A stretch of DNA of 31,387 nucleotides from a virus, in IMG/VR virus record IMGVR_UViG_3300032304_001632, positions 1 through 31,387 of that record. One strand, given 5' to 3'. The translations under genes and the position numbers were made by a program. Below the pieces are notes generated by a model. The model ran no database searches. It saw nothing but the letters and a program-made list of their open reading frames with translations, and was not told where the DNA came from. Positions 1-31,387 of this stretch are shown here, in pieces (positions within the stretch are counted from its first letter, which is position 1; the number at the start of each line of letters is the position of its first letter).

Positions 1-2
1 AG

Positions 3-1568
3 GGTGATATTAGTTGTTTAGATAAATTTGGTAAAGAATTATTTGGTGACCAGTTCGGTGGTCACGAAAAGAATACTAGACTAGAAGATGAATACGTCAA
101 GTTAATAAATCAATTTGGTGCAATAGCATTTGGTCAAGGTATAGACCCAAAATTTATAAGTGCAATGGTTGATTTAAAGAAATGTATGTCAACATACCCA
201 GAAGTGTTAATAAATGAACCAGAAACGATATATCGTGGGTCAAATATGCCACTTAGTTTTTTTATAAAAAATAGGATTAAAATTAGTGAAGAACCAGTTG
301 ATTATACATATAACCCAAGAACAATTGTTCAAAGTTGGACACCAAATATAGTTATTTCAAAAATATTTAGCAAACCAAATAACGTACTAAATAAAATTGG
401 TGGTATTTTTATTGAATACCATAAAAAAGGTCTTAAAGCTGAAGATAAATTTTTTACAGAAGTGTTAACAAAATCAGAGTATTTAAACGCTCAAATACCA
501 ATAATTTACATTACTCAATCAAATGAAAGTGAATTTTTATTTAAACATAAATATTTTAATGAATTAACCAAAACTGATGAAGATGAACTTATTAGAGTTT
601 CTATGGAACCAATTAAAGTTAAACTTAAAGTTGATTTTTCACATTTAAGTCCTTATGCTAAAAAATTTGCTAATTCATTTAATGATATACTTGAATATGG
701 TTTAGATAATGGTGATGAGTATAGACCAACGATAAATGAATCTGAAGATAAAACAATAAAATGTAAAAACTGTGGGTGGCATTGGAAAGAATCTGAATCA
801 GCTAAAGAAGATTTATATTTATGTCACAAATGTGGTTATGATAATACACCAAGAAATATTAACGAAAGTATTGTTAAGTCTGAATTGGTGGATATAGATG
901 ATGATGATTTATACGATTCTTTGGATAATCAGGCAAACACACTAAGAAGTACTAGTGAAATTAGTTTTGGTTCGGCTGACCCATTTGAAATACTATATGA
1001 TGATGAAACTGGTCGTTTAGCTGGTGCAACTTGGATTGAAACTTCTGGTGCATTTAGCCCACATATGATTATTGACCCAGAATATAGAAAAATGGGCTTA
1101 TCACAAAAATTAATTGATGGTGTTGTTGAAAAATATAAAAAAATGAAACAATTAAGGGGTGATAACTATACCTTTATGTTGAATGTTGTTAATAATTCAT
1201 TAGCAAATACAATGGAAAAACATTATGGGTTTAAAAAAGTTAGTGAAGACCATAAAAAAAAGATAGGTGAAGCTAATAAGGGAAAAACTTGGTCTGATGA
1301 TAAAGAAAGGGTTGAGAAATTTTCTATTTTAAAGAAAGAACAATATATTGGTGAAAATAATCCATTTTTTGGTAAACAACATTCTGAAGATACGTTAAAA
1401 AAAACCAGAAAACCAATTATAATGTATGACGACAAAATGGTTAAACTTAACGAGTACAAATCACTAACTGAGTGTTCCGAAATGACTGGTTTTCCTATTA
1501 GTAAAATATCATCAGTAGCTAATGGTAAAATTAAACATTATAAAAAATTTAATTTTGAATATAAATAA
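3..1568 (+). CDS. ADP-ribosyltransferase-like / zinc-ribbon / GNAT acetyltransferase fusion with homing-endonuclease tail (5' partial)
   Basis: The reading frame is open from the window edge (codon phase starts at base 3; first internal ATG at 165), so the N terminus is missing. Numbering from that ATG, residues 20-150 carry a possible R-S-E ADP-ribosyltransferase signature: YRG near 23-25, QSWT near 57-60 and an ExE (NESEF) near 119-123. Residues 198-230 form a CxxC...CxxC zinc ribbon. Residues about 265-360 look like a GNAT acetyltransferase with the acetyl-CoA loop YRKMGLSQKL. From about 360 to the end the protein changes to NUMOD3-like repeats (GEANKGK, GENNPFFGKQHS) and a NUMOD1-like module, which are DNA-binding parts of homing endonucleases. 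No nuclease domain is visible, so the tail looks like a captured remnant. Family knowledge: phage ADP-ribosyltransferases such as T4 Alt are injected virion proteins. That role here is inferred; the ART call is the weakest part. Confidence 0.55.
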   Translation, partial: GDISCLDKFGKELFGDQFGGHEKNTRLEDEYVKLINQFGAIAFGQGIDPKFISAMVDLKKCMSTYPEVLINEPETIYRGSNMPLSFFIKNRIKISEEPVDYTYNPRTIVQSWTPNIVISKIFSKPNNVLNKIGGIFIEYHKKGLKAEDKFFTEVLTKSEYLNAQIPIIYITQSNESEFLFKHKYFNELTKTDEDELIRVSMEPIKVKLKVDFSHLSPYAKKFANSFNDILEYGLDNGDEYRPTINESEDKTIKCKNCGWHWKESESAKEDLYLCHKCGYDNTPRNINESIVKSELVDIDDDDLYDSLDNQANTLRSTSEISFGSADPFEILYDDETGRLAGATWIETSGAFSPHMIIDPEYRKMGLSQKLIDGVVEKYKKMKQLRGDNYTFMLNVVNNSLANTMEKHYGFKKVSEDHKKKIGEANKGKTWSDDKERVEKFSILKKEQYIGENNPFFGKQHSEDTLKKTRKPIIMYDDKMVKLNEYKSLTECSEMTGFPISKISSVANGKIKHYKKFNFEYK

Positions 1569-1569
1569 A

Positions 1570-2733
1570 ATGAATAAAACAATAAAAAAAATATTAAGAG
1601 AAGGGTTACTTCTTGAATCTAGAATTAAATCTGACATGTATGTACCAGAAGATATATTAGAAATTGCTAATATTTTTAAAAATAATGGTTATAAACTATA
1701 CATAGTTGGGGGAGCTGTCAGAGATTTTTTATTAAATAAAAAAATAAAAGACTACGACCTAGCAACAGATGCTGACCCAGATACTGTTGAACAGATGATG
1801 GCTAAAGCTGGATTCAAAACATTACCAACTGGTAAAGCATTTGGTGTTATAAATGTATTCACTGACCAAGGTGAGTACGAAGTGGCAACCTTCAGAGAAG
1901 ATGTTGGTTCTGGTAGAAGACCAGACTCAGTAAATTTCACAAATATTGAAGGTGATGTTAAAAGACGTGACTTAACAATCAACGCATTATTCTATGATAT
2001 TGAATCAGGTGAAGTAGTTGACTTAGTTGGTGGTATAAATGACCTTAAAAATGGTATTGTTAGAACAGTAGGTAATCCAGAAGATAGGTTTAATGAGGAT
2101 AAATTAAGAATAATGCGGTCAATTAGATTTGCTGGTAGATTTGGTTCTGATTTAGACCCAGCTACAGATGCTGCATTACAAAAAGATTCAAGTCTTCAAG
2201 GTATTTCTGGTGAAAGAATTAGGGATGAATTTATTAAAGGTTTGGCATCAGCAAAATCAACTAAACATTTCTTAGAAATGATTGATAAATACAATTTATT
2301 CTCTTGGGTATTTAAAGGTTTGAATGTGAATAAGCGTTTCATTGACAACGATACACCAATTGTATTAATAGCGATGTTATTATCTAAAAATGAATTAACT
2401 ACATTAGCTAAAAAGTTAAATGAACTTAAATACAGTGCTGATGAAGTTAAAAAGATAACTACATTGATTGCTATGCTTAATTTGGATATCGATACAGCAC
2501 CAAAACTAAAAGGTTTATTTGTAAAATCTGGATTATCTAGTGACAATTTAAGAAACTTTGGTTCAAACATGGGTATAAGTTCACAATTATTGGATTCATT
2601 TGAAGAATACTTAAAATTACCAAATGTTACTGGACCAGAAGCTATGGAAAAATACAAAATAGAAAAACCTGGACCAGAGTTAGGTAAAGCTATAAATGCT
2701 ATGGAAATAGAAAATTTTAAAAAAGTTTTATAA
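1570..2733 (+). CDS. cca: CCA-adding enzyme / poly(A) polymerase family tRNA nucleotidyltransferase
   Basis: Class II tRNA nucleotidyltransferase, which rebuilds the 3' CCA end of tRNA from CTP and ATP. All core motifs are present: VGGAVRDFLL (GG at 47-48), KDYDLATDAD with the metal-binding D61 and D63, RRDLTINAL, EDKLRIMRSIRFAGRFG and the ISGERIRDE helix. At 387 residues it is of normal length. I start it at 1570, two bases after the stop of the upstream gene, not at the in-frame ATG 1522 inside that gene. The N terminus MNKTIKKILREG is a basic helix ending in I-L-R-E/G; the same tag recurs at 9505. It resembles a T4-type capsid-targeting peptide cut by a prohead protease after I/L-x-E, so the enzyme may be packaged. 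Most tRNA genes here do not encode CCA, so this activity would be useful to the phage's own tRNAs. Confidence 0.9.
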   Translation: MNKTIKKILREGLLLESRIKSDMYVPEDILEIANIFKNNGYKLYIVGGAVRDFLLNKKIKDYDLATDADPDTVEQMMAKAGFKTLPTGKAFGVINVFTDQGEYEVATFREDVGSGRRPDSVNFTNIEGDVKRRDLTINALFYDIESGEVVDLVGGINDLKNGIVRTVGNPEDRFNEDKLRIMRSIRFAGRFGSDLDPATDAALQKDSSLQGISGERIRDEFIKGLASAKSTKHFLEMIDKYNLFSWVFKGLNVNKRFIDNDTPIVLIAMLLSKNELTTLAKKLNELKYSADEVKKITTLIAMLNLDIDTAPKLKGLFVKSGLSSDNLRNFGSNMGISSQLLDSFEEYLKLPNVTGPEAMEKYKIEKPGPELGKAINAMEIENFKKVL

Positions 2734-2761
2734 TTTTAGTGATTTAATCTAAAAATTATAC

Positions 2762-2769
2762 TATATTTG
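2762..2769 (+). promoter_or_regulatory. Bacteroidetes-type -7 element (weak promoter)
   Basis: TATATTTG fits TAnnTTTG and lies 32 bases before the gene at 2802. No clear TTTG is seen 20 bases upstream, so this is weaker than the other copies. Confidence 0.45.
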
Positions 2770-2801
2770 CTTTAATTAATAATAAATATAAAATTTAAAA
2801 T

Positions 2802-3419
2802 ATGGCAAAACCATTTATACACAGTAAAAGTAGTGCTCACAAATTTAAGGGTAAACCTAGTGATTATGATGAAATACATAATATGATGGACTCATCAAAG
2901 GCTTTTTTTCCAGATAATAGACATAGAGTTATTTTTCACCATAGTGGTGGTTCATTTTATATGGAAAAAATGTTTGGTATTTATTTTGATGGTATAAAAA
3001 AAATACAAGAAAAATATAATTTACCTAATACCTTTGAAGATGACATTATACAATTTTTAAAAGATAATAGACAATATGGTACCACATTTAAGAATTCAGA
3101 TAATAAAGAAGTGTCAGTTAGAGATATTGTTGAACAACATTGTTTGGAAGATTATAAATTCAAATTTATACCCACACCACAGGATTTTATACAAGAAATG
3201 GAATTTTTACCGTGGATGCAAAATGGTATGGGTGAAGTACCATCAAGTCATAAAAAAATTGATGGTAAAACTATCTTAAAAACTAAAAAAGTTGAAAAAG
3301 AACCTACAATTGAAAATAAACCATCAGAAACTCTTAAGGGTATAGTTTTACCAGATATGAATAAAACTGTAGTTTTTGATGGTAGTTTTGGTAGAGATAC
3401 ATCAATGGTATTAGATTAG
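2802..3419 (+). CDS. Conserved hypothetical protein, DUF6915-like
   Basis: 205-residue soluble protein with no signal peptide. The N-terminal 60 residues (KSSAHKFKGKPSDYDEIHNMMDSSKAFFPDNRHR followed by VIFHHSGG, given here as two adjacent parts) match my memory of a small phage and bacterial family named DUF6915, whose hallmark is a GKPxDYxxIHxWxDxSKAxxxDxRHR stretch followed by HHxxG. The central EQHCLEDYKFKFIPTPQDFIQ and LPWMQNGMG also fit that family. The C-terminal 60 residues are Lys/Glu/Pro-rich and probably disordered. The function of the family is not known to me. It has its own weak promoter and is followed by a hypothetical gene 20 bases on. Confidence 0.6.
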   Translation: MAKPFIHSKSSAHKFKGKPSDYDEIHNMMDSSKAFFPDNRHRVIFHHSGGSFYMEKMFGIYFDGIKKIQEKYNLPNTFEDDIIQFLKDNRQYGTTFKNSDNKEVSVRDIVEQHCLEDYKFKFIPTPQDFIQEMEFLPWMQNGMGEVPSSHKKIDGKTILKTKKVEKEPTIENKPSETLKGIVLPDMNKTVVFDGSFGRDTSMVLD

Positions 3420-3438
3420 TAAATTTAAAATAAATTAT

Positions 3439-3942
3439 ATGCAAAGTGAAAAATCAAAATTGTTATTTGAGCAAATAGCAAAAGGAAAAGAGGAAATTAA
3501 AAAAATAAAATCTGAATTAAAAGAAAAATTAAGAGATAATTTCCATGGATTAACTACAGAATTATTTAATTCTTACCCAGAATTAGATTCTTTTGGTTGG
3601 AGTCAGTACACACCTTATTTCAATGACGGTGAAGCTTGTGAGTTCAGCTCAATGCATGATTACCCAACTATAAATGGTAATGATGAAAATTACGGTAAAT
3701 CAGAACAACCAGAAGGTGTTTTGGATATTGTAAAATTATCTAGTAAAGAAATTTACGATGAAAATTGGAAAATCATTACAAACCCAGATTATAATCCATA
3801 TTACTCTGAAATCGTTAAAACTATTAAAGAATTCTTGAGTCAATTTGATGATGAAGATATGAAGGATTTATTTGGTGACCACGTAAAGGTACACATAACA
3901 TCTAATGGTGTTGAAGTTCAAGATTATGAAGACCATGATTAA
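3439..3942 (+). CDS. Hypothetical acidic protein
   Basis: 167 residues. The first 35 are a Lys/Glu-rich helix with coiled-coil character (KGKEEIKKIKSELKEKLRD). The middle contains aromatic patches (FGWSQYTPYFNDGEACEF). The C terminus is strongly acidic (QFDDEDMKDLFGDHVKV, then VEVQDYEDHD). I do not recognise a family. It lies 20 bases after the DUF6915-like gene and before a strong intrinsic terminator, so the two form a short transcription unit. Confidence 0.75.
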   Translation: MQSEKSKLLFEQIAKGKEEIKKIKSELKEKLRDNFHGLTTELFNSYPELDSFGWSQYTPYFNDGEACEFSSMHDYPTINGNDENYGKSEQPEGVLDIVKLSSKEIYDENWKIITNPDYNPYYSEIVKTIKEFLSQFDDEDMKDLFGDHVKVHITSNGVEVQDYEDHD

Positions 3943-3965
3943 AATTTTTTAAAAATTAAACAAAA

Positions 3966-3987
3966 ACCACCTTTTGGTGGTTTTTTT
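3966..3987 (+). terminator. Rho-independent terminator
   Basis: Perfect hairpin ACCACC-TTTT-GGTGGT followed directly by a run of T, 24 bases after the stop at 3942. Confidence 0.9.
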
Positions 3988-3998
3988 GTTTAAAATAG

Positions 3999-4006
3999 AT
4001 ATTTAT
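3999..4006 (+). promoter_or_regulatory. ATATTTAT motif, putative late promoter
   Basis: Exact octamer 18 bases before the start of the ferritin-like gene at 4024. Promoter activity is inferred from its repeated placement before genes. Confidence 0.5.
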
Positions 4007-4023
4007 TATTATAAATTTAGAAT

Positions 4024-4659
4024 ATGAAAATTATATCAGAAAATAAAAGAAAACAAATAGCTATTGACACTCAAAAAGTGATGTTAGAAACTTTTGCAAA
4101 CACTTTTAACAAAATTAAAAGAGATGGTGATTCACAAATCATCACAGAAGAAGCAAAGAAGAATTCTATTGAGCAAAAAGCTAGATTAAGTAAAAGTATT
4201 GTATCGATATTAAATAAACAAATTGAAAACGAACTTTACTCATCACAAATATACCGTTCATTTAGTGCATGGTTAGATGATAAAGGTTGGATTGGTGGTT
4301 CTAAATTGTTCTTTAAATATGCCGATGAAGAATTAGGGCACATGTCAAAAATTTACACATATCTTTATGAGAAAAATTCTAGAGCAATTGTGCCTAATGT
4401 AAAAAATGTACCACAAGATTTTAATGATGTTAGAGATTTAGTTGAAAAAGCTTTGGAACATGAAATGAAAGTTACTAAAAACTGGAATGAAATTGCTAAC
4501 AAAGCTAAAGCTGAAGATGATAATGATACTTATTCATTCGCTTTAGGTTATGTTAATGAACAAAGAGAAGAAGAAGAAAAAATAAGAAATATTCTATTTA
4601 GTATGGATTTAGATATGCCTAAATGGAAAATTGATGAAATGTTTAAAAATTTATTATAA
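4024..4659 (+). CDS. Ferritin-like diiron protein with N-terminal extension
   Basis: 211 residues. From about residue 55 the protein is a ferritin four-helix bundle: NKQIENELYSSQIY (first ferroxidase Glu), then KYADEELGHMSKIYTYL (the E-E-x-x-H site), then EHEMKVTKNWNEI and NEQREEEEKI for helices C and D. Ferritins oxidise and store iron in a 24-subunit shell. The first 50 residues are an extra region absent from normal ferritins (which start near the first helix) and contain SQIITEEA, a possible I-x-E prohead-protease site. I therefore infer a capsid-delivered ferritin, perhaps protecting against oxidative damage or withholding iron; this is speculative. It has a putative late promoter and its stop overlaps the next start by one base. 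Confidence 0.8.
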   Translation: MKIISENKRKQIAIDTQKVMLETFANTFNKIKRDGDSQIITEEAKKNSIEQKARLSKSIVSILNKQIENELYSSQIYRSFSAWLDDKGWIGGSKLFFKYADEELGHMSKIYTYLYEKNSRAIVPNVKNVPQDFNDVRDLVEKALEHEMKVTKNWNEIANKAKAEDDNDTYSFALGYVNEQREEEEKIRNILFSMDLDMPKWKIDEMFKNLL

Positions 4660-5003
4660 TGAGAAAAAGTGATAAAAAAAATAATATAAGTAAAGTTAAT
4701 TTATTAGCTGAACAAAGATATTTGGAATCAAAAGGTTTAATCACCGAATCATTCCATATGCCAGATGGTACACCAATTGGTGTTGATAGTATGCATAGAC
4801 CTGTAAGTAGAGGGTCATCAAATAATATAGAAGAATTTAAATCTGATTTAGAAATGGCTTATTATAATATTGGTAAACAAATTGAATCTAAAATTTCAGA
4901 ACTTAGGACTGAATTTGATAAAAATGAGGATACAATTTATAAACTTGAGGTATTAATGAATGAAACTCAACGTTTAACTAATAATTTAACTGAAATAAGA
5001 TAA
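4659..5003 (+). CDS. Hypothetical protein with shared N-terminal tag (possible internal head protein)
   Basis: 114 residues, start ATG sharing its first base with the stop of the ferritin-like gene (TAATG). Residues 1-35 (SDKKNNISKVNLLAEQRYLE, then SKGLITE) are almost the same as the start of the next gene, while the remainder is unrelated. The tag ends in L-I-T-E/S, matching an I-x-E prohead-protease site. The body is a long helix with coiled-coil heptads (YNIGKQIESKISELRTEFDK, then KLEVLMNETQRL). I infer a cleaved capsid-targeting sequence on a small internal head protein. The family of the body is unknown to me. Confidence 0.7.
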   Translation: MRKSDKKNNISKVNLLAEQRYLESKGLITESFHMPDGTPIGVDSMHRPVSRGSSNNIEEFKSDLEMAYYNIGKQIESKISELRTEFDKNEDTIYKLEVLMNETQRLTNNLTEIR

Positions 5004-5005
5004 CG

Positions 5006-5482
5006 ATGAGAAGATTTGATAAAAATGAAAATATTAGAAAAGCTAATTTATTAGCCGAACAAAGATACCTAGCTTCAAAAGGTGTAATCAATGAAAATGA
5101 TAGTGAAGATTGGGAATTAGAAGATAGAAAACAACAATACGACATCAACCCAGAAATTGAACCATTAGAATTTCAAGATATTAATGAACCAGTATCCGAA
5201 AACTCTAATGACACCTATTTTGAAACCCTTAGCGCAGCTTTAGATGCTGTTAGAGCAAAAGCTGAACAATTAGGATTTGAAGTTGATGAGCAATCTATTT
5301 GGACTAGTTTTGGTACTGGTGGTATTCCGTATGAAACTGATAAATCAGTAAATATCCCATTATTACAGAACGGTGAACCAATCCTAGATAAGAGAGGTAA
5401 AGAAGCTAATAGATATTTACGTGTGTCAATATATAGAATGTCTAGTGGTAGGTATGAATTAACCATGTATAAAACTTGGTAA
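5006..5482 (+). CDS. Hypothetical protein with shared N-terminal tag
   Basis: 158 residues, two bases after the previous stop. Residues 1-33 (DKNENIRKANLLAEQRYLAS, then KGVINEN) match the tag of the upstream gene, again ending in I-N-E/N. The remainder is an acidic linker (35-70) followed by a small alpha/beta region (ALDAVRAKAEQLGFEVDEQS, then the beta-rich YLRVSIYRMSSGRYELTMYK). The C-terminal MYKTW recurs in the small protein at 6318. I do not recognise the domain. Shared tag plus unrelated body suggests a targeting peptide, most likely to the capsid. Confidence 0.7.
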   Translation: MRRFDKNENIRKANLLAEQRYLASKGVINENDSEDWELEDRKQQYDINPEIEPLEFQDINEPVSENSNDTYFETLSAALDAVRAKAEQLGFEVDEQSIWTSFGTGGIPYETDKSVNIPLLQNGEPILDKRGKEANRYLRVSIYRMSSGRYELTMYKTW

Positions 5483-5515
5483 AATAAAAAAAAATAAAAA
5501 TATTTTTAAAAAAAC

Positions 5516-5546
5516 TTGCCAAATAGAAAAACTTTTAGTATATTTG
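5516..5546 (+). promoter_or_regulatory. Strong Bacteroidetes-type promoter of tRNA operon 1
   Basis: TTG at 5516-5518, 20 bases, TATATTTG at 5539-5546. The stretch AGTATATTTGCATATATTTA is identical in the promoters at 27935 and 30656, which head the other two tRNA operons. Confidence 0.85.
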
Positions 5547-5580
5547 CATATATTTAATTAATAAACGAATAAAAAACACA

Positions 5581-5679
5581 ATGAGAACAAATAACATACA
5601 TAGAATGTCGATTAGTAATTGGAGACGCAATAGTCTACAAACTAGGTCTGGTATGTTCAGAGATATCATTGAGTTCTAA
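5581..5679 (+). CDS. Leader peptide of tRNA operon 1 (putative attenuator)
   Basis: 32-codon ORF between the strong promoter and an intrinsic terminator. It starts MRTNNIHRMSISNWRRNS. Among these residues are His, Trp, Arg, Ser, Asn, Ile and Met, the same set as the tRNAs downstream (His, Trp, Ser x2, an Ile anticodon, Asn, Met, Arg x2). Both Arg codon boxes (AGA/AGG and CGC) and both Ser boxes (TCG/TCT and AGT) appear, matching the two isoacceptors of each. CTAGGT (5642-5647) inside the ORF can pair with ACCTAG (5710-5715), which forms part of the terminator stem and loop. I infer ribosome-mediated attenuation. There is no protein homology; the argument rests on position, composition and pairing. 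Confidence 0.6.
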   Translation: MRTNNIHRMSISNWRRNSLQTRSGMFRDIIEF

Positions 5680-5705
5680 AATAAGAATTTAAAAATAATC
5701 AGAAG

Positions 5706-5735
5706 CCCAACCTAGAAATAGTGTTGGGTTTTTTT
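5706..5735 (+). terminator. Terminator/attenuator of tRNA operon 1
   Basis: CCCAAC...GTTGGG stem (5706-5711 with 5723-5728), extended inside by CTA/TAG around a GAAA loop, followed by seven T. It lies between the leader ORF and the operon. Its 5' side can alternatively pair with the leader ORF. Confidence 0.85.
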
Positions 5736-5749
5736 ATGTCATAAAAATT

Positions 5750-5947
5750 ATGGAAGAATTGGTAAGAACATTGGGAACTGTAAAAGATAAAAAGTTTAAA
5801 GAAAATTTTGACGAAGTTGTTGACGAGTATAAAGAAAAAGCAAAACAAATGGGTTACAACGGTGACCTAAGATTTAAAAAAGAAAAAGGTAACATTGTTA
5901 TAATGGTTACAATAGATGGTGGTTGTAGCTCAGAGGAAGAGTGCTAG
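5750..5947 (+). CDS. Small hypothetical protein overlapping tRNA-His
   Basis: 65 residues, start ATG 15 bases after the attenuator. The body is charged and helical (DKKFKENFDEVVDEYKEKAK) followed by a short beta hairpin (GDLRFKKEKGNIVIMVTID). The last nine codons (GGCSSEEEC) and the stop lie inside the tRNA-His gene, so the C terminus is tRNA sequence read as protein. Either the gene ran into the tRNA after losing its stop, or cutting of the precursor to release the tRNA would destroy the mRNA and couple the two products. I do not recognise the family. Confidence 0.6.
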   Translation: MEELVRTLGTVKDKKFKENFDEVVDEYKEKAKQMGYNGDLRFKKEKGNIVIMVTIDGGCSSEEEC

Positions 5948-5990
5948 ATTGTGATTCTAGAGGTCGGGATTTCGAAATTCCTCAGCCACC
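5918..5990 (+). tRNA. tRNA-His (GTG)
   Basis: Acceptor GTGGTTG/CAGCCAC with the G-1 (5918) and C73 (5990) typical of histidine tRNA. The anticodon arm CTAGA-TTGTGAT-TCTAG gives GTG. The T stem has one mismatch. CCA is not encoded. The first 30 bases are also the end of the upstream CDS. Confidence 0.9.
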
Positions 5991-5998
5991 CAAAACAA

Positions 5999-6010
5999 GT
6001 TCTTTGACAT
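5999..6010 (+). promoter_or_regulatory. boxA-like antitermination element
   Basis: GTTCTTTGACAT resembles the boxA of bacterial rRNA operons (E. coli GCTCTTTAACA). The same 12-mer occurs at 31017-31028 after tRNA-Phe, and the flanking bases are also similar (ATATT/TGGTAAAATAAAA against ATATT/TGTAGAATAAAA). It may recruit host NusB/NusE to keep polymerase going through structured tRNA. Confidence 0.5.
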
Positions 6011-6028
6011 ATTGGTAAAATAAAACAC

Positions 6029-6101
6029 ACTGCGCAGCATAATGGTATGCACCAGGTCTCCAAAACCTCGGATGGACAGAGTTCGATTCTCTGGCGTAGT
6101 G
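6029..6101 (+). tRNA. tRNA-Trp (CCA)
   Basis: Acceptor ACTGCGC/GCGTAGT with G73. The anticodon loop CTCCAAA gives CCA. The T arm is CAGAG-TTCGATT-CTCTG. The outer base pair of the anticodon stem is mismatched. No encoded CCA tail. Confidence 0.88.
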
Positions 6102-6112
6102 CAAAATAATAC

Positions 6113-6195
6113 GGAAGGAGCCCGAATGGACGAGGACACCGCCTTGAAAGCGGCTGGGTGTAAAAGCTTTGGGGGTTCGATTCCCTCTTCTTCCG
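6113..6195 (+). tRNA. tRNA-Ser (TGA)
   Basis: Acceptor GGAAGGA/TTCTTCC, discriminator G. The loop CTTGAAA gives anticodon TGA. A long variable arm and a T arm of the usual form support a class II serine tRNA that reads TCN codons. Confidence 0.88.
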
Positions 6196-6200
6196 CCCTT

Positions 6201-6254
6201 GATTATTAGGTCTGGACCTAATAATCCTATAATATAAGGTTATAACCTAATAAT
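6201..6254 (+). other. Alternative hairpins between tRNA-Ser and a small ORF
   Basis: GATTATTAGGT (6201-6211) pairs perfectly with ACCTAATAATC (6216-6226) around CTGG. A second ACCTAATAAT (6245-6254), overlapping the palindrome AGGTTATAACCT (6237-6248), could compete for the same partner. There is no T run, so this is more likely a processing or switch element than a terminator. Confidence 0.55.
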
Positions 6255-6262
6255 TTAAAACT

Positions 6263-6289
6263 ATGAAAAAAGAATTAGATATGTTGTAA
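6263..6289 (+). other. Micro-ORF overlapping a start-site hairpin
   Basis: An 8-codon ORF (MKKELDML) ends inside the 5' arm of a hairpin at 6282-6315 (TGTTGT..GGTCTG with CAGACT.ACAACA), which sits directly before the ATG at 6318. Translation of the micro-ORF could open the hairpin and expose that start. Low certainty. Confidence 0.3.
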
Positions 6290-6317
6290 GGTCTGCTATT
6301 CACAGACTCACAACATT

Positions 6318-6506
6318 ATGAGTAAAAACATTAACAGAGCAAAACTGAACAAAGCGCAAAATGGTAGACAATACCGAATCATGTTAATCAATGATTTTTA
6401 TCCAATTTATTGGGATGATGGTATAATTTACTACGGAAACAAAATGAGTTACCAAGTTAGAATGTACAAAACTTGGAAACACAACAGAAAAACAAGGTGG
6501 AAGTAA
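6318..6506 (+). CDS. Small basic hypothetical protein
   Basis: 62 residues, strongly basic (ends MYKTWKHNRKTRWK) with a beta-rich centre (GRQYRIMLINDFYPIYWDD). Its GRxY..MYKTW ending resembles the end of the protein at 5006, so the two may share a small fold. It lies between tRNA genes. The stop codon is in the loop of a perfect 9-bp hairpin, and the start is preceded by another hairpin. Function unknown. Confidence 0.55.
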   Translation: MSKNINRAKLNKAQNGRQYRIMLINDFYPIYWDDGIIYYGNKMSYQVRMYKTWKHNRKTRWK

Positions 6507-6520
6507 TGGGGCTTCCACCT
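6495..6520 (+). other. Perfect 9-bp hairpin at the end of the small ORF
   Basis: AGGTGGAAG/CTTCCACCT around an 8-base loop, with no T run, immediately before a tRNA gene. Likely a processing or stability hairpin; it may act as a weak terminator. Confidence 0.6.
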
Positions 6521-6525
6521 CAAAA

Positions 6526-6610
6526 CGTTAAGTACCCGAACGGTTTTCAGGGACCAGTCTGATACACTGGGTGCGAAAGCACGATGTGGGTTCGAATCCC
6601 ACCTTAACGA
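6526..6610 (+). tRNA. Class II tRNA with Ile-type anticodon GAT (tyrosine-like body)
   Basis: Acceptor CGTTAAG/CTTAACG, discriminator A. The D arm is TACCCGAACGG...AGGGA. The anticodon arm CCAGT-CTGATAC-ACTGG is fully paired and gives GAT. The variable arm GTGC-GAAA-GCAC is long, and the T arm is GTGGG-TTCGAAT-CCCAC. Isoleucine tRNAs are class I; the D arm and variable arm here resemble bacterial tRNA-Tyr, whose anticodon is GTA. Which amino acid it carries cannot be told from the sequence. C1-G72 is also unusual for bacterial Ile or Tyr tRNA. Confidence 0.75.
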
Positions 6611-6657
6611 CTAAATGCAGATGCATCCCCTCAAGCTTATTTTTTGTATCTTGTAGT

Positions 6658-6665
6658 ATATTTAT
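6658..6665 (+). promoter_or_regulatory. ATATTTAT motif, putative late promoter
   Basis: Exact octamer 16 bases before the homing endonuclease at 6681. Confidence 0.5.
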
Positions 6666-6680
6666 TAATAAATAGATGTT

Positions 6681-7082
6681 ATGAAACGAGGTAGAAAAAT
6701 AAAAAGAGATTGTCAATATTGTAAAAATGAATTTGAAGTATTGATGATTAAAGCAAGGCAAGGTAAAGGGTTGTATTGCAGCACTACATGTTACCATTCG
6801 TATAGAAAGGAACATTCAAAAGACCCAAAGTATTTGAATATTATACACCAGAAAACACACAAGTATGGTATAACCGAATCTGAATACTTAGGTATGTTTG
6901 AAGAACAAAACAATTCTTGTGCGATATGTGAAACATCATTTGGTGATGTTAGAGCATGTGTTGACCACTCACATAAAACTGGTATTGTGAGGGGATTGTT
7001 ATGTGATAGTTGTAATAAAGGTTTGGGGATGTTTAAAGACAACCCAGAGTTATTAATTAAAGCAATAAAATACCTTGAATAA
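6681..7082 (+). CDS. Endonuclease VII-like (HNH-type) homing endonuclease
   Basis: 133 residues. The N-terminal half has paired cysteines (CQYCKNEF and CSTTC) forming a zinc-binding DNA-recognition module. The C-terminal half matches the recombination endonuclease VII family: YGITESEYLGMFEEQNNSCA, ICE, then VDHSHKTGIVRGLLCDSCNK and GLGMFKDNPELL. The DHSH dyad is catalytic and the four cysteines bind zinc. Free-standing proteins of this kind in phages are selfish homing enzymes, unlike the Holliday-junction resolvase gp49 of T4. It lies inside the tRNA cluster, directly before an abnormal tRNA (7084-7163), which suggests insertion damaged that gene. Confidence 0.85.
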   Translation: MKRGRKIKRDCQYCKNEFEVLMIKARQGKGLYCSTTCYHSYRKEHSKDPKYLNIIHQKTHKYGITESEYLGMFEEQNNSCAICETSFGDVRACVDHSHKTGIVRGLLCDSCNKGLGMFKDNPELLIKAIKYLE

Positions 7083-7083
7083 A

Positions 7084-7163
7084 CGAGACGTACCGAGACA
7101 TGCTTATATCATGTATAGTCGTAGCGGTTGTTGAAAACGTGGGTTCGAATCCCACCGTCTCGA
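7084..7163 (+). tRNA. Abnormal tRNA (intact acceptor and T arm, disrupted centre)
   Basis: Acceptor CGAGACG/CGTCTCG, T arm GTGGG-TTCGAAT-CCCAC and discriminator A are perfect. The 48 bases between do not fold into ordinary D and anticodon arms. The only good stem is ACATG-CTTATAT-CATGT, which has a seven-base loop and would give anticodon TAT (Ile, AUA), but it sits where the D arm should be. Either a degenerating gene or an unusual D-armless tRNA. It begins two bases after the stop of the endonuclease gene. Confidence 0.45.
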
Positions 7164-7210
7164 CAGAAAGGGTAGTTGGTCACATGTGAGTTCGAATCTC
7201 ACCTTCTGTA
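7163..7210 (+). pseudogene. tRNA relic lacking the anticodon arm
   Basis: Acceptor ACAGAAA/CTTCTGT (one mismatch) and T arm GTGAG-TTCGAAT-CTCAC are present, and GGGTAGTTGGTC looks like a D arm, but only 16 bases separate acceptor and T stem, so the anticodon arm is missing. Its first base is the discriminator of the previous tRNA. Confidence 0.6.
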
Positions 7211-7211
7211 C

Positions 7212-7281
7212 AAAGTTTATGCAATCTACGGGGTCTCTCATGTAATATTGAGGCGTGTCTAACCCAAAGCCTCTAAACTTT
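7212..7281 (+). other. Structured region of unknown type
   Basis: An outer helix AAAGTTTA (7212-7219) / TAAACTTT (7274-7281) encloses a GAGGC/GCCTC hairpin (7250-7254 with 7269-7273). The length is tRNA-like (70 bases), but there is no TTCGAAT loop or readable anticodon arm. The T run at the 3' side could also make this a terminator. Possibly another decayed tRNA. Confidence 0.4.
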
Positions 7282-7286
7282 TTTAT

Positions 7287-7361
7287 TCTGGGGAAGCTTA
7301 AGTGGTATACAGCTACGGCCTGTTAAGCCGAAGATAGTGGGTTCGAGTCCCACCCCCAGAG
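7287..7361 (+). tRNA. tRNA-Asn (GTT)
   Basis: Acceptor TCTGGGG/CCCCAGA, discriminator G. The anticodon loop CTGTTAA gives GTT. T arm GTGGG-TTCGAGT-CCCAC. No encoded CCA. Confidence 0.9.
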
Positions 7362-7489
7362 CAATATTTGGTTACCCCGCTTGTTCCGTATGGGGTTATA
7401 AAGATGAATCAGTTAACGGAGCCCATGAAGGTACCTATACCGAAGAAAATAGGAAAGATTCTACAATCAACCAAAATGGCGATAGTTAG
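7361..7489 (+). other. Gap with an open frame but no start codon
   Basis: The 116 bases between tRNA-Asn and tRNA-Met contain no recognisable tRNA. One frame is open for 43 codons and reads like a hydrophilic protein (GYPACSVWGYKDESVNGAHE), but it has no start codon and begins at the last base of tRNA-Asn. It is more GC-rich than its surroundings. Probably a gene remnant or tRNA spacer. Confidence 0.25.
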
Positions 7490-7550
7490 TGGAAAACAAC
7501 CGTCCCTCATATGGATGGTCAAGTGGGTTCGAACCCCACAGTCGCCACCA
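7478..7550 (+). tRNA. tRNA-Met (CAT)
   Basis: Acceptor GGCGATA/AGTCGCC (seventh pair mismatched), discriminator A, followed by an encoded CCA (7548-7550), unlike most neighbours. The loop CTCATAT gives CAT. Elongator Met is the simplest reading; an Ile2 tRNA with modified C34 cannot be excluded. Confidence 0.8.
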
Positions 7551-7560
7551 AATTAAATAT

Positions 7561-7635
7561 ACCCTCGTAGCTCAATTGGATTAGAGCACACGATTACGAC
7601 TCGTGAGGCTGGGAGTTCAAATCTCTCCGAGGGTA
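7561..7635 (+). tRNA. tRNA-Arg (ACG)
   Basis: Acceptor ACCCTCG/CGAGGGT. Anticodon arm CACGA-TTACGAC-TCGTG gives ACG. T arm GGGAG-TTCAAAT-CTCTC. Reads CGN codons after A34 deamination. Confidence 0.92.
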
Positions 7636-7643
7636 CAAAACAC

Positions 7644-7716
7644 GCCCCCATGGTGTAATGGATTAGCACAAGGTCCTTCTAAGGCTTTAGTCCAGGTTCG
7701 AATCCTGGTGGGGGTA
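7644..7716 (+). tRNA. tRNA-Arg (TCT)
   Basis: Acceptor GCCCCCA/TGGGGGT (first pair G-U). The anticodon loop CTTCTAA gives TCT for AGA/AGG codons, the main Arg codons of this AT-rich genome. T arm CCAGG-TTCGAAT-CCTGG. Confidence 0.9.
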
Positions 7717-7722
7717 CAATAT

Positions 7723-7811
7723 AGAGAGGTGCACGAGAGGTTTAAGTGGCCACACTGCTAATGTGGTGGACCTTTAATAAGGTCCCATGGGTTCGAATCC
7801 CATCTTCTCTG
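7723..7811 (+). tRNA. tRNA-Ser (GCT)
   Basis: Acceptor AGAGAGG/CTTCTCT, discriminator G. Anticodon arm CCACA-CTGCTAA-TGTGG gives GCT. Long variable arm. Reads AGT/AGC codons. Confidence 0.92.
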
Positions 7812-7891
7812 CTTTAGTTTTTTGTTGCAATATATACCATTTTTTGGTACATTACGCAATTAATTACTAAAATCTATTTACCAATATGTTA

Positions 7892-7899
7892 ATATTTAT
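7892..7899 (+). promoter_or_regulatory. ATATTTAT motif, putative late promoter
   Basis: Exact octamer four bases before GTG 7904. The same spacing is seen at 8285, 29473 and 31079, which is why I place the start of the GIY-YIG gene at that GTG. Confidence 0.5.
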
Positions 7900-7903
7900 A
7901 TAT

Positions 7904-8272
7904 GTGAGTAAAGAAGAAAAAAAATATCATATTATATATAAAACAACGTGTTTAATCAATAAAAAATATTATATTGGTATGCATTCAACCGATGACCTGG
8001 AAGATGGTTATATGGGTTCTGGAAAAGCGTTAAAATTTTCAATAACAAGATATGGTAAAGAAAATCATAAAGTAGAAATACTTGAAATGGTTGAAAATCG
8101 AGAATTATTGGGTGAAAGAGAAAAAGCTATAGTTACCTTAAATAAAGTTCGAGATGGTAAATGCATGAATTTAAAGATTGGTGGTATTGGTGGTTTTATG
8201 AAAAAAGATAGGAAAAAGAAGAAAAAAAAGAAATCACCAGTAAAAAAAAGACAAACTAAGCCAAAAAAGTAG
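7904..8272 (+). CDS. GIY-YIG homing endonuclease (Seg-like)
   Basis: About 122 residues from GTG 7904. An in-frame ATG at 7886 would add six residues but overlies the promoter-like motif. The GIY-YIG core is clear: YHIIYKTTCLINKKYYIGMH, then YMGSGKALKFSITRYGKENH and the catalytic Glu in ELLGEREKAIV. Phage Seg proteins with the same start (IYKTTN...YIGMH) cut and spread into neighbouring intergenic sites. The C-terminal 30 residues are an almost pure Lys run (KKDRKKKKKKKSPVKKRQ) that may bind DNA non-specifically. It ends the tRNA cluster. Confidence 0.85.
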   Translation: MSKEEKKYHIIYKTTCLINKKYYIGMHSTDDLEDGYMGSGKALKFSITRYGKENHKVEILEMVENRELLGEREKAIVTLNKVRDGKCMNLKIGGIGGFMKKDRKKKKKKKSPVKKRQTKPKK

Positions 8273-8280
8273 ATATTTAT
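8273..8280 (+). promoter_or_regulatory. ATATTTAT motif, putative late promoter
   Basis: Exact octamer four bases before the start at 8285; the transcript would be leaderless or nearly so. Confidence 0.5.
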
Positions 8281-8284
8281 TAAT

Positions 8285-8929
8285 ATGAAAGATTTTATTA
8301 GATTAAGATTATTGGAAGCTATTAAAGGTACCCATTGGAAAAGGGATAGTTATCCAATTAGAATTGAGGATAGCACTTTTAAAGATTTGGGGCCTGAAGC
8401 TAAAGCTGAAGTAGATAATAGAATTGAATTTATTGAAAATTTAAATTTTGATGAGAGTGGTATCCAAAAAATTGGAATATGGGTATATGAGGCAAATAAA
8501 ACAATATTATATCCACCATTCACTGAAAGAGATAAAGGTCGTTTTTTATTAGCCATTATTAATAATAATGAAATGACCACACTTTATTGGAAACATAAAT
8601 TTGAAGGTCAATATGATTATGATATTACATATGCTGAATTAGTTGAATTTTCAAATAGTGAATATTACGATAAGGACACTAAACCAGTTTCAATAAAAAA
8701 TTTAACAGCTTGGAAAAAGTCTAAAAAACAAATTGGACAACCATCAACACCAAATGTTAACAAGTTTAAAAAAATAAAATTAATTGATGGTACAATTGTT
8801 AAGTATTATGAATTAAGTAATAAATTTGAAACTTTAGAGGGTGAACCATTAAATATTGATGACATTCTTTATAAATTACCAAAAGATTTACAGAATAAAG
8901 TATTTGAATTGTTGGAAAATCGAAAATAA
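8285..8929 (+). CDS. Hypothetical protein with capsid-targeting-like N terminus
   Basis: 214 residues. The N terminus MKDFIRLRLLEA is a basic amphipathic helix ending in L-L-E/A, like the T4 internal proteins (MKTYQEFIAEA). The body is mixed alpha/beta (KIGIWVYEANKTILYPPFTE, then GRFLLAIINNNEMTTLYWKH), with a Lys-rich central linker and a small C-terminal domain (VKYYELSNKFETLEGEPLNI). I do not recognise it. Together with the putative late promoter, a role in the virion is likely. Twelve bases separate it from the GIY-YIG gene. Confidence 0.7.
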   Translation: MKDFIRLRLLEAIKGTHWKRDSYPIRIEDSTFKDLGPEAKAEVDNRIEFIENLNFDESGIQKIGIWVYEANKTILYPPFTERDKGRFLLAIINNNEMTTLYWKHKFEGQYDYDITYAELVEFSNSEYYDKDTKPVSIKNLTAWKKSKKQIGQPSTPNVNKFKKIKLIDGTIVKYYELSNKFETLEGEPLNIDDILYKLPKDLQNKVFELLENRK

Positions 8930-8941
8930 TTCCAATAATTA

Positions 8942-8973
8942 TTTGTTACTTTAAAATATTTTGTTTATATTTG
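8942..8973 (+). promoter_or_regulatory. Bacteroidetes-type promoter
   Basis: TTTG at 8942-8945, 20 bases, TATATTTG at 8966-8973. The ATG of the next gene is only four bases after the -7 element, implying a leaderless transcript. Confidence 0.8.
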
Positions 8974-8977
8974 CATC

Positions 8978-9508
8978 ATGGTAAATATAAATAAAATAAA
9001 AATCTACATATTGGGTAATGAATCTATAGATTATGATTCATATATTGATTATTCAGTTAAATTACCTGATGGTTTACTAATGTGTTTAATGTTGGACAAT
9101 AATCGATTGTCTGAAGAGTTATCTGATTTTGAATCTTACTACTTAGATGATTTAGATTTAATTGATAGTAATTATTACTCAGCACTAAATGAAATATTAG
9201 ATTACATTGGGTTGAATGAAGATATTGATGGTATTTTAGATTTAATGTACGATAATAAAGATGACCAAAATAGGTTATTTTATTTAAAAACACTACTATA
9301 TTATAAATCAAACCAAGAAGGTAAAGAATTAAAATCATACAACTTAAAAATTAAACATTTTGATGATTTAATTAACCAATATTCAGAAGATTTCATATTC
9401 TTTGATGTTATATCAAATAATGAAGATTATTCAGAATCTGAAATATATCTAATGACTTATTTAACTGAAAACGAACTTAAAAATAAATTCACGAATTATA
9501 TAATATGA
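8978..9508 (+). CDS. Hypothetical acidic helical protein
   Basis: 176 residues, very acidic and Asp/Tyr/Leu-rich (DFESYYLDDLDLIDSNYYSA, then GLNEDIDGILDLMYDNKDDQ). Such composition is common in DNA mimics and anti-defence proteins, but I see no defining motif. It is transcribed from its own promoter with the ATG at the expected start of transcription. The ATGA overlap with the kinase/2H gene at 9505 shows translational coupling to an RNA-repair enzyme. Confidence 0.75.
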   Translation: MVNINKIKIYILGNESIDYDSYIDYSVKLPDGLLMCLMLDNNRLSEELSDFESYYLDDLDLIDSNYYSALNEILDYIGLNEDIDGILDLMYDNKDDQNRLFYLKTLLYYKSNQEGKELKSYNLKIKHFDDLINQYSEDFIFFDVISNNEDYSESEIYLMTYLTENELKNKFTNYII

Positions 9509-10443
9509 AAGATAAAATAAAAAGTATATTAAGAGAAGGGGTTATTAAAAATTCCTTAGGTATTATCGTAACAAAACCAGACCAAGAACTTATTATAATG
9601 AGAGGCATACCAGGTGGTGGTAAAAGCACAAAAGCTAAACAATTGGTTGGTAATGGTGTAATTCATTCAACTGATGATTTAATTGAAGCAAATGGTGATT
9701 ACAATGAGTTTTTTACCAACATGGTAGCTAATAATGATTTTTCAGCATTAGGGCAAATGCACAAATCCAATTTTAATAATGCTGTGACCTCAATGAAGAG
9801 TGGTATTTCACCAGTAATCATTGACAACACCAATATTAGAGCAAATGAACCTAAAAATTATGTAGAAGCAGCACTTAATTTGGGTTATGATGATAACAAC
9901 ATTAAATTTGTTGAAATAGGTACTGGTGGTTTATCAGCTGAAGAATTAGCACAAAGAAATACACATGGTGTACCATTGGATAAAATAAAGTCAATGATTC
10001 AAGCATATGAATCCGCTGGACCAATGACTTTGCAAAAAGTTTTGGATGCAAAACCAATGTACCAACAAAAAATGTTTGCATCTTTGGTTTTAGATGATAG
10101 TTCTAAAAGTAAGTTATTATCTTCAGTATCAAAATACATACCAGAGGGTTGGGAAGTTATTGCACACCACATGACTATTAATTTCGGTAAAGGGTTACCT
10201 GAAGATTTAAAAACTGATTTAGGTAAAACAAAATCTATTACCGCTAGAGAAATTGGTATTTCCGAAATGTCTATTGCGGTAAAGGTTGATGGTTATCCTA
10301 GTGATAAGGTAATACCACATATAACCATTGCAATTAATCCAAATGGTGGTAAACCAGTTATGTCAAATGATATAACAGATTGGAAACCTTTAGAGTCACC
10401 AGTGAGATTAAATGGTGTGGTATCTGAAGAAAAATTAGGTTAA
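9505..10443 (+). CDS. Polynucleotide 5'-kinase / 2H phosphoesterase fusion (RNA end healing)
   Basis: 312 residues. Residues 28-180 are a P-loop kinase: GIPGGGKST (34-42), IHSTDDLIE (53-61) and IIDNTNIRANEP (105-116), as in polynucleotide kinases of the NEDD4BP2 type. Residues 205-305 contain two H-x-T motifs, HHMTI (H222, T224) and PHITI (H272, T274), the mark of 2H phosphoesterases that open 2',3'-cyclic phosphates. The order kinase then 2H is like the healing half of fungal tRNA ligase, so the protein could prepare both ends of a cleaved tRNA for the ligases encoded at 14805 and 17466. The N terminus MKDKIKSILREG carries the same I-L-R-E/G tag as the CCA enzyme and may be a cleaved capsid-targeting peptide. 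No phosphatase of the T4 Pnkp type is seen. Confidence 0.8.
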   Translation: MKDKIKSILREGVIKNSLGIIVTKPDQELIIMRGIPGGGKSTKAKQLVGNGVIHSTDDLIEANGDYNEFFTNMVANNDFSALGQMHKSNFNNAVTSMKSGISPVIIDNTNIRANEPKNYVEAALNLGYDDNNIKFVEIGTGGLSAEELAQRNTHGVPLDKIKSMIQAYESAGPMTLQKVLDAKPMYQQKMFASLVLDDSSKSKLLSSVSKYIPEGWEVIAHHMTINFGKGLPEDLKTDLGKTKSITAREIGISEMSIAVKVDGYPSDKVIPHITIAINPNGGKPVMSNDITDWKPLESPVRLNGVVSEEKLG

Positions 10444-10458
10444 TTAAAAAATTATCAC

Positions 10459-10466
10459 TATATTTG
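10459..10466 (+). promoter_or_regulatory. Bacteroidetes-type -7 element
   Basis: TATATTTG four bases before the ATG at 10471, as at 8978 and 21096. The upstream -33 region is less clear. Confidence 0.6.
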
Positions 10467-10470
10467 TAAT

Positions 10471-10635
10471 ATGAATATATTTGTTTTAGACGAGAATCCA
10501 CAAATTGCTGCGCAGATGCACAATGATAAACATGTGGTAAAAATGATACTTGAAACTTTTATAAAGTTACACATATTTATAAATAAAAAGATATGGAAAC
10601 TTGTGAAATTTGTAAAGAATCATTTAAAAATCTAA
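10471..10635 (+). pseudogene. 5' fragment of a gene truncated by a homing endonuclease
   Basis: MNIFVLDENPQIAAQMHNDK followed by HVVKMILETF matches the first 30 residues of the intact gene at 11620 (MNIFALDLDTKKCAQYHVDK, then HITKMCVEYAQ). The likeness then ends and a short unrelated tail runs 43 bases into the homing endonuclease gene at 10593 in another frame. The break is at the upstream edge of that gene. The promoter is still in place. No 3' remainder of this copy is visible. Confidence 0.75.
10573..10580 (+). promoter_or_regulatory. ATATTTAT motif, putative late promoter
   Basis: Exact octamer 12 bases before the homing endonuclease at 10593. Confidence 0.5.
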
Positions 10636-11561
10636 AGGGATTAACTACCCATGTTAATTCTAAACATAAACTAACTGGTAAAGAATACTATGATGGATAC
10701 CTTAAAAAAGAAGGTGAAGGTCAGTGTATTGTTTGTGGTAGTGAAACTACTTATAGGAATGTTGGTGTTGGATATTTGGGTAATTGTTCTATGAAATGTA
10801 GAAATAAGAATAAAACCATCAAACGTGATTATTGGAAAGGTAAAACTCAATCAAATGAGCATATTGAGAAGCGAATATTAAATACAAATCAAGAGGTTAA
10901 ACAAACTAATTGGGAGTCATCAATATTGGAAAAATATGGTGTTAGTAACCCAAGTAAATTAGATTCAGTTAAAACTAAAATTAGTATTGGTAATAAAGGT
11001 AAAACTGTTGATAGAGATTCAGAATGGCAAAATAAAATCATTGATTCAAAAAGAAAAAATGGTACGTTAAAACATTCCAATGAAACTAAATCTAAAATTG
11101 GTAATGGCCTTAATAAGTATCATTCATTAAATTTAGATAGAGAGAAATACATATCTAAATCAAATAATATTAGTCATTTTTGTGGTTGGTATAATGGATT
11201 ATATTTTAGGAGTTCATTAGAATTATCTTTTTTATTCATAAATAAAGAGGTATCTTATACTAGTTGTGAAAAGAACAAGTATAAGATTATCTATGAGAAA
11301 GATGGTAAAAAAAAAGTTTACTATCCCGATTATACCGATGGTGATATAATTTATGAGATTAAACCAAGTACTTTATTAGAATATAAAGATAATGATTTAA
11401 AGATTAAGAAAGGTTTAGAATTATATGGTGATAAGTATAAAGTCATCACTGAAAAAGAAACACCATATATTGAGAAAACTAAAATATTAGAGTTAATTGG
11501 AACTGGTATTGTGTGTGTTAACGAAAAATCATTAAAAATATTAGAAAAATATAAACATTAA
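10593..11561 (+). CDS. Homing endonuclease with zinc finger, NUMOD repeats and PD-(D/E)XK-like nuclease
   Basis: 322 residues. Residues 1-30 are a C2H2-like finger (CEICKESFKNLKGLTTHVNS, then KH). A second CxxC pair lies near 45-70. Residues 100-180 have KYGVSNPSKLDS and GNKGK repeats typical of NUMOD DNA-binding modules. The C-terminal part has the order E...D...ExK: YFRSSLELSFLF, VYYPDYT and IIYEIKPS, as in PD-(D/E)XK nucleases. The gene sits at the break of the truncated copy at 10471 and just before an intact paralogue. Confidence 0.8.
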   Translation: METCEICKESFKNLKGLTTHVNSKHKLTGKEYYDGYLKKEGEGQCIVCGSETTYRNVGVGYLGNCSMKCRNKNKTIKRDYWKGKTQSNEHIEKRILNTNQEVKQTNWESSILEKYGVSNPSKLDSVKTKISIGNKGKTVDRDSEWQNKIIDSKRKNGTLKHSNETKSKIGNGLNKYHSLNLDREKYISKSNNISHFCGWYNGLYFRSSLELSFLFINKEVSYTSCEKNKYKIIYEKDGKKKVYYPDYTDGDIIYEIKPSTLLEYKDNDLKIKKGLELYGDKYKVITEKETPYIEKTKILELIGTGIVCVNEKSLKILEKYKH

Positions 11562-11593
11562 TTTGTTTAATCAAAATATTATACTTACCTTTG
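11562..11593 (+). promoter_or_regulatory. Bacteroidetes-type promoter
   Basis: TTTG at 11562-11565, 20 bases, TACCTTTG at 11586-11593, upstream of the gene at 11620. Confidence 0.75.
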
Positions 11594-11619
11594 TTAAACA
11601 ATATTAAAAAAAATAAATT

Positions 11620-12093
11620 ATGAATATTTTCGCACTAGATTTAGATACTAAAAAATGTGCTCAGTATCATGTGGACAAACATATTACTAAAATGTGTGTC
11701 GAATATGCCCAATTATTGTGTGGGGTTCATCATATGACTGATAGTCAATACGTGATACCATATAAACTATCACATAAAAATCACCCATGTTCAATATGGG
11801 TTAGAGAATGTATTGAAAACTACACTTGGTTGTGTGATTTAGGTATTGCATTATGTGATGAATATCGATACCGATATGGTAAAAGACATAAATCGTTAGA
11901 TGTGATTGAGTGGGCTTTATTTTATAAGCCAAATCTACCAACAAATGGTGATATAACACCATTTGCTTTAGCGATGCCAGATGAATGTAAAGTTCATTCA
12001 GCTGTTGAATCATATAGGTTATATTATATTACTTATAAAAAAAGTTTGGGTACTTGGAAAAATAGAAATCAACCTGAATGGTTTAAAATTTAA
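11620..12093 (+). CDS. Conserved phage protein of unknown function (MNIF...DKHxxKM family)
   Basis: 157 residues. The pattern MNIFALDLDTKKCAQYHVDK-HITKM near the N terminus, the SHKNHPCSIWVRE core, the CDEYRYRYGKRHKS helix, the MPDECK element and the KSLGTWKNRNQPEWF ending are familiar from a family common in large phages of many hosts and usually left as hypothetical. Conserved His, Asp and Lys residues suggest an enzyme, but I know of no demonstrated activity. It is the intact paralogue of the fragment at 10471. Confidence 0.75.
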   Translation: MNIFALDLDTKKCAQYHVDKHITKMCVEYAQLLCGVHHMTDSQYVIPYKLSHKNHPCSIWVRECIENYTWLCDLGIALCDEYRYRYGKRHKSLDVIEWALFYKPNLPTNGDITPFALAMPDECKVHSAVESYRLYYITYKKSLGTWKNRNQPEWFKI

Positions 12094-12104
12094 ATAAAAT
12101 TAAA

Positions 12105-12404
12105 ATGAAGGGTAATTTAGAAAGATACGATGAGATAGCAATTAAGTTATTGAAGGTTGGGGAAGCACTTATAATGGAAGGTGAGGACAAGGGGGATTAT
12201 ACTATACTTAATATTGGTAATTTCATAATATTTGTTAGTTCTTTACTCTATGATGAATCAGATATTCATTTATTTTCTGAACTTTGTAGCATGATGGCCG
12301 CTAAAAAAATGATGGATGAAAGTGAGATGATGAATTTATTAAGTGATTTAAGTTTTCAAGAATTGGAGGGTTTAATTAAAATGTTAAAAGATAAAAGAGG
12401 TTAA
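12105..12404 (+). CDS. Hypothetical helical protein
   Basis: 99 residues, predicted mostly helical, with a hydrophobic middle (YTILNIGNFIIFVSSLLYDE) and a Met-rich stretch (CSMMAAKKMMDESEMMNLLS). It follows the previous gene by 11 bases and is probably co-transcribed. No family recognised. Confidence 0.7.
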   Translation: MKGNLERYDEIAIKLLKVGEALIMEGEDKGDYTILNIGNFIIFVSSLLYDESDIHLFSELCSMMAAKKMMDESEMMNLLSDLSFQELEGLIKMLKDKRG

Positions 12405-12453
12405 GATAGAACAATAAGTAACAATTAACTTTACATTTTTACTTAATATACTT

Positions 12454-12461
12454 ATATTTAT
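12454..12461 (+). promoter_or_regulatory. ATATTTAT motif, putative late promoter
   Basis: Exact octamer 20 bases before the secreted protein gene at 12481. Confidence 0.45.
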
Positions 12462-12480
12462 AAAATAAAACTAAATAGTT

Positions 12481-13482
12481 ATGAAGAAGTTACTTATTAT
12501 TTTATTTGTGGTGATGACCACAAATATATTTTCTCAAGGTGTTGCAATTAACACAGACGCATCTAACCCAGATGCATCAGCAATTTTAGATGTTAAAGCA
12601 ACTGATAAAGGTGTCTTAGTACCTAGAATGACACAATCACAAAAAAATGCAATTACATCACCAGCAACTGGGTTGTTAATATATCAATCAGATGGAGCTT
12701 CTGGATTTTATTATTATGATGGTTCTGCATGGGTAATAATGAACTCTGGTAATACCGTATCTGCTGGTAGCTCAAATTATATACAAAACGGAACGTTAGT
12801 ACAAACTGCTAATTATAACATTAGTGGTAATGGAACTGTAGGTACTAACTTAAGTGTTGGTGGTAACGTAACTACAAATGGTTATGTTAGAATGCTTGAA
12901 GCTGGAACAACCCCAACCTATCATACTACAATTCAAAGTGGTGATTTAACTGGTGCTAATTTATCGTTAACATTACCAACATCTAATGGTGCTAGTGGTG
13001 AATACTTAAAAACTGATGGTGCTGGTGTTACATCATGGAGTACATTAACACAAGCTGGTGTAACAGTTAATCAAACAGCAACTATAATACCCACAACAAC
13101 CACAATGGCAACTATAACTGGACTTACAACTACGTTTACAGCAGATGCTAATCATGTTTATTTTATATCGACAGCTGGGTGCATCTACGATGCTGCATCA
13201 ACAACAAATAGAAACGTGAATTCACAAATATCGATATATGTTGACGGTGTTGTAATAAATGGTGGAACATCTGTAGCTACAGCTCAAAATTTTGCAACAA
13301 CAGCACGTTGGGGTTACGGACCCTGGTCTATAAATTTAGTTGTTTCATTGAGTGCTGGTAGCCACACTATTGATGTGAGAGGAAACCGAAGAGCCGAATC
13401 AAATACAGATAACCCAACAATTGGTGGGACCGCTGGCAGTATATGTCAAGGTTCACTTACGGTTTTAACATTAACTAAATAA
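12481..13482 (+). CDS. Secreted surface or fibre-like protein
   Basis: 333 residues with a classic signal peptide (MKKLLIILFVVMTTNIFS, cut before QG). The mature start GVAINTDASNPDASAILDVK and the following KGVLVPRMTQSQKNAI, then TGLLIYQSDGASGFYYYDGS, are a module common in secreted Flavobacterium proteins and also in tail-fibre-like proteins. The middle is low-complexity beta (NLSVGGNVTTNG, YLKTDGAGVTSW), and the C-terminal 130 residues form a jelly-roll-like region ending in SLTVLTLTK. A signal peptide is odd for a virion protein; export to the host surface is more likely, perhaps to alter attachment or exclude other phages. Paired with the next gene, six bases away. Confidence 0.75.
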   Translation: MKKLLIILFVVMTTNIFSQGVAINTDASNPDASAILDVKATDKGVLVPRMTQSQKNAITSPATGLLIYQSDGASGFYYYDGSAWVIMNSGNTVSAGSSNYIQNGTLVQTANYNISGNGTVGTNLSVGGNVTTNGYVRMLEAGTTPTYHTTIQSGDLTGANLSLTLPTSNGASGEYLKTDGAGVTSWSTLTQAGVTVNQTATIIPTTTTMATITGLTTTFTADANHVYFISTAGCIYDAASTTNRNVNSQISIYVDGVVINGGTSVATAQNFATTARWGYGPWSINLVVSLSAGSHTIDVRGNRRAESNTDNPTIGGTAGSICQGSLTVLTLTK

Positions 13483-13488
13483 ATTGAT

Positions 13489-14721
13489 ATGAAAATACTA
13501 TTCAGTTTATTAATATTATTATCCTTCAATTCTTTATCCCAAGGTAGATTTATTGTAAATGGAACTGCTTTAAAGTTAGTAACAACTGGCTCTGCTAAAA
13601 TAATTCTAAATGATTACAACTACCTTAACCAAACTGGTTTATCAGTTAGTGTTGAAGGTGATTGGAATTTTGTAGGTTCAGCTAACCAAAGAATAGTAGG
13701 TGTAAGTCAATTTGAAAATTTAACAATAAATAAAACGAGTGGTGAAATATTATTAGATAATGATATTTCAGTAACGGGTAATATTACGATGACTAATGGT
13801 AATATAAATTTAAATGGTAATATACTTGATTTGGGTACAACTGGTTCAATTATAAATGAAACAAATATCAATAAATTATATTCAACATCAACAGCGTCTT
13901 ATATTAAAGTTACTAGAACAATTGGTAGTGGTGTATCTATTAACCCAGGTAATATTGGGTTATCTTTAGTAACTACCAATGCATTAGGTAGTACAGAAAT
14001 TAGACGAAGAAATGAAATAGTTGATGTTGGTTCATCAAACATGAGTATTGATAGAGTATATTCAGTTTTCCCAACTACAAATAATGGTAGCCTTAATGCA
14101 ACCTTAAATGTTAATTATTTTAATTCTGAATTAAATGGTTTAGATGAAAATTCATTAGTAACTTATAGAAGACCAACACCAAGTTCACCGTGGGAAAATA
14201 AAAGTGGTATAAACACACAAACAACTTTAGCTGGTGGTGGAACTGGTATAGTTCAAAATTTAAATTGGATGGAATTTTCTGAAGTTACATTGGCAGCAGA
14301 TGCAGACCCATTACCAATTGAATTAATCAGTTTTGAAGGGACTAATATTGATAGTTATAATTTATTAACCTGGTCAAGTGCAACTGAACATAATAATGAT
14401 TATTATTTAGTAGAACGTTCAACAGACGGGTTTAGTTGGTCTGTAGTCAACAATCAGAACGGTGCTGGTAATTCCACATCTAAAATTGATTATAATTTCA
14501 GAGACTTCACTTATGAAGTAGCAATTAATTATTATAGATTAACTCAGGTAGATATTGACGGTCAATCAGAAACTTTTAAAACAATAAGTCTTAACAATCT
14601 TGGTAAAACAAAAGAAGTCTTATACTTTACAAATTTATTAGGTCAAATTGTGAATGATGATGTTAAAGGTTATTTAATTGTTCATTATACCGATGGTACA
14701 ACTGAAAGAATTTATAGATAA
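13489..14721 (+). CDS. Secreted protein with C-terminal region like type IX secretion cargo
   Basis: 410 residues. Signal peptide MKILFSLLILLSFNSLS before QG, the same cleavage pattern as the neighbour. Residues 30-140 are repetitive beta (NLTINKTSGEILLDNDISVT, then GNITMTNGNINLNGN). Near 270-350 is the typical Bacteroidetes sequence LPIELISFEG, NLLTWSSATEHNNDYYLVER, then NYYRLTQVDIDGQSE. The end (NLLGQIVNDDVKGYLIVHYT, then DGTTERIYR) resembles a type A sorting domain of the type IX secretion system, but slightly shortened. A phage gene that appears to use this Bacteroidetes-only export route suggests capture from the host. Confidence 0.75.
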   Translation: MKILFSLLILLSFNSLSQGRFIVNGTALKLVTTGSAKIILNDYNYLNQTGLSVSVEGDWNFVGSANQRIVGVSQFENLTINKTSGEILLDNDISVTGNITMTNGNINLNGNILDLGTTGSIINETNINKLYSTSTASYIKVTRTIGSGVSINPGNIGLSLVTTNALGSTEIRRRNEIVDVGSSNMSIDRVYSVFPTTNNGSLNATLNVNYFNSELNGLDENSLVTYRRPTPSSPWENKSGINTQTTLAGGGTGIVQNLNWMEFSEVTLAADADPLPIELISFEGTNIDSYNLLTWSSATEHNNDYYLVERSTDGFSWSVVNNQNGAGNSTSKIDYNFRDFTYEVAINYYRLTQVDIDGQSETFKTISLNNLGKTKEVLYFTNLLGQIVNDDVKGYLIVHYTDGTTERIYR

Positions 14722-14743
14722 TTAAAAATAAAGTAAAAATAAA

Positions 14744-14774
14744 AAGGTAATCATTTGGTGGTTACCTTTTTTTT
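14744..14774 (+). terminator. Rho-independent terminator
   Basis: GGTAATC-ATTTGGT-GGTTACC hairpin followed by eight T. Its loop contains the TTTG of the next promoter, so terminator and promoter are interlocked. Confidence 0.8.
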
Positions 14775-14785
14775 ATGTATCTTTG
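14754..14785 (+). promoter_or_regulatory. Bacteroidetes-type promoter of RNA ligase 1
   Basis: TTTG at 14754-14757, 20 bases, TATCTTTG at 14778-14785. It lies downstream of an in-frame ATG at 14775, so that ATG cannot be the start; ATG 14805 is. Confidence 0.8.
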
Positions 14786-14804
14786 CAAACAAATAAAAAA
14801 TAAT

Positions 14805-15386
14805 ATGTTAGCAATAATAGATTACATTAAAAAATATGGTTTAGAAAAAGCAATATCTGAATTTAATTTGGTTTGTAAAGAATATAAACATAAGGTTCTA
14901 TTAAAATACAATCAGATAGAATCTGACATGTCAATACCAGAAGTTCAAGATTGTAGAGGTATAATACTTGAAAGAGGTACTTGGAATGTAATGTCATTGG
15001 CCTTTAGAAAATTCTTTAATAGTGGTGAAACACATGCAGCAAAAATAGATTGGGATACAGCACACATCTTAAATAAAGAAGATGGTTGCTGTCATGAAGA
15101 TACAATTATTATAACTGAGGATGGTGAAATGACAATCCGTTATATATGTGAAACCGAATACTCTGGTAAAGTTTTATCATTTGATTTAGAAACAAATGAA
15201 CCAGTATATGATGAAATAGTTAATTATTCAATTAAAAATAATATTAATAATTGGTTTGAGATTGACTTAGAAGATGGTACTACTATTAAACTAACTGGTA
15301 ATCACAAAGTATGGTTACCTAATCTAAAGTGCTACCGTAGGGTTGATGAATTGACTGAGTATAATGAATTCTTATTAATTACTTAA
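14805..15386 (+). CDS. RNA ligase 1 N-terminal part fused to split-intein N half
   Basis: 193 residues from ATG 14805. Residues 1-94 are the start of a T4 Rnl1-type RNA ligase (EVQDCRGIILERG, AFRKFFNSGE) and end in the nucleotidyl-transfer motif KEDG with the catalytic Lys at 91. Residues 95-193 are an intein N half: Cys at +1, block A (CCHEDTIIITEDGEM), block B with the T-x-x-H motif (LEDGTTIKLTGNHKVW), then a stop. The break is between Gly and the Ser that follows it in T4 (KEDG|S). The C half with the matching start is at 16452. Joined, the exteins would give 94 + 278 = 372 residues, close to the 374 of T4 Rnl1. The enzyme seals RNA with 5'-phosphate and 3'-OH ends and in T4 repairs cleaved tRNA. 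It cannot work before trans-splicing, because motif I is separated from the rest. Confidence 0.9.
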   Translation: MLAIIDYIKKYGLEKAISEFNLVCKEYKHKVLLKYNQIESDMSIPEVQDCRGIILERGTWNVMSLAFRKFFNSGETHAAKIDWDTAHILNKEDGCCHEDTIIITEDGEMTIRYICETEYSGKVLSFDLETNEPVYDEIVNYSIKNNINNWFEIDLEDGTTIKLTGNHKVWLPNLKCYRRVDELTEYNEFLLIT

Positions 15387-15424
15387 AAAATTTGATACTC
15401 ATCTAACTTTTCAAGTATTAACTG

Positions 15425-15432
15425 ATATTTAT
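15425..15432 (+). promoter_or_regulatory. ATATTTAT motif, putative late promoter
   Basis: Exact octamer 17 bases before the homing endonuclease at 15450, inside the fractured ligase locus. Confidence 0.5.
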
Positions 15433-15449
15433 TAATAAAGATATTAGTT

Positions 15450-16364
15450 ATGAATGTAAAATGTAAGAAGTGTGGTGGTGAATTTAATAATAAAATGTTT
15501 AAATTACATGTTAGAAATTCACACATAGATGAATTTAATAATGAAGATGAAATGGAGTTATTTGTACTTAACAATAGATTTAATCTAACTGATGAATTAA
15601 TTGGTTATTTAATTAGTAAATACGAAAATGATGGTTCAGTGTTTTCGTTAGTTAATGAATATGGTATACCACATAAAAGTTTATCGTTATTGTTTAAATT
15701 AAGTGGTGTTAAATTGAAAACATTAGGTGAGGTGGCTAAACAGAAATCAGTTAGGGATAAATATAGTAAAACATGTTTAAAAAATCATGGTGTTTCTAAT
15801 GTTTCAAAATCAGATGTGGTAAAGGAAAAGAAGAAAAAAACATTTATTGAAAATTATGGTGTTGATAATATTTTCAAGAGTGATGAGTTTAAAGACACTA
15901 TAAATGATATCATGTTAACCAAGTATGGTGTTAAACGAATAGCTAATTGGGATTATTTAACTGATGAACAGAAAAGTGAACGCATTAAGAAATTAAATAG
16001 TGGTGGTTCTTCTAAGTTAGAGAAAAGAGTAGGTAAGATTTTAGTCGAAATGGGGGTAAAGTTCGAAGTACAATTTGAATTAAAAGGTAAGATATATGAT
16101 TATTATATTAAAGGTACAAACATATTAATAGAGGTTAATGGTGATTTCTGGCACGCCAACCCAAGTAAATATAAAGCGACAGATATTTTACCATTTCCAA
16201 ATAAAAGTGTAGTTGCTGAATCATTATGGAAGAAAGATGAAAAAAAGTTAAATATTGCTTTGAAAAATGGTTATAATGTATTACCTTTATGGGAAATGGA
16301 TATTAGACCATTAAATGATATAGAATTAGAGTTATTTATATTAGAAAAAATTAATAATTTATAG
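15450..16364 (+). CDS. Vsr-like (EDxHD-type) homing endonuclease inside the split ligase
   Basis: 304 residues. An N-terminal CxxC...HxxxxH finger (CKKCGGEFNNKMFKLHVRNS, then H) is followed by two NUMOD-type repeats (KNHGVSNVSKSD and ENYGVDNIFKSDEF). The C-terminal domain has the very-short-patch-repair fold: GSSKLEKRVGKILVEMGVKF, DYYIKGTNILIEVNGDFWHA, then WKKDEKKLNIALKNGYNVLP and LWEMDI. The E, D, W-H and D residues fit the EDxHD family of which I-Bth0305I is the known member. The same type of enzyme has been described between split-intein halves of other fractured phage genes, so its position here is typical. Confidence 0.88.
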   Translation: MNVKCKKCGGEFNNKMFKLHVRNSHIDEFNNEDEMELFVLNNRFNLTDELIGYLISKYENDGSVFSLVNEYGIPHKSLSLLFKLSGVKLKTLGEVAKQKSVRDKYSKTCLKNHGVSNVSKSDVVKEKKKKTFIENYGVDNIFKSDEFKDTINDIMLTKYGVKRIANWDYLTDEQKSERIKKLNSGGSSKLEKRVGKILVEMGVKFEVQFELKGKIYDYYIKGTNILIEVNGDFWHANPSKYKATDILPFPNKSVVAESLWKKDEKKLNIALKNGYNVLPLWEMDIRPLNDIELELFILEKINNL

Positions 16365-16451
16365 TAGGGAATCTGAAAATTACCCTCATCGATATTTGTA
16401 GGACCGCTGTGAGTTAGTGGGAAGTCTATCAACTATAATAAATGATATAAT
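16365..16451 (+). other. Gap before the intein C half, with a possible stem
   Basis: Contains GACCGCT / AGTGG..GTC arms at about 16402-16427 that can form a helix, and a GGG/CCC pair upstream. No promoter of either class is evident. It could be a leader controlling translation of the downstream half; I see no group I intron core. Confidence 0.3.
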
Positions 16452-17402
16452 ATGAAAATAGTTAAAATAAAAAATATTAAAGAAATTGAATGTATCTCTA
16501 AGAGATATGATATTCAAACAAAAGAAACTAATAATTTTTTTGCTAATGGTATACTGGTACATAACTCTATGATACAAGTTTATTGGGATTGGCATGATAT
16601 GATGTGGTATGCTGGAACTACTGGAACTGCAAATGGTGAGGGTGAAGTTAATAACAAATATGGTACAACATTTAATGACCTATTTTGGGATACCGTTAAC
16701 AACAAATATACATTCAATGAATGTTTGTTGAACAAAGACCTTATATATGTCTTTGAGTTATGTACACCATATAACATTGTTGTTACACCACACGGTGAAT
16801 CATCAGCAAAATTATTGGCTGTTAGAAATAGATTAACATTAAAAGAACTATCACAAGCTGATTTATATATGGTTTCAGAATCATTGGGGATACCATTGGT
16901 TAAAGCATATGATTTAAATGTTGGTAATGCTGATGAGTTAGCTAAAACATTAGTTGGTATGCCATGGTCTGAAGAAGGATATGTTGTTAGAGATGCTAAT
17001 GATAATAGAGTTAAAATCAAAAATCCAGCATATTTGGCCGTTCACCACTTAAAAGGTAAAACTGCTGAACACAACATAATGACTATCGTTAAAACTAATG
17101 AAATCGAAGAATTCGCTTCAACGTTTCCAGGTAGAAAGGAAGAATTGTATCGTTTAAAAGAAGGATACGATGAATTGGTATCCAAGTTGGAATCAATATG
17201 GTCTGAACTTGATGAAATAAGACCATCTGATGCATCTTCTGGTGAAAGAAAGAGGTTTGCTATGTCATTAATGGAAACAACTGCTAAACACGATTTAAAA
17301 ATGTTTACTGGATTGTATTTTGGGTTGGTTGATGGTAAAGTGGAATCGATTAAAGAATATATGTTAAACTACGATGATAAATTGTTATATAAGATGATAT
17401 AA
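16452..17402 (+). CDS. Split-intein C half fused to RNA ligase 1 C-terminal part
   Basis: 316 residues. Residues 1-38 are an intein C half with block F (RYDIQTKETNNFFANG) and block G (ILVHN) ending in Asn, followed by Ser as +1 nucleophile. Ser is the natural residue after KEDG in T4 Rnl1. The extein (278 residues) carries the remaining ligase motifs: YVFELCTPYNIVV (motif III-like region), EEGYVVRD (motif IV) and RVKIKNPAYLAVH (motif V), then the C-terminal domain. It pairs with the N half at 14805. Naturally split inteins fold and splice when the halves meet, so active ligase would appear only when both parts are made. Confidence 0.9.
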   Translation: MKIVKIKNIKEIECISKRYDIQTKETNNFFANGILVHNSMIQVYWDWHDMMWYAGTTGTANGEGEVNNKYGTTFNDLFWDTVNNKYTFNECLLNKDLIYVFELCTPYNIVVTPHGESSAKLLAVRNRLTLKELSQADLYMVSESLGIPLVKAYDLNVGNADELAKTLVGMPWSEEGYVVRDANDNRVKIKNPAYLAVHHLKGKTAEHNIMTIVKTNEIEEFASTFPGRKEELYRLKEGYDELVSKLESIWSELDEIRPSDASSGERKRFAMSLMETTAKHDLKMFTGLYFGLVDGKVESIKEYMLNYDDKLLYKMI

Positions 17403-17413
17403 AAATAAATAAA

Positions 17414-17444
17414 TTGCAAAATTCAAATATTATTTGTATATTTG
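17414..17444 (+). promoter_or_regulatory. Bacteroidetes-type promoter of RNA ligase 2
   Basis: TTG at 17414-17416, 20 bases, TATATTTG at 17437-17444. It places the gene start at ATG 17466. Confidence 0.82.
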
Positions 17445-17465
17445 CACGTATTAATACATGAAACT

Positions 17466-18536
17466 ATGAAAAAAATGATTAAATACCCATCTACCCCTCA
17501 ATTTAGAGAAGTAGTGGTTAACGTAAATAGAAGAAATAATTTTGTTGGGTTAGATGAAAATGGTGATGCTATTTATGACCCTAGTTTACCAAAACCAATT
17601 ATCACATTTAAGGGTACTGTAAAATTACATGGTACAAGTGCAGCTGTATTATGGAATGAGGTTTCTGATTTATGGTGTCAATCTCGTGGTAATATTATCA
17701 CACCAGAAAAAGATAACGCTGGCTTCGCTTGGTATGTTGAATCTAAAAAAGAAGTATTTCTTGAATTAATTAATGAAATTAAAGCTAAGTTTAACATTGA
17801 TACATCAATGAACACTATCGGTGTTTATATGGAATGGGCTGGTTCTAACATCCAAAAAAATGTTGGGATTTGTAATATTGATAAAACTGCTTTTATCTAT
17901 GGTATTAAGATTTCACCATTTAATGATGTTGATGATGAAAATTCAACAGCATATTGGGTTGATTATTCTGGTTTTAGAAGTAATGAAAATAGAATCTATA
18001 ATATGTTAGATTTTAAAACCTTTGAAGTTGAAATTGATTTTAATCGTCCAGAATTAGCTCAAAATTTAATTTATGACCTAACAATGGAAGTTGAAAAAGA
18101 ATGCCCAGTTGCAAAAGCTTTTGGTTTTGATAGCACAATTGGTGAAGGGATTGTTTTCTCTCATATTTTTGATAATGGTTCTAGAGTTTTTTTTAAATCA
18201 AAGGGTGATGCGCATGCTGGTGTTAGTAAAGTTAAAACTATTAAAAGAGTTGATGATGTAAAAATCAATAAATGTATCGAAGTTGCTGAAAAAGTCACAC
18301 CTAATTGGAGACTTGAACAAATGTTAACTGAAACTTTTGATTTAATTAATGGTGGACAATTAGATGTGAAAAAAACTGGTGATTTTATTAAATCAGTTGT
18401 TAATGATATCATCAAAGAAGAAACAATAACTATTAGTGAGAATGATTTAGAATTGAAAGATATTACTAAATATGTTTCACAAATTTCCAAAGAATTCTTT
18501 TTCAATAGATTAAATCAAGTAAATGGTCTTATTTAA
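17466..18536 (+). CDS. T4 Rnl2-like RNA ligase
   Basis: 356 residues from ATG 17466; an upstream in-frame TTG at 17442 overlaps the promoter and is rejected. Nucleotidyltransferase motifs are in order: I VKLHGTSAA with catalytic K53, III FIYGIKI (143-149) preceded by GVYMEWAG, IV GEGIVF (226-231), V FFKSKGD (242-248). The K-x-H-G form of motif I and the overall length fit the Rnl2 family, which seals nicks in duplex RNA. A C-terminal helical domain follows (270-356). With Rnl1 and the kinase/2H enzyme it gives the phage both single-strand and duplex RNA sealing. Confidence 0.88.
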   Translation: MKKMIKYPSTPQFREVVVNVNRRNNFVGLDENGDAIYDPSLPKPIITFKGTVKLHGTSAAVLWNEVSDLWCQSRGNIITPEKDNAGFAWYVESKKEVFLELINEIKAKFNIDTSMNTIGVYMEWAGSNIQKNVGICNIDKTAFIYGIKISPFNDVDDENSTAYWVDYSGFRSNENRIYNMLDFKTFEVEIDFNRPELAQNLIYDLTMEVEKECPVAKAFGFDSTIGEGIVFSHIFDNGSRVFFKSKGDAHAGVSKVKTIKRVDDVKINKCIEVAEKVTPNWRLEQMLTETFDLINGGQLDVKKTGDFIKSVVNDIIKEETITISENDLELKDITKYVSQISKEFFFNRLNQVNGLI

Positions 18537-18587
18537 GTCTTGATTTTTTAATAAAATAACGTATATTAATAATCAAACAATTGAATT

Positions 18588-18818
18588 ATGAGTAGAGTAA
18601 AATATGTAAATAAAGTTTTTAGGTTATTAAAGGGAATTGAAGTATCATTTAAGGGTATTCCAGAACCATTAAAATTTAAATCAGGTGAAGAATTTCACAT
18701 TGTTGCTGATGTTTTATACATGAATGGGTTTCCATTACCAGCAATGTTTCAAGCACCTATAATTAATTGGATAGAGTCAAACCCTAGATTATTTATAGAT
18801 GATACAAGAAAATTCTAA
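18588..18818 (+). CDS. Small hypothetical protein
   Basis: 76 residues, mixed alpha/beta (RLLKGIEVSFKGIPEPLKFK, FHIVADVLYMNGFPLP, then IINWIESNPRLFIDD). Its end overlaps the start of the RNase H gene by 20 bases, indicating coupled translation. No family recognised. Confidence 0.7.
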   Translation: MSRVKYVNKVFRLLKGIEVSFKGIPEPLKFKSGEEFHIVADVLYMNGFPLPAMFQAPIINWIESNPRLFIDDTRKF

Positions 18819-19197
18819 ACCGACTACTGGTATATGTGTTGATGGTGGTACCGAAGGTAATCCTGGACCATGTTTTTATAGGGGTGTTAACTTGGAAACG
18901 GGTGAAATAATCTTTGAAGAACATTTGGGTCCAGGAACCAACAACATTGCTGAGTTTTTGGGGGTATGTCATGCAATTCACTATTGTAGTAAAAATGGTA
19001 TTGAACCAAATATTTGGTCAGATAGTAAAACTGCAATTGCCTGGGTTAGGGATAAAAAACATAAGTCAACATTTGATGGTGAATTAACTAAAAGAATGGA
19101 TAAGGCTTGTGATTTCCTCAAATCTAACGACATTAAAATAAATAAGTGGCTAACTAAGGAATGGGGTGAAATTCCAGCTGATTTTGGAAGAAAATAA
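18799..19197 (+). CDS. rnhA: Ribonuclease H (type 1)
   Basis: 132 residues. The four acidic active-site residues are visible: D15 in ICVDGG, E52 in NIAEFLG, D75 in IWSDSKTA and D128 in PADFG. It cuts the RNA of RNA-DNA hybrids, for example Okazaki primers or R-loops. The length is that of a minimal RNase HI, lacking the basic handle region. It overlaps the previous gene. Confidence 0.9.
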   Translation: MIQENSKPTTGICVDGGTEGNPGPCFYRGVNLETGEIIFEEHLGPGTNNIAEFLGVCHAIHYCSKNGIEPNIWSDSKTAIAWVRDKKHKSTFDGELTKRMDKACDFLKSNDIKINKWLTKEWGEIPADFGRK

Positions 19198-19202
19198 ATA
19201 AT

Positions 19203-19370
19203 ATGTTTGAAAATTTTAAAAAAATATTTTATTGGGCAATATTAATTTGCTTAAGTTTTGTATGTGTTATTTTAACACTTAAATTGATTTATTACTTGTT
19301 GATAGTACTAGCCACAATTGGGTTAGCATTAATTATTAAAACATTATATGAAAAATATGGAAGAAACTAA
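19203..19370 (+). CDS. Small two-helix membrane protein
   Basis: 55 residues. Two hydrophobic segments (ILICLSFVCVILTLKLIYYL, then LIVLATIGLALII) with a short amphipathic start MFENFKK and a charged end. It begins five bases after the RNase H stop and overlaps the next gene. Could be an accessory lysis or membrane protein; no family recognised. Confidence 0.65.
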   Translation: MFENFKKIFYWAILICLSFVCVILTLKLIYYLLIVLATIGLALIIKTLYEKYGRN

Positions 19371-20112
19371 AACACCTTATGAATGGTGTGTTGAATATAA
19401 TATAAGGGTATTAGATTTAAAGGAATGGCCAGTAGAATACTATGGGTCAAAACAAAAACATTATTTTGAAATGTCGTTTGTTGGTAGAGATGAATTTTTG
19501 GAATTAATTTCATCTTGCACTGTTAAACCAAATTCGCAACCAAGAAAAAGTGAAGAATATTTGGAATGGAGAATGTATGGATTATGTAATTATCAGTTTA
19601 ATACTATACATGGGGGTATTCAATTCGGTCATGCTGTGGTTGAGTATAATAATATAATGTTAGATGGTAATTCTAATATGCAAAGTGTTAATTTTAGTCC
19701 TGAATTAGTTAAATCTATTTTAATTCCTTTTAATAAATGGAGAAAAAAAGATAAAACATTTATTATCCTAAACGGGGGTACTACTAATAATGATTCTGAT
19801 TTAGGTAGTATGCAAAAACATAGAAATATGTTATACGATAATGGTGTTTTATTCTCTGAGTTCTATGAACCAGATTTAAATAATGCACTAACATCAATTT
19901 GTTTTTTAGTTGATGAACGTGTTTGGAATAAAGAGTTATATCAAGATTTTGTACCAGAGGTTTTACCATGGTCTAAAAATAAACCTTCAGAAAAGAAACT
20001 ATTAGAGTTAGAAAATAGAAATAAAGTTAATTATGAACATTGGGTGACCAAAATAGGCGGTGAAACAAATACTTTCCTACGTAAATTTTTAAAAGATAAA
20101 AAATTGTTATAA
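19348..20112 (+). CDS. Conserved phage protein, peptidyl-tRNA hydrolase 2-like
   Basis: 254 residues (ATG 19357 is an equally good start, three residues in). The centre has GGIQFGHAVVEYN, DKTFIILNGGTTNN, GVLFSEFYEPDLNNALTS and ICFLVDERVWN. These follow the order of PTH2 proteins (Q-x-x-HA, then a strand, then an acidic-loop and T-S-I segment), and the family is common in large phages as a hypothetical protein. A PTH2-type enzyme would free tRNA from stalled peptidyl-tRNA, which would suit the tRNA theme. The assignment is from memory of motifs only. Confidence 0.5.
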   Translation: MKNMEETKTPYEWCVEYNIRVLDLKEWPVEYYGSKQKHYFEMSFVGRDEFLELISSCTVKPNSQPRKSEEYLEWRMYGLCNYQFNTIHGGIQFGHAVVEYNNIMLDGNSNMQSVNFSPELVKSILIPFNKWRKKDKTFIILNGGTTNNDSDLGSMQKHRNMLYDNGVLFSEFYEPDLNNALTSICFLVDERVWNKELYQDFVPEVLPWSKNKPSEKKLLELENRNKVNYEHWVTKIGGETNTFLRKFLKDKKLL

Positions 20113-20137
20113 AAGTGATTTTTATCGAATGTACGAT

Positions 20138-20145
20138 ATATTTAT
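20138..20145 (+). promoter_or_regulatory. ATATTTAT motif, putative late promoter
   Basis: Exact octamer 18 bases before the GIY-YIG gene at 20164. It lies inside an imperfect palindrome (ATCGAATGTACGATAT / ATATACATTCGATA) that could form a hairpin before the start. Confidence 0.5.
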
Positions 20146-20163
20146 TTATATACATTCGATACT

Positions 20164-21048
20164 ATGGTTAAAAATTATTATGTTTATCAAATAACAGATG
20201 AAGTAACGAACCAATTTTATATTGGTTCCAGGGGTTGTTATTGTGATATTAATGAGGATAAATATTTGGGGTCTCCAAAAATTTGGAAACCAAATAAAAA
20301 AAGATTAACAAAAGAAATAATTTCATCTTTTGAAAATAGGAATGATGCAATACTTTTTGAACGAAATTTGATAATTAATAATTTATCAAACGAATTGAAT
20401 ATGAATTTTAGTATACCACACCCTAATATTCATCGTGAAAACTTAATTACCGCTAAAGATAAATCTGGTAAAATAATAACTATTTATAAAGATGACCCAT
20501 TATTTGGTGTTGAATATTTTGGGGTTTCAAAGGGGTTAGTACTAGTAAAAGACTGTGAAGACAATGTATTTATGACTAATGTTACTGACCCTAGATATAT
20601 TAATGGGGAATTAACACATTATAATAAGGGTAAAAATGTTGGTTCAGAACACCATAATTTTAATAAAATATGGGTTAATAATGGTTTTAAACAAAAATTA
20701 GTAGATTCTTCAGAAATATTGATTGGTTGGGTATTTGGTACTTTACAAAAAGGGTTTGATACACCATCATCACACAAAAAAACTATATGGGTTAATTTTG
20801 AGGATAAAAATAAAAGGGTTAAAGATTCAGAAATAAATGAATACATAAGTAAAGGTTGGAAAATTGGTCGCTCAAACTTAAAAGAATATGAAAAAAGTGG
20901 TAACAGAAAAATTGTGATACCTGACTTAAAAGGTTATAAATGGATTCATAATATTGAATTAAAAGTAAACAAAAGAGTAATAAATAATCAAATTGAAGAA
21001 TTTATAAATAATGAGTGGGTTTTGGGTCGTTTTAATTTTAAAAAATAA
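20164..21048 (+). CDS. GIY-YIG homing endonuclease with C-terminal repeats
   Basis: 294 residues. N-terminal GIY-YIG domain: YYVYQITDEVTNQFYIGSRG, KYLGSPKIW and catalytic Glu in AILFERNLI. The C-terminal half has three copies of a short repeat (IWVNNGFKQKLVDSSE...GWVFG, IWVNFEDKNKRVKDSE...GWKIG, KWIHNIELKVNKRV...EWVLG), each probably one DNA-binding finger. Such repeats are usual for phage homing enzymes of this type. Confidence 0.88.
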   Translation: MVKNYYVYQITDEVTNQFYIGSRGCYCDINEDKYLGSPKIWKPNKKRLTKEIISSFENRNDAILFERNLIINNLSNELNMNFSIPHPNIHRENLITAKDKSGKIITIYKDDPLFGVEYFGVSKGLVLVKDCEDNVFMTNVTDPRYINGELTHYNKGKNVGSEHHNFNKIWVNNGFKQKLVDSSEILIGWVFGTLQKGFDTPSSHKKTIWVNFEDKNKRVKDSEINEYISKGWKIGRSNLKEYEKSGNRKIVIPDLKGYKWIHNIELKVNKRVINNQIEEFINNEWVLGRFNFKK

Positions 21049-21060
21049 ATAGGTTATTTT

Positions 21061-21091
21061 TTGGACATATTAAATTAAATATATACCTTTG
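21061..21091 (+). promoter_or_regulatory. Bacteroidetes-type promoter
   Basis: TTG at 21061-21063, 20 bases, TACCTTTG at 21084-21091. The ATG at 21096 is four bases later, implying a leaderless transcript. Confidence 0.78.
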
Positions 21092-21095
21092 TAAT

Positions 21096-21644
21096 ATGAA
21101 CACAATAAAATTAGTTGGTAAAATAGTGTTTGACCCAGAGGATAAGACAGCCAAACATAGTAAACAAGCATCTTGGAAAAAAGTTGCTATGGTTGTTATT
21201 GGTGGTGATGTTTGTGAATACTATTCTTGGTTTCTTAGAAAAAGATACAATTTAAAGTTACATAAACCACTAAGAGGTGCACATGTTACATTCATAAACG
21301 ATAGGGATTCTGAAATGAATGGTAAGTGGGGAGAGATTAAAAATAAATGGGATGGTAAGAAAATTGAGGTCATAATAGACCTAACACCAAAAACTGATTC
21401 ATCTGAACCAAATAGTGATTACCATTGGTGGTTTAATATCCCACACGAACATAGAGGGGAGTTACAATCAATACGAACTGAACTTGGGTTGGGTAAACCG
21501 TTTTTTGGATTACACATGACAATAGGTAGAGCTGTTGATTACACAACAGATGATTTTGAACCTGGTGTTATGAAAGCAAAAGAAATGTGTGTTGACCACT
21601 CGATTTACCTACATCAACTATTTAAACATGGTTTTATTGATTAG
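21096..21644 (+). CDS. 2H phosphoesterase family protein (possibly anti-CBASS Acb1-like)
   Basis: 182 residues. Two H-x-T motifs, AHVTF (H63, T65) and LHMTI (H140, T142), 77 residues apart, define a 2H phosphoesterase. Single-domain 2H proteins of about this size in T4-like phages include Acb1 (T4 57B), which destroys the cyclic nucleotides of CBASS defence; its motifs are spaced about 69 apart as I recall. The start (LVGKIVFDPEDKTAKHSKQA) and HWWFNIPHEHR do not let me decide between Acb1 and an RNA 2',3'-cyclic phosphodiesterase. Expressed from its own promoter with a leaderless start. Confidence 0.65.
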   Translation: MNTIKLVGKIVFDPEDKTAKHSKQASWKKVAMVVIGGDVCEYYSWFLRKRYNLKLHKPLRGAHVTFINDRDSEMNGKWGEIKNKWDGKKIEVIIDLTPKTDSSEPNSDYHWWFNIPHEHRGELQSIRTELGLGKPFFGLHMTIGRAVDYTTDDFEPGVMKAKEMCVDHSIYLHQLFKHGFID

Positions 21645-21900
21645 TAGTTTCGTTTTCAGGTTTCTTTTTTTTGGTAAATATACCTTCTATTGAGGTTAAA
21701 CCTAAACAACCAAAAGCTAAAAGTGCTACAGCCTCAACTAAAACATTTGAAGGATTGTGACCAGTAGTTTGACTAATAAATAAAGCAACACATAGTGAAA
21801 TACCACATAATAAACCTATAAACCTTTTTGAAGAAGGACTTCCCTTCTCATCACTAAACAACCAGTAAACCCAATTACCAAATTTTTGATACCATTTCAT
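21634..21900 (-). CDS. Small two-transmembrane protein, holin-like
   Basis: 88 residues. N-terminal amphipathic stretch (WYQKFGNWVYWLFSDEKG), a transmembrane segment (FIGLLCGISLCVALFIS), a short loop, a second segment (LVEAVALLAFGCLGLTSI) and a Lys-rich tail. This layout is typical of phage holins that open the inner membrane for lysis. Convergent with the 2H gene; the ends overlap by 11 bases. A minus-strand ATATTTAT motif lies 16 bases before its start, which fits late expression. Confidence 0.65.
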   Translation of the reverse strand: MKWYQKFGNWVYWLFSDEKGSPSSKRFIGLLCGISLCVALFISQTTGHNPSNVLVEAVALLAFGCLGLTSIEGIFTKKKKPENETTNQ

Positions 21901-21915
21901 AATTCCTATTTATAA

Positions 21916-21923
21916 ATAAATAT
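21916..21923 (-). promoter_or_regulatory. ATATTTAT motif (minus strand), putative late promoter
   Basis: Octamer in minus orientation upstream of the holin-like gene that starts at 21900. Confidence 0.45.
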
Positions 21924-21941
21924 AATTTAACATTGGTTATA

Positions 21942-21973
21942 TTTGGTAAATTTAAAAAAAATAACTATATTTG
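21942..21973 (+). promoter_or_regulatory. Bacteroidetes-type promoter
   Basis: TTTG at 21942-21945, 20 bases, TATATTTG at 21966-21973, in front of the truncated nucleotidyltransferase at 21988. Confidence 0.75.
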
Positions 21974-21987
21974 TAAAAAATAAAAGA

Positions 21988-22098
21988 ATGAAACAAATTA
22001 CACATGAATTTCTTGTTGAAAATGGGTTAATCTTATTTGAAACAATTGTTGGTTCACAAGCATATGGTACTCAAACACCAACATCAGATATAGGTTAA
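21988..22098 (+). pseudogene. 5' fragment of an RlaP-like nucleotidyltransferase
   Basis: 36 codons. FLVENGLILFETIVGSQAYG followed by TQTPTSDIG aligns with the start of the gene at 23219 (NNLILLSVISGSHAYGTN, then ISTSDVDERG). It stops in the catalytic D-x-D motif, where SDID would be expected. A LAGLIDADG gene on the other strand begins 25 bases later. The rest of this copy is absent, so homing at the conserved active-site sequence probably removed it. Confidence 0.75.
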
Positions 22099-22122
22099 AC
22101 AATGATAGACAATATGAAATTT

Positions 22123-23097
22123 TTAATTTATAAAATTATACCACGAAGTATATTCTTGATAATATTCCATATTTGATGGAATATTATCAACCTTATTATT
22201 TTTTTTATATTTTTTCCACTCTTTATATTTTTTAATTCCTAAATTTTTGACAAACAACTTACTTTCATTGTAACTTAAAAAAACTTTATTAAAACTAGCT
22301 ATTTTAATACCACCAGAATCAAATAACTTATCTTTTTTCCTAATCAAAAATAAAGAATTATCTGAGTTAATATTTTTATAAATAAAGTCCCTAAAACGTC
22401 TAGTATCATTAACCCCCATATTCAAATAATAATACTTACCATATCTATTAAATTTACCACCAAAATTAATTATTAACTCCAGCAATTTTTCAACAAGACA
22501 TTTTAAAAATAATTCATTAGCACAAATGATTGATGATACATAACATTTTTCATTTTTTTGATATGTAACACAACCATCACCATCAAAAAACCCTCTTATA
22601 AAATCACTATATAAATTATCATCATTAAATTTTGGGAATTTAATATTGTATGTTTTATTTTTACCATCATAATTAAATATTTTGGTTAAATCATTAAATA
22701 TATTTTTAGATTTTATAAAAAATGCTTTATTATCACCATGATTTAATAAGTGGTGGTTAGATGCCATAATGGTTAAAATTTTAGATAATAGATATTCATC
22801 ATTTTTATGTTGTGTTATTGAAAACCCCCTATTAATATTTAAAAACCCATCAGCAGCCCATAACCCTAAAATATATGCCATATTATTATTTTCTATTTTA
22901 AAGTAATCATCATTAACTGAATATTTTCTTAAATCATAACTTTTAGATAAAAATTCATACCAACCTTTCCATTCATTTTTAAATACTCTTTCTGGATGAT
23001 ATGGTGTTATTTTAAATTTTTTAGCATGATTAAACCAATCCTTAGCTGATTTTATATTATGTTTAATTGCATATTCTTTTGATTCTTTATAATTCAT
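22123..23097 (-). CDS. LAGLIDADG homing endonuclease with flanking repeat modules
   Basis: 324 residues. Two LAGLIDADG helices: YILGLWAADGFL and DFIRGFFDGDGCV, each with the metal-binding Asp. Both ends carry a copy of a small module: near the N terminus ITPYHPERVFKNEWKGWYEF, near the C terminus NIPSNMEYYQEYTSWYNFI. These resemble the phage-integrase repeat (INT_rpt, P-x-x-P-x-x-x-Y-x-x-x-W-x-G-W-x-x-F) used as a DNA-binding unit. The gene is opposite to its neighbours and follows the truncated nucleotidyltransferase. Confidence 0.88.
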   Translation of the reverse strand: MNYKESKEYAIKHNIKSAKDWFNHAKKFKITPYHPERVFKNEWKGWYEFLSKSYDLRKYSVNDDYFKIENNNMAYILGLWAADGFLNINRGFSITQHKNDEYLLSKILTIMASNHHLLNHGDNKAFFIKSKNIFNDLTKIFNYDGKNKTYNIKFPKFNDDNLYSDFIRGFFDGDGCVTYQKNEKCYVSSIICANELFLKCLVEKLLELIINFGGKFNRYGKYYYLNMGVNDTRRFRDFIYKNINSDNSLFLIRKKDKLFDSGGIKIASFNKVFLSYNESKLFVKNLGIKKYKEWKKYKKNNKVDNIPSNMEYYQEYTSWYNFIN

Positions 23098-23113
23098 AAC
23101 TTATACTTTATAA

Positions 23114-23121
23114 ATAAATAT
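23114..23121 (-). promoter_or_regulatory. ATATTTAT motif (minus strand), putative late promoter
   Basis: Octamer in minus orientation 16 bases before the LAGLIDADG gene start at 23097. Confidence 0.45.
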
Positions 23122-23169
23122 AAGCTTTTATATAAAAAACTAAAGGGTGAAAAAATAAATGATAAAATA

Positions 23170-23201
23170 TTTGTTTTTTAGTGTTTTTTATTGTAACTTT
23201 G
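23170..23201 (+). promoter_or_regulatory. Bacteroidetes-type promoter
   Basis: TTTG at 23170-23173, 20 bases, TAACTTTG at 23194-23201, before the nucleotidyltransferase gene at 23219. Confidence 0.75.
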
Positions 23202-23218
23202 TGTGATAAAAGTTAAAT

Positions 23219-23956
23219 ATGGAAAATAAATACAATCTTAATTACATAAAGGAAAATAATTTAATATTATTAAGTGTTATTTCTGGGAGTCATGCATATG
23301 GTACCAATATATCAACCTCTGACGTTGATGAGAGGGGTGTATATATTGCCGAATTAGATGATATATTATCTGGTAACTTCCCAGAACAAATAAATGATGT
23401 TAATAATGATATTACTTATTATGAACTTAGTAGGTTTTTAAATTTAGTTAATACAAATAACCCAAACATACTAGAATTATTATCAACGCCTGATGATTGT
23501 ATTAAATATAAAAGTCCTTTATTTGATGAAATAATTAAATGTAAATCTGAATTTATAACAAAAAAATGTAGATACACTTTTGGGTCTTACGCTTCAGCCC
23601 AAATCAAGAAAGCTAAAGGTTTGGATAAGAAGCAAAATTGGGAAAAAGATAAAGTTACTCGTAAAGATGTATTGGATTTCGTTTATGTTATCGAAGGTGA
23701 AAAAAGTATCCCTTTTAAATTGTGGGTTGAAACAACCAATTTTGAAATTAAATTTTTTGGTGTGGTTAATGTACCAAATGCAAAGGATTTATATACATTG
23801 TATTATGATTGGGATGCACATAGATGTTTTTCTGATAACATTTCAGATGAAGAAAAGGAAAAATACAAGGAAATATTAACCCAACTTGGAAAACCATTTG
23901 GTTTAGGTTATAAAGGGTTGGTTAGAGTTGGTTCAGAAGAAGAAACCCCAGAATAA
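23219..23956 (+). CDS. RlaP-like nucleotidyltransferase, N-terminal half of a split gene
   Basis: 245 residues. Polymerase-beta-type core with GSHAYG (23-28) and SDVDERG (D35, D37), then FLNLVNTNNPNILELLSTPD and FGSYASAQIKKAKG, as in the COG3541/RlaP family of RNA-repair-associated nucleotidyltransferases. Intact phage members continue with an LSSI-x-K-G-E-x-P region and a HG...KNMMH...RL helix domain. Those are missing here but present in the ORF at 25104. This half ends with its own stop inside a terminator hairpin. Between the halves lie an HNH gene and two small genes on the other strand. The two polypeptides may assemble; no intein is present. Confidence 0.82.
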   Translation: MENKYNLNYIKENNLILLSVISGSHAYGTNISTSDVDERGVYIAELDDILSGNFPEQINDVNNDITYYELSRFLNLVNTNNPNILELLSTPDDCIKYKSPLFDEIIKCKSEFITKKCRYTFGSYASAQIKKAKGLDKKQNWEKDKVTRKDVLDFVYVIEGEKSIPFKLWVETTNFEIKFFGVVNVPNAKDLYTLYYDWDAHRCFSDNISDEEKEKYKEILTQLGKPFGLGYKGLVRVGSEEETPE

Positions 23957-23970
23957 TATCTGGGGTTTTA
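23943..23970. terminator. Bidirectional terminator between convergent genes
   Basis: AAACCCCAGA / TCTGGGGTTT stem with six-base loop. A T run follows on the plus strand and the A run gives T on the minus strand. The stop codon of the plus-strand gene is in the loop. Confidence 0.85.
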
Positions 23971-24654
23971 TCGTTTTGGTCTATTAAGATTTCCCTCATA
24001 AACAACACCATTAATTTCTCTTGTTGTGGACCACATTGGTCTAAGGTTAGATAAAGCGTTAACAATTGATGGGTGTGTTTCTGGCTTATAAGAAACAACT
24101 GGTATAATATGGTCTATATGCCATTGACCATAATTATCCCATGACATACCTTCGGTGAATAACGATTCTAAGTGGGTTTTAAGCTCTTCTGATGAATAAC
24201 CCAACAAATCTATCGTATAACCTTCTTTCTTCTTGTTAAATCGTCTTAATGAATTATATAAAACTCTACGCCAAACTATAACGTGTTTATTTTTTAATTT
24301 GTATTCCTTTTTATATTGTGAAAATTTTTCAGCATTATCTTCTCTATATTTTTTATGGTAAGCGGTAACTTTTATAATATTATTTTTTTTACGAATTTTA
24401 GCTTTTTCGTATAATTTATCTTTGTTTATTTTTTGGTATTTTTTATTTCTGGTATTAATTTTGTCTTTATCTTTTTCATATCTTAATCTATCAACTTCCT
24501 TTAGTTTTTCTGAGTGTTTTTTTCGATATTCTTTAGCGTCACTATTTCTACATAATTTACAATGGTGATGATGACCATCATGGTTATTTTTATTCTTACT
24601 AAATTCACATAAAGCTTTTTCTTGACTACACTTGTTGCATATCTTACTTTCCAT
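23968..24654 (-). CDS. HNH homing endonuclease
   Basis: 228 residues. N-terminal zinc finger CNKCSQEKALCEFSKNKNNH, then HHHHCKLC. A long Lys/Glu-rich helical linker (residues 35-130). C-terminal HNH domain WHIDHIIPVVSYK, ALSNLRPMWS and NGVVYEGNLNR. This type is widespread as mobile genes in phages. It separates the two halves of the split nucleotidyltransferase gene and overlaps the preceding small ribbon-helix-helix gene by 11 bases. Confidence 0.88.
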   Translation of the reverse strand: MESKICNKCSQEKALCEFSKNKNNHDGHHHHCKLCRNSDAKEYRKKHSEKLKEVDRLRYEKDKDKINTRNKKYQKINKDKLYEKAKIRKKNNIIKVTAYHKKYREDNAEKFSQYKKEYKLKNKHVIVWRRVLYNSLRRFNKKKEGYTIDLLGYSSEELKTHLESLFTEGMSWDNYGQWHIDHIIPVVSYKPETHPSIVNALSNLRPMWSTTREINGVVYEGNLNRPKR

Positions 24655-24805
24655 TGTTCAAAGAATTAAAGTGTTGGTCCAGCAACCAATTTATTAATTG
24701 TGACTTATTTATCTTAGAACCCATCAATTGGGTATAATTATCAGTTGATATTGATAACGATAATTTTGTTTTCTTTTCTTCTTGTGGTTTTGTTTTTCTT
24801 CCCAT
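24644..24805 (-). CDS. Small ribbon-helix-helix-like protein
   Basis: 53 residues: a basic tail (MGRKTKPQEEKKTK), a strand LSLSISTDNYTQL, then helices around SQLINWLLDQHFNSL. This is the layout of MetJ/Arc-type DNA-binding proteins. It precedes the HNH gene and overlaps it, so it may regulate that gene; this is a guess. A minus-strand ATATTTAT motif lies at 24837. Confidence 0.6.
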   Translation of the reverse strand: MGRKTKPQEEKKTKLSLSISTDNYTQLMGSKINKSQLINWLLDQHFNSLNNGK

Positions 24806-24836
24806 GATATTAGGTATTAGTGATTTTTATATACTA

Positions 24837-24844
24837 ATAAATAT
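24837..24844 (-). promoter_or_regulatory. ATATTTAT motif (minus strand), putative late promoter
   Basis: Octamer in minus orientation upstream of the small gene starting at 24805. Confidence 0.45.
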
Positions 24845-24879
24845 CTAGAAATAATGAAAAAGACTTAAAATTAAGATTT

Positions 24880-25026
24880 TTATTTTAATTTTTCTTCAGA
24901 TTCTTTTTTAAAATGTTCAGTTAGCAGCGAATCAACCAGCTTTGATTTATTGTAGTTTCCATCATTTAATTTTTTAAGTATTTCTGGTGAGATAACTACG
25001 TTTATAATATTTTTATCTGTTTTCAT
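24880..25026 (-). CDS. Second small ribbon-helix-helix-like protein
   Basis: 48 residues: strand NIINVVISPEILKKL, then NKSKLVDSLLTEHFKK. Its layout and the N/I-K-S-x-L-(I/V)-x-x-L-L-x-(Q/E)-HF pattern match the neighbour at 24644, so the pair is probably an old duplication. A typical autoregulatory DNA-binding protein in size; no toxin gene is next to it. Confidence 0.6.
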   Translation of the reverse strand: MKTDKNIINVVISPEILKKLNDGNYNKSKLVDSLLTEHFKKESEEKLK

Positions 25027-25041
25027 TTTATAGTGTTTAAA

Positions 25042-25049
25042 ATAAATAT
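25042..25049 (-). promoter_or_regulatory. ATATTTAT motif (minus strand), putative late promoter
   Basis: Octamer in minus orientation 16 bases before the start at 25026. Confidence 0.45.
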
Positions 25050-25059
25050 AGTAAAATTA

Positions 25060-25091
25060 TTTGCATAAGTAAAATAAGTTTAGTATTTTTG
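25060..25091 (+). promoter_or_regulatory. Bacteroidetes-type promoter
   Basis: TTTG at 25060-25063, 20 bases, TATTTTTG at 25084-25091. It gives the C-terminal half of the split nucleotidyltransferase its own transcription. Confidence 0.72.
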
Positions 25092-25103
25092 TAAAAAATT
25101 ACT

Positions 25104-25586
25104 ATGAGTAAAAATAAAAAAGAAAATTACGGGCAATCAAATCAATTAAGATTATCCTCAATCCTAAAGGGTGAAACACCAGTTGCTATTATTTCATTTA
25201 ATAAAGACGGATACACCCAACATTGTAAGGATTTTTCTGAGTATCAAGAGTGGTTAGAAAATAGAAATGAAGCTAGATATGTTGAAACGCAAGAGCATGG
25301 TCAACGTATTGATGGTAAAAACATGATGCACTGTATGAGACTTATTAGAATGGCCCAAGAAATTGGTAGAGGTGAGGGTATTCAAGTTCGTAGAAGTGAT
25401 AGAGAATATTTATTATCAATACGTAAAGGTGAAATAGATTTAGAGACTTTAATTGAAGATGCCGATGCAGCGATAGCTGAAATGGATAATATATTTGATA
25501 ATTCAGATTTACCTAAAAAAGTAAATCCAGAGTTAGTGAATAATTTATTAGTTAAAATTAGAAAAGAATTTTATGGAATCTCTTAA
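25104..25586 (+). CDS. RlaP-like nucleotidyltransferase, C-terminal half of a split gene
   Basis: 160 residues. SNQLRLSSILKGETPVAIIS, FNKDGYTQHCKDFSEYQEWL, RNEARYVETQEHG, then KNMMHCMRLIRMAQEIGRGE, VRRSDREYLLSIRKGE and LPKKVNPELVNNLLVKIRKE are the second half of COG3541-type phage nucleotidyltransferases. The catalytic half is the separate gene at 23219. This part has its own promoter and a short new N terminus (MSKNKKENYGQ). Both halves look well preserved, which suggests they are still used as a two-subunit enzyme. Confidence 0.82.
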   Translation: MSKNKKENYGQSNQLRLSSILKGETPVAIISFNKDGYTQHCKDFSEYQEWLENRNEARYVETQEHGQRIDGKNMMHCMRLIRMAQEIGRGEGIQVRRSDREYLLSIRKGEIDLETLIEDADAAIAEMDNIFDNSDLPKKVNPELVNNLLVKIRKEFYGIS

Positions 25587-25797
25587 AGATAAATACATTA
25601 AATTATTAGCTAGTAAGATAACTGTTAGTGTTGATGATTTAACTGATAATGAATTGAAGTTAATTAATGAATCATTTGAGTTATTTAGTGAAAAATTGGA
25701 GGACATCAAAATATTGCAAGATGAATTAAAAAGGGTTAACATTGAATTAGTAAATCTTAAGGCAATGCATGATGATTCTGAAAACGATTATGATTAA
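25573..25797 (+). CDS. Small coiled-coil protein
   Basis: 74 residues, start overlapping the end of the previous gene by 14 bases. The protein is a long amphipathic helix (ESFELFSEKLEDIKILQDEL, then KRVNIELVNLKAMHDD) with an acidic tail. Probably co-translated with the nucleotidyltransferase half and perhaps a partner of it. No family recognised. Confidence 0.65.
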   Translation: MESLKDKYIKLLASKITVSVDDLTDNELKLINESFELFSEKLEDIKILQDELKRVNIELVNLKAMHDDSENDYD

Positions 25798-25798
25798 G

Positions 25799-25806
25799 AT
25801 ATTTAT
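25799..25806 (+). promoter_or_regulatory. ATATTTAT motif, putative late promoter
   Basis: Exact octamer nine bases before the glycosyltransferase gene at 25816. Confidence 0.48.
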
Positions 25807-25815
25807 TAATAAAAT

Positions 25816-26517
25816 ATGAAAGATTTAATAACCATTATTATCCCATGTAAGAATGAAAAGGATGTTGTTCAAAAAACACTCGATTTATTAAACTATCAAA
25901 GTGGCATAAATGGTGTTAATGTGATTATTTCAGATTCATCAAATGATGAAGAAACTGTTAATAAATTATTAAATAGGGTTGGTGATAAATTTAATTTAAA
26001 AGTGATTGAAGGTGGTTTACCATCAGTTGCTAGAAATAATGGATTTAAACACGTTACTACTGATTACGTTTTATTTTTGGATGCTGATATATTTTTATTA
26101 AATTCTGATTTAATAAATTATGCATTAAATACTATTGTAAATGAAAATAAAGATTTAGTTAGTTATAAGTTCAAGACGGATTCTGGTGAGTATAATTATG
26201 TTTATTTTTGGTTTGGGTTGATTCAAAAGATTATGTCCTTATTTTCACCATTTTGTTTGGGTGGTTTTATGTTATTTAATTCAGAACGTTTTAAATCTAT
26301 AGGTGGTTTTAATGAAAAAGTTAAAGTTGGTGAGGATTATATTATATCTAAATCCATCAAATGTGATAAAATTAAAATAATAAATAAGAATATTTATACA
26401 ACACCAAGAAGGTTTGAAAATAAAGGCCTTTGGTTTATGGTTAAATTATTATTAAAAACATCAGTTAAAATAAATAAAATCAATTATTTAAAGAATGATT
26501 ACAATTATTGGGATTAA
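25816..26517 (+). CDS. Family 2 glycosyltransferase
   Basis: 233 residues. GT-A fold: ITIIIPCKNEKDVVQKTLDL, VNVIISDSSND, LPSVARNNGFKH, the D-x-D motif in LFLDADIFL, and GGFMLFNSERFKSIGGFNEK, then GEDYIISK. It transfers a sugar from a nucleotide sugar onto an unknown acceptor. A moderately hydrophobic stretch (YVYFWFGLIQKIMSLFSPF) suggests membrane contact. First of three closely packed genes (spacing 3 and 1 bases) with an acetyltransferase and an LpxH-like phosphoesterase, which together suggest modification of the host envelope or capsid. Confidence 0.85.
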   Translation: MKDLITIIIPCKNEKDVVQKTLDLLNYQSGINGVNVIISDSSNDEETVNKLLNRVGDKFNLKVIEGGLPSVARNNGFKHVTTDYVLFLDADIFLLNSDLINYALNTIVNENKDLVSYKFKTDSGEYNYVYFWFGLIQKIMSLFSPFCLGGFMLFNSERFKSIGGFNEKVKVGEDYIISKSIKCDKIKIINKNIYTTPRRFENKGLWFMVKLLLKTSVKINKINYLKNDYNYWD

Positions 26518-26520
26518 AAA

Positions 26521-26871
26521 ATGGAAATAAGAAAAGTAAGTTACGATGAAGTTTTTGAAACATTTCAATCACTTAAGCCAGACATAATCGATGAATATGC
26601 GACTTATTATGGTGCAATAATTAAAGATGAATTAGTTGGTGTTGTTTCATATGTTGAACATGAAACATCAATATATCTTTGTCACGCATTTGTTAAGGAA
26701 GAATTTAGAAGTAGTGGTATATATAAATTATTATGGAATTATAGAGAGTCAAAAATATATGGTACTGAAAAAATTGTTTACGCCCATTGCAATGTTGATA
26801 GTTTAAAATATTTCATTAATAATGGTTATAATATAGAAAAAGCCCTATTTAAGGTGGTAAAAAATAAATAA
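26521..26871 (+). CDS. GNAT-family acetyltransferase
   Basis: 116 residues. YYGAIIKDELVGVVSYVEHE, YLCHAFVKEEFRSSGIYKLL (with the R-S-S-G-I acetyl-CoA loop) and YAHCNVDSLKYFINNGYNIE are the usual GNAT strands and C-terminal F-x-x-x-G-Y. The substrate is not known. It begins three bases after the glycosyltransferase and ends one base before the phosphoesterase. Confidence 0.8.
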   Translation: MEIRKVSYDEVFETFQSLKPDIIDEYATYYGAIIKDELVGVVSYVEHETSIYLCHAFVKEEFRSSGIYKLLWNYRESKIYGTEKIVYAHCNVDSLKYFINNGYNIEKALFKVVKNK

Positions 26872-26872
26872 T

Positions 26873-27589
26873 ATGAATACGTGGCGAACAATAATAATGA
26901 GTGATTTACATTTAGGTGCACGACAATCACAAACAGATAAAATATTAAAATTTTTAAATGAGAATGAATCTGAAATTTTAATATTAAATGGTGATATAAT
27001 TGATGGTTGGGCAATTAAATCTAATGGTAAGTGGAAAAAAAATTGTTCTAAAATATTTAGAAAATTCATGAAAAGAAGTGAAGATGGTACTAAAGTTATT
27101 TATATCAGAGGTAACCATGATGATTTTTTAAAACCATTTGTACCATTCCATTTAAATAATATACAAATAGTTAGAAAGTATGTTCACACTGGATTAGATG
27201 GTAAAACTTATTATTGTTTCCATGGTGACGTATTAGATTTTGTGATTATGAAAGTAAGGTGGTTAGCAGTTATTGGTGGTTGGTCATATGATTTGGTAAT
27301 AAGATTTAATACATTTTATAATTACATTAGAAAAAAATTAAATTTACCATACCATTCTTTAGCGAATACCATAAAACAATCAGTTAAAGGAGCCATTAAT
27401 TTTATTTCTGATTTTGAAACAAATGCTGAATCATTAACAAAACAAAAGGGTTATGATGTTGCAGTATGTGGCCACGTACACCAACCAAAAATAAGTGAAA
27501 ATTACATGAACAGTGGTGATTTTTGTGAAAATTCAACTTGTTTAGTTGAAGATTTTTATGGTAATTGGTTTTTAATTGAAATTAAATAA
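26873..27589 (+). CDS. LpxH-like calcineurin-type metallophosphoesterase
   Basis: 238 residues. Metal-binding motifs are complete: SDLHLGARQS, LNGDIIDGW, IRGNHDDF, CFHGDVLD and CGHVHQP. The closest type is UDP-2,3-diacylglucosamine hydrolase (LpxH/YbbF), which makes lipid X for lipopolysaccharide. The phage copy next to a glycosyltransferase and an acetyltransferase points to alteration of the host outer membrane, but other substrates are possible. Its end overlaps the convergent gene at 27582 by eight bases. Confidence 0.82.
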   Translation: MNTWRTIIMSDLHLGARQSQTDKILKFLNENESEILILNGDIIDGWAIKSNGKWKKNCSKIFRKFMKRSEDGTKVIYIRGNHDDFLKPFVPFHLNNIQIVRKYVHTGLDGKTYYCFHGDVLDFVIMKVRWLAVIGGWSYDLVIRFNTFYNYIRKKLNLPYHSLANTIKQSVKGAINFISDFETNAESLTKQKGYDVAVCGHVHQPKISENYMNSGDFCENSTCLVEDFYGNWFLIEIK

Positions 27590-27893
27590 ATGGATTACCA
27601 TTTTCTATTAAGCATTCAAACGTATCGTGCGCCTTTTGACAATCAGATACGAACCCAATTATATCATCATCATTAAGAGCAAACCATTCACCAACTAATC
27701 GTTTTGAATTATGTTTATTATGCATCCACTTTTCCACTTTTCTATGGTGGATAGTATCAAATGATTTTAATAATGTAATTTCAGAACCATTACCAGTTTT
27801 AAGTGACCTCAATCTTAAATCAATATTCTTAGTTGATATACCGATTTTAAATTGTGACCACTCACTATTTGCCAGTAAATAAACCTTACCCAT
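27582..27893 (-). CDS. T5orf172/MUG113-type GIY-YIG protein
   Basis: 103 residues. KVYLLANSEWSQFKIGISTK, then RLRSLKTGNGSEITLLKSFD, RKVEKWMHNKHNSKRLVGEW and FALNDDDI. This is the compact GIY-YIG variant of the T5orf172 group, with the catalytic E in the KVEKWMH helix. Roles in this group range from mobile nucleases to DNA repair. On the minus strand just upstream of the second tRNA operon. Confidence 0.75.
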   Translation of the reverse strand: MGKVYLLANSEWSQFKIGISTKNIDLRLRSLKTGNGSEITLLKSFDTIHHRKVEKWMHNKHNSKRLVGEWFALNDDDIIGFVSDCQKAHDTFECLIENGNPFI

Positions 27894-27934
27894 ATTTTAA
27901 ATTTAATTAATTTTAAAAAAAAATAAATAAAAAC

Positions 27935-27965
27935 TTGACAAATTAAAAAACTTTTAGTATATTTG
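27935..27965 (+). promoter_or_regulatory. Strong Bacteroidetes-type promoter of tRNA operon 2
   Basis: TTG (in TTGACA) at 27935-27937, 20 bases, TATATTTG at 27958-27965. Shares AGTATATTTGCATATATTTA with the promoters at 5516 and 30656. Confidence 0.88.
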
Positions 27966-27996
27966 CATATATTTAAATAAAAACAATTGAAAAACA

Positions 27997-28071
27997 ATGA
28001 AAACTATTAACAACAAATTGGTACTTAACTTATGTCTACTTTTAGTGGTGGGCTGTGTCGGGCTGTGTTGA
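27997..28071 (+). CDS. Leader peptide of tRNA operon 2 (putative Leu/Val/Cys attenuator)
   Basis: 24-codon ORF. After MKTINNK it reads LVLNLCLLLVVGCVGLC: seven Leu, four Val, three Cys. The four tRNAs downstream are Cys, Val, Leu and Leu. The Leu codons are TTG, CTT, TTA, CTA, CTT, TTA and CTG, covering both the TTR box (read by the TAA tRNA) and the CTN box (read by the TAG tRNA). TCGGGCTGTG (28058-28067), just before the stop, can pair in nine of ten positions with CACAACCCGA (28099-28108), the 5' arm of the terminator. A ribosome that finishes the ORF would cover this stretch and let the terminator form; one that stalls would leave it free. This is the clearest of the three leaders. Confidence 0.7.
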   Translation: MKTINNKLVLNLCLLLVVGCVGLC

Positions 28072-28101
28072 TAGTTTAAAATAATAATAAACAACATTCA
28101 C

Positions 28102-28134
28102 AACCCGAAGAGACCAGTTCACTTCGGGTTTTTT
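28102..28134 (+). terminator. Terminator/attenuator of tRNA operon 2
   Basis: Perfect AACCCGAAG / CTTCGGGTT stem with 11-base loop, then T run. tRNA-Cys begins eight bases after it with no further promoter, so tRNA expression must depend on read-through. Confidence 0.92.
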
Positions 28135-28141
28135 GTTATAT

Positions 28142-28213
28142 GTCTCCGTGGCCGAGTGGTTTAGGCGGGGGTTTGCAAAACCCCAAACATGGGTTCGAAT
28201 CCTATCGGAGACT
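28142..28213 (+). tRNA. tRNA-Cys (GCA)
   Basis: Acceptor GTCTCCG/CGGAGAC with the U73 typical of cysteine. Anticodon arm GGGGT-TTGCAAA-ACCCC gives GCA. T arm ATGGG-TTCGAAT-CCTAT. Confidence 0.92.
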
Positions 28214-28229
28214 CAAAAAAGTAAAGATT

Positions 28230-28376
28230 ATGAGAGAAGTAGAAAATGATAGTAAAGTAGTATTGACAGGAACATATGAAAGTTCATATAATAAACTTAG
28301 ATACAGTAGGGTTAATATAAATAATAAATTTAACTTAAATGCAATAAAGTTATTCTTCAAAAAAATAAAAAAATAG
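28230..28376 (+). CDS. Small basic protein between tRNA genes
   Basis: 48 residues (MREVENDSKVVLTGTYESSY..., ending IKLFFKKIKK). Its stop overlaps the first bases of tRNA-Val. A short ORF in the tRNA operon, analogous in place to the one at 5750 in operon 1. No family recognised; it may be a real small gene or spacer. Confidence 0.5.
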   Translation: MREVENDSKVVLTGTYESSYNKLRYSRVNINNKFNLNAIKLFFKKIKK

Positions 28377-28447
28377 GGGTATAGCTCAGTGGAAGTAGCA
28401 ATTGCCTTACATGCAATAGGTCGGGGGTTCAAATCCCTCTACCCCTA
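28375..28447 (+). tRNA. tRNA-Val (TAC)
   Basis: Acceptor AGGGGTA/TACCCCT. Anticodon arm ATTGC-CTTACAT-GCAAT gives TAC, able to read all GTN codons. T arm GGGGG-TTCAAAT-CCCTC. Confidence 0.92.
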
Positions 28448-28452
28448 CAAAT

Positions 28453-28535
28453 GCTCCGATGGTGGAACTGGTAGACACGCAGCACTTAAAATGCTGTTCC
28501 CATTGGGAGTGAGGGTTCGAGTCCCTCTCGGAGTA
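28453..28535 (+). tRNA. tRNA-Leu (TAA)
   Basis: Acceptor GCTCCGA/TCGGAGT. Anticodon arm CAGCA-CTTAAAA-TGCTG gives TAA. Long variable arm. Reads TTA, the main Leu codon here. Confidence 0.93.
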
Positions 28536-28541
28536 CAATAT

Positions 28542-28625
28542 GCGGATATGGGGGAATTGGTAGACCCGCACGGCTTAGACCCGTGTTCTGAAATATGAGT
28601 GTCGGTTCGAGTCCGACTATCCGTA
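28542..28625 (+). tRNA. tRNA-Leu (TAG)
   Basis: Acceptor GCGGATA/TATCCGT. Anticodon arm CACGG-CTTAGAC-CCGTG gives TAG for CTN codons. Long variable arm. T arm GTCGG-TTCGAGT-CCGAC. Confidence 0.93.
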
Positions 28626-28629
28626 CAAA

Positions 28630-28670
28630 GGTAAAGGTGATAATTATTTAAATTACCTTTACCTTTTTTT
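28630..28670 (+). terminator. Rho-independent terminator of tRNA operon 2
   Basis: GGTAAAGGT / ACCTTTACC perfect stem followed by seven T, five bases after the last tRNA. Confidence 0.92.
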
Positions 28671-28680
28671 GTTTTATCAT

Positions 28681-28688
28681 ATATTTAT
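28681..28688 (+). promoter_or_regulatory. ATATTTAT motif, putative late promoter
   Basis: Exact octamer 12 bases before the HNH gene at 28700. Confidence 0.5.
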
Positions 28689-28699
28689 AAATAAAAATT

Positions 28700-29395
28700 A
28701 TGAAATATAAAATAGATAAAGAAACTCTTGATATAATAAGTAAAAATGTAATAAGTATATCTGAAATTTTAAAAAAATTAAACATACCACCAGGTGGTGG
28801 TAATTATAAATTAATTAATAAATTACTTAAAGATTACAATATAAGTACAGACCATTTTATGGGTAAATCTTGGAGTAAAAATAAAATATTAACTAGTGAT
28901 AAACAGTTAGATGATATATTAAATAATAGAATAAATATTAGTAGAACGCAATTAAAAAAAATATTATTAAAATGTGGGTTATTAGATTATAAATGTGATT
29001 CTTGCGGTAATTCTGGTGAATGGATGGGTAAACCAATATCGTTAGAAATAGACCATATAAATGGTATTAATAATGATAATAGATTAGAAAATCTTAGAAT
29101 ACTATGTCCAAATTGTCATAGTCAAACACCAACTTTTAGGAAAAAAAATAAGACAGAAATATTAATAAAGCCAAAGATTGATAAACTTATATGTGAGCCT
29201 AACATTTGTGAATGCGGTAATCAAATTAATAAAAAAAGTAAAACATGTAAAATATGTTATAGGTTAAATAGTAGAAAAGTTGAAAGACCAGAAAAAGATA
29301 TATTATTAAAAGAAGTTAATGACTCTGGTTATTCAAAAGTAGGTAGAAAATATGGTGTAAGTGATAATACAATTAGAAAATGGTTAAAAAATTAA
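28700..29395 (+). CDS. HNH homing endonuclease with C-terminal helix-turn-helix
   Basis: 231 residues. An N-terminal helical region (ETLDIISKNVISISEILKKL) may bind DNA. The HNH core has CDSCGNSGEW, LEIDHINGINNDNRLENLRI and LCPNCHSQTP with zinc cysteines. After a second CxC...CxxC cluster (CECGNQINKKSKTCKIC) a helix-turn-helix closes the protein (YSKVGRKYGVSDNTIRKWL). It lies after the second tRNA operon and ends just before a tRNA 3' relic. Confidence 0.88.
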   Translation: MKYKIDKETLDIISKNVISISEILKKLNIPPGGGNYKLINKLLKDYNISTDHFMGKSWSKNKILTSDKQLDDILNNRINISRTQLKKILLKCGLLDYKCDSCGNSGEWMGKPISLEIDHINGINNDNRLENLRILCPNCHSQTPTFRKKNKTEILIKPKIDKLICEPNICECGNQINKKSKTCKICYRLNSRKVERPEKDILLKEVNDSGYSKVGRKYGVSDNTIRKWLKN

Positions 29396-29409
29396 TAAAC
29401 CGAGTTCTT

Positions 29410-29434
29410 GTGGGTTCGACTCCCACCAGGGGCA
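29410..29434 (+). pseudogene. 3' relic of a tRNA gene
   Basis: T arm GTGGG-TTCGACT-CCCAC followed by CAGGGGC and A, like a tRNA 3' end. No matching GCCCCTG 5' strand is seen upstream, where the HNH gene lies. Probably the remainder of a tRNA into which the HNH gene was inserted. Confidence 0.6.
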
Positions 29435-29460
29435 CTTAATTATTTTATAAAATAATCATG

Positions 29461-29468
29461 ATATTTAT
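29461..29468 (+). promoter_or_regulatory. ATATTTAT motif, putative late promoter
   Basis: Exact octamer four bases before ATG 29473. Confidence 0.5.
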
Positions 29469-29472
29469 ATAT

Positions 29473-29628
29473 ATGAAAAAGTTATTATCGTTATTATTAT
29501 TGGTGTTAGTATTGACATCATGTGCAACAAAAAAAACATCATGTGATGCTTATAGTTTAAATAATCAAAAAAATATTATAAAAAATTTGGATAGTTCAAA
29601 AATAGTTCTTATATTTGATAAAGTTTAA
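29473..29628 (+). CDS. Small lipoprotein
   Basis: 51 residues. Signal MKKLLSLLLLVLVLTSC with a lipobox L-T-S-C followed by ATKKTSC. The mature part is short and charged (NLDSSKIVLIFDKV). Similar tiny lipoproteins in phages serve in superinfection exclusion or as o-spanins in lysis; with one extra Cys and the small size an o-spanin is conceivable, but no partner i-spanin is identified. Late-type motif directly upstream. Confidence 0.7.
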   Translation: MKKLLSLLLLVLVLTSCATKKTSCDAYSLNNQKNIIKNLDSSKIVLIFDKV

Positions 29629-29636
29629 ATATTTAT
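29629..29636 (+). promoter_or_regulatory. ATATTTAT motif, putative late promoter
   Basis: Exact octamer three bases before ATG 29640; it overlaps the end of the lipoprotein gene. Confidence 0.48.
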
Positions 29637-29639
29637 AGT

Positions 29640-29960
29640 ATGATAGCAATTACGATTATAGGTTTAGTTTTGGTAACATTGTTAACTAGGGTTATTGAAT
29701 TTATTTTATTCATGAAAAAAGTTAGTAAAGCTTGCCACAAGTATGATTGGAAATATGTTAATAAACACCCAATGTGTTTATTGGATATGATGAAAAATAG
29801 AAAGGGTTATTATATGACTAATGATTGGTCAGCTTATAACTTTTTATATTTAAAAGGACCAAGTCCTAAAAGTATGTTTCTATCATTTAAAAAATTAACA
29901 ATTGAAAATCAATATAACAAACAAACTGTAGATAGATTAAAAGAGTATGAAATTATCTAA
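29640..29960 (+). CDS. Small membrane-anchored protein
   Basis: 106 residues. One N-terminal transmembrane segment (AITIIGLVLVTLLTRVIEFI, then LF) and a basic soluble part (FMKKVSKACHKYDWKYVNKH). The layout, next to a tiny lipoprotein, would suit an i-spanin or a membrane exclusion protein, but it lacks the expected long coiled coil. Overlaps the next gene by 14 bases. Confidence 0.65.
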   Translation: MIAITIIGLVLVTLLTRVIEFILFMKKVSKACHKYDWKYVNKHPMCLLDMMKNRKGYYMTNDWSAYNFLYLKGPSPKSMFLSFKKLTIENQYNKQTVDRLKEYEII

Positions 29961-30636
29961 AATATACCAAGAAACTTTAAATGAAGGTAATGTTTGGAAA
30001 CAACTGGAAACCATACTTAGAAATGGTAAAACATTAACCGAAGGTTTAAGTGGTGGTTTGGAACCCTTATTAAAGGAAGCAAATACAGTTATTTTTGCTA
30101 AGTTTAAAATAAATCCAAATGATAAGGTATATTTTATATCAGGTTCAGCTAGATTGTATCTTTATCCAGATTTAATTGCTGAATTAAATAAAATGGACCC
30201 TAAAAATTTCCCATTACAAGTTGGTGATTTAGATTTAGTAATCCCAAATGAAGAATTATGGAAAAAAGCTGGATTAGGTGAGTTTTTAAAAACGGGTATA
30301 TACCGACCTTATCAATTAAACCCACCAGCAACGAAAATGAATATTGAAGCCTTCACAGTTTGGGCCCCAAATAGAACCCCAGGTTTTGAAAATATTGAAA
30401 TAAGGTCTGAACAAGAAATATTCAGTGATTTAGAACAATTTGAAGGTTACTGGTTCATGGGTCTTAAAGATGTAATCGATTACAAAGATAAAATGAAACG
30501 TGATAAAGAAGTTGCATTATCTAAATTGATAACACAATATGAACAAGGTGGTGGTGCACCAGAAGAAAGAGGTTCATTTTTAAGTAGAGTTGCATCAGTA
30601 TTAACTGGTAAATTTGCACCAAAACCACAAGAATAA
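29947..30636 (+). CDS. Nucleotidyltransferase-like protein with capsid-targeting-like N terminus
   Basis: 229 residues. KVYFISGSARLYLYPDLIAE followed by QVGDLDLVIP gives a GS...D-x-D pattern like that of polymerase-beta-type nucleotidyltransferases, though the spacing is longer than usual. A further beta stretch has MNIEAFTVWAPN and YWFMGLKDVIDYKDKMKRDK. The N terminus MKLSKIYQETLNEG ends in L-N-E/G, fitting a T4-type prohead-protease site. The C terminus is a Gly/Pro-rich tail. Enzyme identity is uncertain; the substrate is unknown. Confidence 0.6.
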   Translation: MKLSKIYQETLNEGNVWKQLETILRNGKTLTEGLSGGLEPLLKEANTVIFAKFKINPNDKVYFISGSARLYLYPDLIAELNKMDPKNFPLQVGDLDLVIPNEELWKKAGLGEFLKTGIYRPYQLNPPATKMNIEAFTVWAPNRTPGFENIEIRSEQEIFSDLEQFEGYWFMGLKDVIDYKDKMKRDKEVALSKLITQYEQGGGAPEERGSFLSRVASVLTGKFAPKPQE

Positions 30637-30655
30637 AAAAAATATTGAAAAAAAG

Positions 30656-30686
30656 TTGACAAATAAAAAAAACTTTAGTATATTTG
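30656..30686 (+). promoter_or_regulatory. Strong Bacteroidetes-type promoter of tRNA operon 3
   Basis: TTG (in TTGACA) at 30656-30658, 20 bases, TATATTTG at 30679-30686; shares AGTATATTTGCATATATTTA with the other two tRNA-operon promoters. Confidence 0.88.
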
Positions 30687-30716
30687 CATATATTTAATTA
30701 TAACAGTAATAAAAAA

Positions 30717-30806
30717 ATGAAAACTTTAACAAACATATTCGATTTTGCGTTTTTTGCAGCCGAGGAGGATTTTACCCTGGGGTGGTCGGATAATGTCAAA
30801 AATTAA
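30717..30806 (+). CDS. Leader peptide of tRNA operon 3 (putative Phe attenuator)
   Basis: 29-codon ORF starting MKTLTN, then IFDFAFFAAEEDF: five Phe, three Ala, two Glu and two Asp in 13 residues. The first tRNA downstream is tRNA-Phe (GAA). GTGGTCGG (30782-30789) in the distal ORF pairs perfectly over 8 bp with CCGACCAC (30834-30841), the 5' arm of the terminator, and CCGA (30760-30763) could pair with TCGG of the same stretch. This gives the classical 1:2, 2:3, 3:4 layout of an attenuator. GC-rich codons rare in this genome (GCG, GCC, GAG, CTG, GGG) are used. The operon continues past the window. Confidence 0.65.
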   Translation: MKTLTNIFDFAFFAAEEDFTLGWSDNVKN

Positions 30807-30832
30807 AGTTTAAAAAACAATAAAATTTGAAT

Positions 30833-30862
30833 CCCGACCACAATAAGTGAGTCGGGTTTTTT
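30833..30862 (+). terminator. Terminator/attenuator of tRNA operon 3
   Basis: CCCGAC / GTCGGG stem (30833-30838 with 30851-30856), 12-base loop, then six T. Confidence 0.88.
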
Positions 30863-30888
30863 GATTTAAAAAAAAAGTTTAAAAAAAG

Positions 30889-30919
30889 TTGGTAGTTTAA
30901 AAAATAATTACTAAGTTTG
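30889..30919 (+). promoter_or_regulatory. Second Bacteroidetes-type promoter, before tRNA-Phe
   Basis: TTG at 30889-30891, 20 bases, TAAGTTTG at 30912-30919. If active it would give tRNA-Phe a basal supply independent of the attenuator. Confidence 0.65.
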
Positions 30920-30931
30920 CAAAACTAAAAA

Positions 30932-31004
30932 GGGAAGGTAGCAAAGTTGGTCAATGCACTGGACTGAAAATCCAGCCATGTGGGTTCGAATCCCACCCTT
31001 CCCA
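30932..31004 (+). tRNA. tRNA-Phe (GAA)
   Basis: Acceptor GGGAAGG/CCTTCCC, discriminator A. Anticodon arm CTGGA-CTGAAAA-TCCAG gives GAA. T arm GTGGG-TTCGAAT-CCCAC. Confidence 0.94.
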
Positions 31005-31016
31005 CAAAAAAAAAAC

Positions 31017-31028
31017 GTTCTTTGACAT
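31017..31028 (+). promoter_or_regulatory. boxA-like antitermination element
   Basis: GTTCTTTGACAT, identical to 5999-6010, after tRNA-Phe. In both operons it follows the first tRNA. Confidence 0.5.
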
Positions 31029-31066
31029 ATTTGTAGAATAAAAATTATTTTTTTTGTGCCTCACAC

Positions 31067-31074
31067 ATATTTAT
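31067..31074 (+). promoter_or_regulatory. ATATTTAT motif, putative late promoter
   Basis: Exact octamer four bases before ATG 31079. Confidence 0.5.
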
Positions 31075-31078
31075 TAAT

Positions 31079-31387
31079 ATGGAAAGGGATAATAAAATAA
31101 TTGAAATGTATAATTCTGGTATAAATGCTACTATCATATCTAACGAGTTAGAAATTGGTAGAAGAACAGTATATCGAGTTTTAGATAAGTATAAAATAGA
31201 ATTACATAAAAATAAAGAAAAAAATTGTTTAATATGTGGTAAATTGTGTGTTAAAAACATATGTGGAACATGTAATACTAACTTAAGAAGGTTTAGAGTT
31301 AAACAAAAATGTGTAGAGTATTTGGGTGGTAAATGTAATAGGTGTGATTGGTCTGGTCATATATCTGGATTTGATTTCCACCACCTA
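31079..31387 (+). CDS. HNH homing endonuclease (3' partial)
   Basis: 103 codons up to the window edge, no stop. Residues 1-40 form a helix-turn-helix (NATIISNELEIGRRTVYRVL). Then CLICGK...CGTC zinc cysteines and CVEYLGGKCNRCDWSG followed by FDFHHL, the start of an HNH domain of the type ending in H-H-L. It is inserted in the third tRNA operon, after tRNA-Phe and the boxA-like element. Confidence 0.8.
   Translation, partial: MERDNKIIEMYNSGINATIISNELEIGRRTVYRVLDKYKIELHKNKEKNCLICGKLCVKNICGTCNTNLRRFRVKQKCVEYLGGKCNRCDWSGHISGFDFHHL

Follow-up and report, generated by a model that had tools for sequence, protein, structure and literature searches.

Metagenomes alone have supplied the bacterial-virus fragment analyzed here (31,387 bases, hereafter the window), which opens with a reading frame that seems to begin as one kind of gene and to end as another. 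The frame (positions 3-1568, plus strand) runs through 521 uninterrupted codons, and its first internal ATG lies at position 165; because the contig begins there, its 5' end is missing. An N-terminal module, a zinc ribbon and a GNAT-like module are followed by a tail that resembles the DNA-binding part of homing endonucleases (Table 1). The question raised by this locus is whether a phage enzyme has acquired a way to bind DNA or whether the tail is the trace of an accident. We consider it probable that the remnant of a homing gene was fused accidentally, and in frame, to the final module of a protein that may be virion cargo.

Table 1. Features of the first reading frame of the window and of the gene that follows it
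Feature	Position	Strand	Remarks
N-terminal module (residues 1-243)	3..731	+	5' end missing; earlier label ADP-ribosyltransferase-like
INE↓S motif, first module joint (residues 244-247)	732..743	+	putative prohead-protease-like cleavage site; [LI]NE count; L003 homology from ~736
Zinc-ribbon module (CKNCGWHW...CHKCGYDN)	744..857	+	86% DNA identity to L003 over 736-856
INE↓S motif, second module joint (residues 286-289)	858..869	+	L002 homology starts between 859 and 868
GNAT acetyltransferase module	867..1250	+	without the last ~9 residues present in its two orthologues
Fusion joint	1248..1253	+	L002 and L075 homologous in DNA up to 1251; NUMOD3 in frame after
First NUMOD3 motif	1233..1289	+	initial residues come from GNAT (KKVSED resembles KKHSEE)
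Second NUMOD3 motif (NPFFGKQHSEDTLKK)	1350..1403	+	Pfam profile match
NUMOD1/I-HmuI-type helix-turn-helix domain	1449..1559	+	profile, model and structure matches
CCA-adding/poly(A) polymerase-type tRNA nucleotidyltransferase, begins MNKTIKKILREGLLLES	1570..2733	+	start homologous to L002 6689-6723

A preliminary description of this DNA took the last ~100 residues for NUMOD modules without a nuclease, and both parts of that assignment held. Two NUMOD3 motifs and a helix-turn-helix (HTH) of the I-HmuI/I-TevI type lie within the last ~105 residues. In Pfam, NUMOD3 (PF07460) matched two stretches of the whole reading frame (E = 1.2e-7) and also the tail alone (E = 5e-10; 39.6 bits, cut-off 20.4), while the I-HmuI-type NUMOD-like domain (PF22083) scored 23.8 bits, below its cut-off of 27. 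Residues 2-111 of the 112-residue tail aligned with profile positions 285-387 of 574 in the homing endonuclease family phrog_314 (E = 3.7e-11). The segment made up of GNAT and tail matched positions 85-211 of 215 in the group I intron endonuclease profile TIGR01453 (E = 1.2e-7); this match starts within GNAT residues and reaches 32 bits, below the 56-bit cut-off. The last ~50 residues were modelled at pLDDT of at least 90, and the modelled HTH matched I-HmuI (Foldseek E = 1.3e-4; Z 9.6, 62 aligned, rmsd 2.8), more weakly the DNA-binding domain of I-TevI (Z 5.8), and weakly AcrVA3 (Z 4.8). The tail contains no stop and no visibly broken motif. We conclude that the tail is no chance resemblance but the DNA-binding, C-terminal half of a homing endonuclease.

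The order of two NUMOD3 motifs followed by an HTH is that of homing endonucleases (TIGR01453, PF07460, PF22083, I-TevI), and the tail can be aligned with homing endonucleases of Streptococcus and Enterococcus phages at 36 and 31% identity. Unlike those enzymes, the window's protein has a GNAT module where the nuclease would be, and neither a GIY-YIG nor any other nuclease domain was found among its Pfam or NCBIfam matches. The parent homing gene was probably of the GIY-YIG type, given the TIGR01453 match and the closest relatives of the tail; an HNH parent is possible.

Comparison with related loci shows where the two parts meet. Two orthologues of the GNAT module were available, in L002 and L075, and neither carries the tail. 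The L002 module is 92% identical in DNA over window positions 868-1251 and ends ...YGFKKVSEDPHGNITMTL before its stop codon. The L075 contig starts inside the GNAT module and is 97% identical over the 33 residues that it holds; its GNAT end reads ...SEDPNGNITMTI (...YGFKKVSEDPNGNITMTI) before the stop codon. The window tracks both relatives up to base 1251 and then diverges abruptly. Homology to L002 returns at 1570-1604 (L002 6689-6723) with the ATG of the tRNA nucleotidyltransferase gene, 1 base past the stop of the fusion. Missing relative to L002 is the interval 5398-6688, which comprises the last GNAT codons and a 397-residue relative of GP88; where L002 has the GP88 relative, L075 carries another gene, of 430 residues, which makes the identity of the lost gene uncertain. 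The joint between GNAT and NUMOD has no INE↓S site. The comparison supports the idea that a decayed homing gene had become fused to the end, in that the tail is absent from both orthologues and homology breaks off sharply; the word "decayed" is half right, for the nuclease half has been lost while profile matches to the DNA-binding motifs persist. A tail missing from all orthologues and carrying disrupted motifs had been named as the refuting outcome; we found it missing from both comparable orthologues, but its motifs are not disrupted. Their intactness could reflect selection or a recent origin.

A short series of events would produce this arrangement. The starting gene would have encoded a multi-module phage protein (N-terminal module, zinc ribbon and GNAT), one of a capsid-cargo-like set whose modules are separated by [LI]NE↓ motifs resembling prohead-protease sites of the T4 type. 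A homing gene, probably GIY-YIG, would have been present or inserted between the GNAT gene and the tRNA nucleotidyltransferase gene. An illegitimate exchange would then have joined the GNAT codons for KKVSED to the similar-looking beginning of a NUMOD3 motif (KKxSEE/D), removing the last ~9 residues of GNAT together with the nuclease half of the homing gene and, if the ancestor was like L002, the intervening gene as well; the DNA-binding half would have been left as the new C-terminus. In the window, KKVSED does stand at the position of the NUMOD3 motif KKxSEE/D. In 67 contexts, the longest codon-aligned run of identical bases between homing genes and the GNAT codons was 9 bases, a microhomology that we treat as suggestive only, since the motif is common. 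An exchange at a short look-alike stretch nonetheless appears to be the simplest account of the joint. We infer this mechanism, the homing-gene parent, packaging into the head and cleavage at INE↓S from the sequences.

The same joint could have been made by assembly software, if the first 1.25 kb had been wrongly attached from another phage. With a left arm this short, placed at the end of the contig, a single wrong join would be sufficient. The bases common to homing genes and GNAT codons, however, form a run shorter than usual assembly k-mers, in a comparison from which the true parent is missing. Moreover, both sides of the joint match one locus in L002, with GNAT upstream and tRNA nucleotidyltransferase downstream, and the reading frame is preserved across it. 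We regard an artefact as quite unlikely.

The fusion seems to have come at a cost to the GNAT module. The GNAT label itself finds weak support in Pfam, with scores of 21.0 bits (cut-off 23.6) and 20.5 bits (cut-off 27) in the window, and the equivalent module of L002 gives a concordant match, likewise below cut-off (24.4 bits, cut-off 27). Orthologues had been expected to end near residue 355, which was off: GNAT homology extends to about residue 416. All six of the other GNAT modules that we compared, picked by eye (three from L002 and one each from L003, L095 and L075), have hydrophobic endings beyond the GF/KKVSED region (such as KEMILRL and NITMTL); the first L002 module and that of L095 are above Pfam cut-offs, the last L002 module is below, and the rest were not family-scanned. 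Where these modules have their hydrophobic ending, the window has HKKKIGEANKG. The replaced ending is what we take to be the last beta strand of the GNAT fold. The GNAT part of the structural model is mostly below pLDDT 60, and its similarity to acetyltransferases (Z ~5) is for this reason not counted as evidence.

These observations bear on the possibility that the protein is a working, DNA-targeted acetyltransferase, whose tail has been retained to anchor GNAT on phage or host DNA after injection. Such an enzyme would account for a tail that is in frame, with motifs that match their profiles and a C-terminal HTH that is confidently modelled and matches I-HmuI. A similar HTH arrangement occurs in the DNA-binding protein sCTP-23166 of Paulinella (PDB 8b6e; Z 7.1, in the range of common arrangements), which suggests that an HTH of this type may occur outside nucleases; that protein, however, is a short chain of 52 residues and not the tail of an enzyme. 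Several features of the locus argue in the other direction: the fusion is found in one contig only and the tail in neither orthologue, the GNAT end that the six other modules keep in some form is lost, and the joint does not fall at a module boundary. We therefore think a DNA-targeted enzyme unlikely. The fusion product may have kept an ability to bind DNA, but its origin can be explained without any selected function. What the locus suggests more generally is that a phage enzyme can gain a ready-made DNA-binding module from a homing gene, apparently in one step; the joint can be placed within 1-2 bases, and two tail-less relatives serve for comparison.

The parent of the tail and the recurrence of the fusion were sought in several ways. 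A direct search with the tail for a parent homing gene found nothing. An alignment search with the tail, over 600 candidate stretches, returned at least 75 loci, the best at ~33-36% identity over most of the tail among the matches listed, and no close parent was among these loci. A degenerate DNA pattern found 8 loci (about four distinct proteins), all of homing type by eye, with neither a GNAT nor a close parent among them; two of these, L177 and L181, have 14 bases in common with the window from base 1251, a weak identity because the pattern itself required those residues. By blastn, the tail matched 61 phage records, and the best 10 of the 61 cover at most 19% of it. A search with the whole reading frame in genome_contigs found no match. 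Among 62 NUMOD3 proteins scanned for families (the window's own and 61 of the at least 75 relatives, with 14 near-duplicates omitted by eye), a GNAT match was confined to the window's protein; 18 had GIY-YIG and 8 had HNH. In-frame joins to homing genes do seem to occur elsewhere, as in L179 (2741-3772, minus strand), where a small phage protein, with similar proteins (<60% identity) in 381 phage records, is fused in frame to a complete GIY-YIG/NUMOD3 homing gene; a repeated GNAT-NUMOD family was not seen in these searches. By eye, the first part of the L179 fusion resembles a HAD-type phosphatase, with no Pfam match at E 0.01. GIY-YIG proteins joined to unrelated domains, for example a LuxR module and endonuclease III, are described in the available text of PMC1564403; unlike the window's protein, those fusions retain the nuclease, and the word "acetyltransferase" is absent from that text. 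In the literature library searched, no paper contained both "NUMOD3" and "acetyltransferase".

Homing-type genes also occur elsewhere in the window, and two relatives have mobile genes inserted at the interval of the fusion. Homing- or HNH-type PHROG matches lie in the window at 15450-16364, 20164-21048 and 22123-23097, and further homing-type genes were recognized by eye at 6681-7082, 10593-11561, 23968-24654 and 28700-29395. The insertions ahead of the tRNA nucleotidyltransferase gene comprise a LAGLIDADG gene in L095 (5092-5889, minus strand) and, in L097 (3796-5738), a GIY-YIG fragment followed by ORFs that are transposase-like by eye; the nucleotidyltransferases of L095 and L097 are without the N-terminal peptide common to L002, L003, L093 and the window. 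These homing-type genes and insertions fit an accidental fusion with a homing gene. The window also contains an ORF at 7886-8272 with a GIY-YIG-like domain (E 0.0014, below cut-off) and no NUMODs, so that a nuclease without NUMODs and NUMODs without a nuclease of this type are present together. They could conceivably be the two halves of a split homing endonuclease, with the tail acting in trans. The solo GIY-YIG ORF, however, has a lysine-rich end of its own, and L095 (12002-12424) encodes what by eye is a close solo counterpart, so that the ORF looks like a member of a separate solo family; we also saw no pairing signal, and we consider a split enzyme very improbable.

Two other gene arrangements in the window involve homing-type ORFs. 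The RNA-ligase gene (phrog_562; 14775-17402) consists of two ORFs split by what appear by eye to be intein halves, and the homing-type endonuclease ORF 15450-16364 lies between them, as in a fractured gene. A 392-residue ORF of L097 (11049-12227) corresponds by eye to two ORFs in the window, 23219-23956 and 25104-25586, which have the HNH-like ORF 23968-24654 (minus strand) between them.

The gene that received the tail was previously described as a single effector with two modifying domains, the first of them ADP-ribosyltransferase-like. The N-terminal module gave no family, PDB or usable fold match that would bear this out. Pfam, PHROGs and NCBIfam contained no ADP-ribosyltransferase match at E values up to 1, and the PF03496 and PF18760 profiles each matched none of six records at E up to 10. 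No PDB sequence matched the module, and its AlphaFold model (pLDDT 35.9) was unusable. Against phage records, the module gave two matches, at E = 10; no relative was found with it as a query in viral_contigs or, taken alone, among the collected loci. Residues resembling an R/S/E pattern were recognized by eye only. Matches in L006, L028 and L037 start at residue 149-150, at 27-30% identity over a stretch that includes the zinc ribbon. We leave the module unassigned, as profiles, PDB and model gave the ADP-ribosyltransferase identity no support. The domains recognized in the reading frame upstream of the tail are a weak GNAT and a zinc ribbon, and no second enzymatic domain was matched. A single effector with two modifying domains is thus doubtful, the more so because INE↓S motifs stand at the first two joints. 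The zinc ribbon fared better: it is a CxxC...CxxC module that recurs in other phage loci, although it has no Pfam match at cut-off.

The INE↓S motifs suggest a different organization for proteins of this kind. In the available text of PMC9026906, PMC9958956 and PMC5694885, packaged head proteins of T4 and of giant phages are cut after the glutamate of a short motif, and an N-terminal capsid-targeting sequence brings T4 internal proteins into the head. In our loci, the edges of module homology (736-856 for L003; from 859-868 for L002) coincide with INE↓S motifs or are directly next to them; the second of these motifs in the window corresponds to LNE↓G in L002. In ten multi-module proteins, hand-chosen from the window and its relatives, [LI]NE occurred 33 times against 6.3 expected from shuffles, with six of the ten individually not significant and 17 of the 33 occurrences in L006 and L028, which are relatives of each other; in 89 control ORFs from the same loci, taken from both strands and including non-genes, the count was 21 against 15.6 expected. 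The stricter [LI]xE[AGS] gave a modest excess in the ten proteins (28 observed, 15.1 expected; lowest single P 0.037). Of the four [LI]NE motifs in the window's protein, those at residues 70 and 482 lie inside modules and not at joints. A loose cleavage motif within 22 residues upstream of a zinc ribbon was present in 18 of 50 distinct contexts, a count without a background on which we do not rely. The window, possibly a fragment, yielded no S77 protease. Among 12 searched records, each of them possibly a fragment, Peptidase_S77 was above cut-off in 2, and both were reached through the zinc-ribbon module alone; in the two huge-phage records searched it was below cut-off. The N-terminus of the reading frame, the expected place of a capsid-targeting peptide, lies outside the contig.

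Taken together with the motif counts, this arrangement leads us to propose that the multi-module proteins are chains of head-packaged modules that would be cut apart at maturation, and cleavage at INE↓S may be what separates them. If so, a two-enzyme effector would not exist as one mature protein, and the last piece would be GNAT with its NUMOD tail. With [LI]NE present at ordinary joints, it becomes possible to test whether some phages package cargo modules as chains that the head protease then cuts apart; were this true, "multi-domain effectors" of this sort would be several separate virion proteins. The very long multi-module ORFs of L006 (3264-7238), L028 (3273-6461) and L005 (3-2732) are candidate head-packaged polyproteins, in which [LI]NE occurs 10, 7 and 4 times against 1.47, 0.98 and 0.65 expected. 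It seems to us rather improbable that the virion carries an acetyltransferase which took over a homing enzyme's DNA-binding half and which, after cleavage at INE↓S in the head, is anchored to DNA in the host. If real, such an enzyme would be a case of a selfish gene's targeting module domesticated by a phage cargo and caught soon after the event.

The comparison group for such proteins is formed by the T4 internal head proteins and Alt, whose capsid-targeting sequences are cut by gp21, and by head proteins of giant phages, which are cut after glutamate, as far as these are covered by the available text of PMC9026906, PMC9958956, PMC5694885 and PMC10052503. As in that group, genes neighboring or related to the window's start with short common peptides followed by L/I-x-E; in contrast to it, the motif in the window also stands between modules. 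Polyvalent proteins of phages and conjugative elements offer a second parallel. In the available text of PMC5512222, these place several domains on one polypeptide of a mobile element and are predicted to be delivered with its DNA, and a GNAT family typically has an ADP-ribosyltransferase neighbor in the same polypeptide, so that a combination of these two enzymes in one phage polypeptide is already described there. The window's protein is likewise multi-domain, but its ADP-ribosyltransferase is unsupported (no PF18760 match) and its modules are separated by [LI]NE. Neither "homing" nor "NUMOD" is mentioned in that text of PMC5512222, and in the library searched "prohead protease" and "polyvalent protein" came together in a single paper, by way of its reference list.

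The genes downstream of the fusion add several observations on this phage. The tRNA nucleotidyltransferase of the window (Table 1) has counterparts in L002 (6689-7852), L003 (6266-7495), L093 (1485-2651), L098 (5785-7359) and L184 (5980-7152). The N-terminal peptide of the enzyme resembles the one in other genes, whether neighboring or from related records, and reads MKxxIKxILREG.. in the group of the window, MKSFKQFVEQ.. in L098 and MILKKYKMFLES.. in a 635-kb phage record. By eye it is like a capsid-targeting sequence, and the enzyme may be packaged in the virion. A ferritin-like protein (4024-4659; PF00210, E = 4.9e-31) has an N-terminal extension that is similar in L002, L003, L075 and L095. 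The regions 5919-7812 and 28142-31005 of the window contain twelve tRNA genes according to ARAGORN and eleven according to Rfam, and the top-ranked relatives of the nucleotidyltransferase are on phage records of 635 kb (38% identity) and 642 kb (34% identity). Because of the tRNA genes and these relatives, we suggest that the window may be part of a very large phage genome.
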